64,000 nucleotides of DNA from Sphingopyxis sp. LC363. GTDB lineage: Bacteria; Pseudomonadota; Alphaproteobacteria; Sphingomonadales; Sphingomonadaceae. The notes under the pieces were generated by a model. The model was not told where the DNA came from and did not search any database. It was given only the letters and a program-made list of their open reading frames with translations. The stretch lies in the NCBI RefSeq assembly GCF_000756385.1, contig NZ_JNFC01000012.1:62001-126000 (forward strand), in the 5' to 3' direction. A program made the position numbers and the translations under genes. This document shows, one piece after another, positions 1-64,000 of this stretch; the first letter of the stretch is position 1; every line of letters starts with the position of its first letter.

Positions 1-751
1 CGGGAAGGACGACCGCGTCGCGGTCGACGCGCGGTTTGAACGCGGCGACGTCCTGCCGGGCATAGCTGCCGCTCAAGACGATGCCGATTTCGCCGATGCC
101 GGTGTCCCAATTGCTGCCGACCGTCGCCGACAGCCGCGGCAGGGTCGACTTCGACAGGTCGCTGTTTTCCATCTGCGCGCGCGCGGCGATCAGCGGTTCC
201 TTGAGGTCGAGCGGGCGGATCGTCCGCAGGTTGATCGTGCCGCCGACCGACCCCTCGATCGTCTGCGCGGTCGGGACCTTGGTGACTTCGACCGAGGCGA
301 TCAGCGCAGCGGGCAGATCCTCGAAACTGATGCCCGAGCGGCCGGCGCCTGATCCGACGGTCGACACGCCGTTGATTTCGGTGCGGTTGGCGTCGGTACC
401 GCGGATCTGCACCGCATTGCCGACGCCGGCTTGCCGGGTGATCTGGACCCCGGTGACATTCTCCAGCACTTCGGCCAAATTCTGGTCGGGCAGTTTGCCG
501 ATATCTTCGGCTTGGATGACCTCGACGATATTGTCGGAGGTGCGCTTTTCGCCCAGCGCGGTGGCAAGGGAACTGCGGATGCCCGTGACGACAATCGCGT
601 CATCGACCGCCTCATCGGCGGGGGCATCGTCCGACGCCCTATCCTGCGCGAACGCGGGAATGGCGAGCATCGCCAAGGCCGTCGTGCCCAACAAGGTCGC
701 CGCGAAATTCATTCTGCCGCGCGAAACGCGCACGAGGCTGCCCCGAATCAT
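1..751 (-). CDS. TonB-dependent receptor, N-terminal part (runs off the window start)
   Basis: The gene is read on the minus strand from an ATG at 751 and continues past base 1, so only about 250 N-terminal residues are visible. They show a signal peptide ending in AIPAFAQ, the sphingomonad-type pre-plug motif DDAIVVTGIR, and plug-domain hallmarks (EDIGKLPDQNLAEVLENVTGVQI, shown here only by its ends EDIGKLPD and NVTGVQI; IRGTDANRTEING; IEGSVGGTINLRT). This matches the large outer-membrane TBDR family common in Sphingomonadales. The start at 751 is preferred over ATG 712 because it follows a good AGGGAG ribosome site. It is divergent from the alginate lyase operon, which suggests uptake of alginate oligosaccharides; that substrate is inferred from position only. 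Confidence 0.93.
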   Translation of the reverse strand, partial: MIRGSLVRVSRGRMNFAATLLGTTALAMLAIPAFAQDRASDDAPADEAVDDAIVVTGIRSSLATALGEKRTSDNIVEVIQAEDIGKLPDQNLAEVLENVTGVQITRQAGVGNAVQIRGTDANRTEINGVSTVGSGAGRSGISFEDLPAALIASVEVTKVPTAQTIEGSVGGTINLRTIRPLDLKEPLIAARAQMENSDLSKSTLPRLSATVGSNWDTGIGEIGIVLSGSYARQDVAAFKPRVDRDAVVLP

Positions 752-808
752 TCCCACTCTCCCTGTTTGCCTTGTTTGGAGAGAGGCTCTTCCTGTCAGA
801 CCAATATG

Positions 809-840
809 TCAACCCATGATTCATACCATATCTGGGTTGA
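809..840. promoter_or_regulatory. Inverted repeat in the divergent receptor/lyase promoter region
   Basis: TCAACCCA at 809-816 is mirrored by TGGGTTGA at 833-840 with a 16-bp spacer. The symmetry extends outward (CAATATG on the left, TATTG on the right) with a 2-base slip. The element lies between the divergent TBDR start (751) and the PL6 lyase start (899). The spacer contains TCATACCA, which resembles one arm of the GntR-gene palindrome at 12056. It could be an operator for either gene. Function is inferred. Confidence 0.4.
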
Positions 841-898
841 TATTGTCCTACCTCTTGTATAGGCCAATGGCCAAGAATCATAAAAAGGGTGAGGCGCG

Positions 899-3112
899 GT
901 GCAGATAAGGGCGATTCTAACGATAGTGATGTTGGCATCGACGGCGCATCCCGCGTGGGCGCGCGACCTGCTCGTGGCCGATCAGGCGCAATATAAGGCG
1001 GCGGTCAAAAAGGCGCAGCCGGGCGACGCGATTGTCCTCGCCGAAGGCGAGTGGCGCGATTTCCAGATCGTCTTCACCGGCACCGGCACCGCCGCCAAGC
1101 CGATCGCGCTGACCGCTGAGACCAAGGGCAAGGTGCTGATCACCGGCCAGTCGAACCTGCGCATCGGCGGAAAGCATCTTCTCGTTTCGGGTCTCGTCTT
1201 CAAAAATGGCGCGAGCCCGACCCGCGAAGTCATCAGCTTCCGCCGCGATTCCAAAACGCTCGCCACCGACAGCCGAATTACCGAGACTGTCATCGACGGC
1301 TTCAGCAAGGCCGACCGCCGCGCCGAGGATATTTGGGTCGCGCTTTACGGCACCGGCAACCGCGTCGATCATTCGCATTTCGAGGGCAAGACCAACGCCG
1401 GCGTGACGCTCGCGGTGATCCGCCGCGCGGGCGACCCGCTCGATAACGGCCACCGCATCGATCACAATTATTTCGGCCCGCGTCCGCCGCTGGGATCGAA
1501 CGGCGGAGAGACGATCCGCATCGGCACCAGCGAGGAATCGCTGTCCGACAGCCATACGATCGTCGAACGCAACATCTTCGACCGGACGAGTGGCGAGGTC
1601 GAGATCGTCTCTGTCAAGTCGGGCGGCAATATCATCCGCGAAAATCTGGTGCTCGAAGCGCAGGGTGCCTTCGTGCTCCGCCACGGCAACGGCAATCTCG
1701 TCGAGCGCAACATCTTCTTCGGCAAGGGCGTGCCCGACACCGGCGGCGTGCGCGTGATCAACCGCGATCAGATCGTGCGCGACAATTATTTCGAAGGGCT
1801 CGCGGGCAGCTCGTTCAAAAGCGCGATCACCGTGATGAACGGCGTGCCCAATTCGGTGATCAACCGCTATCATCGGGTCGCGAACGCGCGGATCGAGCGC
1901 AACAGCCTCATCGACGTCGCGCGCATCACCCTGGCGGCGGGCGCCGACGCCGAACGTTCGGCGCCGCCCGTGGACAGCAAATTCGAGCGCAATCTGATCG
2001 TCGGCTCCAAGGGTGCGGACCCGTTCCGCGCCGAAGGCGAAATCGGCGGCATCGCCTTCGCGGGCAATGTTCAGACGAAGGTCGCGAAGCCCTTGCCGAG
2101 CGCCGGGGTCGAGCAGCGCGACATGACGCTCGAACGCGCCGCCAATGGCTTGCTCTATCCGACCGAGCCCGCGCTCGCCGCCGTCGGCGCGCCCCGCGAC
2201 CTCGAACCCGTCACCCGCGAAGAGGTCGGCGCGAACTGGTATCGCGGCGATGCTCCGGAGGCGGCGTTCGGCGCCGGCGCCACACGGCCGATCGCGGCGG
2301 GCGCCTCGCTCGCAGAGGCGGTCGCCGATGCGAAGGCCGGCGACACGCTGGCGCTCGCGACGGGCACCTACGACATCGCCGCGCCGCTGACGGTGCAGAG
2401 CCGGCTGACCATCGCAGGTGCCAAGGATGCGAAGCCCGTGCTGCGCGTCGCGTCGAGCCTCGCGCGGATCGCGAGCGGCGGCGGGTTGCGGCTCGAAAAT
2501 CTGGCGGTGGACGCTAGTGCATCGCCCGGCGACGGCGCGCTGATCGCGGTCGGCGCTGGCATCGCCCCCAATTACTGCATCGCGCTCGACCGCGTGTCGG
2601 TGCGCGGCCCGGGCAAGGGCAGCCTCGACGGCATCGTCATGGCGCCCGGCACCTTCGCCGACGATGTGACGATCACGAACAGCGATTTTTCCGCAATGGG
2701 CGTCGTCGTCTCGGGTACCGGCGAGCAGGAACCAAAGGGCTGGTATCCGATGGAACGCCTGACGATCAGCGGCAGCCGCTTCGCGAGCGTCGCGATGGTC
2801 GCCGACCTCTTGCGCAAGGGCAGTGACGAAAGTACCTTCGGCCCCTGGTTTTCGATGACGGGTTCGAGCGTCGCCAATAGCGGTGCGGGCGGCGCGTCGC
2901 TGCGCGTCTCGGGCGCGCAACACACCGACATCGCGCAGAACAGCTTCGCCAAGTCGGACGGCATCGTCGTCATCCATTCGGTCGGCGCGCCCGAAACGCG
3001 CATCGCATCGAACGCCTTCGCCGCGACCCCCGCGCCGCGCATCGAGGAACTGGCGTGGAAAGGCCCGCCGCGCGGGCAGCTGATCGGTAATGTCGTGGAG
3101 GCGCGCCGATGA
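899..3112 (+). CDS. Alginate lyase, polysaccharide lyase family 6 (chondroitinase-B-like)
   Basis: A 737-residue secreted protein with a signal peptide (cleavage near AHPAWA). It is built of repeated beta-helix turns of the N-x-I/F type typical of PL6. The family's catalytic Lys/Arg pair is visible as K240 in SVKSGG and R261 in FVLRHGNGN; their 21-residue spacing equals that of K220/R241 in AlyGC and K250/R271 in chondroitinase B. The Ca-site region NGGETIRIGTS is also present. The C-terminal half (from about residue 460) is a second beta-helix, as in two-domain PL6 enzymes. By family it cleaves alginate (often polyM or polyMG) by beta-elimination. The GTG start follows AAGGGTGAGG. It overlaps the next gene by 4 bases and opens the alginate operon. 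Confidence 0.92.
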   Translation: MQIRAILTIVMLASTAHPAWARDLLVADQAQYKAAVKKAQPGDAIVLAEGEWRDFQIVFTGTGTAAKPIALTAETKGKVLITGQSNLRIGGKHLLVSGLVFKNGASPTREVISFRRDSKTLATDSRITETVIDGFSKADRRAEDIWVALYGTGNRVDHSHFEGKTNAGVTLAVIRRAGDPLDNGHRIDHNYFGPRPPLGSNGGETIRIGTSEESLSDSHTIVERNIFDRTSGEVEIVSVKSGGNIIRENLVLEAQGAFVLRHGNGNLVERNIFFGKGVPDTGGVRVINRDQIVRDNYFEGLAGSSFKSAITVMNGVPNSVINRYHRVANARIERNSLIDVARITLAAGADAERSAPPVDSKFERNLIVGSKGADPFRAEGEIGGIAFAGNVQTKVAKPLPSAGVEQRDMTLERAANGLLYPTEPALAAVGAPRDLEPVTREEVGANWYRGDAPEAAFGAGATRPIAAGASLAEAVADAKAGDTLALATGTYDIAAPLTVQSRLTIAGAKDAKPVLRVASSLARIASGGGLRLENLAVDASASPGDGALIAVGAGIAPNYCIALDRVSVRGPGKGSLDGIVMAPGTFADDVTITNSDFSAMGVVVSGTGEQEPKGWYPMERLTISGSRFASVAMVADLLRKGSDESTFGPWFSMTGSSVANSGAGGASLRVSGAQHTDIAQNSFAKSDGIVVIHSVGAPETRIASNAFAATPAPRIEELAWKGPPRGQLIGNVVEARR

Positions 3113-5271
3113 CCCGCACCCTCGCGCTCCTGCTCGCCGCCGCGACGCTGCCGGCGGTCCCCGCCGCCGCGCAGACCCCGCCCGCCGCTTCGGCACAGGC
3201 TTTCGCACCGCTCTTTGCGGCCGAGGTCGAACGCGCGCGGCGCGACGTCGATGCGTCGATCAAGGCGGGCATCAACGTTCCGGTGCCGAAGGATCCCGGC
3301 GGCGGCTTCACCCACGAGCAGCACAAGCGCAATTACCGCATCATTTTCGAGGGCGGCCAGCTCTTTCGCCTGACCGGCGAGGCGCGCTACCGCGACCATG
3401 TTCGCGATCTTTTACTCGCTTATGCCGACCTCTATCCGGGGCTCGGGCCGCATCCCGCGGCGTCGAACCAGGTGCCGGGACGCCTCTTCTGGCAGAGCCT
3501 CAACGACAGCGTCTTCCTCGTGAACGCGGTGCAGGGCTATGCTCAGATCCGCGAGGCGCTCTCCGCCGACGAGCGCAAGCGGATCGACGACAATGTGATC
3601 CGCCCGATGGCGCGCTTCCTGTCGGACGAGTCGCCCGAGGTCATCAACCGCATCCACAATCACGCGACCTGGGCCGCGGCCGGCGTCGGCCTGTCGGGCT
3701 ATCTGCTCGGCGACCGCGACCTCGTCGACAAGGCGCTGCTCGGGCTTGACAAGAGCGGCAAGGCAGGATTCCTCCGCCAGCTCGATCTGCTCTTTTCGCC
3801 CGACGGCTATTATGCCGAAGGGCCCTATTATCAACGCTATGCGTTGCAACCCTTTGTCGTCTTCGCGGCAGCGATCGCGGCGAATGATCCCGACCGCAAG
3901 ATTTTCGAATATCGGGGCGGCATCGTCCTGAAAGCGATCCGCACCGCGATCGACCTGACGCACGATGGCTTTTTCCTCCCGATCAACGACGCGATGCCCG
4001 ACAAGAGCCTGCGCACCGAGGAACTCTACCACGCCGTTGCCATCGCCTATGGCGCCACCAAGGATCCGGCCTTCCTGTCGATCGCCGACTGGCAGGGCCG
4101 CACCGTGCTGACCCCGGCGGGGCAGGCGATGGCCGCCGATCTTGCGGCGGGCAAGGCGAAGCCCTGGCCCTTCGCCTCGCGGCTGCTGTCCGACGGCCCC
4201 GACGGCAAGGGCGGCGCGCTCGTGCTGCTGCGGACCAAGAGTGATCCCGCCGGCCCGCTGCTCGTTGCCAAGAATACGGTGCAAGGCATGGGGCACGGCC
4301 ATTTCGACCGGCTCGGCTGGCTCTATTATGACGAGACCGGCGCGGTCGTGACCGACTATGGCGCCGCGCGCTTCCTCAATGTCGAGGCGAAGCGCGGCGG
4401 GCGCTATCTCCCCGAAAACGACAGCTGGGCGAGCGCGACGATCGCGCACAACACGCTTGTCGTCGATGAGCAAAGCCACTTCGCAGGCGACTGGAAAGCT
4501 GGAGAAAAATCCGGAACGCGCCAGCTCGCCGCATCGCTCGAAGGCCCCACCCGCTACACGATCGGCGAAATCGACAGCGCATACAAGGATGTCGCAATCC
4601 GCCGCGCGCTGCTGCTGATCGAGGTCGACGGCCTCGCCAATCCTCTGACGCTCGATATCCTCCACGGAACTGGCAGCGGCAGGCATGTCTATGACCTGCC
4701 GCTGCATTTTTCGGGGCATATCATCGACAGCGACATCGCGTTCGACCGCAATCTCGCCGAGCGGCCGGTGCTGGGGAAGGCGAACGGCTATCAGCACCTG
4801 TGGGTCGACGGGACGGGAACCAAGGCGGGCAAGGCGCGGCTGACATGGATGCAGGGCAGCCGCTTCTATAGCTATCATATGCTGCCGCCCGCGGGCGCAA
4901 GCTTCATCCTCGCCGAAAGCGGCGCGAACGATCCCGAGTTCAACCTGCGCCGCGAACCCGCGCTGATTCAGCGCGTCGACGGCGCCGCGGACGCGACCTT
5001 CGTCAGCCTGCTCGAACCGCACGGCGCCTACGACGCCGCGGCCGAGACGGTCGTCGCGAGCAGCGCGCGTGTCGCGGCGCTTGAGCATCGCAAGGAAAAG
5101 GGCGTCGATCTCGTCCTCGTCACTCTCGTCGACGGCCGCCGCATCGCTATCGCGGTCGCCGACGACGTTGCCGCCAATGCGAAGCACAGCCTCGCCATAG
5201 GCGAACAAACCCTCGCTTGGACCGGCCCCGTCGGCCGCCTCGACCTCGCCAAGACCGGAGCGAAGAAATGA
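3109..5271 (+). CDS. Oligoalginate lyase, polysaccharide lyase family 17
   Basis: A 720-residue secreted protein with a signal peptide ending AAAQ, an alpha/alpha-toroid domain (about 30-330) and a heparinase II/III-like beta-sheet domain (about 370-650). The catalytic set seen in Alg17C is conserved with the right spacing: N184-H185 in RIHNHATW and Y241 in EGPYYQRY, 57 residues apart as in the reference pair N201/Y258. A second-domain His region GMGHGHFDRLGW also fits. Family members are exolytic and release unsaturated monouronate, which opens to DEH. The ATG overlaps the PL6 stop (ATGA), so the two lyases are probably translationally coupled: PL6 acts first and PL17 finishes. Confidence 0.93.
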   Translation: MTRTLALLLAAATLPAVPAAAQTPPAASAQAFAPLFAAEVERARRDVDASIKAGINVPVPKDPGGGFTHEQHKRNYRIIFEGGQLFRLTGEARYRDHVRDLLLAYADLYPGLGPHPAASNQVPGRLFWQSLNDSVFLVNAVQGYAQIREALSADERKRIDDNVIRPMARFLSDESPEVINRIHNHATWAAAGVGLSGYLLGDRDLVDKALLGLDKSGKAGFLRQLDLLFSPDGYYAEGPYYQRYALQPFVVFAAAIAANDPDRKIFEYRGGIVLKAIRTAIDLTHDGFFLPINDAMPDKSLRTEELYHAVAIAYGATKDPAFLSIADWQGRTVLTPAGQAMAADLAAGKAKPWPFASRLLSDGPDGKGGALVLLRTKSDPAGPLLVAKNTVQGMGHGHFDRLGWLYYDETGAVVTDYGAARFLNVEAKRGGRYLPENDSWASATIAHNTLVVDEQSHFAGDWKAGEKSGTRQLAASLEGPTRYTIGEIDSAYKDVAIRRALLLIEVDGLANPLTLDILHGTGSGRHVYDLPLHFSGHIIDSDIAFDRNLAERPVLGKANGYQHLWVDGTGTKAGKARLTWMQGSRFYSYHMLPPAGASFILAESGANDPEFNLRREPALIQRVDGAADATFVSLLEPHGAYDAAAETVVASSARVAALEHRKEKGVDLVLVTLVDGRRIAIAVADDVAANAKHSLAIGEQTLAWTGPVGRLDLAKTGAKK

Positions 5272-6551
5272 GCAATATCAAGGGCCGCTTCCGCTGGTGC
5301 GTCATCGCGCTGATCGCGCTCGCAACCGTCATCAATTACATCGACCGCAACGCGCTCGCCGTGATGTGGCCCGAGGTGTCGAAGGACATCGGCGCCACCA
5401 AGGAAGATTACGCGCTGCTCGTGACGATCTTCATGATCTTCTACGCCTTCGGCCAGTCGCTGTTCGGGCGCATCTTCGACGCGATCGGCACGCGGATGGG
5501 TTTCACCCTTTCGATCGTCATCTGGTCGCTGTCGATCGCCGCCCACGCCCTCGTGCGCTCGATGACGCTGCTCATGGTCCTGCGCGCCACATTGGGAGTC
5601 AGCGAGGCGGGTAACTGGCCCGGCGCCGCAAAAGCGAACGCGCTGTGGTTCCCGTCGCGCGAACGCGCGCTGGCGCAGGGCATCTTCAATGCCGGCGCCT
5701 CGCTCGGCGGCATCATCTCGGCGCCGCTGATCGCCTTGCTCTTCGTCCAGTTCGGCTGGCACGGCACCTTCCTGCTCATCGGCGTGCTCGGCTTCATCTG
5801 GCTCGTGCCCTGGCTCTGGTTCTACAAGGCCGATCCCGACAAGCATCCGGGGCTCAGCGAAGAAGAGCGGCAATATATCCTGACCGGCCGTACCGAGGCG
5901 GGCCGCGACGACGGCCGGCGCGTGCCGCTCGGCGAACTGCTCCGCTATCGCCAGAGCTGGGGCGTCATCCTGTCGCGCTTCTTCCTCGACCCCGTCTGGT
6001 GGCTCTTCGTGTCGTGGCTACCGATCTATCTCGCCGAAACCTTCGGCTTCGACGTCAAGCAGATCGGCCTCTTCGCCTGGGTGCCCTTCGTCGGCGCGAT
6101 GCTCGGCAGCCTGTTCGGCGGCTGGTTCGCAGGAAGGATCATCACCGGCGGCGGCGGCGTGCACAAGGCGCGCACGCTCAGCATCGCGATCGGCTGCGCG
6201 ATCATGCTCCCCGCGCTGCTCTTCACCATCGGCGCGAGCGATCCCTTGACCGCGGTGCTGCTCATCGCGTGCATCCTCTTCGGTTTCCAGATGGCGATCG
6301 GCAACATCCAGACGCTGCCGAGCGACTATTTCGGCGGCGGCGCGGTCGGCAGCCTCGCGGGGATCAGCGGCACCGCGGCGGTCGCGGGCACGCTGATCAC
6401 GACCTGGCTCGTGCCGGTACTCACCAAGACGAGCTACGCGCCGATCTTCGCGCTCTCCGCGGCGATCGTCCCGATCTCATTCCTGTGTTTCTGGCTGGTC
6501 GGCGGTCGCGTCGAACCGGTCGCCACCCAACCCACCCACAATCAAGAATAA
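5268..6551 (+). CDS. MFS transporter, hexuronate/anion:cation symporter type
   Basis: A 427-residue inner-membrane protein with about 12 predicted hydrophobic segments. The N-terminal signature INYIDRNALAV and the motif VSEAGNWPGAAKA are typical of the ExuT/DgoT-like anion:cation symporters. The start at 5268 overlaps the PL17 stop by 4 bases (ATGA). An upstream in-frame codon at 5217 has no comparable ribosome site and would lie deep inside the lyase. Placed between an exolytic alginate lyase and a DEH-type reductase, it most likely brings DEH or unsaturated uronate into the cytoplasm; the substrate is inferred. Confidence 0.9.
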   Translation: MSNIKGRFRWCVIALIALATVINYIDRNALAVMWPEVSKDIGATKEDYALLVTIFMIFYAFGQSLFGRIFDAIGTRMGFTLSIVIWSLSIAAHALVRSMTLLMVLRATLGVSEAGNWPGAAKANALWFPSRERALAQGIFNAGASLGGIISAPLIALLFVQFGWHGTFLLIGVLGFIWLVPWLWFYKADPDKHPGLSEEERQYILTGRTEAGRDDGRRVPLGELLRYRQSWGVILSRFFLDPVWWLFVSWLPIYLAETFGFDVKQIGLFAWVPFVGAMLGSLFGGWFAGRIITGGGGVHKARTLSIAIGCAIMLPALLFTIGASDPLTAVLLIACILFGFQMAIGNIQTLPSDYFGGGAVGSLAGISGTAAVAGTLITTWLVPVLTKTSYAPIFALSAAIVPISFLCFWLVGGRVEPVATQPTHNQE

Positions 6552-6564
6552 GGAAATGCACCAC

Positions 6565-7317
6565 ATGACTCTCCAGGGCAAAACCGCGCTCGTCACCGGC
6601 GGCGGCCGCGACATCGGCCGCTCGGTCTCGATCGCGCTCGCGCGCGCCGGGGTGCGCGTCGCGATCAACTATAACAGCGGCCGCGAAGCCGCCGAGGAAA
6701 CGCTCCGGACGATCAAGGACGCGGGGGGTGACGCCTTTCTGATTCAGGCCGATGTCACCGACAGCAACGCCGTCCGGGCGATGCTCGACGAGGTCGGCGC
6801 CCGCTTCAGCGGCCGGCTCGATATCCTCGTCAACCTCGCGGGCGGCATGGTCGCGCGCAAGACGCTGAGCGAGATGGACGAGGATTTCTTCGATCATGTC
6901 ATGACGCTCAACCTCAAATCGGCCTTCCTCGTCCTCCAGGCGTCGCAGCCCTTCCTTGGCGAAGGCTCGGCGGTGGTAAACGTCTCGTCGCTTGCCGGCC
7001 GCGACGGTGGCGGCCCCGGCGCGTCGGTCTATGCGACCGCGAAAGGCGCGCTGATGACCTACACGCGTTCGATGGCGAAGGAACTCGGCCCGCAGGGCAT
7101 CCGCGTCAACGCCGTCTGCCCCGGCCTGATCGGCACCAGCTTCCACGACATCTTCTCGAAGCCCGAGGGGCGCGCCGCGACCGCGAACAACACCCCGCTC
7201 CGCCGCGAAGGCCATCCCGACGAGGTCGCCGACACGATCGTCTATCTCGCGTCGCCCGCGGCGAGCTTCCTCGCGGGCGTCTGCCTCGACATCAACGGCG
7301 GGCTGGCCTTCTCGTGA
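6565..7317 (+). CDS. SDR oxidoreductase, probable DEH (4-deoxy-L-erythro-5-hexoseulose uronate) reductase
   Basis: A 250-residue classical short-chain dehydrogenase. Visible motifs are the Rossmann TGGGRDIGRS, NLAGG (NNAG-like), the catalytic Ser in NVSSLAGRD and Tyr-x-x-x-Lys in YATAKGA, and a PG motif in VCPGLIG. SDRs of this kind reduce DEH to 2-keto-3-deoxygluconate with NAD(P)H in alginate degraders such as Sphingomonas sp. A1. Location after the uronate transporter and the presence of a downstream KDG kinase support that role. ATG 6565 is chosen because AAGGA lies 10 bases upstream; ATG 6556 would be too close to it. Cofactor preference cannot be read here. Confidence 0.85.
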   Translation: MTLQGKTALVTGGGRDIGRSVSIALARAGVRVAINYNSGREAAEETLRTIKDAGGDAFLIQADVTDSNAVRAMLDEVGARFSGRLDILVNLAGGMVARKTLSEMDEDFFDHVMTLNLKSAFLVLQASQPFLGEGSAVVNVSSLAGRDGGGPGASVYATAKGALMTYTRSMAKELGPQGIRVNAVCPGLIGTSFHDIFSKPEGRAATANNTPLRREGHPDEVADTIVYLASPAASFLAGVCLDINGGLAFS

Positions 7318-8156
7318 TGCGCCGGCTTCTCGCAACCGCGGCCTGCCTCCTGATCGCGAGCGGCGCACAGGCTCAAACCCGTGAGCGCACCGACGCGCCG
7401 CCGCTCGAGCCATACAAGATCATCCTCGTCGGCGACTCCACGATGGCGCCGCACAGCGGCTGGGGCGGGGCGTTTTGCGCGCACCATGTCAAATCGTCGG
7501 TCGCGTGCCTCAACACCGGGCGTGGCGGGCGTTCGACGCGCAGCTACCGACAGGAAGGCAGCTGGGACATCGCGCTCGCCGAGGCGAAGGTGCCGGGCTA
7601 TCGCGGCACCTGGGTGCTGATCCAGTTCGCGCACAACGACCAGTCGTCGAAGTCCGAGCGCTGGACCGACGAGACGACCGAATTTCCCGCCAACCTTCGC
7701 CGCTTCGTCGAAGAGGTGCGGGCGGCGGGCGCCACCCCGGTGCTCGTCACCCCGCTGACGCGCCGCGAGTTCAAGGACGGCAAGCTGAAGAACACGCTCG
7801 CGAGCTGGTCGGACCAGATTCGCGGCGTCGCCAAGGCGATGGACGTGCCGCTCGTCGACCTCAATGCGCTCAGCGCGGCACAGGCGCAGGAGATGGGCGC
7901 CGAGACGGCGACCAAGCTCGCGCAGGAACCGCCGACGGCCGAAGAACTCGTCGCCGCGAAAGCGGGAACGACGCTGGCCGCGCGCCCGGCGCCGCCTCCG
8001 CCCCCGCCGATCGCCGGCGACGGTGCGCGCGGGCAGGTGACGCGCAAGTTCGACTATACGCACCTCGGCAATGTCGGCGCCGAAGTCACCGCCAAGCTGG
8101 TGACGCAGGCGCTTGCCCGTGCCGTGCCGGACCTTCGGAGCCAGCTCGTCCGCTGA
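7317..8156 (+). CDS. Secreted SGNH esterase, rhamnogalacturonan-acetylesterase-like
   Basis: A 279-residue exported protein (signal peptide ending ASGAQAQ). The SGNH blocks are present: GDSTMAP (nucleophile Ser), NTGRGGRS (Gly), FAHNDQS (Asn) and DYTHLGN (Asp/His), as in the CE12 rhamnogalacturonan acetylesterase group. It starts within the SDR stop codon (TGATG) and so belongs to the alginate operon. A Pro-rich stretch near residue 225 separates the core from the last block. Because bacterial alginate is O-acetylated on mannuronate, the context suggests removal of acetyl groups so the lyases can proceed. This substrate is an inference; the family also includes pectin acetylesterases. Confidence 0.85.
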   Translation: MRRLLATAACLLIASGAQAQTRERTDAPPLEPYKIILVGDSTMAPHSGWGGAFCAHHVKSSVACLNTGRGGRSTRSYRQEGSWDIALAEAKVPGYRGTWVLIQFAHNDQSSKSERWTDETTEFPANLRRFVEEVRAAGATPVLVTPLTRREFKDGKLKNTLASWSDQIRGVAKAMDVPLVDLNALSAAQAQEMGAETATKLAQEPPTAEELVAAKAGTTLAARPAPPPPPPIAGDGARGQVTRKFDYTHLGNVGAEVTAKLVTQALARAVPDLRSQLVR

Positions 8157-8163
8157 CGAATAG

Positions 8164-8198
8164 TGTATGGCAAAATGGACTAACCAATCGTCCATACA
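8164..8198. promoter_or_regulatory. Inverted repeat upstream of the second TonB receptor
   Basis: TGTATGG at 8164-8170 and CCATACA at 8192-8198 form an inverted repeat, with a nested TGGAC/GTCCA pair (8176-8180, 8190-8194). It sits in the 115-base gap before the TBDR at 8272. The half-site core GTATG is shared with the palindrome before the GntR gene (12056-12075), so this may be an operator of the same regulator. The link rests on similarity of short motifs only. Confidence 0.45.
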
Positions 8199-8271
8199 CA
8201 ATGGTTGACAATCATGCTGCAATGTTCGACAGCATTGGTCAGAACAGAATCGATTTCTTGGGAGAGACGAA

Positions 8272-11130
8272 GTGAATTCTCGTAATCAAATCCGTGCGCG
8301 TTCGCTCCGCGCCGTCTTGCTGGCGGGTGCGGGCTCGACATTGCTCGCCGCCGCGATGCCCGCGGTGGCGCAGGACACGGCCCCCGCCGCGCAGGACGAA
8401 GAGGACGCGATCGTCGTCACCGGGATTCGCGAGACGATCCAGAATTCGATCAACACCAAGCGCGAGGAGACGGCGATCGTCGACGCGCTCTCGGCCGATG
8501 ACATCGGCGACCTTCCCGCGCTGTCGGTCGGCCAGGCGATCCAGACGATCACCGGCGCGACGACGCACCGCGAAAAGGGCGACGCCTCCGAAATCGCGTT
8601 GCGCGGCCTCGGCCCCTTCCTCTCGAACGCGACCTTCAACGGCCGCGACGCGACCAACGGCAGCGGCGACCGCTCGGTGAACTTCAACCAGTTCCCGTCC
8701 GAACTCGTCAACAATATCAAAATCTACAAGACGCAGCAGGCGGACCTCGTTGAGGGCGGCGTCGCCGGCACGATCGAGATCGGGACGCTGCGCCCGCTCG
8801 ACTTCGGCAAGCGCCGCATCCAGGCCGAGGTCAAGGCGCAGTACAACCCCTATGGAGACCGCATCGTCGGGTCGGGCGGCATCGGCTGGCGCGGGACGCT
8901 GAGCTATGTCGATCAGTTCGCGAACGACACGATCGGCATCGCGATCGGCGTCCAGCGCAACGACACCAACAACCCCGAGGAAACCTATGCCGCCAGCAGC
9001 ACCTGGGTCGCGTGCCGCGCCGACAATGCCTCCAGCGGCAATTGCAGCGAACTCGCGCGCGAGGATTACGGCCAGGATCCCTATTATCTCGTCCCCAACT
9101 CCTACATCTTCCGCCAGATCAGCGAGACCGACAAGCGCGATGCCGCGTTCGGCGCGATCCAGTGGCGCCCCTCGGACCGGCTCAACGTCAATCTCGACGT
9201 CCAATATTCGGACCGCACTTTTGTCGAAAGCCGCCGCGACCTTACGATTTCGGAGGCGCGGCGCGGCCTGGCCAACGTCGAATATGACGAAAACGGCATC
9301 GTTCGTTATCTCGAAGGGTCGAGTTCGCTCGAATCGAACGGCTCCGAACTGTCGCGTTCGGAAGAATATCTCGGCGGAGGCCTGTCGGTCGAATGGATGC
9401 CGAACGACCGGCTGACGCTGACCTTCGACGGCAGCTATTCGCGCACGATCCGCAAGGAGATCGAACGCAATTTCCGCCTGCGCACCGACCGGAACGACCT
9501 CAACGGCGATCGCACGCCGGTGGGCGACCAGCGCGTCCCCTATATCTACGAACTCGCGCCGGGCAGCTTCGTGCCCACAATCACGATCGACCCGCGCTTC
9601 GACCTCAATAACCATGATCTCTTCTGGGACGACGCCCGCCTGCGCCGCGACGAGAGCAAGCGCCACAACGAGATCATCGCGGGGCGCTTCGACGCCGCAT
9701 ATGAGCTCGACGGCTTCCTCAGCCGGATTTCGGCGGGCGCGCGCTGGTCCGAACTCACCTTTCGCGACTACGACCTGCGCAACGAGGCTTTCGAGCTGAC
9801 ATCGGATATCGACGAAGAGCGGGCGATCAACAACCAGTGCCGCCAGGCCTTCCCGCAGACCGGTTATCTGTCGGCGGCCGAGGGCAACAACATCCACAGC
9901 TGGGCGACCTTTGACGTCGACTGCATATTCGGCGGATATCTGGGCACTGTGGATCCGGGCTTGCCCGACGAGCTCCGCGCGGCCGCCAATCGCGACGTCA
10001 CCGAACGCACGCTCGCGGGCTATGTGATGGCCGAATATGACGCCGATCTGGGCAATATGCCCGTCCGCGGCAATTTCGGCGTCCGCGTCGTCAAGACCGA
10101 CGTCACCTCGAACGGGCTGCGCAGCGACCTCGTCCTCGTCCCCGATGACACCGACCCCGGCCGGTTCACGCTCGAAGAAACCAGTGATTTCCAGACGGTG
10201 CGGATCGAGAGCAGCAGCACACGCATCCTGCCGAGCGTCAATGCGATCTTCGAGGTCGCGCCCGACACGCTGGTGCGCGTCGCGGGCTATCGCGCCATGT
10301 CGCGCCCCAATCCCAGCGCGCTCGGCGCCGGCCGCACCTTCACACTCGGCGACGGCGACGATGGCGGCTTCACCTCGATCGAGGAAGCCATCGACAATGT
10401 CCGCGCCAACGGTAGCCCACGCCTCAAGCCGCTGATGTCGTGGAACGCCGACGCCGCGATCGAATGGTATCCGAACAAGGACAGCCTCCTGTCGGCAACC
10501 GTCTACTACAAGCAGTTCAACGGCGGCTTCCAGCCGGTGGTCTATAACGAGGATTTCACGATCAACGGCGAAACCGTGACGGTGCCGGTCACCCAGACGC
10601 GCAACAGCCCCGACAAGTCGCGCATCTACGGTCTCGAACTCACCGCCGCGACGCGCTTCAGCTTCCTGCCCAAGCCGCTCGACGGTCTCGGCGCCAAGGT
10701 CAGCTACAATTACGCCGATTCGAACTTCGAAACGCAGGATATCCGGCTCGGCGACGAATATGATCCGGAAACCGAAACGGTGACGCCGGGCCTCATCGCG
10801 CCCGCTGGCCTTTCGGGCTATTCGAAGCATGTGTTATCGGCGCAGGCCTATTACGACATCGGGCCGGTGTCGCTGCAGGCGATCTACAATTACCGCAGCA
10901 AATATTTCCAGGACTTCGTCGGCGGCAATAGCCAGCTGCGCTATGTCGGGCCCAGCGAAACCCTCGATTTCCGCGCATCGCTCGCGCTGATGCCCGGTGT
11001 GTCGCTGCGGTTCGAGGCGCTGAACCTCTTCAACGAGCCCAAGGCGACCTATATGCCCGTCTACGGCAGCAGCCGCCAATATCATTATTACGGATCCAAA
11101 TATTTCATCGGCCTGCGGGCCCGGATCTAG
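8272..11130 (+). CDS. TonB-dependent receptor of the alginate locus
   Basis: A 952-residue outer-membrane receptor: signal peptide (AAAMPAVAQ), pre-plug motif EDAIVVTGIRETI, plug domain (ADDIGDLPALSVGQAIQ, EIALRGLGPFLS, VEGGVAGTIEIGT) and a long beta-barrel ending in the aromatic C-terminus YFIGLRARI. It belongs to the large sphingomonad TBDR family used for carbohydrate uptake. A GTG start is used, preceded by GGGAGAG. It follows the lyase/esterase genes on the same strand after a 115-base gap that carries an inverted repeat. Together with the divergent receptor at 1-751 the locus has two receptors, possibly for different oligomer sizes or acetylation states (inference). Confidence 0.93.
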   Translation: MNSRNQIRARSLRAVLLAGAGSTLLAAAMPAVAQDTAPAAQDEEDAIVVTGIRETIQNSINTKREETAIVDALSADDIGDLPALSVGQAIQTITGATTHREKGDASEIALRGLGPFLSNATFNGRDATNGSGDRSVNFNQFPSELVNNIKIYKTQQADLVEGGVAGTIEIGTLRPLDFGKRRIQAEVKAQYNPYGDRIVGSGGIGWRGTLSYVDQFANDTIGIAIGVQRNDTNNPEETYAASSTWVACRADNASSGNCSELAREDYGQDPYYLVPNSYIFRQISETDKRDAAFGAIQWRPSDRLNVNLDVQYSDRTFVESRRDLTISEARRGLANVEYDENGIVRYLEGSSSLESNGSELSRSEEYLGGGLSVEWMPNDRLTLTFDGSYSRTIRKEIERNFRLRTDRNDLNGDRTPVGDQRVPYIYELAPGSFVPTITIDPRFDLNNHDLFWDDARLRRDESKRHNEIIAGRFDAAYELDGFLSRISAGARWSELTFRDYDLRNEAFELTSDIDEERAINNQCRQAFPQTGYLSAAEGNNIHSWATFDVDCIFGGYLGTVDPGLPDELRAAANRDVTERTLAGYVMAEYDADLGNMPVRGNFGVRVVKTDVTSNGLRSDLVLVPDDTDPGRFTLEETSDFQTVRIESSSTRILPSVNAIFEVAPDTLVRVAGYRAMSRPNPSALGAGRTFTLGDGDDGGFTSIEEAIDNVRANGSPRLKPLMSWNADAAIEWYPNKDSLLSATVYYKQFNGGFQPVVYNEDFTINGETVTVPVTQTRNSPDKSRIYGLELTAATRFSFLPKPLDGLGAKVSYNYADSNFETQDIRLGDEYDPETETVTPGLIAPAGLSGYSKHVLSAQAYYDIGPVSLQAIYNYRSKYFQDFVGGNSQLRYVGPSETLDFRASLALMPGVSLRFEALNLFNEPKATYMPVYGSSRQYHYYGSKYFIGLRARI

Positions 11131-11138
11131 GCGGCAAG

Positions 11139-12026
11139 GTGCGCACTCTGTTCGCCTTGTTATCGGTCGCGGCTGCAGCGCCCGCCGCTGCGACCGATGC
11201 GGTCGAACTCGCGCAAATCGACCGGGACGTCGTATACCGGACGGTGGAAGGAACGGCGCTGCACCTCGACGTCTATCGCCATGCGGACAGCGTCGCTGCG
11301 CCGGGCCCGGTGTTGGTTCACTTCCATGGCGGCGGCTGGGCGCGCGGCGCGCGGCCCGCCGACTGGGCGGGGTTTCGTCCTTATCTGGCGGCGGGCTTAT
11401 CGCTGGTGACGGTGCAATATCGCCTCGCTGGCGAGGCGCGCGCGCCGGCCGCCGTGCAGGATGCGCGCTGCGCGCTCCACTGGGTCGCCGCCAACGCTGC
11501 CCGGCTGGGCTTCGATCCCGACCGTGTCATTGTGACCGGAACCTCGGCGGGGGGGCATCTGGCGCTCATGGCGGGCCTGCTACCCGCGGCAAATGATATC
11601 GACAGCGCCGAATGCCGCGCTGCTCCCGCGGCGGCGGCGATCCTCGATTTCTATGGACCGGCCGACCTGACCCGTATCGCGTCGCCGTCGGGCGCGCGGC
11701 ATCCTACCGTCGCGAACTGGATCGGCGACGAAGCCGAAGCTGCGGTAACCGAGCGGGCGATGTCGCCGGTCGCCTGGCTTGCCAAGGACAGTCCGCCGGT
11801 CTTTATCGTGCATGGCGATGCCGACCCGGTGGTGCCCGTCGCCCAGTCGATCGAACTCAAGCGCCGCCTCGACGCGCTGGCGGTCCCGTCCGAATTGTTC
11901 GTCGTGCGCGGCGGCGGTCACGGCAAATTTACGCCCGAACGCCAAGCCGAAGTGTCGAGGCGGGCGATCGCTTTCCTGTGTGGCCGCAAACTGTTGGTCG
12001 CATCGGCTTGTGCAGCGAAAAATTGA
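11139..12026 (+). CDS. Exported alpha/beta hydrolase (carboxylesterase, HSL/BD-FAE-like)
   Basis: A 295-residue protein with a signal peptide (SVAAAAPAAA). It shows the oxyanion motif HFHGGGWARG, the nucleophile elbow GTSAGGH, an Asp in HGDADPVVP and the catalytic His in GGGHGKF. These are features of the HSL-like esterase family, which includes acetyl-xylan and feruloyl esterases. Only 8 bases separate it from the receptor upstream, so co-transcription is likely. It is a second candidate deacylase for the alginate locus besides the SGNH protein. GTG start. Real substrate unknown. Confidence 0.85.
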   Translation: MRTLFALLSVAAAAPAAATDAVELAQIDRDVVYRTVEGTALHLDVYRHADSVAAPGPVLVHFHGGGWARGARPADWAGFRPYLAAGLSLVTVQYRLAGEARAPAAVQDARCALHWVAANAARLGFDPDRVIVTGTSAGGHLALMAGLLPAANDIDSAECRAAPAAAAILDFYGPADLTRIASPSGARHPTVANWIGDEAEAAVTERAMSPVAWLAKDSPPVFIVHGDADPVVPVAQSIELKRRLDALAVPSELFVVRGGGHGKFTPERQAEVSRRAIAFLCGRKLLVASACAAKN

Positions 12027-12055
12027 TGCGCCGCGCGACGACCCACTTCAAACTT

Positions 12056-12075
12056 GTCATACCAAATTGTATGAC
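12056..12075. promoter_or_regulatory. Perfect palindrome, probable GntR operator
   Basis: GTCATAC (12056-12062), CAAATT spacer, GTATGAC (12069-12075): arms are perfectly complementary. It lies 34 bases before the start of the FadR-type GntR gene, where an autoregulatory site is expected. The shape (7-bp arms, 6-bp centre) fits dimeric FadR-family operators. Weaker related half-sites occur before the receptor at 8272 and before the PL6 lyase. Confidence 0.65.
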
Positions 12076-12108
12076 CGTACCCGCAATCATGCGGGGAGAC
12101 GATTGAAT

Positions 12109-12855
12109 ATGGCCGAACGCCGCCTTTTCGAGGATGTCGCCGATACGATCCGGCGCCTGATTCTCGACGGAACCTATCCGCCGGGAACGCGACTGCCCGG
12201 CGAGCGCGAGCTGTCCGAGCGGTTCGAGGTCAGCCGGGTGACGATCCGCGAGGCCGAGATCGCGCTGCAGGCGACGGGGTGGATTCATATCCGCACCGGC
12301 GCGGGCGCCTATGTCGAGGCGGTGCTGCCCGGCGACAATGCGATCCTGCCCAAGGTCAGCGCCTTCGAGCTGACCGAAGCGCGCTCGCTGTTCGAGGCCG
12401 AGGCGGCGGCGCTCGCGGCGCCGACGATTTCGAGCGAGACGCTCGAAAAGCTCGACGAACTGCTCGTGGCGATGGCCGACGACAGCAAGAGCGAGGAAGA
12501 GATCAGCGCGATCGACCGCGAGTTTCACATGACGATCGCCGCCGCGTCGAGCAACAAGGCGATCATCCATGTGATCGAGAGCCTGTGGCGGATGCGCATG
12601 GAATTGCCCGAAGTGCGCAGCAGCCATTCGCTCGTCTGCCGCAAGGACGGCGCCGCGCGCCAGGCCGAGCACGCCGATGTCGTCGCGGCGCTGCGCAACC
12701 GCGACGCGACCGGCGCGCGGCTCGCGATGCGGCGCCATTTCAACCGCCTGCTCGAATCGATGCTCGACGAGACCGAGGAACGCGCGATGGTCGAACTGCG
12801 GCGCCAGTCGGCCGAAAGTCGCCAGCGTTATCTGCTGAGCGCAAAACTCGCCTGA
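12109..12855 (+). CDS. GntR-family transcriptional regulator, FadR subfamily (FCD domain)
   Basis: A 248-residue cytoplasmic regulator. Residues about 5-70 form the winged helix (PGTRLPGERELSERFEVSR, VTIREAEIALQATGW); residues about 85-225 are an all-helical FCD ligand domain with the metal/ligand positions DREFHMTI, and a later histidine in RRHFNRLL. FCD regulators commonly sense sugar acids. Sitting between alginate genes and kdgK it is the likely regulator of the locus, with KDG or a related acid as a plausible inducer (inference). A TTG at 12103 lies 4 bases after GGGGAG and is an alternative start; ATG 12109 is 10 bases after it. A perfect palindrome upstream suggests autoregulation. Confidence 0.9.
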   Translation: MAERRLFEDVADTIRRLILDGTYPPGTRLPGERELSERFEVSRVTIREAEIALQATGWIHIRTGAGAYVEAVLPGDNAILPKVSAFELTEARSLFEAEAAALAAPTISSETLEKLDELLVAMADDSKSEEEISAIDREFHMTIAAASSNKAIIHVIESLWRMRMELPEVRSSHSLVCRKDGAARQAEHADVVAALRNRDATGARLAMRRHFNRLLESMLDETEERAMVELRRQSAESRQRYLLSAKLA

Positions 12856-13634
12856 TGCCCGATACCCCCGATCCGGTTGCGGCGCTGCTCGCCGCGCGCC
12901 TTTCGGGGCAGGCGCTTCCCGCCTTTCCCACGCCGGTTCCCGCGACGCTGGCCGAAGCCTATGATGTGCAGCAGCGGCTGACCGCGGCGCTCGGCGCGCC
13001 GGTGCTCGGCTGGAAGGTCGGCCGCATCCCGCCCGCGCTCGTCGAAACGCTCGGTGCCGAGCGCGTCGCGGGCCCCGTGCTGCGCGTCGCCGAACTCGAC
13101 GGAGACAGGCCGGGCGAGGTCCTTATCTTCAGGGACGGCGCGGGCGCGATCGAGTCCGAGGTGATGCTGCGCCTCCGCGCGGTGCCCGACCGACGCGTGA
13201 CCGCGGGCGACGGCGCCCGCTGGGTCGACGAGATCCGCGCGGGGTTCGAGGTCGCAAGCTCGCCCGCACCTGACGTCCATAACCACGCCCCCTATGGCAT
13301 CATCGCCGACATCGGCATCAACAACGGCCTGCTGCTCGGCCCGCAGCTCGATCACGGCGATTTCGCCACGCTCGGGGTCGAAACGCAAATCGACGGCGTG
13401 GCGGTCGGCAGCGGGCGGGCGATCGACGTGCTCGACGGCCCGTGGGGCGCGCTCGATTTCCTCGCCGACCTCCATCGCCGCGGCGTCATCGAACTCAATC
13501 GCGGGCAATGGATTTCCGCTGGCGCGATCACCGGGGTCCACCCGATCGCCATCGGCCAGACCGCAACCGCCCGTTTCGGCGCCGCCGCCACCATCGCCTG
13601 CACCGCCGCCGCCGAAACCGGATTCCACGCATGA
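12855..13634 (+). CDS. FAH-superfamily protein, 2-keto-4-pentenoate hydratase-like
   Basis: A 259-residue cytoplasmic protein. The N-terminus (AYDVQQRL, GWKVGRIPP) and the carboxylate metal ligands (IESEVMLRL, EIRAGFEVASS) match 2-keto-4-pentenoate hydratases of the MhpD type. It starts inside the GntR stop (TGATG) and overlaps kdgK by 4 bases, so the three genes form a coupled unit. Its usual substrates are 2-keto-4-enoic acids. In an alginate locus it could hydrate or dehydrate a 2-keto-3-deoxy acid intermediate, but no such step exists in the standard DEH-KDG-KDPG route, so the role is open. Confidence 0.8.
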   Translation: MPDTPDPVAALLAARLSGQALPAFPTPVPATLAEAYDVQQRLTAALGAPVLGWKVGRIPPALVETLGAERVAGPVLRVAELDGDRPGEVLIFRDGAGAIESEVMLRLRAVPDRRVTAGDGARWVDEIRAGFEVASSPAPDVHNHAPYGIIADIGINNGLLLGPQLDHGDFATLGVETQIDGVAVGSGRAIDVLDGPWGALDFLADLHRRGVIELNRGQWISAGAITGVHPIAIGQTATARFGAAATIACTAAAETGFHA

Positions 13635-14650
13635 TCGCTCCGCCCCGCAGCATCGCCTGTTTCGGCGAAATCGTCATGCGCGTCTCGGTTCCGGCGGGCG
13701 AACTGCCGCTGCAATCGGCGCGCTTCGGCGCGCACGTCGGGGGCGCCGAGGCGAATGTCGCCGTCGCGCTCGCGGCGCTCGGCCGTGCTACCGCGATGAT
13801 CAGCGCGGTCCCCGAAGGTCCGATCGGCGACGGGGTCATGGGCGAACTGCGCCGTCATGGCGTCGATACGACGTCGGTGCGCCGCCCCGCGGGCCGCATG
13901 GGCCTCTATTACCATCTTCCCGGCGGCCCGATGCGCCCTGCCGAGGTCGTCTACGACCGCGCCGGCTCAGCCTTTGCGGCGGCCAGCCGCGACGACTGGG
14001 ATTGGGACCGCTTGCTCGACGGCATCGACTGGCTGCACGTCTCGGGCGTCACGCCCGCGCTGGGGCCGGACAGCGCCGCCGCGACGCTCGCAGCGGTCAC
14101 GCGTGCCCGCGCCGCCGGGATCGGCGTGTCGTTCGACGGCAATTGGCGCGGGCGTCTGTGGGAACGCTGGCAGCCCGACCCGGCGTCGATCCTGAAACCG
14201 ATCGTCGCGCAGGCGACCTTGCTTTTCGGCAATCATCGCGACGCGGGGCTGCTGCTGGGCCGCGAATTTTCGGGCGAGGGCGAAGACCGGCGGCGCGAGG
14301 CCGCGCTGGCGCTGTTCGATCAATTCCCCTCGCTCGAACATATCGCCTCGACCGCCCGCGAAATCCTCGGCACCGACGCCCACCGGATCACCGCGCGCGT
14401 CGATACGCGGGACGACCATGGCGCGAGCGACCCCACCCTCATCACGCCGGTGATCGACCGGGTCGGGACCGGCGACGCCTTCGCGGCGGGCGTTCTCGAC
14501 GGCCTGTGGAGCGGTAAGAGCCTCGCCGATGCGGCGACGCACGGCCTTGCGCTCGCGGCGCTCAAACATGGGCTGCACGGCGATTTCGCGCCCTTCGCGC
14601 GGTCGGTGCTGGACCGTGCGTCCAGTGCCGCACAGGATATTGCGCGCTAG
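13631..14650 (+). CDS. kdgK: 2-keto-3-deoxygluconate kinase (PfkB/ribokinase family)
   Basis: A 339-residue PfkB kinase: the N-terminal FGEIVMRVS and HVGGAEANVAVALAALG motifs, and the C-terminal anion-hole/catalytic motif DRVGTGDAFAAGVLDG with the base Asp. The sequence FDGNWRGRLW resembles the KdgK-specific stretch. It phosphorylates KDG to KDPG, the last alginate-specific step before the Entner-Doudoroff aldolase. The start overlaps the upstream stop (ATGA). A KDPG aldolase gene is not in the window and must be elsewhere. Fructokinase-like sugar kinases are the alternative, but context favours KDG. Confidence 0.88.
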   Translation: MIAPPRSIACFGEIVMRVSVPAGELPLQSARFGAHVGGAEANVAVALAALGRATAMISAVPEGPIGDGVMGELRRHGVDTTSVRRPAGRMGLYYHLPGGPMRPAEVVYDRAGSAFAAASRDDWDWDRLLDGIDWLHVSGVTPALGPDSAAATLAAVTRARAAGIGVSFDGNWRGRLWERWQPDPASILKPIVAQATLLFGNHRDAGLLLGREFSGEGEDRRREAALALFDQFPSLEHIASTAREILGTDAHRITARVDTRDDHGASDPTLITPVIDRVGTGDAFAAGVLDGLWSGKSLADAATHGLALAALKHGLHGDFAPFARSVLDRASSAAQDIAR

Positions 14651-14654
14651 GGTT

Positions 14655-14746
14655 CGCAACGGTAGAGACTCCCGACGGAGGCCACGTCCTCGCCCGGCTA
14701 TGCCGGGTTCTCAAGTCCGGGACGGCCCGGCAGCTCGATAAGGAGG
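14655..14746 (+). ncRNA. Candidate guanidine-II (mini-ykkC) riboswitch before the SMR exporter
   Basis: The leader between kdgK and the SMR gene contains a strong hairpin at about 14717-14730, CCGGG-ACGG-CCCGG. A G-C-closed ACGR tetraloop is the defining ligand loop of mini-ykkC RNAs. It lies just before the ribosome site AAGGAGG. A second ACGG occurs upstream at about 14674 but there it is flanked by a G.A mismatch, so the first ligand hairpin is weak. A third hairpin (CCCGGC-TAT-GCCGGG) lies between and could compete with the 3' stem. The gene downstream is the classical partner of this riboswitch class. Confidence 0.5.
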
Positions 14747-14751
14747 CTGCC

Positions 14752-15072
14752 ATGGCCTGGATATATTTGACGATCGCCGGAATTTTCGAAGTCGTGTGGG
14801 CTTTCTCGATGAAGCAGTCCGAAGGCTTCACGCGCCCGGGCGCGACCGCCGTCACCATCGCCGCGATGATCGTGAGTTTCGCGCTGCTCGCGCTGTCGAT
14901 GAAATCGCTGTCGCTCGGCACCGCCTATACGATCTGGACCGGGATCGGCGCCGTCGGCGCGTTCCTCGTCGGCATCTTCATCCTCGGCGAACAGGCGAAC
15001 GCGATGCGGATCGTCGCCGCGCTGCTGATCGTCAGCGGCCTCATCCTGATGAAGCTGTCGTCGACTGCGTGA
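14752..15072 (+). CDS. gdx: Guanidinium exporter of the SMR family
   Basis: A 106-residue four-helix membrane protein. The conserved Glu of SMR pumps is E13 in GIFEVVWAFSMKQSEGF, and the Gdx/SugE subtype signature GTAYTIWTGIGAVGAF is intact. Gdx proteins exchange guanidinium for protons as dual-topology dimers in the inner membrane. The ATG follows AAGGAGG at the ideal distance. The leader carries a possible guanidine-II riboswitch. It is probably transcribed on its own and is flanked downstream by a convergent PTS gene. Older annotations call this gene sugE. Confidence 0.93.
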   Translation: MAWIYLTIAGIFEVVWAFSMKQSEGFTRPGATAVTIAAMIVSFALLALSMKSLSLGTAYTIWTGIGAVGAFLVGIFILGEQANAMRIVAALLIVSGLILMKLSSTA

Positions 15073-15122
15073 GCGACGCCCGCCGGGCTTTCGAAGAAAA
15101 CACGGCGAGCGCCAAGGGCAAA

Positions 15123-15139
15123 CGGCGGGAAGACCGCCG
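15123..15139. terminator. Hairpin between convergent gdx and nagE genes
   Basis: CGGCGG-GAAGA-CCGCCG is a perfect 6-bp stem in the 73-base gap between the convergent stops. It has no clear T-run, so termination efficiency is uncertain. Confidence 0.4.
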
Positions 15140-15145
15140 CCCTGT

Positions 15146-16825
15146 TCAGATCAGGATATGACAGACGTCGGGCGCGGGCCGGACGAGCCCGCGCGTCAAC
15201 CGCGCCAGCGCGCCTTCGTCGACCTGCGCCGCGTCGGCGAGTTCGACCCGGTAGCGGCCGTGGAGCGCGCGGACCGAACGCACATTCGCGGCGCCGCCAA
15301 GCGCACCGGCCAAATCGTCGGGTAGCGTCGCATCCGCGCCGCTCCCGCTCGCCGCGGGGGCAGGGGCCGCGATAGCAGTCCCGCCGCCGGCTAGCGCGCC
15401 GCGGATTTCCTCGGCGACCAGATCGGCGACCGGGCCCAGAACGACCTGCGCCGCATTTTCCGACGGCCGGATGATGCCGCGCGCGCCGAGCGCGGTCAGC
15501 GCCGCGTCGTCGACCGTCGATTGATCGGCGACGATCAGGCGCAGGCGCGTCGTGCACGCGTCGACGCTGACGAGATTCGCCGCACCGCCGAGCGCCGCGA
15601 CAAAGGCTTCGCCGCGCGCGCCTCCCGTCGAAACGGTTGACGCCTCGGCGGCCTCGCCGCGCTCGCGTCCCGGTGTCGTCAGGTCGAACCGGCGGATGAA
15701 GAAGCGGAACAGGCCATAATAGAGCAGCGCGTAAACTGCGCCGACCGGCAGCAGCATCCACGGCCGCGTCGCGAGGCTGAAATTGAGCACATAGTCGAAC
15801 AGCCCCGCCGAAAAGCCGAAGCCGAGCCGGATGTCGAGCGCGTCCATCAGCGCCATCGACACGCCCATCAGCAGCGCGTGGATCGCATAGAGCAGGGGCG
15901 CGACGAACATGAAGGTGAACTCGATCGGTTCGGTCACCCCGGTCAAAAAGCTGGTGAGCGCCAGCGAAAGCAGCATCCCGCCGACCGCCTTGCGCCGCTC
16001 GGGCCGCGCCTCGTGATACATGGCGAGGCACGCGGCGGGCAGACCGAACATCATCACCGGGAAAAAGCCCGACATGAATGCGCCGGCGGTCGGATCGCCC
16101 GCGAAGAAGCGGCGGAGATCACCGGTCGCGCCCGCGAAATCGCCGACGACGAACCAGGCGGCATTGTTGATGATATGGTGCAATCCGGTGACGATCAGCA
16201 GCCGGTTGAGCACGCCATAGACGAACAGGCCCGCGCCGCCGCTTTCGACGACGGTGCGGCTCGCGGCGTCGATCGCGCCGCTGATATGCGCATAGCCATA
16301 GCCGATCACCGCCGCGAGCAGCAGCCCGGCAACCCCGCTTGCGATCGGTACGAAGCGCCGCCCCCCGAAGAAGGCGAGATATTCGGGCAGGGCGATCGCC
16401 GCGAACCGGTTATAGAAATTGCCGCCGATCAATCCGGACAGGATGCCGGTCGGCACTTCAAGCTTGTCGATCTGCGTCAGCGCCCAGTTCTTGCCTGCCA
16501 GCGCCGCCGCCGCCTCGGGCCATCCGGCGCCGAGGTCAGCCGGCGCGGTCATGAAGGTCTGCGCGCCGGTCGTCGTGACGAGATAGCAGACGACCCCCGC
16601 GAGCGCCGCGGCGCCATTGCCGTCGCGCGCAAAGCCGACCGCGACGCCGATCGCGAACAGGATACCCAGATTCTCGAAGATCGCCGCGCCCGCCGCCGAG
16701 ATGAAGGCGATGTCGAGCAGGTCGGGCTGGCCGATGCGCAGCAGCAGGCCGGCGATCGGCAGCACCGCGATCGGCAGCATCAGCGCGCGACCCAAGGGCT
16801 GGAGCGTTTCGAGTATCTTGCGCAT
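15146..16825 (-). CDS. nagE: PTS permease EIIC-EIIB-EIIB', N-acetylglucosamine type
   Basis: A 559-residue protein. The EIIC membrane domain spans about 1-370, with the substrate-channel motif GLHHIINN and TGVTEPIEF typical of glucose/GlcNAc permeases. An EIIB domain follows (about 405-480) with the phosphorylated Cys in VDACTTRLRL. A second EIIB-like copy (about 495-559) has VRALHGRYRVEL at the same place and lacks the Cys, so it is degenerate. The protein imports and phosphorylates the sugar using the EIIA-HPr-EI partner encoded just upstream. The ATG at 16825 overlaps that gene's stop (TGATG). GlcNAc specificity is inferred from nagA and the deaminase in the same operon. Confidence 0.9.
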   Translation of the reverse strand: MRKILETLQPLGRALMLPIAVLPIAGLLLRIGQPDLLDIAFISAAGAAIFENLGILFAIGVAVGFARDGNGAAALAGVVCYLVTTTGAQTFMTAPADLGAGWPEAAAALAGKNWALTQIDKLEVPTGILSGLIGGNFYNRFAAIALPEYLAFFGGRRFVPIASGVAGLLLAAVIGYGYAHISGAIDAASRTVVESGGAGLFVYGVLNRLLIVTGLHHIINNAAWFVVGDFAGATGDLRRFFAGDPTAGAFMSGFFPVMMFGLPAACLAMYHEARPERRKAVGGMLLSLALTSFLTGVTEPIEFTFMFVAPLLYAIHALLMGVSMALMDALDIRLGFGFSAGLFDYVLNFSLATRPWMLLPVGAVYALLYYGLFRFFIRRFDLTTPGRERGEAAEASTVSTGGARGEAFVAALGGAANLVSVDACTTRLRLIVADQSTVDDAALTALGARGIIRPSENAAQVVLGPVADLVAEEIRGALAGGGTAIAAPAPAASGSGADATLPDDLAGALGGAANVRSVRALHGRYRVELADAAQVDEGALARLTRGLVRPAPDVCHILI

Positions 16826-19314
16826 CACCGTGTCTCCTCGAACGCGCGGGCGAGCGCGCGCACCTCCGCCGCCGACTTGCATTGCAGCGCCAGCGCCGCA
16901 TGCGCTTGCGCCTCGGGCAGTGAGAGCCCGCGCACGATCTGTTTCGCCTCGGCGACGAATCCCGGCACCGCCGACAATTCGGTGACGCCCAGCCCGATCA
17001 GGATCGGCAGCGCTGCGGGATCGGACGCGAGCCCGCCGCACACGCCGACCCAGCGCCCGTGGACGGCGGCAAGGCGGCAGGTTTCGCCGATCATCCGCAG
17101 CACCGCGGGGTGCATCGCGTCGGCCCCCGCGGCGACCGCCGGATTGCCGCGGTCCATCGCGAGCACATATTGGGTGAGGTCGTTGGTGCCGATCGACAGG
17201 AAATCGGCCTCGGCGGCGAGCAGGTCGGCGGTCATCGCCGCGGCGGGGGTTTCGACCATCACCCCGACTTCGACCGGCGCCGCGATCCCCATCTCGCCGC
17301 GCAGCCTCTCGACCACCGCGCGCACCTGGCGCAGCTCATCGAGGCTCGCGACCATCGGGATCATGATCTTGCATTGCCCGGCGGGTTCGATGCGCAGGAT
17401 CGCGCGAAGCTGCGTTTCGAGGAGGTCGGGCCGTGCGAGCGCCACACGAATGCCGCGCTGGCCCAGCGCCGGATTTTCCTCGGCGTCGAACGGGATATAG
17501 GCGGCGGGCTTGTCGCCGCCGATGTCGAGCAGGCGGACGATCACCGGCCGCTCCGCCAGCGCGTCGGCGATCCCCTGATAGGCGGCGTGCTGTTCATCCT
17601 CCGACGGCGCGGTGTCGCGATCGAGGAAGAGAAACTCGCTGCGCACGAGGCCCGATCCTTCGGCGCCTTGCGTCGCGGCCGCTCGCGCTTCGTCGACGCT
17701 GCCGACATTGGCGAAGATTTCGATGCGCGTGCCGTCGGCGCTGTGGCAGGCGTCCTTCGCCGCCGCCTGTGCCGCTTCGCGCCGCGCGTCGCGCTTCGCA
17801 AGCCGCGCGGTAAAGGCGTCGGTGCCGGCGGCCGACGGCGCCGCCGTGACATGACCCAGTTCGGCATCGAGCAGCAGCGGTGTGCCCTCCGCAATCTCGT
17901 CGAGCGCGTCGCCCATTGCGACGAGGGAAGGCAATCCCATGCCCGCACAAAGGATCGCGACGTGCGACGTCGGGCCGCCGCGCCGGAGGCAGATCCCGGC
18001 AGGCTTCTGCGCCGCCAGCGCCACGAGCTGCGACGGCAACAGGTCCTCGGCAACGACGATCACACCCGCCGCAATATTCGCCCCGTCGAGCGGTGTCCCG
18101 GTCAGCACGGCGAGCATCTGCCGCTCGATGTCGATCAGGTCGTCGATGCGCTCGATCAAATGGGCGTTGCCCGTCGCGCGGATCGCGTCGATCTGGTCGT
18201 GGATCGCGCCGCGCCACGCGAAACCGGCGCTGTTCCCCGCTGCGATCCGGCCCTCGGCCGCCGCAATCAGTTCTGGATCGTCGATCAAGGCCAGATGCGC
18301 CTGCATCACCGATGCGACGCTGCCGCTCGCGCCGTCGGCGCGCGCGGCAATCATCGCGCGGACCTCTTCGCGCGCCGCCAGCAACGCCGCGCGTTCCTCG
18401 GCCGCCCCGGCGCCTTCGCGCGCAACGGCGATCTCCGTCTGCCGCAACCGCGCGGCGGGTCCCATGGCCAGGCCGGGCGAGGCGATCACGCCGCCGATCT
18501 GTCCCGCGCGCAGCGGACTGGCAGCAGTCGCGGGCAGAGGCGCGACGACCGCCGCCGCCGCTTCGCCCATATCGGTCGCGAGCAATGCGACGAGCGCCGC
18601 GAGCGCCGCTTCGGCGTCGTCGCCGCGCGCCTGCACGACGATCTCGTCGCCGAACGCGGTGCCCAGCGCGAGCAGCGCGACCGTGCTCCGCGCATCGCCG
18701 CGCTTGTCGCCCTTCACCAGATGCACGTCGGCCTCGAAGCCGCGCGCCGCTTCGCCGATCCGCGCGGCGGGGCGTGCGTGAATCCCGTGCGGCAGCGACA
18801 GCGTCACCGCCTGCTCGACCAAAATTCCGTCATCGGACCGGCGGCGCGCTTCGGCCTGCACCGGGACGAGCGTCATCAGCGCCTCGCATGCGCCGATCGC
18901 GGCATCGGTCGTCCGGCGGCCGATCGCAAAAGCCTCGGCGTTGGTCACGATCACCGGCGTGATCAGGCTCGTCGCGGCCAGCGCGACCGCGTCGAGGTCG
19001 AAACGGATCAGCGGATCGCCGCGCGCCACCGTATCGCCGATCGCCACCAGCGGCGTGAAGCCTTCGCCCTTCAGCATCACCGTATCGAGCCCGATATGGA
19101 TCAGGACCTCGGCGCCCTCGGCGCTGCGCAGCGACACGGCGTGGCCGGCCTCGTGCAGCGTCACCACCTCGCCGTCGAACGGCGCGACGACGGTATCGCC
19201 GAGCGGCTGGATCGCGACCCCGTCGCCCATCATCCGCTGGGCAAAGACCGGGTCGGGAACGTCGTCCAGCGTCGTCGCCCACCCTCGAAGCGGAGAGGTG
19301 ATGATCAGGCCCAT
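16825..19314 (-). CDS. nagF: Multiphosphoryl PTS protein EIIA-HPr-EI fusion
   Basis: An 829-residue soluble phosphotransferase joining three PTS components. EIIA-Glc-like (about 1-150) has its active His in VLIHIGLDTV. HPr (about 160-245) has SLPHGIHARPA with the phosphorylated His. Enzyme I (about 260-829) has GGPTSHVAILC with the PEP-dependent His, and the TIM-barrel motifs LVRSEFLFLDRD and LDIGGDKP. With EIIC-B in the next gene this is a complete PEP-to-sugar relay in two polypeptides. ATG 19314 is chosen because GGGGA precedes it; a TTG at 19329 is possible but unlikely. It lies 46 bases after nagA in one operon. Confidence 0.92.
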   Translation of the reverse strand: MGLIITSPLRGWATTLDDVPDPVFAQRMMGDGVAIQPLGDTVVAPFDGEVVTLHEAGHAVSLRSAEGAEVLIHIGLDTVMLKGEGFTPLVAIGDTVARGDPLIRFDLDAVALAATSLITPVIVTNAEAFAIGRRTTDAAIGACEALMTLVPVQAEARRRSDDGILVEQAVTLSLPHGIHARPAARIGEAARGFEADVHLVKGDKRGDARSTVALLALGTAFGDEIVVQARGDDAEAALAALVALLATDMGEAAAAVVAPLPATAASPLRAGQIGGVIASPGLAMGPAARLRQTEIAVAREGAGAAEERAALLAAREEVRAMIAARADGASGSVASVMQAHLALIDDPELIAAAEGRIAAGNSAGFAWRGAIHDQIDAIRATGNAHLIERIDDLIDIERQMLAVLTGTPLDGANIAAGVIVVAEDLLPSQLVALAAQKPAGICLRRGGPTSHVAILCAGMGLPSLVAMGDALDEIAEGTPLLLDAELGHVTAAPSAAGTDAFTARLAKRDARREAAQAAAKDACHSADGTRIEIFANVGSVDEARAAATQGAEGSGLVRSEFLFLDRDTAPSEDEQHAAYQGIADALAERPVIVRLLDIGGDKPAAYIPFDAEENPALGQRGIRVALARPDLLETQLRAILRIEPAGQCKIMIPMVASLDELRQVRAVVERLRGEMGIAAPVEVGVMVETPAAAMTADLLAAEADFLSIGTNDLTQYVLAMDRGNPAVAAGADAMHPAVLRMIGETCRLAAVHGRWVGVCGGLASDPAALPILIGLGVTELSAVPGFVAEAKQIVRGLSLPEAQAHAALALQCKSAAEVRALARAFEETR

Positions 19315-19360
19315 CGATATAATCCCCAAAACGTCCGCCGCTTATGATGCGGCTTGCGTA

Positions 19361-20527
19361 TCATTGCGCGGCCTGGAAATGGCCCCATGCGGTTTCCGAA
19401 ACAATCGCGCCGCCGATCCACGTCGCGCGCGGAGCGAGACCGGCATCGAGCCACACCCAGTCGGCGCGTTGTCCAGCCGCGATTGCCCCGATGCGCTCCT
19501 CCAGCGACAGGAAGGCCGCGGGCGTCGCGCTCGCCATCGCCGACACGTCGGGCACCGGCAGCCCGGTGACCTCGACCGTCTTGCGTAGCGCCGACGCCAT
19601 GTCGAGATGCGTGCCCGCGAGCGTGCCGTCCTCGAAAATGCAGACGCCGTCCTTCACCGCAATGCGCTTGCCCTGCAGCGTGAATTCGCTCACGTTGGTG
19701 CCGACGCTCGGCATCGCGTCGGTGACCAGCATGATGCGCTCCTTGCCCTTGGTCCGCACCGCCAGGCGCACCACCGCAGGGTGCAAATGGACATCGTCGA
19801 CGATCAGCCCGCAATAGGTGTCCGAATCGAACGCCGCGCCGACCGCGCCGGGATTGCGATGGCGCAGCGGCGACATCGCGTTGAACAAATGGGTAAAGCC
19901 CGACAATCCCGCGGCGATCGCGCGCCGCGCCTCGTCATAGGTCGCGTCGCTGTGCCCCGCACTGACGATCACCCCGTGGCGGACGAGGGTGCGGATATCC
20001 TCTTCGTCGCACAGTTCGGGGGCGAGCGTCAGCATCACGCGCCCGCGGTGCGGCGCGGTGAGCGTCGCCAATATTCCGGTATCGAGCCGCCGGATGCGAT
20101 GCGCCTCGTGGATGCCGCGCTTCACCTCGTTGATGAACGGCCCTTCGATATGGATGCCGACGACGCCCGGCACCCCCTGCTCGATCGCGGCGTCGACCGC
20201 CGCGAGCGCGGCGGCGATCTGCGCGGGCGTGTCGCTGATCAAGGTCGGCAGGAAAGCGGTGGTGCCGAAGCGCGCATGCGCGGCGCCGATCGCCGCGATC
20301 GCTTCGACATCGACCTGATCGTTGAACAATACGCCGCCGCCGCCGTTGACTTGCGTGTCGACGAAGCCGGGCAGCAGCCAGCCGCCTTCGAGGTCGACCG
20401 CGCGGTCCGCCGCCGTATCGCCCGGCGCGGACACGGTGGTGACGGCGCCGCCTTCGACGGCGATGTCCGCCGCGTCGACGGCGCCGCCCGGCAGTGCGAC
20501 CCGGCCGTTGTGGAAACGAACGATCAT
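19361..20527 (-). CDS. nagA: N-acetylglucosamine-6-phosphate deacetylase
   Basis: A 388-residue amidohydrolase. Family motifs are complete: PGFVDTQVNGGGG, the metal Glu in GIHIEGPF, SAGHSDAT, the His in FTHLFNAMSP, VDDVHLHP and the catalytic Asp in LVTDAMPSVG. It removes the acetyl group from GlcNAc-6-phosphate delivered by the PTS, giving GlcN-6-P for the SIS-domain deaminase. Its start overlaps the deaminase stop by 4 bases. Cytoplasmic, homodimeric by family. Confidence 0.95.
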   Translation of the reverse strand: MIVRFHNGRVALPGGAVDAADIAVEGGAVTTVSAPGDTAADRAVDLEGGWLLPGFVDTQVNGGGGVLFNDQVDVEAIAAIGAAHARFGTTAFLPTLISDTPAQIAAALAAVDAAIEQGVPGVVGIHIEGPFINEVKRGIHEAHRIRRLDTGILATLTAPHRGRVMLTLAPELCDEEDIRTLVRHGVIVSAGHSDATYDEARRAIAAGLSGFTHLFNAMSPLRHRNPGAVGAAFDSDTYCGLIVDDVHLHPAVVRLAVRTKGKERIMLVTDAMPSVGTNVSEFTLQGKRIAVKDGVCIFEDGTLAGTHLDMASALRKTVEVTGLPVPDVSAMASATPAAFLSLEERIGAIAAGQRADWVWLDAGLAPRATWIGGAIVSETAWGHFQAAQ

Positions 20528-21555
20528 AAAGTCTCGGTAACCTTGTTGAGATGCGGTGGCGAGTCGGGGTCGCAGCCGCGCGCGAGCGCCAGCCTGCTTG
20601 CCATGCGGTAAAAGCTCTGGATCATCAGCACGGGCTCGATCGCCGGATGCGCGGCGATGACGGGCAGGTCGCCGCCGGGATCGGCGAGCAGCACCGTCGC
20701 GCCGCGCCCGCGGAACTCGGCGGCCGCGTCGCGCACGCTCGCCGCCGCACGGTCGGTGCCGCCGAACGCCAGCACATGAAAGGCATCGCCGACGATCGCC
20801 ATCGGCCCGTGGCGCACTTCGGCGGCGCTGAAACTTTCGGCATGGAGCGCCGAGGTTTCCTTGAACTTGAGCGCGGCCTCCTGCGCGACGCCGAGCCCAT
20901 AGCCGCGCCCGAGCACGAACAGGTTGGTCGCTTCCCGAAACGCCGCGACCGCGGGCGACCAGTCGAGCGCGAAGGCCTGCGCAAGCTGGCCGGGCAGGGC
21001 GGTCAGCGCCGCGTCGAGCGCATCATCCTCGGCCCATGCCGCGACGAGCGCAGCGATGGCGGCGAGTGAGGCGATATAGGATTTGGTCGCCGCGACCGAT
21101 CGTTCGACCCCGGCGGAGAGCGGGATCACCACGTCGGCGAGCCCCGCAAGCGGCGATCCCTCGGCATTGACCAGCGCGACGACGAAGGCGCCGGCGTCGC
21201 GCTGCTGCTCGACCGCCGCCAGCAGGTCGGGACTCTTGCCCGACTGCGACACCGCAAGGCACAGGCGATTCCCGGCAACCGCCGGCGCGTCGTAGAGCGA
21301 CGCGATCGACAGCGCGGCCGACGCGGTCGGCGTCCCGGTCATCGTCTCGATCAGATATTTGGCATAAGTCGCCGCATGGTCCGACGACCCGCGCGCGCAG
21401 GTCACCACCGCGACGGGCGGCGCGCCGCGCAGCCGCCGCCCGATCGCGGCGAAGGCGTCGCGATTGGCGTCCAGCATCGTGGCGACGGCCGCGGCTGCTT
21501 CCCCGGCTTCCTGCTCCATCAGCGTTATTCGTCCGTCTGTCGCGGCGTTCGGCAT
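20524..21555 (-). CDS. nagB-II: Isomerising glucosamine-6-phosphate deaminase, SIS-domain type (NagB-II)
   Basis: A 343-residue protein with two SIS domains (about 40-170 and 205-335). Visible motifs are CARGSSDHAATYAKY, the phosphate loop SQSGKSPD, GVERSVAATKSY and the second-domain KFKETSALHAESF with the Glu/His pair, all as in the isomerase half of GlmS. It lacks the glutaminase domain, which marks the NagB-II type. It converts GlcN-6-P to fructose-6-P plus ammonia. First gene of the nag operon; the 95-base upstream region holds a candidate operator. A GalN-6-P deaminase (AgaS) is the alternative, less likely with nagA and nagE downstream. Confidence 0.9.
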   Translation of the reverse strand: MPNAATDGRITLMEQEAGEAAAAVATMLDANRDAFAAIGRRLRGAPPVAVVTCARGSSDHAATYAKYLIETMTGTPTASAALSIASLYDAPAVAGNRLCLAVSQSGKSPDLLAAVEQQRDAGAFVVALVNAEGSPLAGLADVVIPLSAGVERSVAATKSYIASLAAIAALVAAWAEDDALDAALTALPGQLAQAFALDWSPAVAAFREATNLFVLGRGYGLGVAQEAALKFKETSALHAESFSAAEVRHGPMAIVGDAFHVLAFGGTDRAAASVRDAAAEFRGRGATVLLADPGGDLPVIAAHPAIEPVLMIQSFYRMASRLALARGCDPDSPPHLNKVTETL

Positions 21556-21598
21556 CGTCCATCACTTTCCGGATCGGGCGACGCGACGCCGCTCGATT

Positions 21599-21629
21599 AT
21601 TGGTATTATATAGGTTATATAGGTCTTAT
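21599..21629. promoter_or_regulatory. Candidate NagR-type operator before the nag operon
   Basis: ATTGGTA (21599-21605) is followed by an AT-rich stretch with GGTTATATA and then GGTCTTAT (21622-21629), all upstream of the deaminase gene. The same two half-sites in the same order and with similar spacing (23 versus 26 bases) occur before the receptor at 22909. ATTGGTAT also occurs before the HutC-type GntR gene (31549-31556). TGGTNTA-like half-sites are typical of NagR/DasR regulators. The assignment is an inference. Confidence 0.5.
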
Positions 21630-21650
21630 CAAGAGGTATGTTCGGCCGGA

Positions 21651-22733
21651 TCAGATTTTGATGATCCAGCCCTTGCGGCGCAGCCATTCCATCGCACCCC
21701 AGATCAGCAGCATATAGAGAAGGATGGAGATGAGCGACGCGACCGGATCGCCCAGTGTCTCGCGCAGCGCGCGAAAGGGCGCCAGCAGCAGGTCCCATGT
21801 CACCACGCCCGCCGTCACTTGGTGCAGCGTATAGGCCGCGATCGCATTGGCGCCGAACGCCAGCATCGCGGTCGCGGCCATCCCGGGCTTGCGGCCTTCG
21901 CGGTCGAGTAAATGATGCAGCAGCGCGAGCGCCAGCACGGTGATGCCGCTGGTGACGAGCACGAAGCTGCTCGACCAGATATCCTTGACCATCGGGAAGG
22001 CGAGGCTCCAGCCGCTGCCGGCGACCAGCATCGCGGCGCCGATCGTCGCGAGTTGCCGCGCCGCGGGACCTTGGCGGCGGATCAGCAGTTCGCCGATCGC
22101 GACGCCGATCAGTCCTTGGGCAATGGCGGGCAAGGTGCCCAATATCCCCTCGGGATCATAGCCTTCGGGTCCCTTCACATAGAGGTGATTGCCGAGCAGC
22201 AGCCGGTCGACCGAAGCGACGAAATTGTGCCCACGCCCCCAGATGTCGGTCGCGAGCCCGTCGAGCGAGGGGAGCAGCGCGAGCGGCCAGTAGAGCGCGA
22301 GGATCGCCGCCGCGACGATCAGCCGCGCGCGCGGCCCCGCGAGCAGGAACAGGATCGCGCAGGCGCAATAGACGAGCCCGATGCGCTGAAGCACCCCGAA
22401 CAGCCGCCAGTCGCCCGACGCGAAGCTGGTGAACCAGTAAAGATTGCTGAGGATGAAGCCCAGCAGCAGCAGGCGGCCGGTGCGGCCGAAGATATGCCGG
22501 CGCTGCGCCGAATCGAGCTTCGCATCGCGCATCGAAAAGGGGATGGCGACGCCCACCATCGTCAGAAAACCCGGAAAAACCAGGTCGGCGAGGGTGAGCC
22601 CGTCCCAGCTCACATGCAGCAGCATTGGCGCGACATTTGCCTCCGCGCCATATTTCATCGCCGCGGCCGAATTCACCAATATCATCCCGGCGACGGTGAG
22701 CCCCCGCAGCACATCGAGTGAAATCAATCGCAT
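21651..22733 (-). CDS. nagX: Inner-membrane acyltransferase-like protein NagX (HGSNAT/DUF5009 family)
   Basis: A 360-residue polytopic membrane protein with about ten hydrophobic segments. The N-terminal RLISLDVLRGLTVAGMILVN and the conserved TLADLVFPGFLTMVGVAIPFS mark the heparan-alpha-glucosaminide N-acetyltransferase-like family, often called NagX in GlcNAc loci. Its biochemical role in bacteria is not settled; acetylation of amino sugars or transport of chitooligosaccharides has been suggested. ATG 22733 is chosen because GGGGAGGA lies 7 bases upstream; ATG 22739 is too close to it. It is co-directional with the nag operon but separated by the operator region. Confidence 0.85.
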   Translation of the reverse strand: MRLISLDVLRGLTVAGMILVNSAAAMKYGAEANVAPMLLHVSWDGLTLADLVFPGFLTMVGVAIPFSMRDAKLDSAQRRHIFGRTGRLLLLGFILSNLYWFTSFASGDWRLFGVLQRIGLVYCACAILFLLAGPRARLIVAAAILALYWPLALLPSLDGLATDIWGRGHNFVASVDRLLLGNHLYVKGPEGYDPEGILGTLPAIAQGLIGVAIGELLIRRQGPAARQLATIGAAMLVAGSGWSLAFPMVKDIWSSSFVLVTSGITVLALALLHHLLDREGRKPGMAATAMLAFGANAIAAYTLHQVTAGVVTWDLLLAPFRALRETLGDPVASLISILLYMLLIWGAMEWLRRKGWIIKI

Positions 22734-22825
22734 GGCCATTTCCTCCCCGGTCGCCATCGCCCCCTCGGGCGGCATCCTGACGCTGCCATAAATTTGCAAT
22801 GGACAGCGCGCTGGATTTGTAGTCT

Positions 22826-22859
22826 ATTGGTAATATTCCAAGGACGCAATTGGTCTTAT
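22826..22859. promoter_or_regulatory. Candidate NagR-type operator between nagX and the receptor
   Basis: ATTGGTA (22826-22832) and GGTCTTAT (22852-22859) repeat the half-sites seen before the nag operon. The left site sits in an imperfect palindrome TTGGTAATATTCCAA. The region lies between divergent nagX and the TBDR, so one regulator could control both. Confidence 0.5.
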
Positions 22860-22908
22860 AGAGATTGTGGGAAGGCAATCTGGACCGCATTGGATGGGGG
22901 AAATCATA

Positions 22909-25900
22909 ATGGTTAAGGGGCCTGCCAAGACATATCGGATTCGCCAGAGCCTGCTCCAGGGGATATGCGGGGCGGCACTGGCGAGCGCGATGATCCTTCC
23001 CGCCGCGGCGCAGGAAAGCACCGTGCCGGTATCGGCGGACGAGGCAAATCCCGACGACATCGTCGTCACCGGCATCCGCGCCAACCTCGAATCGGCGCAG
23101 AACCGCAAGCGCAACGCCGACACCGTCGTCGATTCGATCACGGCGGAGGATATCGGATCCTTCCCCGACAAATCGGTCGCTGAAGCGCTGCAGCGCGTTC
23201 CCGGCATCACCGTCATCCGCTTTGCGGGCACCGACGACACGTCGCACTTTTCCGCCGAACCCTCGGGCGTCGTCATCCGCGGCCTCAATCAGGTCCGCTC
23301 CGAATTCAACGGCCGCGATACCTTCAGCGCGAACAGCTCGCGCGGTCTCAGCTGGCAGGACATCTCGCCCGAACTTCTCGGCGGCATCGATACCTATAAA
23401 AACCAGACCGCCGACCTGATCGAGGGCGGCATCGCGGGCACGGTCAATCTGCGCACGCGCGTGCCGTTCGATCAGGACGGACGCCTGATCTCGATCTCGA
23501 TCAAGAACACCTATGGCGACATCGCCGAGAAATCGACGCCCGAAATCTCGGGCATCATCTCGGATCGCTGGCAGACCGGGATCGGCGAGATCGGGCTGAT
23601 GCTGAGCGGCGCCTATTCGCACGCGATCACCGCGAGCCAGGGCATCCAGTTCGACCGCATGGCGATCTTCGACGGCGTGTTCGGCCCGGGGAAGCAATAT
23701 ATCCCCAGCGGCATCTACATGCGCGACAATGAATATGACCGCAAACGTTACGGCGTCTCGGCCGCCTTCCAGTGGCGCTCCAACGACGGCGACATGGAAC
23801 TGACCGGTCAGTATCTGCGCTCGCAATATAACAACAGCTGGCGCGAACATGCGATCTATTCGAGCGCGTTCAGCATCTACGGCCAGCCCAGCGACTATCA
23901 GGTCACCGATCCGACGCTCGTGAACCCGCTCACCGGCACCGCCCCCTTCCAGTTCGACGACGACGGCAATTTCCTCAGCGGCTGGTGGTCGGCGCCGCGC
24001 CCCTATGTCGGCGAAGGCGACGCCAATCTCGGGCTGGGCGTCAACGAGGATGGCGAGGCCTTTTTCAATCGCTGCTACGGCTGGGAAGGCTGCGTCCCGC
24101 AACAGCGCGCGCCGCAGGTCGACACCGCGGCGAATGCGCTCAAGAACAAGCAGATCACACAGGATTTCGGCCTCAACTTCCGCTGGGATGTTTCGGACCG
24201 CCTGCGCGTCACGCTCGACGGCCAATATGTCGACGCCAGCGTCCAAAACTACAACGCATCGGTCACCGCGCGGACCTTCGCCGATACCTTCGTCGACCTG
24301 ACGGGCAAATATCCGCGGCTCGAATTCCTGCCCAACCAGGCCGAAAACATCAATTTGTCGAGCGGCGGGCTCAACAACCCGAACAATTATTTCTACTACG
24401 CGGTCACCGATCACACCGAGGACAGCGACGGCGAGGAGGTCGCCTTCCGCGCCGACGTCGAATATGACGTCGATTCGGGCTGGCTCGACGCGATCAAGGT
24501 CGGCGCGCGCTACGCCGATCGCGATCAGACGGTGCGTTGGGGCGCGTATAACTGGGCGAATATCTCGAACACCTGGACCTTCACTCAGGCGCCCTATTTC
24601 AACATCGACAGCCCCGCCTACGCGCCGGGCACCAACGAACTGCACACTTTCGGCGGCGACTTCTTCGCCGGCAACCAGATCAATCACAACAGCTTCGCCT
24701 TCTTCAACATGGACATGTTGTCGAATCGCGAACAGCTCGCGGCCGCGCTCGGGCGCCCGTCGATCGGCGTCGGTGATTATTATCCGGTCTGTTCGGGCGA
24801 GGGTTATCGCGGTGCCGAGACGATCGAAAAGGCCTTCGGCTGCTATTTCCCGAGCGAGGTCCACCGCGTCAGCGAGCGCACGATTGCCACCTATGCGATG
24901 GCGAAGTTCGGCGGCGACAGCCTCGCGATCGGCGGGGTGCCGATCTCGGGCAACATCGGCGTCCGCCTGATCTGGACGCGCGACGATACGGTGGGGGCAA
25001 CCACCTTGCCCGTTCCCTTCACGCCGACAGGGCTCCTTTGCGAGCGGGGGACCGATCCGGGCCCGCCGCCGCGCCCGACGGCATCATCGGGCTGCGTCGT
25101 CACGCAGCGGGAGATTGATTTCAGCAACGGCGCGACGGTCGCCGACACGACCAAGGTCAATCATTTCCACGCGCTGCCCAGCTTCAACATCAAGTTCGAC
25201 CTGACCGACAGGCTGGTGTCGCGATTTGCCTATTCGCGGGCGATGTCGCGCCCCGATTTCGGACTGCTCCGCAATTTCCTGACGGTCAACCGGCTGACGC
25301 CGAACCTCAACGATTTTTCGGACCCGAACGTCACGCGCGACGAGGATGGCAACGCGATCGCCTATGACTGGCAATATACCGGCCAGTCGGGCAATCCGGG
25401 GCTCAAACCGATAACGGCCGACCAGTTCGACCTGACGCTCGAATATTATTTCGGCCGGTCGAGTTCGTTCACCGCCACGGGTTTCTACAAGAAGTTCTAC
25501 GATTATATCCAGGCGGGCCAATTCAACCTCGAAGTGACGAACAACGGGGTGACCGAGGACGTCCGCGTCAACCGCCCGGTCAACGGCGACGGCGCGAGCA
25601 TCTATGGCGCCGAATTCGCCTTCCAGACCTTCTTCGATTTCCTGCCGGCGCCGTTCGACGGCTTCGGGGTGCAGGCGAACTACACCTATGTGAAGAACGA
25701 CGGGATCGAGACGGTTAATCTGACCAACGAAACCGCGGGCGGAACGGCCGGCGGCGGCCTGACCTATGAGGATAGCACGGTAAAGGCCAAGGCGCTCGAA
25801 GGCATTTCGAAGCACAGCTACAACCTCGTCGGCATGTATGAGAAGGGCCCGGTATCGGCGCGCGTCGCCTACAACTGGCGCTCCAAATATCTGGTGACCG

Positions 25901-26130
25901 CGATCGACTGCTGCGTCGGCTTCCCGATCTGGCAAAAGAGCACGGGCTATCTCGACGCGTCGCTTCGCCTGCGCGCGACCGCGAATATCGAGTTCGTGCT
26001 GGAGGGCACCAATCTGCTCGGCACCGACACCGTGCTGTTGCAGCAGGTCGACGGCGACGGCACGCTCAAGCCCAACGCCTGGTTCAAGAACGACCGGCGC
26101 TATCAACTCGGCGTGCGGCTCAACTTCTAA
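22909..26130 (+). CDS. TonB-dependent receptor, probable chitooligosaccharide/GlcNAc receptor
   Basis: A 1073-residue outer-membrane receptor with a signal peptide (MILPAAAQ), pre-plug DDIVVTGIRANLESA, plug motifs (EDIGSFPDKSVAEALQRVPG, VVIRGLNQVRSEFNGRD given as VVIRGLNQ and FNGRD, DLIEGGIAGTVNLRT) and a barrel ending in the aromatic motif YQLGVRLNF. It belongs to the same large sphingomonad family as the alginate receptors. Divergent nagX, shared operator-like half-sites with the nag operon and the nearby GH18/GH20 genes point to chitooligosaccharide or GlcNAc-glycan uptake. ATG 22909 follows GGGGGAAA; GTG 22867 and ATG 22894 are poorer starts. Confidence 0.92.
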   Translation: MVKGPAKTYRIRQSLLQGICGAALASAMILPAAAQESTVPVSADEANPDDIVVTGIRANLESAQNRKRNADTVVDSITAEDIGSFPDKSVAEALQRVPGITVIRFAGTDDTSHFSAEPSGVVIRGLNQVRSEFNGRDTFSANSSRGLSWQDISPELLGGIDTYKNQTADLIEGGIAGTVNLRTRVPFDQDGRLISISIKNTYGDIAEKSTPEISGIISDRWQTGIGEIGLMLSGAYSHAITASQGIQFDRMAIFDGVFGPGKQYIPSGIYMRDNEYDRKRYGVSAAFQWRSNDGDMELTGQYLRSQYNNSWREHAIYSSAFSIYGQPSDYQVTDPTLVNPLTGTAPFQFDDDGNFLSGWWSAPRPYVGEGDANLGLGVNEDGEAFFNRCYGWEGCVPQQRAPQVDTAANALKNKQITQDFGLNFRWDVSDRLRVTLDGQYVDASVQNYNASVTARTFADTFVDLTGKYPRLEFLPNQAENINLSSGGLNNPNNYFYYAVTDHTEDSDGEEVAFRADVEYDVDSGWLDAIKVGARYADRDQTVRWGAYNWANISNTWTFTQAPYFNIDSPAYAPGTNELHTFGGDFFAGNQINHNSFAFFNMDMLSNREQLAAALGRPSIGVGDYYPVCSGEGYRGAETIEKAFGCYFPSEVHRVSERTIATYAMAKFGGDSLAIGGVPISGNIGVRLIWTRDDTVGATTLPVPFTPTGLLCERGTDPGPPPRPTASSGCVVTQREIDFSNGATVADTTKVNHFHALPSFNIKFDLTDRLVSRFAYSRAMSRPDFGLLRNFLTVNRLTPNLNDFSDPNVTRDEDGNAIAYDWQYTGQSGNPGLKPITADQFDLTLEYYFGRSSSFTATGFYKKFYDYIQAGQFNLEVTNNGVTEDVRVNRPVNGDGASIYGAEFAFQTFFDFLPAPFDGFGVQANYTYVKNDGIETVNLTNETAGGTAGGGLTYEDSTVKAKALEGISKHSYNLVGMYEKGPVSARVAYNWRSKYLVTAIDCCVGFPIWQKSTGYLDASLRLRATANIEFVLEGTNLLGTDTVLLQQVDGDGTLKPNAWFKNDRRYQLGVRLNF

Positions 26131-26139
26131 AAGGGGGAG

Positions 26140-26175
26140 GGGCGCCGGTCCATCGGGACTGGCGCCCGCTTTCTT
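26140..26175 (+). terminator. Rho-independent terminator after the receptor gene
   Basis: GGGCGCC-G-GTCC (26140-26151) pairs with GGAC-T-GGCGCCC (26156-26167) around the loop ATCG, followed by TTTCTT. It sits 10 bases after the TBDR stop and before the first halogenase-like gene. Confidence 0.75.
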
Positions 26176-26195
26176 CCGCGTTAAGCTAGGCCGCC

Positions 26196-27701
26196 ATGGG
26201 GGATAGGTTCGAACTCGTTATCGTCGGCGGCGGGACCGCGGGTTGGATGTGCGCCGCGGCCTGCGCCGCCAAACTCGACCCAGCGCGCTTCCGCGTCCGC
26301 CTCGTCGAATCCGAAGAGATCGGCACCGTCGGCGTCGGCGAAGCGACGCTGCCGCAGATGAAGGATTTCAACGACTTCCTCGGCCTCGACGAGGTCGAGT
26401 TCATGCAGGCGACGCAGGCGACCTTCAAACTCGGCATCGAATTCGTGAACTGGGGGCGCGAAGGCGTCCGCTACGTCCACCCCTTCGGCACCTTCGGCCG
26501 CCCGATCGGCGAGGCCGATTTCTTCAGCTATTGGATCCGCGCGCATGTTGCCGGCACGGCCGCGCCGCTCTCCGACTATTGCTTCCCGATCGTCGCCGCG
26601 CTGCAGAACCGCTTCATGCTGCCCAGCGGCGACGCGAACGATGTGCGCAATGCCTTCGCCTACGCCTATCACCTCGATGCCTTTCTCTATGCGCGTTACC
26701 TGCGCGGCTGGGCCGAGGCGCGCGGGATCGAGCGCGTCGAAGGGCGGATCGTCGAGGTCGAGCAGCATGGCGAAAGCGGCGACATCGCCGCGGTCAAGCT
26801 CGCGTCGGGCACCCGCGTCGCGGGCGACCTGTTTGTCGATTGCTCGGGCTTCCGCTCGCTGCTCCTCGGCCAGACGCTCGGCGTCGGTCTCGAGGATTGG
26901 GCGCACTGGCTGCCGTGCGACAGCGCGCAGGCGGTGCCCTCGGCGCGTTCGGTCGACTTCACCCCCTATACGCGCTCGACGCGCCGCACGGCGGGGTGGC
27001 AATGGCGCATCCCGCTCCAGCACCGCACCGGCAACGGCTATGTCTATTCGAGCGCCGATATCTCGGACGACGAGGCGGCCGCGACCCTGCTCGCGAACCT
27101 CGACGGCGACGCGCTCGCCGACCCGCGCGTGCTGCGCTTCAGGGCGGGCAAGCGCGAACAGGCGTGGGCGCATAATTGCATCGGCATGGGCCTCGCGGGC
27201 GGTTTCCTCGAACCGCTCGAATCGACGAGCATCTACCTCGTCCAGATGGCGATCATGCACATGCTGACGCTGATGCCCGCCGAGCGCGCGATCGATCCCG
27301 CACTTCCCACCGAATTCAATCGCGTGATGGACGTCGAGTACGACCGCATCCGTGATTTCCTGATCCTCCACTATATCGCGAACGAGGCCGACGCGCCGTT
27401 GTGGGAGCGGGTGACTGTGATCGACCTCCCCGATACGCTCGCCGACAAGATCGATCGTTTCCGCCACCGCGGTCATGTTCAGGCCTATCGCGACGGCCTC
27501 TTCGGCCCGCCGAGCTGGCAGGCCGTGTTCGTCGGGCAGGGCATCGAACCGCGCGCCGCCGACCGCCTCGCCGACGCGCTGCCCGCCGCGACCGTCGAGG
27601 AACGCCTCGCGACCCTCGCCGCGACGATCGCCGACGCCGCCGCGACACTGCCCTCGCACGCCGATTTCATCGCGCGCTATTGCCCGGCGCCGGCGCCATG
27701 A
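26196..27701 (+). CDS. Flavin-dependent tryptophan-halogenase-family protein (1 of 3)
   Basis: A 501-residue protein with the FAD fold GGGTAGWM near the N-terminus, the catalytic Lys K78 in ATFKLGIEF (position equivalent to K79 of PrnA), the family motif WxWxIP as GWQWRIPLQHR and the conserved Glu region FLEPLESTSIYL. All catalytic hallmarks of flavin-dependent halogenases are therefore present. Homologues often sit beside TBDRs in carbohydrate loci of sphingomonads, caulobacters and xanthomonads, where the true substrate is unknown. No signal peptide is visible. It needs a reduced-flavin supplier; none is in the window. First of three coupled genes. Confidence 0.88.
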   Translation: MGDRFELVIVGGGTAGWMCAAACAAKLDPARFRVRLVESEEIGTVGVGEATLPQMKDFNDFLGLDEVEFMQATQATFKLGIEFVNWGREGVRYVHPFGTFGRPIGEADFFSYWIRAHVAGTAAPLSDYCFPIVAALQNRFMLPSGDANDVRNAFAYAYHLDAFLYARYLRGWAEARGIERVEGRIVEVEQHGESGDIAAVKLASGTRVAGDLFVDCSGFRSLLLGQTLGVGLEDWAHWLPCDSAQAVPSARSVDFTPYTRSTRRTAGWQWRIPLQHRTGNGYVYSSADISDDEAAATLLANLDGDALADPRVLRFRAGKREQAWAHNCIGMGLAGGFLEPLESTSIYLVQMAIMHMLTLMPAERAIDPALPTEFNRVMDVEYDRIRDFLILHYIANEADAPLWERVTVIDLPDTLADKIDRFRHRGHVQAYRDGLFGPPSWQAVFVGQGIEPRAADRLADALPAATVEERLATLAATIADAAATLPSHADFIARYCPAPAP

Positions 27702-29164
27702 CGAATGCGGTGCAGCAGGTGGTCGTCCATGGCGGCGGCGTCGCGGCGGCGATGGCGGCGCTCGCGGTCGGCCGCGCTTATGCGCGGCTCGGCACCGACA
27801 CCGTCTGGGTCGACACCGGCGAAGCGCCCGCGCCGCACGCCGCGCTCATCGCGCCGCCCGACCTCGCGACCTTCCACCGCCTGCTCGGCATCGACGAAGC
27901 CGCGCTGCTCCGCCATGCCGCGGCGACGATCGCCATGGGCCAGCAGTTCGCCGGCTGGTCGGGCGGCGACGACGCTTTCCTCCACGCCTATGGCGACGCG
28001 GGCAGCGCCTTCGCCTCGCTGCCCTTCGTCCAGCACTGGACGCGCGCGCGCGCCGCGGGGCTGCGCGTCGCGCTCGAGGATTTCTGCCTCGCCGCCGCCG
28101 CCGCCAAGCAGGGCCGCACCGGCGCCCCGCGCGAAGCGGCGACGCGGCAGGCGGTCAAGACGGGCTGGCATCTCGACGCCCCCGGCTATGCGAAGCTGCT
28201 GCGCGCCGCGTGCGAACAGGCCGATATTCGCATCGTCGCGGGCGCGGACGCCGTCGTGCATCGCGGCGGAGCGGGCCTCGACCGCATCGAGCTTGCCGAT
28301 GGCGAGCAATTCGGCGCCGACCTGTTCATCGACACCGACGGTGCGCTGATCGCCGCGCTCGATCCCGGCGAAACCGCCGCGCGACCCGTTTTCTGCGACC
28401 GCATCATCCGCGCCTCGGCGCCCGCCTTCGATCCGCTGCCGCTCTACAGCCGCGTCGCCGCGCACCCGGCGGGGTGGCTCACGCTGATCCCGCTCGCGAA
28501 CCGCACCGCGATCGAGTTCGCCTACGATAGCGCATCCTTGGCCGACGCCGACGCCCCCGCCGCGCTCGCGGCGGCCCTCGGACGCCCCGTTGACGCCGAG
28601 CCATCCGCACCGCTCGCCGCGACCGCGCGACCGCGCCCGTGGGTCGGCAACGTCGTCGCGGTCGGCCCCGCGGCGGGCGACCCGCCGCCGCTCGACGGCG
28701 CCGAACTGCTCCTCCTCCAGCTTGGCATTGCGCAGCTCGTGCTGCTTTGGCCGATCGACCGCGCACAGATGCCCGAGGCCGATATTTACAACGAGGAACT
28801 CGCGGGCACCCGCGCGCGCGTCGCCGATTTCACCGCGCAGCATTTCCGCCTCAACGCCCGCACCGGCGAGCCCTATTGGGACGCCGCGCGCGCCGCACCG
28901 ATCTCAACCGAACTCGCGGCCAAGATCGACCTGTTCGCCGCGCGCGGCATGTTCGCGCACTATAATCACGAGGCGCATGTCGAGGATAGCTGGGCGCTCG
29001 TCATGGCGGGCCACGGCGTCACCCCGCGCAGTTTCGACCCGCAGGCGCTCTTGACCGAAGACCAGGCGCTGATGGCCGAATTCCAGCGCCAGCTCCGCGC
29101 CGTCGCGAGCGACGTCCATGCGATGGACAGCCACGCCGACGCACTACGGCGGATGCGCGGATGA
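27698..29164 (+). CDS. Degenerate tryptophan-halogenase-like protein (2 of 3), probable pseudoenzyme
   Basis: A 488-residue protein that aligns along its length with its two neighbours but has lost their catalytic residues. In the Lys region the sequence is ATIAMGQQF (K replaced by A), WxWxIP has become GWLTLIPLANR, and the LEPLES Glu segment reads PPPLDGAELL. The FAD motif is altered to GGGVAAAM. The reading frame is intact with no stop or frameshift, and the gene overlaps both neighbours by 4 bases (ATGA at each end), so it is maintained and probably translated in step with them. A structural or regulatory subunit of a halogenase-like complex is the simplest inference. Confidence 0.82.
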   Translation: MTNAVQQVVVHGGGVAAAMAALAVGRAYARLGTDTVWVDTGEAPAPHAALIAPPDLATFHRLLGIDEAALLRHAAATIAMGQQFAGWSGGDDAFLHAYGDAGSAFASLPFVQHWTRARAAGLRVALEDFCLAAAAAKQGRTGAPREAATRQAVKTGWHLDAPGYAKLLRAACEQADIRIVAGADAVVHRGGAGLDRIELADGEQFGADLFIDTDGALIAALDPGETAARPVFCDRIIRASAPAFDPLPLYSRVAAHPAGWLTLIPLANRTAIEFAYDSASLADADAPAALAAALGRPVDAEPSAPLAATARPRPWVGNVVAVGPAAGDPPPLDGAELLLLQLGIAQLVLLWPIDRAQMPEADIYNEELAGTRARVADFTAQHFRLNARTGEPYWDAARAAPISTELAAKIDLFAARGMFAHYNHEAHVEDSWALVMAGHGVTPRSFDPQALLTEDQALMAEFQRQLRAVASDVHAMDSHADALRRMRG

Positions 29165-30645
29165 GCGCGCGGGCGCGCCCCGTGCGGCGCATCGTCATCG
29201 TCGGCGGCGGCAGCGCAGGCTGGATGACCGCCGCCGCGTTCGGTCGCGCGCTCGCGGGGCAGCCGCACAGCATCGCCCTCGTCGAATCCGAGGCGATCGG
29301 CACCGTCGGCGTCGGCGAGGCGACCGTGCCGCCGATCCACGAATTCAACCGCTACCTGAAGATCGACCAAGCCGAATTCCTCCGCGCGACGCACGGCACG
29401 ATCAAGCTCGGCATCGCATTCGAGGGGTGGGGCGGGTCGGACCACCGCTATTTCCACCCCTTCGGCTATCTCGGCGTCGAGATGTCGGGCATCCATTTCC
29501 ACCATTTCTGGCTGCGCCATCTCGCCGCGGGCGGCGACCCCGATCACGGTCCCTATAATCTCGAAACGATGGCGGCGCGCGAGGGCCGCTTTGCGCCCGC
29601 AACCCGCCACGGCCCGGTGCATCATGCCGTCCAGTTCGACGCCGCCGCCTACGCGCGCTTGCTGCGAAGCTATGCCGAGGACAAGGGCGTCGTGCGGATC
29701 GAGGGCAAGGTCGCCGACGTCCGCCTCGATCCCGAAGACGGCTTCATCACCGCGCTCGCGCTCGACGACGGCCGCACGATCGATGGCGACCTTTTCATCG
29801 ACTGTTCGGGCTTTCGCGGTCTCCTCATCGAGGGCGCGCTCCAGACCGGCTACACCGAATGGAGCCACTGGCTCCCCTGCGACAGCGCGATCGCGATGCC
29901 GTGCGAAGGCACGGGCGACCCCGCGCCCTTCACACGCTCGACCGTGCGCGAGGCGGGGTGGCAATGGCGCATCCCGCTCCAGCACCGCGACGGCAACGGC
30001 TATGTCTATTCGAGCGCGCATCTCGGCCATGACGAGGCCGAGGCGCTGCTCCGCTCGCGCCTGCCCGGCGCGCCGCTCGCCGACGCCAACCGGCTGCGTT
30101 TCGTTGCGGGGCACCGCAAGGCGATCTGGAACCGCAATTGCGTCGCGATCGGCCTCGCGGGGGGCTTTCTCGAACCGCTCGAATCGACCTCGATCCACCT
30201 CATCCAGACGACGATCATCCGCCTGCTGTCGCTGCTGCCGCGCGACGCGATCGATCCGAATGTCATCCGCCGCTTCAACCGCGACGCGCTTCACGAATAT
30301 GCGGTGATCCGCGATTTCGTGATCGCCCATTATGCGCTCGCGAACCGCGACGACACGCCCTTCTGGCGCGACGTCGCCGCGGCGGGTCTGCCCGACAGCC
30401 TCGCCGAGCGGATCGAGGCGTTCCGCGCCACGGGCAATATCCTGTTCGAACCCGGCGATCTGTTCGGCCCGACGAACTGGTATGCAGTGCTGACGGGGCA
30501 GGGGATGCGGCCGCAAAGCTGGCACCCGATCGCCGATGGCCTCTCGGATGAGGAACTCGCCACGCGTCTCGCGACATTGCGCGGCCGCGTCGCCGAACAA
30601 CTCGCCGAACTGCCGCCGCATGTGGAATTTCTGCGACGGCTCTAA
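29161..30645 (+). CDS. Flavin-dependent tryptophan-halogenase-family protein (3 of 3)
   Basis: A 494-residue protein with a full set of motifs: GGGSAGWM for FAD, K82 in GTIKLGIAF, GWQWRIPLQHR and FLEPLESTSIHL. It is closer to the first copy than to the middle one, as judged by these motifs. It overlaps the middle gene by 4 bases and ends just before a large palindrome that separates it from the convergent GntR gene. The substrate is unknown; the setting beside chitin/GlcNAc genes suggests a link with glycan or receptor function rather than secondary metabolism. Confidence 0.88.
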   Translation: MSARARPVRRIVIVGGGSAGWMTAAAFGRALAGQPHSIALVESEAIGTVGVGEATVPPIHEFNRYLKIDQAEFLRATHGTIKLGIAFEGWGGSDHRYFHPFGYLGVEMSGIHFHHFWLRHLAAGGDPDHGPYNLETMAAREGRFAPATRHGPVHHAVQFDAAAYARLLRSYAEDKGVVRIEGKVADVRLDPEDGFITALALDDGRTIDGDLFIDCSGFRGLLIEGALQTGYTEWSHWLPCDSAIAMPCEGTGDPAPFTRSTVREAGWQWRIPLQHRDGNGYVYSSAHLGHDEAEALLRSRLPGAPLADANRLRFVAGHRKAIWNRNCVAIGLAGGFLEPLESTSIHLIQTTIIRLLSLLPRDAIDPNVIRRFNRDALHEYAVIRDFVIAHYALANRDDTPFWRDVAAAGLPDSLAERIEAFRATGNILFEPGDLFGPTNWYAVLTGQGMRPQSWHPIADGLSDEELATRLATLRGRVAEQLAELPPHVEFLRRL

Positions 30646-30656
30646 TTCCTAACCCT

Positions 30657-30734
30657 CGTCATCCCGGCGAAGGCCGGGATCTCGCCGGTGCATTATGACG
30701 CGAGGTCGAGATCCCGGCCTTCGCCGGGATGACG
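30657..30734. repeat. Perfect 28-bp inverted repeat, REP-like element
   Basis: The left arm (30657-30684) begins CGTCATCCCGGCGAAGGCC and the right arm (30707-30734) is its exact reverse complement, with a 22-base spacer. Each arm also contains its own smaller palindrome around GGCC. GTCATCCCGGCGAAGGCCGG-type elements are widespread intergenic repeats in alphaproteobacteria. It lies between convergent genes, 11 bases after the halogenase stop and 8 bases from the GntR stop, where it can act as a bidirectional terminator. Confidence 0.85.
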
Positions 30735-30742
30735 ATAAGGGC

Positions 30743-31480
30743 TCAGCCGTTCAGTTCCGCGACCACATCATAGGCATCGCCGCGATAGAAGCTCTGCGTG
30801 AACTCCGCGGTGCGCCCGTCGGCCAGGAAACCGCGTCGTTCGATGAACAGCCCCGGCGTGCCGGGCTCGATCTCGAGCATTTCGGCCTGCTCGGTCGTCG
30901 CCGCGATCGCGCGCAGCCGCTGGAGCGCGCGCACGGGCAAATGCCCCGCCGCCTCCAGCGCCTCATAGAGCGAAGCGCCCACCGCCTCGACCGACGGCAG
31001 GCAATATGCAGGGATCGTCGCGATCTCGAGCGCCATCGACGTGTCGTCGGCATAGCGGATGCGGTGAAAACGATAGACGAGCGACCCCGGCGACAGCCCG
31101 AGCGACAGCGCCTCTTCGGGGGTCACCGCGCCCGCGGTCTTGCTTACCCATCTGCTGTGTGGCTTGCGCCCGCGCGAGATCATATCCTCCGAAAAAGAGG
31201 TGAGTTTCGAAAAGCTCTTCTCGACGCGCGGCCGCGTGACGAACGTGCCGGCGCCGCGCCGCCGCGTGACGAGGCCGTCGCCGACCAGCCCGTCGATCGC
31301 CTTGCGCACCGTGATGCGCGACACGTCGAATTCCTCGGCCAGGTCGCGCTCGGTCGGGATCGCCTCTTCGGCCTTCACGACCTGCCCCTCGATCGCGTCG
31401 CGCAGGATTTTCTGGAGCTGCAGGTAAAGCGGTGTCGGATCGTCCTTCTGGAGCGGACCCACGCGTTCGATCAGTGACAA
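30743..31480 (-). CDS. nagR: GntR-family regulator, HutC subfamily (NagR-like, UTRA domain)
   Basis: A 245-residue regulator with an N-terminal winged helix (TPLYLQLQKILRDAI, IPTERDLAEEFDVSRITVRKA given as IPTERDLAEEF and SRITVRKA) and a C-terminal UTRA effector domain. NagR/DasR proteins of this type bind GlcN-6-P or GlcNAc-6-P and repress amino-sugar genes. The TTG at 31480 preceded by GGAG is the likely start; an in-frame ATG at 31567 would add 29 residues outside the conserved fold. ATTGGTAT upstream suggests autoregulation. Convergent with the halogenase genes and downstream of GH18. Confidence 0.85.
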   Translation of the reverse strand: MSLIERVGPLQKDDPTPLYLQLQKILRDAIEGQVVKAEEAIPTERDLAEEFDVSRITVRKAIDGLVGDGLVTRRRGAGTFVTRPRVEKSFSKLTSFSEDMISRGRKPHSRWVSKTAGAVTPEEALSLGLSPGSLVYRFHRIRYADDTSMALEIATIPAYCLPSVEAVGASLYEALEAAGHLPVRALQRLRAIAATTEQAEMLEIEPGTPGLFIERRGFLADGRTAEFTQSFYRGDAYDVVAELNG

Positions 31481-31579
31481 GGACGATGCTCCACTTGGTT
31501 GCCCGGCGCTTCGGTCGATAAGACCAGCGCCCGCTCCCCATGTGTTGCATTGGTATCCTCGCGTCAACCTTGTTGCGAA

Positions 31580-32623
31580 TTATTCGCGCGTCAGACCGCG
31601 TTCGATCGCCTTGGTCAACGCGTGATCTGGGCTGTCCTGCGACAACTCCCACGCCATCACGCCGCCCGCCTTTTCGACGGCAAGTCGCGCTTTCTTCTCG
31701 ATCGTCGCCGAGCTGTTGAGGGTGATATAGCGACAGCCCGCGCACCGATCTCCGATCACATCGGTTTTGGTCGCATTTATGCCATGTGCGTCGGCAATCT
31801 CGCGATAGGACCAATTCGCCTTCTCGCCGCCGAGGCCATAACCGTAAAAGGGCACGCCGAGGACGAGTCGCTCGCGCGCCACCCCGCGCGCCAGCCACAG
31901 GTCGAGATCGCGCGCCGCCATCGCATAGCTGCTGTGCTCGGCGCCCGCTTCGCCCCAGCTCGGCCCGATCGCGTCATAGGACATGACGTTGACGAGGTCG
32001 AAATAGGGGATCGAGCTCACCGGGATCATCCCGCCTTCATAGGAAGCGGTGGCGCAGGTCAGCAGCTTGCCGCGCGCCCTCGTCGCGTCGGACAGCGCCG
32101 CGATGAAGGGCGTATAGTCGCCCGCGCGGTCGATTTCGGTGAGCAGCGTCCCCTCGATGTCGATATCGACCCCGTCGAGCGCGAGGGTATCGGCAAGATC
32201 GACCAGCGCCGCGACCGTCGCCGCGCGCCGTTCGGGCGCGAGCAGCGCCTTCCAGTCGCCCGAACAGCCGGGGATCACGCCGCCGGCGGTCGAGATCAGC
32301 ACCTTCGCCACGCTCGCCTGCAATCGCGCGATCGTGCCGCGCAGCGCCTCGACCGACAGGTTCGCGCCGATCTCGTCGCCCATGCACGTCATCCTTCCGT
32401 CATGGACAAAGCGTCCCCCGGCATCGGGATTGGCAAAGGACAGGTTGAAATGAGTGAAGGCTGCAAGGTCGGTGCGGGCGATCGACAGCTCGAGTCCCTT
32501 GAACGCCGCGAGATAGCCGACCACAACGGGCCGTCGCTCTTCCGCTCGGGCCGGCAGCGACAATACTAATATAAAACCAATCAGGATCGACGCGATGAGA
32601 CGAAAAGCGCGAATATTCGTCAT
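31580..32623 (-). CDS. Exported glycoside hydrolase family 18 (chitinase-like)
   Basis: A 347-residue protein with a signal peptide (VLSLPARA). The GH18 catalytic motif is LDGVDIDIEG with the acid/base Glu at about residue 157; VNVMSYDAIG and the C-terminal VMAWELSQD are further family strands. It would cleave beta-1,4-GlcNAc linkages, or act as an endo-beta-N-acetylglucosaminidase, in the periplasm or outside the cell. ATG 32623 follows GGGGGAA by about 9 bases; ATGs at 32632 and 32641 are less well placed. It is divergent from the GH20 gene and lies upstream of nagR on the same strand. Confidence 0.9.
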   Translation of the reverse strand: MTNIRAFRLIASILIGFILVLSLPARAEERRPVVVGYLAAFKGLELSIARTDLAAFTHFNLSFANPDAGGRFVHDGRMTCMGDEIGANLSVEALRGTIARLQASVAKVLISTAGGVIPGCSGDWKALLAPERRAATVAALVDLADTLALDGVDIDIEGTLLTEIDRAGDYTPFIAALSDATRARGKLLTCATASYEGGMIPVSSIPYFDLVNVMSYDAIGPSWGEAGAEHSSYAMAARDLDLWLARGVARERLVLGVPFYGYGLGGEKANWSYREIADAHGINATKTDVIGDRCAGCRYITLNSSATIEKKARLAVEKAGGVMAWELSQDSPDHALTKAIERGLTRE

Positions 32624-32723
32624 ATTATCCATTTCCCCCATAATTCTGCCCGATCCGAAAGACGTTGACCCGCTCGCGACTACATGACAAATTAGATACA
32701 AATTGTCGAGCGGGAGAAAATGG

Positions 32724-35279
32724 ATGCGGGCTGCGGGGTGGATCATGATGGCGATGATGGCGCTCGCCCCGCCGCAGGCGCTGGCGGCCGAGACGGGATC
32801 GCAAGCGTCGCTCGACCGCCTCGCCGACACGCTCGGCTACCGCCTCACCATGGTCGACAACGGCCCGGCGTGCCCGGCGGGGATTGAAGGCTGCTTCCTC
32901 ACGACGATCACGCTGACCGTGCCCGAAAAACTGTCCGCCGACGTGCCCAAGGGGCTCGCGCTCTATTTCAGCTTCGTCAACCGGCTGCCGCTCGTCGAAA
33001 GCGACATCTTCGCGCACCGGCTGATCAACGGCGACCTCCAGCAACTGACGCTGAAGCCGGGCGCGGCGCTGCGCCCCGGCGCGAAGCATGAGATCAAGCT
33101 GTGGGGCGTCGGCTCCAATTTCTCGAAGGCGTTCGGCATGCCCAACGCCTATCTCGTCGCCGACGGGCTGAAACCGCGCACGATCGCCGCGACGCGCCCC
33201 GTGATCGACCCCGAAACCGGGCTCGAAACCTTGCCCTTCGTCGCGCCGATGACCGACGAGGCCAAGCTTGCGACCAAGAGCGAGGCCGACAAGACGCGCT
33301 GGCTCACCGCCGAGCGCGCCTTCGACCTGCAGGCCGGCCGGCTCGCACCCGAAGCCAAGGGCGTCGTGATCCTGCCGAAACCCGCAAAGGCGGTGCAGGG
33401 CAAGGGCCAGCCGGTCGATCTCGGCCGCGGCGTTGCGCTGACATTGAGCGGTGTCGAGCGTAGCGCGCTCGCGCCCGCGCTCGCGGCGCTCGGCGCTGCC
33501 GAAGGCGCGTTGCCGCTGACGATCCGCATCGATCGCGCCGCTGCGGAGGAGCCCGAATCCTATATTCTCGACGCCAAGGCGTCGGGCATCGCGATCACCG
33601 CGCACGACGCCGCGGGCGCGAGCCATGCCTTGCGCTCGCTCGCGCAGCAGGCGGCATTCGAAAAGGGCAAGCTCACGCCGCTGCACGTCGAGGACGCCCC
33701 CGAATATGGCTTCCGCGGCCTCCACATCGACCTCGGGCGCAATTTCCACAGCCGCGAGGAGATATTGAAGCTCGTCGAGGCGATGGCGACCTACAAGCTC
33801 AACAAGCTCCACCTCCATCTCGCCGACGACGAGGGCTGGCGCATCGAAATCCCGGCGCTCCCCGAGCTCGCCGAAATCGGCTCGAAGCGCTGCCATGACC
33901 CGTCCGAGACGGTGTGTCTCCTGCCGCAACTCGGCGCCGGGCCCGACGGCACCGGCGGCGTCAACGGCTATCTGACGGTCGCCGACTATGTCGCGATCGT
34001 CGAGGCCGCGGCGGCGCGTCAGATCGAGGTGATCCCGTCGATCGACATGCCCGGCCACAGCCGCGCTGCGATCAAGGCGATGGAGGTGCGCCACGCGCGC
34101 CTGACCGCCGCGGGCAAACAGGCCGAGGCAGAGCAATATCGCCTGATCGACCCTGCCGACACGACCGAATATCGCAGCATCCAGAATTATAACGACAATA
34201 CGCTCAACGTCTGCATTCCCGCGACCTATCGCTTCGTCGATACCATCGTCGATGCGCTCGCCGCGATGCACAGCCAAGCGGGGGTGCCGCTCCAAACCTT
34301 CCACCTCGGCGCCGACGAGACCGCGGGCGCGTGGGTCAAGTCGCCCGCGTGCCAGGCGATGATTGCCGAAAATGGCGGTGACGCGGGCAAGCTCACCCCG
34401 CGCTTCATCGAGCGCGTGACCGCCAGCCTCGCCGCGAAGGGCCTGCGCACAGGCGGCTGGAGCGACGGCATGGGGCACACCGAGACCGCCGCAATGCCGA
34501 AAGCGCCGCATCTGGTGCAGACGAACATATGGGGCGTACTCCACACCGGCGCGATCCGCGAGGCGCACGACCAGATGAACCGCGGCTGGGACGCGGTGCT
34601 GTCGATCCCCGACCTCGGCTATTTCGACATGCCCTATGCGCCGCATCCCGAAGAGGGCGGCTACGACTGGGCCTCGCGCGGGGTCGATCCCTGGCAGGTC
34701 TTCGGCTTCATGCCCGACAATCTGCCCGCCAACGCCGCGACGATCCGCAACATCCATGCCGAGGGCAAGCCGATCGAGGACAAGCCGGTCCTCGAGTCCG
34801 GGCACCGGGTTGCCGGGCTGCAGGCGCAGCTGTGGAGCGAGACGATCCGCACCGACGCGCAGGTCGATTATATGCTCTTCCCGCGCCTGCTCGCGCTCGC
34901 CGAGCGCGCTTGGGCGCCCGCCCCGTGGACCCCGCCCTATCGGGCGGGCGTCAGCTACGAATGGGGCGACAAACGCGTCGACGCCGCGAAGCTCAAGGCG
35001 GGCTGGCAGGATTTCGCCGGTCGCGTCGCCGCGCAATGGCCGATGCTCGAAAAGATCGGCGTCGCCTATCGCATCGCGCCGCCGGGCGCGCGGATCGCGA
35101 ACGGCAAGCTCGAGGCGAACAGCATGTTCCCCGGCACGGCGATCGAATATCGGGTCGAGGGCGGCGCGTGGACGCTCTATGCCGGGCCCGTTGCGGTCGG
35201 CGGCGCGGCCGAACTGCGCAGCCGCTCCGCCGACGGCAAGCGCGCGAGCCGGACGATGCGGGTCGAACCGGCCCGCTGA
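32724..35279 (+). CDS. Beta-N-acetylhexosaminidase, glycoside hydrolase family 20
   Basis: An 851-residue exported enzyme (signal peptide ALAPPQALAAE). The domain order is a chitobiase-type N-terminal beta domain (about 25-170), the GH20b alpha/beta domain (about 190-330), the TIM barrel (about 340-745) and a C-terminal Ig-like domain. The barrel carries FRGLHIDLGRNFHS, KLNKLHLHLADDEGWR and the catalytic Asp-Glu pair in HLGADETAGAW. It removes terminal GlcNAc from chitooligosaccharides, feeding the PTS. ATG 32724 follows GGGAG by 7 bases; a TTG at 32703 is an unlikely alternative. The 100-base gap to divergent GH18 contains a GACAA/TTGTC inverted repeat (32686-32707). Confidence 0.93.
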   Translation: MRAAGWIMMAMMALAPPQALAAETGSQASLDRLADTLGYRLTMVDNGPACPAGIEGCFLTTITLTVPEKLSADVPKGLALYFSFVNRLPLVESDIFAHRLINGDLQQLTLKPGAALRPGAKHEIKLWGVGSNFSKAFGMPNAYLVADGLKPRTIAATRPVIDPETGLETLPFVAPMTDEAKLATKSEADKTRWLTAERAFDLQAGRLAPEAKGVVILPKPAKAVQGKGQPVDLGRGVALTLSGVERSALAPALAALGAAEGALPLTIRIDRAAAEEPESYILDAKASGIAITAHDAAGASHALRSLAQQAAFEKGKLTPLHVEDAPEYGFRGLHIDLGRNFHSREEILKLVEAMATYKLNKLHLHLADDEGWRIEIPALPELAEIGSKRCHDPSETVCLLPQLGAGPDGTGGVNGYLTVADYVAIVEAAAARQIEVIPSIDMPGHSRAAIKAMEVRHARLTAAGKQAEAEQYRLIDPADTTEYRSIQNYNDNTLNVCIPATYRFVDTIVDALAAMHSQAGVPLQTFHLGADETAGAWVKSPACQAMIAENGGDAGKLTPRFIERVTASLAAKGLRTGGWSDGMGHTETAAMPKAPHLVQTNIWGVLHTGAIREAHDQMNRGWDAVLSIPDLGYFDMPYAPHPEEGGYDWASRGVDPWQVFGFMPDNLPANAATIRNIHAEGKPIEDKPVLESGHRVAGLQAQLWSETIRTDAQVDYMLFPRLLALAERAWAPAPWTPPYRAGVSYEWGDKRVDAAKLKAGWQDFAGRVAAQWPMLEKIGVAYRIAPPGARIANGKLEANSMFPGTAIEYRVEGGAWTLYAGPVAVGGAAELRSRSADGKRASRTMRVEPAR

Positions 35280-35295
35280 GGGCAGGGGAGGCGAA

Positions 35296-36306
35296 GTGAG
35301 CGCAGTGCTGGAAGAGATATCGGGCCGCGACCACGCCGCGATCGCGCGCGCGGTCGCGGCAGGCGATCGTCCGGCCATCATCCGCGGCATCGCGGCCGAC
35401 TGGCCCGCAGTCGCCGCGGCGCGCGAGGGCGACGAATCCATTGCCGCCTATCTTGCCGCGCGCGACAATGGCAAGCCGCTCACCGTGCTCGTCGGCCCGC
35501 CCGAAACCGGCGGGCGCTATTTCTACACCGACGACATGCGCGGGGTGAATTTTGGCAGCGAAAAGATGCCGATGACGGCGCTCGTCGAACGTCTCGTCGC
35601 GCTGCGCGATAAGTCTGATGCGCCGAGCCTCTACGCGGGATCGACCCCGGTCCCCGAAAGCGTCGCCAGCTTCGCCGTCGAAAACCCGCTGCCCATCGAT
35701 ACCGGCGTCGATCCCCGCATCTGGGTCGGCAACGCCAGCCGCATCGCGCCGCATTACGACATGGCGGCGAATATCGCGGTCGTCGTGGCGGGGCGCCGCC
35801 GCTTCACCCTCTTCCCGCCCGCGCAGATAACGAACCTCTACGTCGGCCCCGTCGAGCGCACGATCGCGGGTCAGCCGACGAGCATGGTCGACCCCGACCA
35901 TCCCGATCACGCCCGCTACCCGCTCTATGCCGAGGCCGAGCGCCACAAGCGCGTCGCCGAACTCACACCCGGCGACGCCATCTACATGCCACCGATGTGG
36001 TGGCACCATGTCCGCAGCGAAGGCGCGGTGGGTGTCCTCGTCAACTATTGGTTCGGGCAGCGGCAGGACCGCTTTCCCTTCGCCGCGCTGATGCTCGCGA
36101 TGCACTCGATCCGCGAGCTTCCGGGCGCCGAGCGCGCCGCGTGGAAAAGCTGGTTCGACCATTATGTCTTCGGCGACGGCGCGACGCACGCGGTCGATCA
36201 CCTGCCGCCGCACGCGCAGGGCGTGCTCGGCCCGCCGTCGCCGCAGCGCGACCGGATGATCATCGACTATGTCGTCGGCTTCTGCCGCAGCGGCGGCAGC
36301 GGCTAG
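35296..36306 (+). CDS. JmjC-like cupin (cupin_8) protein, possible 2-oxoglutarate oxygenase
   Basis: A 336-residue protein starting at a GTG that follows GGGGAGG. The fold signature of JmjC/FIH-like cupins is visible: an iron motif H153-x-D155 in APHYDMAAN, a distal His at 237 or 238 in PPMWWHHVRSEG, and AVVVAGRRRFTLFPP. These proteins are Fe(II)/2OG-dependent hydroxylases. In many Proteobacteria this type travels with halogenase-like genes and TBDRs. It lies 16 bases after the GH20 gene, so it is in the chitin operon. Target unknown. Its stop overlaps the stop of the convergent ABC gene within one CTAG. Confidence 0.85.
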   Translation: MSAVLEEISGRDHAAIARAVAAGDRPAIIRGIAADWPAVAAAREGDESIAAYLAARDNGKPLTVLVGPPETGGRYFYTDDMRGVNFGSEKMPMTALVERLVALRDKSDAPSLYAGSTPVPESVASFAVENPLPIDTGVDPRIWVGNASRIAPHYDMAANIAVVVAGRRRFTLFPPAQITNLYVGPVERTIAGQPTSMVDPDHPDHARYPLYAEAERHKRVAELTPGDAIYMPPMWWHHVRSEGAVGVLVNYWFGQRQDRFPFAALMLAMHSIRELPGAERAAWKSWFDHYVFGDGATHAVDHLPPHAQGVLGPPSPQRDRMIIDYVVGFCRSGGSG

Positions 36307-37079
36307 GCCCGCGCCCGCCCGAAGGTGGTGATCGTCGGCCATTCGCCGCCGGTCTCGACCCTCGCGTCAATGCCGTAAACCGCACGCAGCCGCTCGGCGG
36401 TGAGCACCTCGGCGGGCGTCCCATCGGCGACGATCCGCCCTTCGTCGATCAGCAGCAGCCGGTCGCAATAACGCGCGGCCAGCGTCAGATCGTGCAGCAC
36501 CGCGATCACGAGCCCGCCGCCCGCCGCTTCGGCGCGCAGCAACTCCATCACGTCGATCTGGTGCCCCGGATCGAGGCTCGCGAGCGGCTCGTCGGCGATC
36601 AGCGCGGGCGCCTCGACCGCCAGCGCGCGCGCGAACAGCACCCGCGCGCGCTCGCCGCCCGACAGCTCGGTCGCGATCCGGCCGCGCAGTTCGAGCACGT
36701 CGGCGCGCGCCATCGCGCGCTCGATCGCGGCCGCGTCGGCATCGGAAATCCGCGACATCGGCGCCAGATGCGGCAAGCGCCCCAGCCCGACGAGCCGCTC
36801 GACCGTCAGCGGCCAGTGCAATGTCTGCCCCTGCGGAACATAGGCGATCCGCCGCGCCAGCTCGCCGCGCGGCATCGCCGCCGCATCGACCCCGTCGACG
36901 CGGACCGAACCGCGCGCGGGCACCAGCGCGAGCATCGCGCGCGCCAGCGTCGACTTGCCCGCGCCATTGGGCCCGACGATCCCGGCCAGCGTTCCCGCGC
37001 CGAACGCGGCGCTGACGTCGTGGACCACCGCGCGGCGGCCGAGCGTCACGCCGACATGATCGAGGACCAGGCTCACCAT
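36303..37079 (-). CDS. btuD: ABC transporter ATP-binding protein, cobalamin uptake
   Basis: A 258-residue ATPase: Walker A GPNGAGKST, Q-loop YVPQGQTLHW, signature LSGGERARV, Walker B LIADEPLASLD and H-loop AVLHDLTLA. It is of the FecE/BtuD type that drives type-II importers. The start lies inside btuC (7-base overlap), and it is the last gene of the B12 salvage operon. It energises uptake of vitamin B12 from the periplasm. Confidence 0.92.
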   Translation of the reverse strand: MVSLVLDHVGVTLGRRAVVHDVSAAFGAGTLAGIVGPNGAGKSTLARAMLALVPARGSVRVDGVDAAAMPRGELARRIAYVPQGQTLHWPLTVERLVGLGRLPHLAPMSRISDADAAAIERAMARADVLELRGRIATELSGGERARVLFARALAVEAPALIADEPLASLDPGHQIDVMELLRAEAAGGGLVIAVLHDLTLAARYCDRLLLIDEGRIVADGTPAEVLTAERLRAVYGIDARVETGGEWPTITTFGRARA

Positions 37080-38074
37080 AGCCGCCGCTCCCGCATCAGG
37101 TGGAGGAGGAAGACCGGCACCCCCAGAAAGGCGGTGACGACCCCCAGCTTCAGCTCGTTCGTCGTCGGGATGATCCGCACGCCAAGGTCGGCGAGCGTCA
37201 GCAACGCTGCGCCGCCGATCGCCGAAGGAAGCAGGATCGCCGACGGGCTGCGGTCGGTGAGCGGGCGGATCAGGTGCGGCACGATCAGCCCGACGAAACC
37301 GATCGCCCCCGACACCGCGACCGTGCCGCCGACCCCGATCGCGGTCCCGATCAAGAGGCGGAGCCGCGTGCGCCGCAGATCGGTGCCGAGCGCCTGCGCC
37401 GCATCCTCGCCGAGCGTCAGCGCGTCGAGCGCGCGCCCGTTCCACAGCAGCATTGCGGCGCCGATCGCGATGCACGGCAACGCGATCCACACATGTTCGA
37501 ACGACCTATTCTCGAGGCTGCCGAGCAGCCAGGTCATGATCTCCATCGCCGCGAAGGGATTGGGCGACAGGTTGAGCGCGAGGCTCGTCCCCGCGACCGC
37601 GAGCGTCCCCACCGCGATCCCGGCGAGGATCAGCGTCAGCGGGCTTTCGGCGCGGCCAGCGAGGACGAAAAGCAGCGCGAGCGAGACGAGCGCGCCGCCC
37701 GTCGCGAGCAAGGGCAGCATCACCGGATGCAGCTCGGCGATCCCGAAATAGAGCGCCGCGACCCCGCCGAGCGCCGCGGCGTTCGAGGTTCCGAGCACCG
37801 ACGGTTCGGCGAGCGGATTGCGCAGATAGCCTTGCAGCGCCGCGCCCGCGAGCCCGAGCATCGCGCCCACCGCCAGCGCCAGCAAGGTGCGCGGCAGGCG
37901 CAGGTCGAAGAGGATGATCGACGCGACCCGGTCGCCGTCGCCGCTCGCGGCGGCGATCAGCCGCGCAACCGACAGGTCGACCGCGCCGAACAAGAGCGAG
38001 CCGGCCGCCGCGACCAGCGTCAGCACCGCGAGCGCGCCGATCAGCGACCAGCGGGGGAGGGCAAAGCGGCTCAT
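37073..38074 (-). CDS. btuC: Cobalamin ABC transporter permease (FecCD family)
   Basis: A 333-residue inner-membrane protein with about ten transmembrane segments and the FecCD landmarks RLPRTLLALAVGAMLGLAG, NPLAEPSVLG and the cytoplasmic coupling region near GFVGLIVPHLIRPL. It overlaps btuF by 4 bases. Its assignment to cobalamin rather than iron-siderophore rests on the operon: btuB, cobO and the cobalamin riboswitch. Confidence 0.92.
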   Translation of the reverse strand: MSRFALPRWSLIGALAVLTLVAAAGSLLFGAVDLSVARLIAAASGDGDRVASIILFDLRLPRTLLALAVGAMLGLAGAALQGYLRNPLAEPSVLGTSNAAALGGVAALYFGIAELHPVMLPLLATGGALVSLALLFVLAGRAESPLTLILAGIAVGTLAVAGTSLALNLSPNPFAAMEIMTWLLGSLENRSFEHVWIALPCIAIGAAMLLWNGRALDALTLGEDAAQALGTDLRRTRLRLLIGTAIGVGGTVAVSGAIGFVGLIVPHLIRPLTDRSPSAILLPSAIGGAALLTLADLGVRIIPTTNELKLGVVTAFLGVPVFLLHLMRERRLW

Positions 38075-38928
38075 GAGCGGCCCCCGTCGTGCCGCGCGAT
38101 CTGCGCCGCCATGCTGCGCGCCGCCTGCGTGTAGGCGGGGCTGCCGCACACGGTCCACGCCTGCGCTATGCTGATGCGCGGAATATCCTTGATCGCGGGA
38201 TGGTGCAGCATCTCGCTCCCTTGGTCGGTCACGACATCGGTCGCGCTCTCGACGATCAGGAAATCGGGCTCGGCCGCGACCATCTCCTCGAGGCTCAGTT
38301 GTGAGAGCGGCGGCTTGCCGAGCTTGCCCGCGAGGTTGACCAGCCCGATGCGCGCCATCATTTCGTCGATCAGCGTTCCCGTCCCCGTCATATAGCCGCG
38401 CCGCTGGTAATAGGCCGCGACGCGGCCCTTGCCCGGCTTGGGAAGCCCCGCCAGCTCGCGCTCCATCCGCGCGATCAGCGCGGTCCCGCGCTCGGGGTGG
38501 CCGACTGCCGCGGCGGTCTTGCGGATCGACGTGTAAATTTCGCCAAGCGTGTTGGCGGTCGCGAGGTCGAGCAGCGGATAATGTTGCGGTGGCAGCGCGC
38601 GGAGCGCCGCGCTGCGGCTCGCGGGCATGCCGACGATCAAATCGGGTTCGATCGCCAAAATCTGCTCGGCCGAATTGCTGAGGAGCGGCAGTCCACGCGC
38701 TGCCCCCGCCTCGCCCGACATTTCCGCGTCGGTGGCGTTCTTCGTCAGCCCGGCGATCTGCTTCCGGTCGGCGAGGGCGAGCACGAGTTGGTCGGCGCAC
38801 AGGTTGATCGAAACGATGCGCTGCGGCACCGTCGGCGCCTTGACCGGCGGGGCGGAGGAGGCCGCCCACAGCAGCCCCGCGCCGCCCGCGAGCAGCGCGG
38901 CCGCCGCCAAAAGGCCGCGCCGCCGCAT
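38071..38928 (-). CDS. btuF: Periplasmic cobalamin-binding protein
   Basis: A 285-residue protein of the BtuF/FepB class with a signal peptide at the N-terminus, then the typical opening RIVSINLCADQLVLALADR and LAIEPDLIVG, and a Trp-containing ligand segment near WTVCGSPAY. It delivers B12 to BtuCD. The ATG at 38928 overlaps the cobO stop (TGATG). A TTG one codon upstream is possible. Confidence 0.9.
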   Translation of the reverse strand: MRRRGLLAAAALLAGGAGLLWAASSAPPVKAPTVPQRIVSINLCADQLVLALADRKQIAGLTKNATDAEMSGEAGAARGLPLLSNSAEQILAIEPDLIVGMPASRSAALRALPPQHYPLLDLATANTLGEIYTSIRKTAAAVGHPERGTALIARMERELAGLPKPGKGRVAAYYQRRGYMTGTGTLIDEMMARIGLVNLAGKLGKPPLSQLSLEEMVAAEPDFLIVESATDVVTDQGSEMLHHPAIKDIPRISIAQAWTVCGSPAYTQAARSMAAQIARHDGGRS

Positions 38929-39536
38929 CAAAACTCGATTCCCTTTTGCGCCTTCACATTCTGCTCGCGGAACGGATGCTTCACCTGCGCCATTTCGGTG
39001 ACAAGATCAGCGGCGTCGATCAACGCCTCGGGAGCGTTGCGGCCCGTGATGACCACATGCGTCATATGCGGTTTCGTACCCAGCGCCTCCACCACCTCAT
39101 CGACCGGCAGATAGTCGTAGCGCAGCACGATATTGAGCTCGTCGGCGATCACCATCGCATAGTCGGGATCGGCGATCATCCGTTTGACCTCGTCCCACGC
39201 TTCGCGCGCGACCGCGATGTCGCGCGTCCGGTCCTGCGTATCCCAGGTGAAGCCTTCGCCCATCGGCTTGAATTCGATCAGGTCGGGGAAGCGGTCGAAC
39301 ACGGCTTTCTCGCCGGTCGTCATCGCGCCCTTGATGAACTGGATCACGCCGACCTTCATCCCGTGTCCGATCGCGCGCACCGCCATGCCGAGCGCGGCCG
39401 AAGTCTTGCCCTTGCCGGGACCGGTGTGGACGATGACCAACCCCTTTTCGACCGTCTTCGCCGCGACCTTCTTCGCCTGCGCCGCCTGGATCTTCTTCAT
39501 CTTCGCCTTATGCTCGGCGTCGCTCCGCGCCTTCAT
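38928..39536 (-). CDS. cobO: Cob(I)yrinic acid a,c-diamide adenosyltransferase, CobO type
   Basis: A 202-residue cytoplasmic enzyme with the variant P-loop HTGPGKGKTSAALG, the RYDYLPVDEV segment, and ITGRNAPEALIDAADLVTEM given as ITGRNAPEAL and LVTEM. It adds the adenosyl group to the reduced corrinoid after import, yielding coenzyme B12. The Lys-rich N-terminus (about 30 residues) is typical of CobO/BtuR. It is coupled to both neighbours by TGATG overlaps. Confidence 0.94.
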   Translation of the reverse strand: MKARSDAEHKAKMKKIQAAQAKKVAAKTVEKGLVIVHTGPGKGKTSAALGMAVRAIGHGMKVGVIQFIKGAMTTGEKAVFDRFPDLIEFKPMGEGFTWDTQDRTRDIAVAREAWDEVKRMIADPDYAMVIADELNIVLRYDYLPVDEVVEALGTKPHMTHVVITGRNAPEALIDAADLVTEMAQVKHPFREQNVKAQKGIEF

Positions 39537-41395
39537 CAGAAGCGCGCCCGCACGCCGCCATAGACCGCGCGGCCATAGGTGCCGTAATTGAACGCCGTCG
39601 CATAATCGGCGTCGAACAGATTATCGACGCGGCCGGTAATCTCGAAATGGCCGCTCACGGGGAAGGATGCGCGGATCCCTGCGAGCGCATAGCCGTCGAG
39701 CGGTACGTTATTGGCGAAATCGTCGAAACTGTCGCCGACCATCGTCAGCGTCGCGCCCGTCGACAGCCCGAACGACCAGTCATAATCGGCCGACAGGCTG
39801 ACCGCATGTTCGGCGCGGCGGGGCAGGCGCTTGCCGTCGAACGCGGGGCGCCCCGACCGGTCGCGCGCGTCGATATAGCTGTACGACGCGGTGACGTTCA
39901 GCGCGTCGACGGGCTTCAGCGCCAGCGTCGCCTCGATCCCCTTGGCGCGCGTGCGGTCGATATTGCCATAGATAAAGGTCGCATTGTCGTAATTGATCTG
40001 GTCGTCGGTGTTGCGCAGAAACGCGGTGAGCGAGATCAGCGCACGGCCTTCCGCGAGACTCTGGTCGACGCCGATATCATAGCTTTTCGACCGTTCGGGG
40101 CGCAGCGCGGCGTTGCCGCTGAACGCGTCGTAGAGCTGGTACAGCGACGGCGCCTTGAACCCCTCGCCATAGCTCAGCCGGAAGTTGGTCGCGCCCGCGT
40201 TCGGCGAATAATTGGCGTTGGCGCCGAACGTCGTCGCGCCGCCGAACTGGCTGTGGTCGTCGTGACGGACGCCGCCCGACAGCGACAGGCCGGTGACCGG
40301 CTGGACGATCCCCAGCGCATAGACGCTGTCGATATCGGCCTTCTGGCTGTCGGTCGATCCAAAGCCGAAGAAATCATAGTCGGGGCGTTCATGCTCGTAA
40401 CCGAAGATCAGCTTGGCCTGCTGTACCGGCGTCACGACACCCTGATATTCGAACCTCAAATTACTGCCCGAATAGCCGTAATCGGGCGCCGTCCCGCGCA
40501 CGAAATAATAATCGCGCTCGCCCCGCATCCACGTCACCGCCGCGCGGCTGGTGAAATTGCCGTCGAACAGGCCAAGGTTCAGCCCCGCATAGCCGACATA
40601 TTGGTCGAGCTTGGCGACGTCGGCGCTGTCGGCGGGCGCGCCGAAGAAGCTGTCGTAATCGAGGTCGGCGTTGATATAATAGCCGCGCAGGTCGAGGCTC
40701 AGCGCGTCGCTGAACGCGACCTTCAGCCGCGCGTTGCCCGCGAAATTCTTGTAACCGTCCTTTTCGGTGCCGACCGCCGCCGAAGAAATGCCGTCGGTGC
40801 GAAAATAAGCGCCGCCGATCCCGCCCGAGATGCGCCCGGCGGTGCCCGACACATCGGCCTTGGCATTCAAAGTATCGCTATAGCCATATTCGGCCGAGGC
40901 ATCGGCGGCGAAGCCTTCGGCCGGGGTTGCGGTCATCAGGCTGACGACGCCGCCGATCGCCTGGCTGCCGTGGACGACCGAGTTCGACCCGCGCAGCACC
41001 TCGATCCGGTCGATATTGCCGGTCAGCAGATGGCCGAAATCATATCCGTCGCCGATGCCGCTCGGGTCGTTGACCTTCACCCCGTCGATCAGCACGAGCG
41101 TCTGCGTTGTTTCGGCGCCGCGCAGCGATATGCTCGCGACCGATCCGGTGCTGCCCGACCGGTTGAAGCGCACCCCGGGCGTGGTCGCGAGCAGGTCGAC
41201 GACATCGACCGACTGGCGCCGCGCGATCGTGTCGGCGTCGATGATCGTGATCGCCTGACCGACTTCGTCGCGCGGCTGCTCGACGCCCGACGCGGTGACG
41301 ACGATATCGTCTCCGCGCTCGCTATCGACGGTTTCGGCAAGCGCCGGTGTTGCCGTTGCCAGTGTCAAAAGAGAAATGGTCGCAAATTTCAACAT
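39536..41395 (-). CDS. btuB: TonB-dependent vitamin B12 receptor
   Basis: A 619-residue outer-membrane protein: signal peptide (TATPALAE), TonB box/pre-plug DDIVVTASGVEQP, plug (IDGVKVNDPSG, IEVLRGSNSVVHGSQAIGG given as IEVLRGSNSV and GSQAIGG) and a BtuB-sized barrel ending GRAVYGGVRARF. The cobalamin riboswitch upstream and the salvage genes downstream make the ligand assignment strong. The start at 41395 is preceded by AGGGA 8 bases away. Confidence 0.94.
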   Translation of the reverse strand: MLKFATISLLTLATATPALAETVDSERGDDIVVTASGVEQPRDEVGQAITIIDADTIARRQSVDVVDLLATTPGVRFNRSGSTGSVASISLRGAETTQTLVLIDGVKVNDPSGIGDGYDFGHLLTGNIDRIEVLRGSNSVVHGSQAIGGVVSLMTATPAEGFAADASAEYGYSDTLNAKADVSGTAGRISGGIGGAYFRTDGISSAAVGTEKDGYKNFAGNARLKVAFSDALSLDLRGYYINADLDYDSFFGAPADSADVAKLDQYVGYAGLNLGLFDGNFTSRAAVTWMRGERDYYFVRGTAPDYGYSGSNLRFEYQGVVTPVQQAKLIFGYEHERPDYDFFGFGSTDSQKADIDSVYALGIVQPVTGLSLSGGVRHDDHSQFGGATTFGANANYSPNAGATNFRLSYGEGFKAPSLYQLYDAFSGNAALRPERSKSYDIGVDQSLAEGRALISLTAFLRNTDDQINYDNATFIYGNIDRTRAKGIEATLALKPVDALNVTASYSYIDARDRSGRPAFDGKRLPRRAEHAVSLSADYDWSFGLSTGATLTMVGDSFDDFANNVPLDGYALAGIRASFPVSGHFEITGRVDNLFDADYATAFNYGTYGRAVYGGVRARF

Positions 41396-41502
41396 CGGAA
41401 GTCCCTGCACGCCGGCAACGAAGGCGGAGCCTGCCGACTGCGTGGGACGCGATCGACCGATGCCGGCGTCGCAAGTGGCGTAACGCCTGCGGCACCGCAC
41501 CG

Positions 41503-41520
41503 AGGCGGCTCCAGCCGCCT
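41503..41520 (-). promoter_or_regulatory. Hairpin in the btuB leader, possible expression platform
   Basis: AGGCGGCT-CC-AGCCGCCT is a perfect 8-bp stem located between the cobalamin aptamer and btuB. It has no T-run, so it may act in anti-termination pairing or in control of translation rather than as a simple terminator. Confidence 0.4.
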
Positions 41521-41585
41521 GGTCGTCGCTCGACGGAAACCTCCGTGCCGTGGCCTTTCCCTGGGCCATGGCATTGAGCGACCCA

Positions 41586-41757
41586 CGCCGGCAGGTCTCC
41601 TGGCTCGCGGGTCTGGGCTTGATGCACGCCTTCCCAGGATGATCCCAGTGGCTGGTCCGAAAGCCTCGAACCGGTGCATCGCGCTCGCCGCTTACAGTTG
41701 CAGGGACAGCCTCGGCTTCGGGGGTTCAGGACGAACCCCGTTACCGCGTTCCCATTT
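41586..41757 (-). ncRNA. Cobalamin riboswitch
   Basis: Read on the minus strand, the segment contains the hallmark elements in order: GCTGTCCCTGCAACTGTAAG (the GCAACTG element at 41695-41701), the B12-box GCCACTG (41646-41652), GGGAAGGCG and the 3' closing GAGCCAGGAGACCTGCC. This is the classical AdoCbl aptamer. It controls the btuB-cobO-btuF-btuC-btuD operon; about 190 bases separate it from the btuB start. Confidence 0.95.
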
Positions 41758-41860
41758 TAAGCCCTCTCGGGCACCGGCGCGATCATGCGCAGGGCAAGCC
41801 CCGCACGCGCCGCCCATAGCGCAGCCACGCTTTTGCGCAATCGGCTTTTGCGAGACGCAA

Positions 41861-41994
41861 TCCTCCCTGTCGCGAAGCGATGGGGAGGGGGACCGCCGCG
41901 AAGCGGTGGTGGAGGGGCCGAAACGGTAGCGCCAATGCCCCTCCGTCAGCCCTCCGGGGCTGCCACCTCCCCATGGCTCCGCCACAGGAGGAGT
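41861..41994. repeat. Complex intergenic repeat of G/C-rich palindromic blocks
   Basis: Blocks such as CCTCCC..TCGCGAAGCGA..GGGGAGG, CCGCCGCGAAGCGG and CCCTCCGGGGCTGCC follow each other, and the ends (CCTCCC near the left, GAGGAG near the right) face each other. Such elements are common intergenic repeats in sphingomonads. It occupies most of the gap between the B12 riboswitch (minus strand) and the thiolase stop at 42000. No coding potential is seen. Confidence 0.55.
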
Positions 41995-41999
41995 TGGTT

Positions 42000-43160
42000 C
42001 TAAGCGACCCGCTCGACCACCATCGCCGCGCCGACCCCCATCGCGCCGGTCAGCACGACCAGTCCATAACGCCCGCCGCACGCATCGAGCGCGTCGAGCA
42101 AGGTCGAGGTCAGAATCGCGCCGCTCGCGCCCATCGGATGGCCTTTGGCGAGATGGCCGCCGCTGACATTGACGCGCGCCGGATCGGCATCGCGGTCGCG
42201 CATGAATTTGGCGATCGTGACCGCGAACGCTTCCATGAACTCGATCCGGTCCATCTCGCCGAGCGTCAGCCCGGCGCGCGTCAGCACCTTGTCCATCGCC
42301 GCGAACCCCGCGGTCAGCGAAGCAGCAGGGTCGCCGCCGCTTTCGGCAAAGGCGACCACGCGCGCGCGCGGCGCGATGCCGAGCCCGTCGCCGCCGACCA
42401 GCGCCAGCCCCGCGCCATCGCAGATCGGCGGTGCATGCGCGATACTGTGCAGCGGTTCAAAGGTCGCGCCTTCGAGTGCGCCCGCATATTGCGCCTGCAA
42501 CTCGCCAAAGGCCGCCGGTGCGGCGGCGAGCGATTCCGCGCTCGTTTGCGGCCGGATACACTCCTCGCCGTCGAGCGCGCCGGTCGCGACGCGCGAGGCT
42601 TGCAGGGCGGGATCGGTTTCCGCAGCAGCAGCTTTCAGTTGCGAGGCGAGCGCAACCGCGTCGAGTTCGGCGCGCGCGATGCCTTCGCTGTTCGCCAGCC
42701 GGTCGGCCGCCAGCACCGGCGGCACGAAGCGCGCGCGCGGCGGCAATTCGTCGTTGGTGTAATATCCGGCGCGATCGCCGAGGAAGGGCGCGCTGCTCAT
42801 CGACTCGACTCCGCCCGCGAGCGCCACCGCGATCTCGCCGCTCGCGACCTTCGCGACCGCCTGCCCGATCGCCGATAATCCCGACGCGCAATAATTGTTG
42901 ATGCTGTGCGCGGCGGTCTGGTCGGGCAACCCCGCGTGCAGCTTCGACACCAGCGCGATATGCCCACCCTGCTCGCCGCTCTGCGTAACGCAACCAAGCA
43001 GCAGCACATCTGGCGTCGTAGCGACATCGCCGCATCGCGCCGCAAGCGCCGCCGCCTGCTGGCGCACCAACTCCTGCGGGCTGAGCTTGGCGAGCCCGCC
43101 ATCGGGCCGCGCCTTGCCGCGCGGCGTCCGCACCGCGTCGTAAAGATAGACCTCGCTCAA
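42000..43160 (-). CDS. Thiolase-family acetyl-CoA acetyltransferase with altered second Cys
   Basis: A 386-residue thiolase. The acyl-accepting Cys is in INNYCASGLSAIGQA and the His in GGHLAKGHPMGASG. At the C-terminus, where degradative thiolases have LCxGGGxGAA with the proton-shuttling Cys, the sequence is LTGAMGVGAA, so that Cys is replaced by Thr. The start is a TTG at 43160, one base after the upstream stop, which gives a normal family length and implies translational coupling. Last gene of the five-gene operon with CoA ligase and oxygenase. Likely acts on a beta-keto or similar acyl-CoA, with activity uncertain because of the substitution. Confidence 0.85.
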   Translation of the reverse strand: MSEVYLYDAVRTPRGKARPDGGLAKLSPQELVRQQAAALAARCGDVATTPDVLLLGCVTQSGEQGGHIALVSKLHAGLPDQTAAHSINNYCASGLSAIGQAVAKVASGEIAVALAGGVESMSSAPFLGDRAGYYTNDELPPRARFVPPVLAADRLANSEGIARAELDAVALASQLKAAAAETDPALQASRVATGALDGEECIRPQTSAESLAAAPAAFGELQAQYAGALEGATFEPLHSIAHAPPICDGAGLALVGGDGLGIAPRARVVAFAESGGDPAASLTAGFAAMDKVLTRAGLTLGEMDRIEFMEAFAVTIAKFMRDRDADPARVNVSGGHLAKGHPMGASGAILTSTLLDALDACGGRYGLVVLTGAMGVGAAMVVERVA

Positions 43161-43161
43161 A

Positions 43162-44391
43162 TCAGGTGCCGACGACGAAGCTGACCGCGGTCGTCGCGCT
43201 GCCACCGACGTTGAAGGTCGCGAAGTTGCGCGCGCCCTCGACCTGATAATCGCCAGCGTTTCCGGTGACCTGCCGCCATCCGTCGAGCAGCATCCGCACC
43301 CCGGTGGCACCTACCGGATGCCCGAGCCCGATCAGCCCGCCCGATGGATTGACCGGCAGCTTCCCGCCCAGCGCAATCGTCCCGTCCTCGACCGCGCGCC
43401 AGCTTTCGCCCGGTTTGGTGATCCCGAAATGATCGATCGCCATATATTCGGTGATCGAAAAACAGTCATGCACCTCGACCCCGTCGCACGCATAGATGTC
43501 GGGCATCTCTGCGCGCCGCAGCGCGTCCATCATCGCCTTGCGAACGCTTGGAAAAACAAAGCCTTGGCCTCTGCTTTCCGCGACTTTGGTCGAATAGAGC
43601 AGCGGCGCGGTCGCATGCCCCCATCCCTTGATCCGCGGAATCAAGTCGATCGAAATCCCCCGACGCTGCGCGTAACGTTCGGCAACTTCCGCCGAGGCGA
43701 GAAAGATCGCAGCCGCCCCGTCGGTAACCTGCCCGCAATCGGACTTGCGCAAACTCCCCTCGATCAACGGATTGACCTCGTCATTCTCACCGAGATGATC
43801 GTCGGTAATCGCCCAGCCGCGCGTCTGCGAATATGGGTTCTTCTTGGCATTGGCGAAATTGTTCGCCGAAATCCCGCGCAGATGCGCACGGTCGAGCCCG
43901 AAGCGCTCCTCATATTCCTCGGCGACGCGCGCGAACATATAGGGCCACAGATAACGCGCCTCCTGCGCCTCGCGCCCCGCCCACGCGGCGGCGCCAAGAT
44001 ATTCGGCGGCGCGCTGGCCGGGGACGTTGCGCATCAATTCGATCCCAAGCACGAGCGCGAGGCCGTAGCGCTCGGCCTCGATCTCGGCGGCGGCGGCGAG
44101 GATCGCGATGCTGCCCGACGCGCAGGCGGCTTCGTGCCGCGAAGCGGGGATGCCCGCGAGGTCGGGGTGGACATGGCCGAAGAAGCCGCCGAGCTGGCCT
44201 TGCCCCGCGAACAGCTCGCCGACGAAATTGCCGACATGCGCGGTCTCGACCTCTTTGGGTTCGATCCCCGTCGCCACGAAAGCGGCTTCGGCGACATCGC
44301 GGAACAGCTCGAACAGCCCGCCGCCCTCGCGTTCGAGGTTGCGCGAAAAGTCGGTCTGCGCGCCGCCGAGGATGAAGACGTCCTTTGCCAT
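43162..44391 (-). CDS. SCP2/SCP-x-type thiolase
   Basis: A 409-residue thiolase-fold protein of the SCP-x branch: Cys in HEAACASGSIAI, VHDCFSITEYMAIDHF and the His in GLIGLGHPVGATG. Proteins of this branch cleave branched or sterol-like side-chain acyl-CoAs, or work as partner-dependent thiolases and aldolases. It ends one base away from the second thiolase start and begins one base after the CoA-ligase stop, so both thiolases are made together and could form a hetero-complex. Confidence 0.88.
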   Translation of the reverse strand: MAKDVFILGGAQTDFSRNLEREGGGLFELFRDVAEAAFVATGIEPKEVETAHVGNFVGELFAGQGQLGGFFGHVHPDLAGIPASRHEAACASGSIAILAAAAEIEAERYGLALVLGIELMRNVPGQRAAEYLGAAAWAGREAQEARYLWPYMFARVAEEYEERFGLDRAHLRGISANNFANAKKNPYSQTRGWAITDDHLGENDEVNPLIEGSLRKSDCGQVTDGAAAIFLASAEVAERYAQRRGISIDLIPRIKGWGHATAPLLYSTKVAESRGQGFVFPSVRKAMMDALRRAEMPDIYACDGVEVHDCFSITEYMAIDHFGITKPGESWRAVEDGTIALGGKLPVNPSGGLIGLGHPVGATGVRMLLDGWRQVTGNAGDYQVEGARNFATFNVGGSATTAVSFVVGT

Positions 44392-44392
44392 G

Positions 44393-46084
44393 TCAGGCTT
44401 CCTTTTCGAGAGTGGCGAGCGCCATTTCGCGCACTTCGCTGCGCATCACCTTGTTGGTGACGTTGCGCGGCAGCGCGTCGAAGCGGAACAGGCGCTCGGG
44501 CAGTTTGAATACCGCGAGGTCGTGGCCGCGCAGATAATCGGCGACCTCGCCGATCCCCACATCGTCGCTCCCACGCGGAACATAGGCGAGTCCGATGCGC
44601 TCGCCCATCGTCGGGTCGGGGAGCGAGAAGGTGCAGGCCTCGGCCAGCAGCGGATGCCCGCCGAGCATCTGGTCGATCTCCTCGGGCGAGATATTGACCC
44701 CGCCGCGGATGATCAGATCCTTGCAGCGCCCGACGAAGCGATAGAAATCTCCGTCCTCGGCGATCTCGAACAGGTCGCCGGTTCGGAACCAGCCGTCGTC
44801 GGTGAAGGCTTCGGCGGTGCGCTCGGGGGCATTGTGATAGCCCTCGAACAAGGTCGGGCCGCGGATCTGGAGTTCGCCTGAGACGCCGTCCGCCTCGATC
44901 GGTTCGCCGCCGCCGGGCGGGACGAGCCGGCTTTCGATATTGGGGGCGCGGCCTTCGCAATAGGGGCGCTGATAGGTACCGCGACGCGGGAACAGGCTCG
45001 CGCGCTTGTCGGGGTCGGGCATGTCGGCCTCGCCGGTGATGAAGCTCATCCCCTCGTTCGACCCGAACACATTGACGATGATGATGCCGAGCTTGTCCTG
45101 AAAACCGCGCACCATCGCGGGCGCGAGGGGGGCGGAGCCCGAGGCGATGACGCGCAGGCTGGAGAGGTCGACCGACGCGAGCAAAGCCTCATTCTGCAGC
45201 AGCATGTTGAGCACCGCGGGCGGCGCGATCGTCAGGCTCGGCCGCTCGGTCGCGATCTGCTTGAGGTAGACGCCGGGGTCGAAGGGGTGGTGCAGCACCA
45301 TCGTCCCCGCGCTGGTGAGCCAGCACATTGTAATGCCGCCGATGCTCGCCATGTTGATAAGCGGGAAGGGGTTGAGCAGCACGTCGCCCGGGCCGACCTT
45401 CATCGCCTCATAACCGGCGCCCGCAACCGCGATCCAATGGTTGTGGCTGCGCGGCACGCCCTTGGGCACGCCGGTGGTGCCCGATGTCCAGCAGATGGTG
45501 AAGATATCGTCGGCATCGACCGGGTTGGCGGCGATATGCGCGGCTAGCGCGGCTTCGTCACCCACGGCGGTCGAGAGGTCGAGCGCTTCGTCTGGTGGAT
45601 TGGGGCCAAAGGTCATCAGCCTGATGCCATCGAGCAGCGGCGCCGCAACACCGACATGATCGCATCCCTTGACCGTCGTCGCACAGAGGAAGGCTTTCGG
45701 TTCGACGACGCCGATCATACCCTTCAGCTCATGGCTGCGATATTGCACCGCCGCCGGGCTGACGATCGCGCCTATCTTCGCCGCAGCGAAATAGAGCGCG
45801 ACGAACTCGCTGATATTGGGAAGCTGGACGAGCAGCACATCGTCCTTGCGGATGCCCGCCTTGACCAGCGCCCCCGCTAGCCGGTCGACCTCCGCCGCCA
45901 GCTCGGCATAGCTCAACCGCTGCGGCACGCCGAACGCGAAGTCGCTGCGGTTCGGCGCATCGACCAGCGCCAGCCGCCCGGGATGCGCCGCCGCATTGGC
46001 CGCGAACAGGCTGGCGAATGTTTCGTCACCCCACCAGCCGCTCTCCCGATATTGCCGCCTTTTATCCTCTCCCGCGACGATCAT
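44393..46084 (-). CDS. AMP-forming acyl-CoA synthetase (ANL superfamily)
   Basis: A 563-residue ligase with the adenylation motif WTSGTTGVPKG, VFGSNEGMSF, WFRTGDLFEI and the C-terminal GRCKDLIIRGGVNISPEEI hinge, plus the catalytic Lys in RNVTNKVMRS. It activates a carboxylic acid as an acyl-CoA through an acyl-adenylate. Substrate unknown; neighbours suggest an acid derived from oxidative C=C cleavage. ATG 46084 lies one base after the oxygenase stop. Confidence 0.9.
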   Translation of the reverse strand: MIVAGEDKRRQYRESGWWGDETFASLFAANAAAHPGRLALVDAPNRSDFAFGVPQRLSYAELAAEVDRLAGALVKAGIRKDDVLLVQLPNISEFVALYFAAAKIGAIVSPAAVQYRSHELKGMIGVVEPKAFLCATTVKGCDHVGVAAPLLDGIRLMTFGPNPPDEALDLSTAVGDEAALAAHIAANPVDADDIFTICWTSGTTGVPKGVPRSHNHWIAVAGAGYEAMKVGPGDVLLNPFPLINMASIGGITMCWLTSAGTMVLHHPFDPGVYLKQIATERPSLTIAPPAVLNMLLQNEALLASVDLSSLRVIASGSAPLAPAMVRGFQDKLGIIIVNVFGSNEGMSFITGEADMPDPDKRASLFPRRGTYQRPYCEGRAPNIESRLVPPGGGEPIEADGVSGELQIRGPTLFEGYHNAPERTAEAFTDDGWFRTGDLFEIAEDGDFYRFVGRCKDLIIRGGVNISPEEIDQMLGGHPLLAEACTFSLPDPTMGERIGLAYVPRGSDDVGIGEVADYLRGHDLAVFKLPERLFRFDALPRNVTNKVMRSEVREMALATLEKEA

Positions 46085-46085
46085 C

Positions 46086-47582
46086 TCAGGCGGCCAGCAC
46101 GCTGTTTTCGCCCATGCCGATATCGTCGCCGCTCGCCCACACGGTGTGGGTGCCCGAACAGATGCGTTCGGGCAGGATGATCCGGCATACCGGCCCCGCC
46201 GCGACATTTTTCGCGTCGATCAGCACGCATTCGGATTTGTCGGTTTCGAGGTCGGCGATGAAGGAGACGAGATAGCCGTCGTCCTCGTCCTTCGCATCGA
46301 TCCGCGGCGCGAAGGGCGCCTCGCTGCCGAAGCGGCCGGGGCCGAATTCATAGTCCTCGCTCGTCCCAGCATCGAGGTCGTGCTTCACCAGCCCGCGGAA
46401 CAGGAACCAGCCCGGCTCGGGGATCGCGCTATAGGCGTAGCGATAGGGCTTGCCCGCATAGCGGTGGTTGAACATGCCGAATTCGAGGTCGCGGTCGTCG
46501 AGCCTCTGTTCGGTCGTTTTCCCGGTCTTGAGGTTGAAGCGCCAGCGGTGGAGCCTCGGCTTGAGCAGCCCCTGATCAAGATAGGCCATCATCCGCTCGA
46601 GCCCCTCCGGCGCGTTCGGATAGGATTTCGGCATCGGCTCTTCCTGATAATAGCCGTCGAGGATGATCTCGTCGCCTTCCTCCCATGCGTTGAGCCAGTG
46701 GAGCGTGTAGGTCGGTTCGGCTTCGAACCAGCGGATATCTGCGGGCTGCCCGTGGCGCGGGATGATGGCGAAGCGCGTCTTCTCGTCGGGATGGAACTGG
46801 ACGACGTGGAGGTTCCGTTCGAGCAGTTCCGCGTTCCAATAAAGCGGCATGTCGTTGAGGATCGTATAATTTTCGGTGAAGGCCATGTCGTGCGGCAGGC
46901 GCGGTCCGGCGAGCGGGACGGGGATATAATGCTTGAGCTTATTGTCCGCGCCGACGACGCCATAGTGCATATAGGGCGCGTGCTTCGAATAGTTGAAGAA
47001 CATGAGTTCGCCCGTCGCGAGGTCGACCTTGCAGTGCGCCGAAATGCCGTCGAGCGGCACCCAGCTTTCGGTACCGAACTGTTCGAGCGTGAAGGGATCG
47101 AGCCGGTACGCTTCGCCGCACTGGTAGAAGGTCGAGATTATCTTGCCCGCGTGGATCGCGACGTCGGTCGAGCTTGAATCCTTGAGCCATTCCTGCGCCC
47201 CCCAGCCGTGGCGCGTCGACTTGTGCGGCGGCTCCATCAGCCCCGCCCACAGCGAGCGGCCGGCTTCCTTTTCGGCCTCGAACCCCTTGGTGCGCACGAA
47301 ACGGCTGCGATAGCTCGCGCGGCCATCCTTGAACGAGATAGCGTGTATGAAGCCATCGCCGTCGAAGGGGTGATAGCGGCCGATCGGCTCGTGGATCTGG
47401 TTTTCGCCGGTGCGGACGTAAACCCCGTCGATGTCGGTCGGGATATTGCCGATCACCTCGGCATCGCCGTCGGCGAAGATCGCGTTCCACTCATTATAGG
47501 TCGGGCGCCACGCGCCCTTCATATAGGGGTGGTCGTTCGGCTGGATGGTGGTCTGGATCGTGTCGATGAGTTCGGCGGTCAT
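46086..47582 (-). CDS. Carotenoid-cleavage-type oxygenase (RPE65/lignostilbene dioxygenase family)
   Basis: A 498-residue seven-blade propeller-type protein. The four iron-binding His are each recognisable: GISAHCKVD, LPHDMAFTEN, TLHWLNAWEEGDE and CSGTHTVWA. YHPFDGDGFIHA also fits the family. Such enzymes split a C=C bond with O2 to give two carbonyls; substrates range from carotenoids and apocarotenals to stilbenes and isoeugenol. No signal peptide. It overlaps the NMO-family gene by 4 bases. Its presence in an operon with a CoA ligase and thiolases indicates a catabolic role. Confidence 0.92.
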   Translation of the reverse strand: MTAELIDTIQTTIQPNDHPYMKGAWRPTYNEWNAIFADGDAEVIGNIPTDIDGVYVRTGENQIHEPIGRYHPFDGDGFIHAISFKDGRASYRSRFVRTKGFEAEKEAGRSLWAGLMEPPHKSTRHGWGAQEWLKDSSSTDVAIHAGKIISTFYQCGEAYRLDPFTLEQFGTESWVPLDGISAHCKVDLATGELMFFNYSKHAPYMHYGVVGADNKLKHYIPVPLAGPRLPHDMAFTENYTILNDMPLYWNAELLERNLHVVQFHPDEKTRFAIIPRHGQPADIRWFEAEPTYTLHWLNAWEEGDEIILDGYYQEEPMPKSYPNAPEGLERMMAYLDQGLLKPRLHRWRFNLKTGKTTEQRLDDRDLEFGMFNHRYAGKPYRYAYSAIPEPGWFLFRGLVKHDLDAGTSEDYEFGPGRFGSEAPFAPRIDAKDEDDGYLVSFIADLETDKSECVLIDAKNVAAGPVCRIILPERICSGTHTVWASGDDIGMGENSVLAA

Positions 47583-48547
47583 GCGGGGACTCCTTCGGCG
47601 GCAGCAAAGCGCGGCCTCGCGGCGGCGGCATCATATTCCTTGACGAGGCGGTCGACGATAGTCGCGACGGGCTCGACCGCGCGGACAGCGCCGACGCCCT
47701 GGCCGGCGGACCACACATTCTTCCACGCCTTGGCATCGTCCTGCGCGTCGGAGAAATTTGGTCGCTTGTCTTCGGGCATGTTGACGGGATCGTAGCCCGC
47801 AGCGATCAGGCTCGACTTCAGCCAGTTGGCAGTGACACCGGTGATGCCCTTCGAAGGCACGATGTCCTCGGCGCCAGCGGCGACGACCATGTCCTTATAG
47901 CCCGGCACTGCCATGCTTTCGGCGCAAGCGATCAACGAGGTGCCGAGATAGGCGAAGTCGGCACCGAGGATTTCGGCGGCGCGGATCGCATGGCCGGTCG
48001 AGATCGCCCCGCCGAGCACGAGCGGCCCGTCCCAGAATTGCCGCACCTCCTCGACAAAGGCGAAGCCCGCGGTCGCGCCGGTGTGTCCGCCCGCGCCCGC
48101 GGCGACGAGCACGAGCCCGTCGACTCCGGCCGCCGCCGCCTTGCGCGCGAAACCCACCGAATTGACGTCGGCGAAGACGAGCCCGCCATAGCCGTGAATT
48201 TCTTCGACGACGCGCGCCGGGCTGCCGAGCGCGGTGATCACCAGCGGGACCTTGTGGCGCACGACGCAGGCGAGGTCTTCGGGCAGGCGGTTGTTCGACG
48301 GATGGACGACCAGATTGACCGCCCAGGCTGCGGCGTCGGGATCGTTCGACAGCGCCGAATCGATCCGGCTGACCCAGTCTTCGAGGTCGGCCGATGTGCG
48401 TGCATTGGGGGCCGGGAAGCTGCCGATCACCCCCGAACGCGACGCCGCGATCACCATCTCGGGACCCGAGACGAGGAACATCGGCGCCGCGATCGCGGGC
48501 AGGCGCAAATTCCGCATCAGCGCAGTTGGCAGGCCGTTTTTCGGCAC
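47579..48547 (-). CDS. Nitronate monooxygenase (NPD) family flavoprotein
   Basis: A 322-residue FMN TIM-barrel protein: PAIAAPMFLVSGPEMV at the N-terminus, VFADVNS, the GAGGHTGAT phosphate/His loop, LGGAISTGHAI and GADFAYLGTSLIA. The family includes nitronate monooxygenases and enoyl-ACP/CoA reductases (FabK-like). With no nitro compound genes nearby, a reductase or other oxidation step on the operon's substrate is equally possible. GTG start after GGAGAGG. First gene of the operon, divergent from the TBDR at 48664; the 116-base gap is the promoter region. Confidence 0.88.
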   Translation of the reverse strand: MPKNGLPTALMRNLRLPAIAAPMFLVSGPEMVIAASRSGVIGSFPAPNARTSADLEDWVSRIDSALSNDPDAAAWAVNLVVHPSNNRLPEDLACVVRHKVPLVITALGSPARVVEEIHGYGGLVFADVNSVGFARKAAAAGVDGLVLVAAGAGGHTGATAGFAFVEEVRQFWDGPLVLGGAISTGHAIRAAEILGADFAYLGTSLIACAESMAVPGYKDMVVAAGAEDIVPSKGITGVTANWLKSSLIAAGYDPVNMPEDKRPNFSDAQDDAKAWKNVWSAGQGVGAVRAVEPVATIVDRLVKEYDAAAARPRFAAAEGVPA

Positions 48548-48663
48548 CTTCGATCCTCTCCAAATTATCTGACTTGCATAACGATACTTAAAGACGATAT
48601 GAGTCGCAAGGCCAGAAAAACATCGCGGGGCAAACCTGAGGATGGTGGGAGGGAGAGAGTTTC

Positions 48664-50952
48664 ATGAAAAAGCATTTGGTCGCGTTGCTCGCCGCATCGG
48701 CGCTTGCCAGCCCCGGTATCGCCCTTGCGCAGGACGCGGCGCCGGCTGACGATCAGGGCGGGCTTGAGGAAATCATCGTCACCGCGCAGAAACGCGCCGA
48801 GGGCCTCTCCGACGTGCCGATCTCGATCTCGGCGGTCAGCGGCAAGCAGGTCGAAAGTTATGGCCAGACCAACCTCGAACAAATCTCCTCGTCGGTCCCG
48901 AACCTCAAGATCACCCAGACCGCGATCGCCAACCGCATCGCGATCCGCGGCATCGCATCGGGCGACAACAAGGGTTTCGAACAGTCGGTCGCGATGTTCG
49001 TCGACGGCGTCTATTACGGCCGCGACCAGCTCTCGCGCCTGCCGCTCGTCGACATGGAGCGCGTCGAGGTCCTGCGCGGCCCGCAGCCGACTTTGTTCGG
49101 GAAAAATGCGATCGCGGGCGCGGTCAACATCACGACGCGCAGCCCGACCGACGAGTTCGAAGGCTCGGTCAGCGGCCTCTATGAATTCAACCACAAGGAA
49201 GTGCAGCTCACCGGCGTGCTGTCGGGGCCGCTCAGCGACGGCATCGAAGCGCGCGTCGTCGGCTATCATCGTTCGATGGACGGCTATTTCTACAATCAGG
49301 AACTCGACCGCGACGAGCCGAACGTCGACGAATATTATGTCCGCGGTAAGCTCGAATTCGACAAGGGCGGGCCGTTCGCGGCCGAACTCAAGCTCGAATA
49401 TGCCGACTTCGAAACGAAGGGGCAGCCGCGCGACGTGTTCGGCGCGGTCGGCAATTACAATGCCGTCTTCCAGGGACCCTTCTTCGTCAGCACCGATCCC
49501 GATTATGTCCGCGAGGACAATGGCTATGAAAGCCGCAACAAGGTGTTCGGCGCGACGCTCAACGCCGACCTTGAGCTTGGCGACCACACGCTGACCTCGG
49601 TTTCGTCGCTGCTCGATTACAAGACGCGCGAGATCGTCGACGTCGATTTCTCCGGCATCAGCTTCCTCGACGGCACCAATTTGCGCGAGGATTATCGCCA
49701 GTTCAGCCAGGAACTCCGCCTCGCGTCGCCGGGCGGCGAGGCGTTCAACTATATCGCGGGCGTCTATTACCAGCATGCGAAGCTCGACGTGCAGGACTTC
49801 ACGCTGTTCAACCCGACCTTTCTCGCGCTGGGCGCCCCCTTCAGCGCGCTCGGCGATACCAGCAACGATCGTGATTATGCGCAGAAATCCGACCTGATTT
49901 CGGGCTTTGCCCAAGGCGAGCTGTCGGTCACCGATCGGCTTCGCATCACCGCGGGCGCGCGCTTCAACCATGAGAAGAAGACGGGCAGCCGCAACCTCGC
50001 GATCGTGCAGGGGCCGCTCAGCACCGCGCCCGCGCCGGTCGTTGCGGCGGTGTTCCGCGCTCTCAATATCGAAGCACACAGCATCTCGGGCAAGATCAGC
50101 GAGGACAGCTTCAACCCGATGGTCAACGTCCAGTACGACGCGACCGACGATCTGATGCTCTACGCTTCCTATGCCAAGGGGACGAAGGCGGGCGGCTTCG
50201 ACATCCGGTCGAACTCGCTGCCGACCTCGACCACCGTCGCGCGGCCCGGCGCGTTCGAGTTCGAGGACGAAAGCGCCGACAATTTCGAGGCGGGGGTCAA
50301 ATACAAGGGGCGCAGTGTCGCGTTCAATCTTTCGGTATATCGCACCGATTACAAGGATCTGCAGGTCAACATCTTCGACGGCACGCTCAACTTCAACGTC
50401 CGCAACGCCGCCGAGGCCCGCACGCAGGGGGTCGAGGCCGACTTCCGCGCCGCGCTCGCCCCCGGGCTGACGGTCAGCGGCGCGGTCGCCTATCTCGACT
50501 TCAAGTTCAGCAATTTCACCGACGGCCAATGCTATTATCTGCAGACGCCCGACGCGAACGGCTTCTGCGACTATTCGGGCAAGCGCAACGCGCTCAGCCC
50601 CAAATGGTCGGGCAACCTCAACCTCGATTACACTACGCCGGTGACGAGCGACATGAAGGTCGCGTTCAACCTTAATGCCGACTTCTCCTCCTCCTATATC
50701 GCGGCGGCGAACCTCGACCCGCGCACGCATCAGGACGGTTATGTGAAGCTCGGCGCGCGGCTTGCGCTGGCTGAGGTCGACGACCGCTGGGAGGCCGCAC
50801 TGATCGGCCGCAACCTCACCAACCAACGCATCCTGCAGACCGCGAGTTCGATGCCGCTCGCGACGACGATCACGCGAAACGCCGGCAACGCCTATAACGG
50901 CATCGTCGACCGCCCGCGCACGATCGCGGTGCAGTTGACCGGACGCTTCTGA
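48664..50952 (+). CDS. TonB-dependent receptor of the oxygenase/CoA-ligase locus
   Basis: A 762-residue outer-membrane receptor, shorter than the glycan receptors. Signal peptide (SPGIALAQ), pre-plug EEIIVTAQKRAEGLSDVP, plug (NRIAIRGIASGDNKG, FVDGVYYGRD, VEVLRGPQPTLFGKNAIAGA given as VEVLRGPQ and FGKNAIAGA) and a barrel ending RTIAVQLTGRF. The VTAQKR type is the FhuA/FepA-like group that in sphingomonads often serves hydrophobic or aromatic compounds. Being divergent from the catabolic operon it probably imports that operon's substrate (inference). Confidence 0.93.
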   Translation: MKKHLVALLAASALASPGIALAQDAAPADDQGGLEEIIVTAQKRAEGLSDVPISISAVSGKQVESYGQTNLEQISSSVPNLKITQTAIANRIAIRGIASGDNKGFEQSVAMFVDGVYYGRDQLSRLPLVDMERVEVLRGPQPTLFGKNAIAGAVNITTRSPTDEFEGSVSGLYEFNHKEVQLTGVLSGPLSDGIEARVVGYHRSMDGYFYNQELDRDEPNVDEYYVRGKLEFDKGGPFAAELKLEYADFETKGQPRDVFGAVGNYNAVFQGPFFVSTDPDYVREDNGYESRNKVFGATLNADLELGDHTLTSVSSLLDYKTREIVDVDFSGISFLDGTNLREDYRQFSQELRLASPGGEAFNYIAGVYYQHAKLDVQDFTLFNPTFLALGAPFSALGDTSNDRDYAQKSDLISGFAQGELSVTDRLRITAGARFNHEKKTGSRNLAIVQGPLSTAPAPVVAAVFRALNIEAHSISGKISEDSFNPMVNVQYDATDDLMLYASYAKGTKAGGFDIRSNSLPTSTTVARPGAFEFEDESADNFEAGVKYKGRSVAFNLSVYRTDYKDLQVNIFDGTLNFNVRNAAEARTQGVEADFRAALAPGLTVSGAVAYLDFKFSNFTDGQCYYLQTPDANGFCDYSGKRNALSPKWSGNLNLDYTTPVTSDMKVAFNLNADFSSSYIAAANLDPRTHQDGYVKLGARLALAEVDDRWEAALIGRNLTNQRILQTASSMPLATTITRNAGNAYNGIVDRPRTIAVQLTGRF

Positions 50953-50957
50953 CTCGG

Positions 50958-50982
50958 GGAGGGCGGCACGCCGCCGCCCTCC
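50958..50982 (+). terminator. Strong hairpin after the receptor gene
   Basis: GGAGGGCGGC-ACGCC-GCCGCCCTCC is a perfect 10-bp stem 6 bases after the TBDR stop. There is no long T-run, so it may need Rho or act as an RNA-stabilising 3' end. Confidence 0.6.
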
Positions 50983-51052
50983 TGTCGCGGGTGCTAGCCT
51001 TGTCGATGCACCCGCCTTGGTCTAGGGGCGGGGAGAGGCAAGGACGGCTTAT

Positions 51053-51985
51053 TTGAAACACGACCGCACCATCAGGGCCTGCTCGATCTGGCGCGCGCTC
51101 GATGTCGTCGGCGACGTGCCGGTCCTGCTGATCATGGAACAGACGTTCCTCGGCATCCACAGCTTCGACGAATTCGTCGCGCGCACCGGCCTCGCGCGCT
51201 CGGTCGTCAACGGCCGCCTCAAGAAGCTGGTCGAGGAGGATTGCCTCGCCAAAGTGCCCAAGAAGAATGGGCGCGGCTTTCACTATGTCCTCACGCAGAA
51301 GGGCCGCGACCAATTCCCGAACGGCCTGATGATGCTGCGCTGGCAGCATAAGTGGGAGGCGGACAGCCGCGATTTCCAGGTCCGGCTTCACCACGCCACC
51401 TGTGGCCATGCGACCGAACCCGTGCCCGTATGCGCGCATTGCCGCGCCGAGATCGATCCGCGCGACGTCGACTGGCGCGAGGGGCCGGGGCTTGCACAGG
51501 TCGTCCCGCATTACGAGCGCCGCCGCTTCAACGGCGAAGTCGGCGCCCGGCGCCCCGGCGGCCGTCCGCTCGTCGACACGATGATCGAGCTGTTCGGCGA
51601 TCGCTGGGCGACGCTCGTCGTCCGCGCGATGTTCACGCACATCAACCGCTTCGACGATATCCAGCGCGACACGCTGATGGCGACGAACATATTAACCGGC
51701 CGCCTCGAACGGCTCGTGCGGCAGGGTATCTTGAAGACCGTGCCCTATTCGAGCCACGCCGACCGCGTCGAATATCGCCTGACCGACAAGGGGCGCGATC
51801 TCTACCCGGTGCTGCTCGCGCTGTTGCAATGGGGCGACAAATGGTTTTCCGACGAGCGCGGGCCGCCGGTGCTGCTGACGCATCGTCCGTGCGGCCATGA
51901 CTTGCATATGGTCGCGGCGTGCAGCCATTGCGGCGACGAACTCGCGCTATCGAACAGCCGCTTCACGATCGAAGAGGCGGGCTAG
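51053..51985 (+). CDS. Tandem HxlR-type winged-helix regulator with two Cys/His knuckles
   Basis: A 310-residue protein made of two similar halves. Each half has an HxlR-like winged helix (about 8-100 and 172-265; compare LDVVGDVPVLLIMEQTF and IELFGDRWATLVVRAMF, HYVLTQKGRDQFP and EYRLTDKGRDLYP). Each is followed by a motif with identical spacing: C117-x-H119...C127-x-x-C130 and C280-x-H282...C290-x-x-C293, which looks like a small metal site. HxlR proteins usually are single-domain and dimerise; here the dimer may be built into one chain. TTG start after AAGGA. Likely regulates the adjacent TBDR and oxygenase operon. Confidence 0.85.
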   Translation: MKHDRTIRACSIWRALDVVGDVPVLLIMEQTFLGIHSFDEFVARTGLARSVVNGRLKKLVEEDCLAKVPKKNGRGFHYVLTQKGRDQFPNGLMMLRWQHKWEADSRDFQVRLHHATCGHATEPVPVCAHCRAEIDPRDVDWREGPGLAQVVPHYERRRFNGEVGARRPGGRPLVDTMIELFGDRWATLVVRAMFTHINRFDDIQRDTLMATNILTGRLERLVRQGILKTVPYSSHADRVEYRLTDKGRDLYPVLLALLQWGDKWFSDERGPPVLLTHRPCGHDLHMVAACSHCGDELALSNSRFTIEEAG

Positions 51986-51998
51986 GGTCCTGACCCTA
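51983..51998. terminator. Short inverted repeat between convergent genes
   Basis: TAGGGTC-CT-GACCCTA overlaps the regulator stop and ends just before the convergent MFS stop at 52002. A small bidirectional terminator is possible. Confidence 0.35.
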
Positions 51999-52001
51999 AG
52001 C

Positions 52002-53231
52002 TCAGGGCAGGATGCGGCCCTCGTCGCGGCGCGGCATCGGCGCGACGAAACGCAGCACCAGCGCGGAGAGCAGAAGCCAGCCGGCGGACCCGAGGATCGC
52101 CGCGGGCAGGCTGCTGAGGTCGGCGACCAGCCCGAGCGTATAGGCGCCGAGCGCCATCGCGCCGAAGGTCACCGCCTGATAGATCGACAGGCAGCGGCCG
52201 AGTATCTCTTCGGGCGAGCGGAGCTGCATCGCGACGTTCAGCGTCGTCAGCGTCGAGACCCACGCGCCGCCCGCGACGAAGGCGGCGACCATCAGGGCGG
52301 GGAGGTTGGCCGTCAGCGCGACCGGCAGCATCGCGGCGGTGAAGATCAGCGACGCGGTCGTCACCACCCGGTCGCTGCCCCAGCGGCGCCGCGCCTGTCC
52401 GACCCACAGCGCGGCAAAGATCGACCCCGCGCCAAAAGCGGCAAGACACAGGCCGTAGATGATTTCGGTCCCGTGCAGCCGGTCACGGACGAGCGAAGGA
52501 AGCAGCGCTTGAAACCCTGCCGCGCCGAAACCGAAGGCGAAACCGCGAATCAACACGCGGCGCACCGGGTCCGAATGCGCGCAGAATCTTATGCCCGCGG
52601 CGATCGCCGTCAGCATCGGCGTCCTTCGCGGCGGCAGCGTTCCGGGATGCCAGCGCAGCAGCACGACGATCAACGCGACATAGCTTAGTGCGTTGAGCCC
52701 GAAAGCGGCGGCGGTGCCGACGATCGCGACCAGCATCCCACCCAGCGCGGGCCCGACGCTGCGCGCGAGGTTGAAGGCGATGGTGTTGAGAGCGATCGCC
52801 TGCGGCAAATCCCTGGGACCGACTTGCAAGCGCACCGACGCCTGCCACGCGGGGCCGTTGAGCGCGGTGCCGCATCCGACCGCGAGCGTGAAGAACAGTA
52901 GCGTCAGCGGCGTGATCGCATCCATATAGGTCGTGACCGTCAGCGCCGCCGAGACGATCAGCATCCCCGTTTGCGCCGCGAGCATCACGCGTCGCCGGTC
53001 GAAATTGTCGGCGATCGCGCCGGCGAAGATGCCGAGCAGCATGACGGGGATCGTCGTGCTCGCGGCCACCAGCGCGATCAGCAGGTGCGATTGGGTCAGC
53101 TCGGTCATCAGCCACGCCGCCGCGACCGACTGGATCATCGATCCCATGTTCGACGCAAGGTTCGCGATCCAGATCGCGCGGAACGCCGGGTAGCGGAAGG
53201 GCGCGAACGCAGAGGGTGGTTCGGGGCTCAC
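52002..53231 (-). CDS. MFS transporter, EntS-like exporter family
   Basis: A 409-residue inner-membrane protein with about 12 hydrophobic segments. The opening FAPFRYPAFRAIWIANLASNMG and the motif AGAIADNFDRRRVML are typical of the EntS/MFS_3 group, which mostly exports siderophores or drugs. The GTG at 53231 is taken as start; a TTG at 53267 adds 12 residues and would lie only 5 bases after the sulfatase stop. It follows the sulfatase and GH3 genes on the same strand. Whether it serves the glycan locus is unknown. Confidence 0.8.
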   Translation of the reverse strand: MSPEPPSAFAPFRYPAFRAIWIANLASNMGSMIQSVAAAWLMTELTQSHLLIALVAASTTIPVMLLGIFAGAIADNFDRRRVMLAAQTGMLIVSAALTVTTYMDAITPLTLLFFTLAVGCGTALNGPAWQASVRLQVGPRDLPQAIALNTIAFNLARSVGPALGGMLVAIVGTAAAFGLNALSYVALIVVLLRWHPGTLPPRRTPMLTAIAAGIRFCAHSDPVRRVLIRGFAFGFGAAGFQALLPSLVRDRLHGTEIIYGLCLAAFGAGSIFAALWVGQARRRWGSDRVVTTASLIFTAAMLPVALTANLPALMVAAFVAGGAWVSTLTTLNVAMQLRSPEEILGRCLSIYQAVTFGAMALGAYTLGLVADLSSLPAAILGSAGWLLLSALVLRFVAPMPRRDEGRILP

Positions 53232-53272
53232 GCCATCGCGCCTACCGTCCGCAAGCAGCCGTCGCAACCCGG

Positions 53273-54832
53273 TCAGGAAATGGCGGGGCCACTCGTATCC
53301 CTATATTCGCGGCGCAGTTCGACCAGCCGCCGCTTCATCGCCGCGATCGGACCCTTCATCGCCGGATCGCCGATCCGATTGTCCATCTCGTGCGGATCTT
53401 TCTTCAGGTCGTAAAACTCCCACGCGTCGAGCCCTTCGCCATAGAAACGCACGAGTTTGTACCGCTCGCCGCGTACGCCATAGTGCGCGCGCACCGCGTG
53501 GAACCCTGGAAATTCGTAGTAATGATAATAAACATCCTTGCGCCAGTCGCGCAGCGTGCGGCCGGCCAGTAGCGGCGTCATCGACCGGCCTTGGATCGTC
53601 GCCGGACCCTTGACCCCGGCATAGTCGAGGAAGGTCGGCGCATAGTCGATATTCTGGATCGGCGCAGCGATGCGGGTGCCCGGGCGAATATGCCCCGGAT
53701 ACTGGATCAGGAACGGCGTGCGCATCGATTCTTCATAGATGAAGCGCTTGTCGAACCAGCCATGCTCGCCCAGGTAAAAGCCCTGGTCGGAGGTGTAGAC
53801 GACGATCGTGTTCCGATCGAGGCCACTTTCTTCCAGATAGTCGAGCACCGCGCCGACGCCTTCGTCGACCGCCGCGATCGTGCCCAGATATTGCTGCATG
53901 TAACGCTGATATTTCCACAGCGCGAGGTCGCGGCCCGACAGCGGCGCGGCGTTGAGCCGGTCGTTGTCGGCCTGCATCGCCGCGTCCCATTCGGCCTGCT
54001 GTGCGTGCGTCATCCGGTCGAAAGCGCCGGGCCAGCGGTTGTAGCGCAGCTGCGCCGACCCCTTCGCGACCGTCATCTTGAGGTCGTGCCCCTCATACAT
54101 ATCGCGATAGATGTTCATTTCCTGTGTGCCTGCGGCGATGCGGCCGCGATAATCGTCGAAATAATTGCCCGGCACGGGAAAGGTCACGCCCTGATATTTC
54201 CGCACATGGCGCAGCGCAGGCATGAAATTGCGGTGCGGCGCCTTGTGGTGGATCATTATCGCAAAGGGCTTCGACTTGTCGCGCCCGGTTTTCAGCCAGT
54301 CGAGGCTGTACTGCGTGATGAGGTCGGTGGCATAGCCCTCGACGACGCTGCGTCCCTTGGGCGTGATGATGTCAGGGTTATAATATTCGCCCTGATCGTC
54401 GAGCACTTTCCAGTCGTCGAAGCCGATGCCTTCGGGCGAATAGTTGATGTGCCATTTGCCGAACATCGCGGTCGCATAGCCCGCCTGGCCCAGCGCGCGC
54501 GGCCAGACCCAGACATTATTGTCGAACCGCTGGCCGTTCTGGGTGAAACCATGCGCGTGACTCTGCCGCCCGGTGAGCAACGTCGCGCGGCTGGGACCGC
54601 ACAGCGAATTGCCAACGAAGCTCTGCGTGAAGATCGCGCCATTTTTCGCGATCCGGTCGATATTGGGCGTCGGCGCCAGCTTCGACAGCGGCGAGCCATA
54701 GGCCGAAATCGCCTGATAGGCATGATCGTCCGACATGATGTAGACGATGTTCGGGCGTGCGGCCGGCTCTGCCCCCGCCGCGGCAACGAAAGCGAGCGGG
54801 AGCGCGAGCGCGAGAGGAAGGCGAAAGCGCAT
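53273..54832 (-). CDS. Exported sulfatase, S1 family, Cys type (S1_11-like, GlcNAc-6-sulfatase)
   Basis: A 519-residue alkaline-phosphatase-fold sulfatase with a signal peptide (LAFVAAAGA). The formylglycine site is C78 in SLCGPSRATLLTGR, so activation needs a formylglycine-generating enzyme encoded elsewhere. Metal and substrate motifs include YIMSDDHAYQA, MFGKWHIN, HHKAPHRNFMP and YTSDQGFYLGEHGWFDK given as YTSDQGFYLGEHGW. HKAPHRNFMP and the general layout resemble the S1_11 subfamily, whose known members remove 6-sulfate from GlcNAc. One base separates it from the GH3 stop. Confidence 0.85.
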   Translation of the reverse strand: MRFRLPLALALPLAFVAAAGAEPAARPNIVYIMSDDHAYQAISAYGSPLSKLAPTPNIDRIAKNGAIFTQSFVGNSLCGPSRATLLTGRQSHAHGFTQNGQRFDNNVWVWPRALGQAGYATAMFGKWHINYSPEGIGFDDWKVLDDQGEYYNPDIITPKGRSVVEGYATDLITQYSLDWLKTGRDKSKPFAIMIHHKAPHRNFMPALRHVRKYQGVTFPVPGNYFDDYRGRIAAGTQEMNIYRDMYEGHDLKMTVAKGSAQLRYNRWPGAFDRMTHAQQAEWDAAMQADNDRLNAAPLSGRDLALWKYQRYMQQYLGTIAAVDEGVGAVLDYLEESGLDRNTIVVYTSDQGFYLGEHGWFDKRFIYEESMRTPFLIQYPGHIRPGTRIAAPIQNIDYAPTFLDYAGVKGPATIQGRSMTPLLAGRTLRDWRKDVYYHYYEFPGFHAVRAHYGVRGERYKLVRFYGEGLDAWEFYDLKKDPHEMDNRIGDPAMKGPIAAMKRRLVELRREYRDTSGPAIS

Positions 54833-54833
54833 C

Positions 54834-57152
54834 CTATTCGGTCAGCTCGAAGTTGGCTTCCTGCCCCTCGGCCGACGACGGCCCGACCCACAGCTTGAAC
54901 TGGCCGGGCTCGCTGCCCCAGCTCATATCCTGCCGCGTGAAGGCCAGATCGGCGTCGGTCAGGGTGAAGCGGACCGTCCGTTTTTCGCCCTTCTTGAGGT
55001 TGATTTTCTCGAAGCCTTTCAATTCCTTCACCGGGCGTGTCACCGATCCGACAAGATCGCGAACGTAAAGCTGCACGACCTCCTCGCCGTCGCGCGCGCC
55101 GCTGTTGGTCACGGTAACGCTCGCCGTCAGTGTCTCGCCGGGGCGGATCTTATTCCGGTCGAGCGTCACCGGCGAATAGGTGAAGCTGGTGTAGCTGAGG
55201 CCATAGCCGAACGGATAGAGCGGCGTGTTCGGCGTATTGAGGTAGCGCGAGACATATTTCGCATCGGGGTCCGCCGGATTGATCGGCCGCCCGGTATTCT
55301 TCATGTCGTAATGGATCGGCACCTGCCCGACATTGCGCGGGAAGGTGACCGGCAGCTTGCCCGACGGATTGTACCGGCCATAGAGGACGTCGGCGATCGC
55401 ATGGCCGCCCATCGTGCCGGGGTACCAGGCCTCGAGGATCGCATCGACATTGGCGTCGGCCCATTCGATGCTGTTCGGCCGCCCGCTCATCAGCACGAGG
55501 ACGATCGGCTTGCCGGTCTTTTTGAGCTCTTCAAGCAGCGCCAACTGATTGCCGGGCAGGTCGAGCGAGGTGCGGCTCGCCGCCTCGCCGGTCATGTCCC
55601 AGCGTTCGCCCATCGCCGCGATGATCACGTCGGATTTCTGCGCCAGCGCGATCGCTTCGGCGAACCCGTCGGTCTTGCCCGCGTCGGCGAACGCATAGCT
55701 CGCGCCCTTGGCAAAAGCGACGCTCGTCCCCTTCGGTGCGCCGGCCTGCATCCCCTCGATCAGGGTGACCGGCCGCGTCTTGCGGTCGCCCGCCGCCGAC
55801 CAGCTGCCGATCATGTCCTCCTTGCTGTTGCCGAGCGGGCCGATCACCGCGATCGACTTCGCCGCTGCGGCGAGGGGCAGGGCATTGTCCTTGTTCTTGA
55901 GGAGAACGATCGATTTGCGCGCGACATCGCGCGCGGCTTCGAGGAAGTCGGGGCGATAGATGGTCGCTTTCTCGCGTGCTTCGTCGGAATAGCGATAAGG
56001 ATCCTCGAACAGGCCGAGGCGGTATTTCATCTCGAGAATCGCCTTCACCGCGGCGTCGACACGCTTCACGTCGACCTTTCCCTCGGCGACCGACTTGGCG
56101 AGATGGTCCATGAACACCGCGCCCTGCAGGTCCATGTCGACGCCGGCGTTGATCGCCTGTTCGCCGGCCTGCTTCAGGTCCTTCGAATAGCCGTGCGCGA
56201 CCATTTCGTTGATCGACGTGTAATCGGTTACGATAAAGCCCTTGAAGCCCCATTTCTCGCGCAGGACGTCGGTCAGCAGATAGTGGCTGCCCGACGCCGG
56301 GACGCCGTCATACTCGTTGAACGACGTCATGAAGGTCGCCGCGCCGGCATCGGCCGCTGCCTTGAAGGGCGGCAGATAGATGTCGCGCAGCGTGCGCTCC
56401 GAAATGTCGACCGTATGATAATCGCGGCCCGCCTGCGCGGCGCCGTAAGCGGCGAAATGCTTCGCCGTCGCCAGTACGGTATCGACGCGCTTCAAATCGT
56501 CGCCTTGGAACCCGCGCACGCGCGCGGCGGCGATCTTGCTGCCGAGATAGACATCTTCGCCCGCGCCTTCGGACATGCGGCCCCAGCGTGGGTCGCGCGC
56601 GACGTCGACCATCGGCGCGAAGGTCCAGTGAATGCCCTCGGCCGAGGCTTCGGTCGCCGCGATTCGTGCTGCCTTTTCAATGGCTTTCAAGTCCCAGCTC
56701 GCCGATTCGCCGAGTGAGATGGGGAAGATGGTGCGGTGACCGTGGATGACGTCATAGCCGAAGAGCAGGGGAATCTTGAGCCGCGTTTCCTCGACCGCCA
56801 GCCGCTGCAGGTCGCGCGTATATTTGGCCGTGAAGGCGTTGAAGATCGACCCGATCCGCCCCTTGCGGATATCGTCCTGATAGCCCTGGCGCATCGTCGG
56901 CCCGGTCGAATCCCAGTCGCTGGTCAGCAGCGACAATTGCCCGATTTTTTCGTCGAGCGTCATCTTCGCGATCAGTTCGGCGATGAAGCGATCCATCTTC
57001 GGATCGGGGCGCATCCATCCCGTCGAATCCTCCGGGGCGGCCTCGCTCTTGCTCGTCGCCGGTTTCGCCATGAGCGGAGCGGGGGTGAGCTGTCCTGCCA
57101 CCATCAGGGTGGCCAGCGTCAGGCATGTCAGGTTGCGCGTCATCGGCGGCAT
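54834..57152 (-). CDS. Exported glycoside hydrolase family 3, BglX-like beta-glucosidase
   Basis: A 772-residue enzyme with a signal peptide, the (beta/alpha)8 domain with FGYDVIHGHRTIFPI, KHFAAYGAAQAGRDYH and the nucleophile Asp in GFIVTDYTSINEM, followed by the alpha/beta sandwich and a C-terminal fibronectin-III-like domain (TVTNSGARDGEEVVQLYVRD given as TVTNSGARDGEE). By family it cleaves terminal beta-glucosyl residues. The neighbouring GH144-like gene suggests beta-1,2-glucan fragments as a possible substrate. Start ATG 57152 follows GGGAAGGA. First gene of the minus-strand unit GH3-sulfatase-MFS. Confidence 0.92.
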   Translation of the reverse strand: MPPMTRNLTCLTLATLMVAGQLTPAPLMAKPATSKSEAAPEDSTGWMRPDPKMDRFIAELIAKMTLDEKIGQLSLLTSDWDSTGPTMRQGYQDDIRKGRIGSIFNAFTAKYTRDLQRLAVEETRLKIPLLFGYDVIHGHRTIFPISLGESASWDLKAIEKAARIAATEASAEGIHWTFAPMVDVARDPRWGRMSEGAGEDVYLGSKIAAARVRGFQGDDLKRVDTVLATAKHFAAYGAAQAGRDYHTVDISERTLRDIYLPPFKAAADAGAATFMTSFNEYDGVPASGSHYLLTDVLREKWGFKGFIVTDYTSINEMVAHGYSKDLKQAGEQAINAGVDMDLQGAVFMDHLAKSVAEGKVDVKRVDAAVKAILEMKYRLGLFEDPYRYSDEAREKATIYRPDFLEAARDVARKSIVLLKNKDNALPLAAAAKSIAVIGPLGNSKEDMIGSWSAAGDRKTRPVTLIEGMQAGAPKGTSVAFAKGASYAFADAGKTDGFAEAIALAQKSDVIIAAMGERWDMTGEAASRTSLDLPGNQLALLEELKKTGKPIVLVLMSGRPNSIEWADANVDAILEAWYPGTMGGHAIADVLYGRYNPSGKLPVTFPRNVGQVPIHYDMKNTGRPINPADPDAKYVSRYLNTPNTPLYPFGYGLSYTSFTYSPVTLDRNKIRPGETLTASVTVTNSGARDGEEVVQLYVRDLVGSVTRPVKELKGFEKINLKKGEKRTVRFTLTDADLAFTRQDMSWGSEPGQFKLWVGPSSAEGQEANFELTE

Positions 57153-57199
57153 GATTCGTCCTTCCCGGTCGGGTTTGCTTATACATTGTCACGCGGATT

Positions 57200-57214
57200 G
57201 GCCGAATTTCGGCC
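57200..57214. promoter_or_regulatory. Perfect odd palindrome in the GH3/receptor promoter region
   Basis: GGCCGAA-T-TTCGGCC, 48 bases before the GH3 start in the 246-base divergent region. It could be an operator or a leader hairpin. Nothing else besides this and the site at 57274 stands out in the region. Confidence 0.4.
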
Positions 57215-57273
57215 GAAAACCGGCTGGCCCCCGATCATATCCATCTGTGTCGCTTCCCCCTATACAGCTATCG

Positions 57274-57287
57274 TGAAACCGGTTACA
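57274..57287. promoter_or_regulatory. LacI-family-type operator
   Basis: TGAAACC-GGTTACA has the central CCGG and outer arms typical of LacI-family sites (consensus-like TGAAACCGGTTTCA with one mismatch). It lies between divergent GH3 and the TBDR. No LacI-type gene is in the window, so the regulator would be encoded elsewhere. Confidence 0.5.
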
Positions 57288-57398
57288 AATCAAAAAAACA
57301 ACGACGCGGTTTTCGCGACTCGTTGCTGCACGGTGGCAAGGCCGGGCGGCTGGCAAGGCGAGAGCGGAAATGGTCGGGGCACAAAAAGGGAGGATGCC

Positions 57399-60300
57399 GT
57401 GAAGTTTTCGTATGAATTTCAGACCATGACCGCGCACCGGTCGCGCGCACGCCGGCTCGCCGCGGCGCTTGCATGGAGCAGCGCGGGCGCTGCACTGGCC
57501 GTTGCCGTTGCCGTTGCCGTTGCCGTCGCGACGCCGGCGCACGCGCAGGTGTCGAACGCCTCGCTGCGCGGCACGGTGAAGGCCGAAGGCGGCGTGACGC
57601 AGGTCACCGCGATCAATGTCGATACCGGCCTGACGCGCAGCGTCGCGGTGGGCGCGAACGGCAGCTATAATATCGCCTCGCTCCCCGTCGGCACCTATCG
57701 CCTCGAACTGACGACGCCGAACGGTGTCCGCCGCACCGACGAGTTTACGCTCTCGGTGGGACAGAGCGCGGTGCTCGATTTCGATTTCTCGCAGCCCGAC
57801 ATCGCGTCGGCCGAGGGCGACGCGATCATCGTCACCGGTACGCGCATCCGTTCACTTGAGGGCGGCGAGGTCGGCTCGAACATCACGCAGCGCCAGATCG
57901 AGGTGCTGCCGCAAAATAACCGCAACTTCCTCGCCTTCGCCGATCTCGCGCCGGGCGTCCAGTTCGTGACCGGCGGTAACGGGCAGTCGCGCCTCCAGGG
58001 CGGCGCGCAGGACAGCCGCAGCGTCAACATCTTCATCGATGGTGTCGGGCAGAAGGATTATGTTCTCAAGAACGGGGTTACCGGGCAGGATTCGACGCAA
58101 GGCAACCCGTTCCCGCAGCTCGCGGTCGGCGAGTATCGCGTCCTGTCATCGAACTATAAGGCCGAGTTCGACCAGGTGAGTTCGGTCGCGATTACGGCGG
58201 TGACCAAATCGGGCACCAACGAATTCCACGGCGAAGCCTTCATCGACTATACCGACCAGAGCCTGCGCGACGCGCGTCCGAACGAGCTCACGACGGGCAA
58301 GGTCAAGACCAAGGATTTCCAGTTCGGCGGTGCGCTCGGCGGTCCGATCATCAAGGACATGCTGCACTTCTTCGTGACCTATGAAGGCAAAAGGCAAGAA
58401 AATCCGGTCGATGTCCGGCCGGGGCTCAACCTGCCGGTCAGCTATTTTCCTTCGGAATATCAGGGGGTGTTCGGGCCGACCAACGCGACCTTCAACGAGG
58501 ATCTGTATTTCGGCAAACTCAGTTTCCAGCCTTCGAACAGCGACCTGATCGAGGTGTCGGGCAAATATCGCAAGGAAAGCGGCGAGTTTCTGTCGAGCGG
58601 CATCAACGCCCGCAGCACGATCAGTTCGCAAGATGTCGAGGAACTGCGCGTGACCGGCCGGTGGGAACATACGGCGGACAATTGGATCAATGATTTCAAG
58701 CTGACCTATGAAGACGTCAAATGGGCGCCCACGCCGGTCGAATTCGGCAACGCGTTCCTCTTTGCCTATGCGGGTCCGTCGCCGACCAACCCGCAGCCGG
58801 GCGTGGTCGTGCGCGGAGACATTCTGCGCACCGGCGGCGGCGGCAATTATCAGGACAAGGGCCAGAAGGGCTGGGGCGTCCAGAACGACTTCACCTGGAC
58901 CGGTTTCGAAGGCCACACGATCAAGGTTGGCGCAAAGGCCAAATGGGTCGAACTCAACACACTCCAGCTCGGCAATTTCAACCCGCTTTATACCTATAAT
59001 CCCGCTTTCAATCCAGGCGGCGGCAGCTTCAACGACGAGGTTCCGTATCGCGTCCAGTTCGGTGCGCAGACCGGCAACGGCAGCCCGATCGTCAATTCGA
59101 AGAATTTCCAGTTCGGCATCTATGTCCAGGACGACTGGGAGGTCACCGACCGGCTGACGCTCAATCTTGGCGTGCGCTGGGACTATGAGCGGACGCCGGC
59201 CTTCCTCGACTTCGTCCACCCCGCCGACGCGGTCAATGCGGTGTCGCCGGCCAATTATCCGAACCTGATCAACGCCGATTACGACATCAACGACTTCATC
59301 TCGACGGGATCGGAACGCAAGGCGTTCACCGGGGCATGGCAACCGCGCATCGGTTTCAGCTACGAACTCGACGACGAGGCACGCTATGTCCTGTTCGGCG
59401 GTTTCGGCCGCTCGTACGACCGCAACCAGTTCGACTTCCTGCAACAGGAGATCAGCGTCGGTTCCTACACGACCCGGACATTCAACTTCATCACGGGTGA
59501 CCCGAACAACACATGCGTTCCCGGACCGACCTGCGTTCCTTGGGATCCGGTCTATTTGACCGAAGCCGGCCGCGCTCAACTGCTGGCGCAGGCCGGGCCG
59601 GGCGGCGGACGCGAACTGCGTTTCATCGACAATGACCTGAAGGTGCCCTATTCGGACCAGTTCAGCTTGGGCTTCCGTGCGCGCGTGACTCCGCTGTTCG
59701 AAGCCGAAGTCGGTTACAGCCACATCGAGAGCAAGGATGGTTTCGCCTATCTCTTGGGCAATCGCCGGCCCGACGGCACCTTCTTCCCGCCCGCGCCGGC
59801 GGCACCGGGATCGCCCTTCGGTTTCGCCCCGCCGGGCTTCGGTTCGATCATCATCGGAACGAACGGCCTCGAAACCAGTGCGGATTCGGGCTATCTGAAG
59901 CTCGTAAAGAACTACACGGCGGCTTCGCCGTGGAGCTTCTCGGCGACCTACACCTATACCGAGGCCGAGGAGAACCGAAACTTTGGCGAGACGTTCAGCC
60001 TCGATTTTCCGTCGCTCGACGATTATCCGATTACGCGGTCGAGCGGGGTGCGCAAGCATCGCCTCGTCGCGACGGGGTCGGTCGATCTGCCGATCGGGGT
60101 TACGCTGTCGGGCAAGTTCCAGATCGCCTCGCCGCCATATCTCAAGCGGTTCATCGATGTCGGCGGCGCCAATCCGTCGCGCAACGTGATCTCGAACGAG
60201 GCCGACGGCAACGGCGATCGCTGGGGTTTCCGCCAGATGGACATCGCGATCACCAAATATATCCCGTTCAGGTTCATCAGCGAGGAATCGCGCCTGCGGC

Positions 60301-60452
60301 TCCGCGTCGACATTCTGAACCTGTTCAACGACCGCAACTATGTCGATTACAACAATGACCCGACGTCGCCCGACTATCTGAGCATTTCGGGCAATGGCGT
60401 TGGCGGCAACCCGCCGCGTACGCTAAAGTTTTCGGCCGGCTTCTCTTTCTGA
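57399..60452 (+). CDS. TonB-dependent receptor with N-terminal carboxypeptidase-regulatory-like domain
   Basis: A 1017-residue outer-membrane receptor. After the signal peptide (TPAHAQ) comes a beta-sandwich of the carboxypeptidase-regulatory type (about 50-130; ASLRGTVKAEGGV, NGSYNIASLPVGTYRLEL), then the plug with AIIVTGTRIRS and RSVNIFIDGVGQKDYV, and an Oar-like barrel. The GTG start follows GGGAGG by 5 bases; the next ATG at 57426 has no good site. The signal peptide contains a tandem hexanucleotide repeat. Divergent from GH3 and upstream of GH144-like and GH2 genes, it is the probable glucan oligosaccharide receptor (inference). Confidence 0.92.
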   Translation: MKFSYEFQTMTAHRSRARRLAAALAWSSAGAALAVAVAVAVAVATPAHAQVSNASLRGTVKAEGGVTQVTAINVDTGLTRSVAVGANGSYNIASLPVGTYRLELTTPNGVRRTDEFTLSVGQSAVLDFDFSQPDIASAEGDAIIVTGTRIRSLEGGEVGSNITQRQIEVLPQNNRNFLAFADLAPGVQFVTGGNGQSRLQGGAQDSRSVNIFIDGVGQKDYVLKNGVTGQDSTQGNPFPQLAVGEYRVLSSNYKAEFDQVSSVAITAVTKSGTNEFHGEAFIDYTDQSLRDARPNELTTGKVKTKDFQFGGALGGPIIKDMLHFFVTYEGKRQENPVDVRPGLNLPVSYFPSEYQGVFGPTNATFNEDLYFGKLSFQPSNSDLIEVSGKYRKESGEFLSSGINARSTISSQDVEELRVTGRWEHTADNWINDFKLTYEDVKWAPTPVEFGNAFLFAYAGPSPTNPQPGVVVRGDILRTGGGGNYQDKGQKGWGVQNDFTWTGFEGHTIKVGAKAKWVELNTLQLGNFNPLYTYNPAFNPGGGSFNDEVPYRVQFGAQTGNGSPIVNSKNFQFGIYVQDDWEVTDRLTLNLGVRWDYERTPAFLDFVHPADAVNAVSPANYPNLINADYDINDFISTGSERKAFTGAWQPRIGFSYELDDEARYVLFGGFGRSYDRNQFDFLQQEISVGSYTTRTFNFITGDPNNTCVPGPTCVPWDPVYLTEAGRAQLLAQAGPGGGRELRFIDNDLKVPYSDQFSLGFRARVTPLFEAEVGYSHIESKDGFAYLLGNRRPDGTFFPPAPAAPGSPFGFAPPGFGSIIIGTNGLETSADSGYLKLVKNYTAASPWSFSATYTYTEAEENRNFGETFSLDFPSLDDYPITRSSGVRKHRLVATGSVDLPIGVTLSGKFQIASPPYLKRFIDVGGANPSRNVISNEADGNGDRWGFRQMDIAITKYIPFRFISEESRLRLRVDILNLFNDRNYVDYNNDPTSPDYLSISGNGVGGNPPRTLKFSAGFSF
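57498..57527. repeat. Hexanucleotide tandem repeat in a signal-peptide coding region
   Basis: GCCGTT is repeated five times (last copy GCCGTC), encoding alternating Ala-Val in the hydrophobic core of the receptor's signal peptide. Gain or loss of a unit would keep the frame and change the core by two residues. Confidence 0.85.
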
Positions 60453-60463
60453 CCGGCTGACCG

Positions 60464-60511
60464 GGCGCCCGGCCTGCACCCCCCTCCCGTGGGCCGGGCG
60501 CCTCAATTTTT
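60464..60511 (+). terminator. Rho-independent terminator abutting the next gene's ribosome site
   Basis: GGCGCCCGGCC (60464-60474) pairs exactly with GGCCGGGCGCC (60492-60502), followed by TCAATTTTT. The T-run ends directly before GGAG, the ribosome site of the GH144-like gene at 60522. It ends the receptor transcript or dampens readthrough. Confidence 0.8.
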
Positions 60512-60521
60512 GGAGTATTTC

Positions 60522-62018
60522 ATGTCGTTCCGCAGCGGGGTCCTTGTCCTGCCCCTGATCGCGCTGGCCACCGCCTGCGCTCCGAGCCCGGCGCCCTCCG
60601 CCGCCGTCCCCGCATCGACGCTCGCCCCGCTGACCGAGGCCGCCTTTTCGGAAGAGCTGAGCGAGCGGACCTTCCGCTATTTCTGGGACACGACCGATAC
60701 CAAGCGCTGCCTCGCGCCCGATCGCTGGCCGAGCAATCCCTTCTCGTCGATCGCCGCGACCGGCTTCGCGCTCACCGCTTATGGCGTCGGCGCCGAGCGC
60801 GGCTATGTCACGCGCGCCGAAGCGGCGGAGCGGACGCGCGACTGCCTGCGCTTCTACTGGACCGCCCCGCAGGGACCCGCCGCGACCGGGATGGCGGGTC
60901 ACAAGGGCTTCTTCTATCATTTCCTCAACAATGAGGACGGAACGCGGCGCGGCAAGACCGAGCTTTCGACCGTCGATACGTCGCTGCTGCTCGGCGGCGT
61001 GCTCTTCGCGCAGAGCTATTACGACCGCGACACGCCCGTCGAGGCGGAGATTCGCGACCTCGCCGAAAAAATCTACGCCCGCGTCGATTGGACCTTCGTC
61101 CAGCGCGAAAACAGCCGGATTCCATCAGCCAATGGCGGCGGGCAAAAGGCGATCGCGATGGGCTGGTATCCCGAACGCGGCGAAGGCGGCGATTTCGGGA
61201 CCCACGACTGGGTCGGCTATAATGAGGGGATGCTCGTCTATATCCTCGCATTGGGTTCGCCGACGCACCCCGTCGGCAAGGATGCGTGGGACACGGGCTG
61301 GGCGGCCGACCTCGAAAAGGACTGGGGTACCTATTACGGGCAAGAGCATCTCCAGTTCGAGCCGCTGTTCGGGCACCAGTACAGCCATGTCTGGGTCGAC
61401 TTCCGCGGTATTCGCGACGAATTCATGCGCGGCAAGGGGATCGACTATTTCGAGAACAGCCGCCGCGCGACGCTGGCGCAGCGCGCCTATGGCGCCGACA
61501 ATCCGAACAAATGGCCGGGCTATAGCGCCGACATCTGGGGCTGGACCGCCTCCGACGGGCCCGGCTATTCGGAAGGCAAATATAGCGTCAACAGCACGCC
61601 GCGCGATTTCAACGGCTATATGGCGCGCGGCGTCAGCGCGATCCGCGTCGTCGACGACGGTACCGTCGTCCCGACCGCGGCCGGCGGCTCGGTCGCCTTT
61701 GCACCCGAAGCGGCGATCCCCGCGCTGATGGCGATGCGCACGCAATACGGCCCCCGGCTCTATACGCGCTATGGTTTCAAGGACGCGTTCAACCCCGGCT
61801 TCACCTTCGCCGATTCCGGTTCGAAATCGGGCGCGGTCGACCCCGTTCACGGGTGGGTCGCGAACGATTATCTCGGCATCGACCAGGGCCCGATCCTCGC
61901 GATGATGGAGAACCATCGCAGCGGACTGGTGTGGAAGGTGATGCGCAAGAATCCGCATATCGTTCGCGGATTGAAGCGCATCGGTTTCACCGGCGGCTGG
62001 CTGGACGAAGCGAAATAG
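60522..62018 (+). CDS. Glycoamylase-domain lipoprotein, GH144-like (endo-beta-1,2-glucanase candidate)
   Basis: A 498-residue protein with a lipobox (ALATAC) and an all-helical (alpha/alpha)6 domain. Motifs include RTFRYFWDTTD, SIAATGFALTAYGVG, GFFYHFLNNEDGTR, STVDTSLLLGGVLFAQ, HDWVGYNEGMLVYILALGS, and near the C-terminus GWVANDYLGIDQGPILAMMEN (each given in part). This is the so-called glucoamylase-family (PF10091-type) protein; characterised members in GH144 are endo-beta-1,2-glucanases. ATG 60522 lies after GGAG with a spacing of 6. The neighbouring GH3 would finish the oligosaccharides. Exact linkage specificity cannot be read from sequence alone. Confidence 0.85.
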   Translation: MSFRSGVLVLPLIALATACAPSPAPSAAVPASTLAPLTEAAFSEELSERTFRYFWDTTDTKRCLAPDRWPSNPFSSIAATGFALTAYGVGAERGYVTRAEAAERTRDCLRFYWTAPQGPAATGMAGHKGFFYHFLNNEDGTRRGKTELSTVDTSLLLGGVLFAQSYYDRDTPVEAEIRDLAEKIYARVDWTFVQRENSRIPSANGGGQKAIAMGWYPERGEGGDFGTHDWVGYNEGMLVYILALGSPTHPVGKDAWDTGWAADLEKDWGTYYGQEHLQFEPLFGHQYSHVWVDFRGIRDEFMRGKGIDYFENSRRATLAQRAYGADNPNKWPGYSADIWGWTASDGPGYSEGKYSVNSTPRDFNGYMARGVSAIRVVDDGTVVPTAAGGSVAFAPEAAIPALMAMRTQYGPRLYTRYGFKDAFNPGFTFADSGSKSGAVDPVHGWVANDYLGIDQGPILAMMENHRSGLVWKVMRKNPHIVRGLKRIGFTGGWLDEAK

Positions 62019-62024
62019 CGACGC

Positions 62025-64000
62025 TCAGCGCGGCGTCAGCGTCCATTCGACGACGTCGCTGACCACCCTGCCGGCGAAGCGGGCGGAGGCGGTCACGCGG
62101 TTGACGCCGGGCGCGAGCCGCACGTCCCCGATCTCGCATATGCTTGCGGCGCAGGCGATCTCGCCCAGCGGCTTGTCGCCCAGCATCACCATGACCTTCG
62201 GTGCGTTGCTATAGATGCGGATGCGCGTCGTCGCTTCGGTGCGCCGCGTCCAGCGCCGGCTGTTGATATGGACGACGGGTTCGGTCGACCATTCGGCCTT
62301 GTAATAGAAAAAGGCGTCCTTCTTCACCTTGCGGTCGAATGTGACGAGGCCCTTGTCATTGACGTCGGTCGCGTCGCCTTCCTGCCGAATTTTCGAAGAG
62401 AAATCGAACATGTTCCAGATCCAGCTCGCCCAGAGATAGGGGCGGTCGCGAAGCTGCGACCAGCTTTGCTCGTGATACCAGCTCTGGAATTCCTCGGGGT
62501 GCATGCGGCTGGCGTGCGCGATCTTGTGGGTCGATCCATCCTCGACATGTTGGCTGAGCGCGCCGCCCGCGCCATATTCGCTAACCGAGATCGGGATCGC
62601 CGGATAGCGCGCGTGCATACGGTCGAGATGCGGACCAAGGTCGGCGACGTCGCCGTAATACCAGCCAAAATAGCGGTTGTATCCCATCAGGTCGGCAAGC
62701 CCCGTCAGCACCGGCTGGCGGGGCCGCTCGCCGGACGGAGCCGCGCCCTCGTGCGTCGCCTCGCAGCAATCGGCGATCACCGTCGGGCGCGTCGGATCCT
62801 CGGCCTTCGACAGCGCGTCGAGGTCGCGCAGCAGCGGACGGGCGTCGGCGCTCGGCGGGGCACGGCCGGTCGCCATGTCGAGGTCGACCTCATTGCCGAT
62901 GCCCCAGGTGACGACCGAGGGATGGTTGTAATTCTGGCGGATCAGTTCGACCATCTGCGCCTTCGCATTGGCGACCAGTTCGGGCGATCCGGTCGAGCCG
63001 TCGTTCGACGGCCGGTTGACGAAGGGAATTTCGGCCCACACGATCATGCCGTAACGGTCGGCGAGTTCGAACCATTCGGGCGCGTGCTGATAATGGGCGA
63101 AGCGCACGGTGTTTGCGCCCATTTCGGCGATCAGCGCCATGTCGCGTTCATGGTCCTCGGGGGCGAGCGCCCAACCCTTGCCGAGATAGTCCTGATGTCG
63201 CGAGACGCCATGCAGCGGCAGATGCTTGCCGTTGAGGAAAAAGCCCTTGTTCGGATCGATAAGGAATTCGCGAAAACCCACGGGCACCGAGACGCTGTCG
63301 AGTGACGCGCCCGCATCGGCGATCCTCGCCTCTAGCCGATAGAGATAGGGGTCGGCGCGCCCGTTCCAGCGGCGCGGAGCGGGGACGTCGAGCGTCAATT
63401 GCGCCTCGCGCTGCTGCGCATCGAGCGGCGTCGTCGCTTCGGCGATGGGGCGTCCTTCGGCATCGCGCAAGGTGACGACGAGGCTCTGTCCAGCCGCCGC
63501 GCCCGCGAGCTTTACGCGCACCGCCAGCGTCGCGCGGCCATCGGCGGCGAAGCGCGGGGTCGCGTAGACGCCGGGCCCGCCATGATCGTCGAGCGCGATA
63601 TGGCTGGGTGCGACATGGAGCAGCCGGACGCCGCGATAAATGCCGCCGTGAATGAAGAAATCGCCGTCGAGCGGGATGACATGCTGCGTGCTGCTGCCGG
63701 GCTCGGGCTTGCTGTTGTCGGCGCGCAGCAGGATGAGGTTCGAACCAGCCGGATCGAGATATCCGGTGAGATCGAAGCGGAAGCGCGAGAAGGCGCCGGC
63801 GTGGCTGCCGGCCTTGCGTCCGTTGACCCACAGGTCGGCGATATTGCCGACGCCGTCGAACTCGATCACATGGCGGCGGCCTGCGGGCAAAGTCGCGCCG
63901 TCGAGCCGCAGCCGATACCAGCCGATGCCCTGCCTGTTGTCGGTCGCTTCGGTTCGGCCGACGCGATATTCGCCGAGACGATTCCATGTGTGGGGCAGGA
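62025..64000 (-). CDS. Glycoside hydrolase family 2 (beta-galactosidase-like), N-terminus beyond the window
   Basis: At least 658 residues; the frame is open through base 64000, where it begins with LPHTWNRLGEY, the usual GH2 sugar-binding-domain opening (the family has about 30-70 residues before this). Domain order: sugar-binding (to about residue 170), Ig-like, then the TIM barrel with the acid/base Glu in VTWGIGNEVDLD and the nucleophile in ISVSEYGAGGA; RFAHYQHAPEWFELADRYG is also typical (given in part as RFAHYQH). A C-terminal beta domain follows. It is convergent with the GH144-like gene (6 bases between stops). Beta-galactosidase, beta-glucuronidase and related activities all occur in GH2; the specificity is open. 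Confidence 0.92.
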   Translation of the reverse strand, partial: LPHTWNRLGEYRVGRTEATDNRQGIGWYRLRLDGATLPAGRRHVIEFDGVGNIADLWVNGRKAGSHAGAFSRFRFDLTGYLDPAGSNLILLRADNSKPEPGSSTQHVIPLDGDFFIHGGIYRGVRLLHVAPSHIALDDHGGPGVYATPRFAADGRATLAVRVKLAGAAAGQSLVVTLRDAEGRPIAEATTPLDAQQREAQLTLDVPAPRRWNGRADPYLYRLEARIADAGASLDSVSVPVGFREFLIDPNKGFFLNGKHLPLHGVSRHQDYLGKGWALAPEDHERDMALIAEMGANTVRFAHYQHAPEWFELADRYGMIVWAEIPFVNRPSNDGSTGSPELVANAKAQMVELIRQNYNHPSVVTWGIGNEVDLDMATGRAPPSADARPLLRDLDALSKAEDPTRPTVIADCCEATHEGAAPSGERPRQPVLTGLADLMGYNRYFGWYYGDVADLGPHLDRMHARYPAIPISVSEYGAGGALSQHVEDGSTHKIAHASRMHPEEFQSWYHEQSWSQLRDRPYLWASWIWNMFDFSSKIRQEGDATDVNDKGLVTFDRKVKKDAFFYYKAEWSTEPVVHINSRRWTRRTEATTRIRIYSNAPKVMVMLGDKPLGEIACAASICEIGDVRLAPGVNRVTASARFAGRVVSDVVEWTLTPR

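Follow-up and report, generated by a model that had tools for sequence, protein, structure and literature searches.

An oxygenase, a CoA ligase and two thiolases in a conserved, receptor-linked gene set of Sphingopyxis: a candidate module for the uptake and degradation of an unsaturated compound

The described systems closest to the locus studied here include the lignostilbene dioxygenases (LsdA, LSD4 and NOV1), which are present in sphingomonads, the plant carotenoid 9,10-dioxygenase CCD1, the SCP2-type thiolases, and bacterial abscisic acid (ABA) catabolism. SCP2-type thiolases are known for acting on methyl-branched and steroid side chains, and in canonical thiolases the Asn of the NEAFA motif and a second Cys are catalytic. 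The C2=C3 bond of ABA is equivalent to C9=C10 of carotenoids. We know of no lignostilbene dioxygenase encoded beside thiolases and, to our knowledge, CCD1 has no CoA pathway context. In LSD4, the residues Tyr-101 and Lys-134 are reported to bind the 4-hydroxyl group of the substrate (PMC8191317). For its part, Rhodococcus P1Y breaks down ABA with stepwise loss of the side chain via dehydrovomifoliol, according to reports that do not identify the enzymes (PMC9599779, PMC6938937).

The window analyzed here, a 64,000-nucleotide stretch of the Sphingopyxis sp. LC363 genome, contains five packed minus-strand genes facing a TonB-dependent receptor gene and a tandem HxlR regulator gene, an arrangement proposed in a preliminary description and borne out by coordinates and Pfam matches. 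The first gene, NMO (47579..48547, GTG start), encodes a flavoprotein of the nitronate monooxygenase/FabK superfamily. It is followed by CCO (46086..47582), a carotenoid/lignostilbene-type oxygenase; ACS (44393..46084, with an internal ATG taken as the start), an AMP-binding acyl-CoA/aryl-CoA ligase; SCP2T (43162..44391), an SCP2-type thiolase; and Thl (42000..43160, TTG start), a thiolase-family protein matching Pfam Thiolase_N/C. A 4-base overlap joins NMO to CCO, and the three remaining junctions are 1-base gaps. On the plus strand, the receptor gene (48664..50952; PF00593 and PF07715) precedes HxlR2 (51053..51985), which lies beyond the end (50952) of the region first described and whose product matched the winged-helix HxlR domain (PF01638) in two stretches (93 versus 20.8 bits). 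Neither an aldehyde dehydrogenase nor a hydratase was found within the window operon, as the preliminary description had noted, and the promoter and terminator scans yielded nothing exceeding chance. The closest named matches of CCO were from Sphingopyxis, with identities of up to 97%.

We read these genes as a jointly regulated module that takes up and degrades a small conjugated unsaturated compound, with a probability of roughly 0.58. The receptor would import the compound, and CCO would cleave its C=C bond with O2 to give carbonyls, an entry step that would be useful on its own. The aldehyde would be converted to the acid, by an unlinked enzyme in the window strain and, in two plasmid versions, by the aldehyde dehydrogenase encoded with the module, and ACS would form the CoA ester. 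The NMO-type flavoprotein may adjust the double bond beside the thioester, and SCP2T would remove a short acyl-CoA, with Thl as its partner or with another activity. The tandem HxlR protein would govern both operon and receptor through a 21-bp site.

The gene order was conserved well outside the strain. Among the best 80 of 193 CCO matches in genome contigs, the order NMO-CCO-ACS-SCP2T-Thl (counted with overlapping matches allowed) was found in 40 loci, 34 of which also had the divergent receptor and HxlR2, so that the first refutation test named in the preliminary description came out in its favor. The 40 loci include records labeled Sphingopyxis, Parasphingopyxis, Erythrobacter, Sphingorhabdus and Novosphingobium; as some loci are interrelated (L110 and L128 represent the same region, with identical CCOs), the counts are not independent. 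With order kept in 40 of 80 loci, the five-gene arrangement is not due to chance. Where CCO was at most 75% identical, 22 of 28 loci had a tblastn match (E value of 1e-20) to one or more of NMO, ACS, SCP2T and Thl, some of these perhaps being generic family members. CCO and partner genes were found in many sphingomonads, and also in Caulobacterales, Burkholderiales and gammaproteobacterial metagenome-assembled genomes (MAGs). Six of the seven rows in the most distant CCO branch (∼38 to 44% identical; midpoint root) had at least three core genes nearby.

A wider set of neighbors emerged from the 93 of 96 loci that could be used for counting (CCO was left uncalled by the gene caller in L065, L075 and L076). 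Within 8 genes of CCO, SCP2T occurred 43 times, HxlR2 37, a DUF1295 membrane protein 35, Thl 31, ACS 29 and NMO 27; six clusters of SnoaL-like or SDR proteins occurred 11 to 21 times each, and two receptor clusters 15 and 12 times. The window strain's own genome has one DUF1295 homolog (50%), with neighbors unlike pathway genes, and gave no DapB-like match at an E value of 1e-15 and no SnoaL_4 match at 1e-10; thus, these genes of the extended cluster have no close counterpart there.

Versions of the module were also found on plasmids. The plasmid islands L174, L175 and L177 all retained HxlR2, ACS, NMO, CCO and Thl. In the plasmid versions of Sphingopyxis granuli RW412 and Cupriavidus NH9, these five genes are compact and are joined by an aldehyde dehydrogenase and an SDR, with insertion sequence elements near the RW412 region and integrases near that of NH9, whereas in C. 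basilensis the five were present and the aldehyde dehydrogenase lay further off. A porin and TctC accompanied the C. basilensis and NH9 plasmid forms, and PcaD-like hydrolases were present in plasmid versions. In C. necator C39, CCO and SCP2T adjoined, and a Polaromonas plasmid carried CCO without other module genes.

The divergent spacer between NMO and the receptor contains a 21-bp element, AAGTATCGTTATGCAAGTCAG (48569..48589, minus strand), which was the sole site with up to 3 mismatches in the 4.2-Mb assembly. A shorter pattern with up to 2 mismatches gave three more sites there, each with 2 mismatches, and 2 matches in the control. The element is kept across Sphingopyxis, and by our reading several others carry it twice in tandem, the copies being about 18 bp apart. 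A matrix built from 17 window-clade sites gave 53 matches in 88 loci, compared with 1.2 in Markov controls. When four window-clade loci (L114 to L117) were left out, 48 matches were obtained in 22 of the 84 remaining loci, and all 48 lay within 300 bp of the start of a pathway gene, a zone that comprises 14% of the bases; among these genes were CCO, the receptor, SnoaL, ACS, the DapB-like gene, SCP2T, SDR and DUF1295. Thirty column-permuted matrices gave a mean of 2.8 matches and a maximum of 8, versus 48. The putative site at 48569 to 48589 may be bound by HxlR2; 11 of the 29 held-out HxlR2 loci had no site, 4 loci with a match lacked HxlR2 within the stretch, and at best one weak match was obtained in the plasmid versions.

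CCO belongs to the RPE65 (carotenoid cleavage oxygenase) superfamily, as indicated by its propeller fold and four His iron ligands, which were kept in 113 of 113 aligned rows. It scored below the cut-off of each of the three NCBIfam models that it matched, including the top match, NF052295 (8'-apo-carotenoid 13,14-cleaving dioxygenase; 220.3 bits against 675), and NF053778 (lignostilbene dioxygenase; 214.9 bits against 800). CCD1 was the best match in the PDB sequence search (229 bits), and the rankings by structure differed, with CCD1 first in Foldseek and LsdA first in VIA-align. The structure rankings thus left the class unsettled, and among the pointers to class the LSD4 residues were the informative ones. 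The column of LSD4 Tyr-101 is Leu115 in CCO (Leu in 98 and Ile in 13 of 113 rows), and that of Lys-134 is Tyr153 (Tyr in 109 of 113). Judged from these columns, the loss of the phenol-binding pair would count against simple 4-hydroxystilbenes or isoeugenol as the CCO substrate.

These residues bear on the possibility of a lignin or phenylpropanoid module, in which a divergent CCO would cleave stilbenes or propenyl-arenes, with products passing to benzoyl-CoA-type acids or protocatechuate. In genome G001, pobA and genes for protocatechuate 4,5-cleavage (verified with HMMs) lie next to the cluster, and by similarity it lies beside such genes in G095 and G207; however, the three genomes represent one genus. 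Given also the Leu and Tyr in place of the LSD4 pair, a score of 215 bits against the 800 set by the lignostilbene model, and the presence of two thiolases that stilbene cleavage would presumably not need, we consider a lignin module doubtful.

The thiolases themselves were more contrasted than the intact catalytic motifs of the preliminary description implied: the claim held for the His ligands of CCO and for the SCP2T residues but not for Thl. SCP2T scored 660 bits against NF004936 over its full length (cut-off, 375) and contains the HDCF motif; Cys90 was present in 54 of 55 aligned rows, with one gap, and His308, Cys310 and His358 in 55 of 55. In Thl, which was also aligned to 3svk, the nucleophilic Cys91 and the catalytic His341 were kept in 45 of 45 rows, whereas the NEAFA Asn is replaced by Met and the second Cys by Thr. 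At the first of these positions, Met was found in 40 of 45 rows and Asn in 4; at the second, Thr was found in 37 and Cys in 4. By its residues, Thl is a noncanonical thiolase, like most of its aligned relatives.

NMO matched the nitronate monooxygenase/FabK superfamily only (PF03060), with FabK as its best NCBIfam and PDB match. Its relatives were found among acyl-CoA genes in three NMO-bearing plasmid records, and an IpdC-like role may be considered for it. The resemblance of NMO to FabK and the noncanonical site of Thl would both suit a biosynthetic operon, in which the product of the ligase, the flavoprotein and a condensing thiolase is then trimmed by CCO. Nevertheless, such an operon appears very improbable to us in view of the divergent TonB receptor, the porin and TctC (C. 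basilensis and NH9) or aldehyde dehydrogenase (RW412 and NH9) of the plasmid forms, and the absence of ACP, KS and export genes from the five-gene operon.

An asymmetry was observed between CCO and its partners. CCO (E value of 1e-60) was found in 65 of 298 family genomes and, at 1e-140, in 5 of the 385 genomes of the class list and 12 of the 398 of the phylum list, both of the latter lists including the window strain's own genome and family members. SCP2T (1e-90) was found in 41 of the 298, of which 40 also had CCO (Fisher P = 3e-31, uncorrected for kinship); the remaining one, G267, is a genome 76% complete. The two genes lay within 20 kb of each other in 36 of the 40 genomes, when about 0.5 would be expected. 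Conversely, 25 of the 65 CCO-bearing genomes had no SCP2T at 1e-90. SCP2T therefore accompanies CCO and not vice versa, as expected if CCO makes a compound that the other enzymes use and cleavage alone is beneficial.

Further cases of CCO without the module were found. In Sphingopyxis KK2 (L057) and a MAG-119 locus (L059), both flanks are collinear with those of Sphingopyxis HIX (L032) and unlike those of the window operon; they lack HxlR2, the receptor, NMO, ACS, SCP2T and Thl, whereas CCO is left alone and intact. Because the module is widely conserved, we interpret this as loss in these two loci rather than gain elsewhere. The dN/dS ratio was 0.07 for the solo pair, 0.13 between solo and window CCOs and 0.04 between operon copies. 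By this measure, the solo CCOs of the two Sphingopyxis are under purifying selection, and the constraint on them may have changed (0.13 against 0.04). SCP2T was not found in any of the six solo-CCO genomes searched and was found in the control; five of the six are MAGs, two of only 1.9 Mb, which makes its absence from them less certain. Besides, a nested clade of 15 family-genome CCOs lies beside genes read as hppA, tesB and uvrC, and 32 of 97 rows of the CCO tree had none of the six core genes within 10 genes. Since CCO persists without the other genes, cleavage need not feed the module pathway. CCO is probably an entry step useful alone, and in the solo lineages it may do something unrelated.

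Solo CCOs of this kind, namely the clade of 15 and the two Sphingopyxis copies with their ratio of 0.07, would also be in accordance with an oxygenase whose substrate is an endogenous carotenoid, or whose product is a signal or retinal, the CoA genes being a loosely coupled salvage set, and CCD1 as best sequence match points the same way. We regard this as improbable, however, since the layout suggests cotranscription of CCO in an operon coupled to a receptor, the operator-like site is common across families, and the oxygenase occurs on Cupriavidus and Polaromonas plasmids.

The uptake-and-degradation reading is therefore retained, with adjustments. Import, C=C cleavage, CoA activation and chain shortening, as first proposed, remain reasonable in view of the gene order with the receptor, the operator-like element and the plasmids with aldehyde dehydrogenase, but the proposal has to accommodate a noncanonical Thl, a CCO separable from the rest and the absence of the LSD Tyr and Lys. 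As to the substrate, a methyl-branched, apocarotenoid-like isoprenoid is a serious candidate, although we would put it at somewhat below even odds, because the LSD phenol-binding residues are missing, CCD1 is the best match by sequence and SCP2-type thiolases serve methyl-branched and steroid side chains. The DUF1295 and SnoaL-like partners, which lie outside the window operon, would suit enone chemistry and so favor an isoprenoid. An aromatic alkene, suggested by the protocatechuate gene neighbors and by the PcaD-like hydrolases of the plasmid versions, is a tentative possibility, and a substrate of some other kind is equally so. It is a rather unlikely conjecture that bacterial catabolism of apocarotenoid-type compounds (ABA, ionones, retinoids or algal carotenoid fragments) has here its first gene set, in which a CCD1-like methyl-ketone cut would yield a fragment consumed by a CoA branch that includes an SCP2-type thiolase, the whole forming one HxlR regulon carried by plasmids between sphingomonads and Burkholderiales.

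Each module protein comes from a known superfamily. No characterized pathway with this set had been recognized in the preliminary description; in agreement with this, no description of the module was found in the literature searched, whose coverage of subscription journals was thin, and no bacterial CCO/NMO cluster was among the matches listed in that search. CCO and its partners are thus widespread yet unnamed in that literature. If the substrate is an apocarotenoid, the module would supply missing genes for degrading a plant hormone or fragments of pigments; if it is aromatic, CCO would represent a new clade with a different binding pocket. The one-way dependence on CCO singles it out as the first enzyme to assay.

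Compared with the known systems, CCO shares the fold and the four-His iron site of the lignostilbene dioxygenases, but it is only 24 to 28% identical to LsdA, LSD4 and NOV1 in structural alignments and lacks the Tyr-101 and Lys-134 of LSD4. CCD1, its top PDB sequence match with the best Foldseek E value, is 29 to 33% identical, and NF052295 is its top NCBIfam match, yet far above it in cut-off. Among the bacteria with ABA catabolism, Rhodococcus P1Y and Novosphingobium P6W, the stepwise side-chain loss in P1Y can be likened to the proposed pathway at the level of chemistry. Finally, SCP2T has its best PDB matches in the trypanosomatid SCP2-thiolase-like structures 4bi9 and 3zbg, and it differs from the SCP2-type thiolases of NF004936 by its tie to CCO within this family.

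At the site where the sister strain Sphingopyxis HIX (L032) carries the seven-gene module, the carotenoid/lignostilbene-type oxygenase (CCO) was the sole remnant in both Sphingopyxis KK2 (L057, 2993-4489) and the MAG-119 locus (L059, 10001-11497). The own genome contains a further CCO, 31% identical (G000:C55:3740-5086; L209), and none of the module genes was found beside it on its 7.9-kb contig. Other loci showed several CCO paralogs within one cluster, three in L087 and two in L172, together with the acyl-CoA ligase, the NMO-type flavoprotein, the SCP2-type thiolase and a TctC-type protein. In the two Ramlibacter loci (L097 and L102), an operator-like site was present upstream of the CCO, although HxlR2, the tandem HxlR regulator, was absent from the stretch. 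Three genes that we read from their sequence as RraA-like adjoin the CCO there.

Within the window, the operon is adjoined by a cobalamin-type uptake cluster (36303-41569) comprising a receptor, a CobO-type adenosyltransferase, a periplasmic binding protein and an ABC ATPase; the nearest model for the receptor was TonB-B12, with a score below the model's cut-off. Three tryptophan-halogenase-like flavoproteins in tandem (26196-30645) follow a 1,078-aa TonB receptor; two of the trio were scanned with Pfam and the third was grouped with them by similarity. Finally, the regions 929-3112, 32724-35279 and 53273-57152 encode a chondroitinase-B-like lyase, a GH20 protein, a sulfatase and a protein classed as GH3-like from its sequence, a set that suggests glycan use in the window as well.
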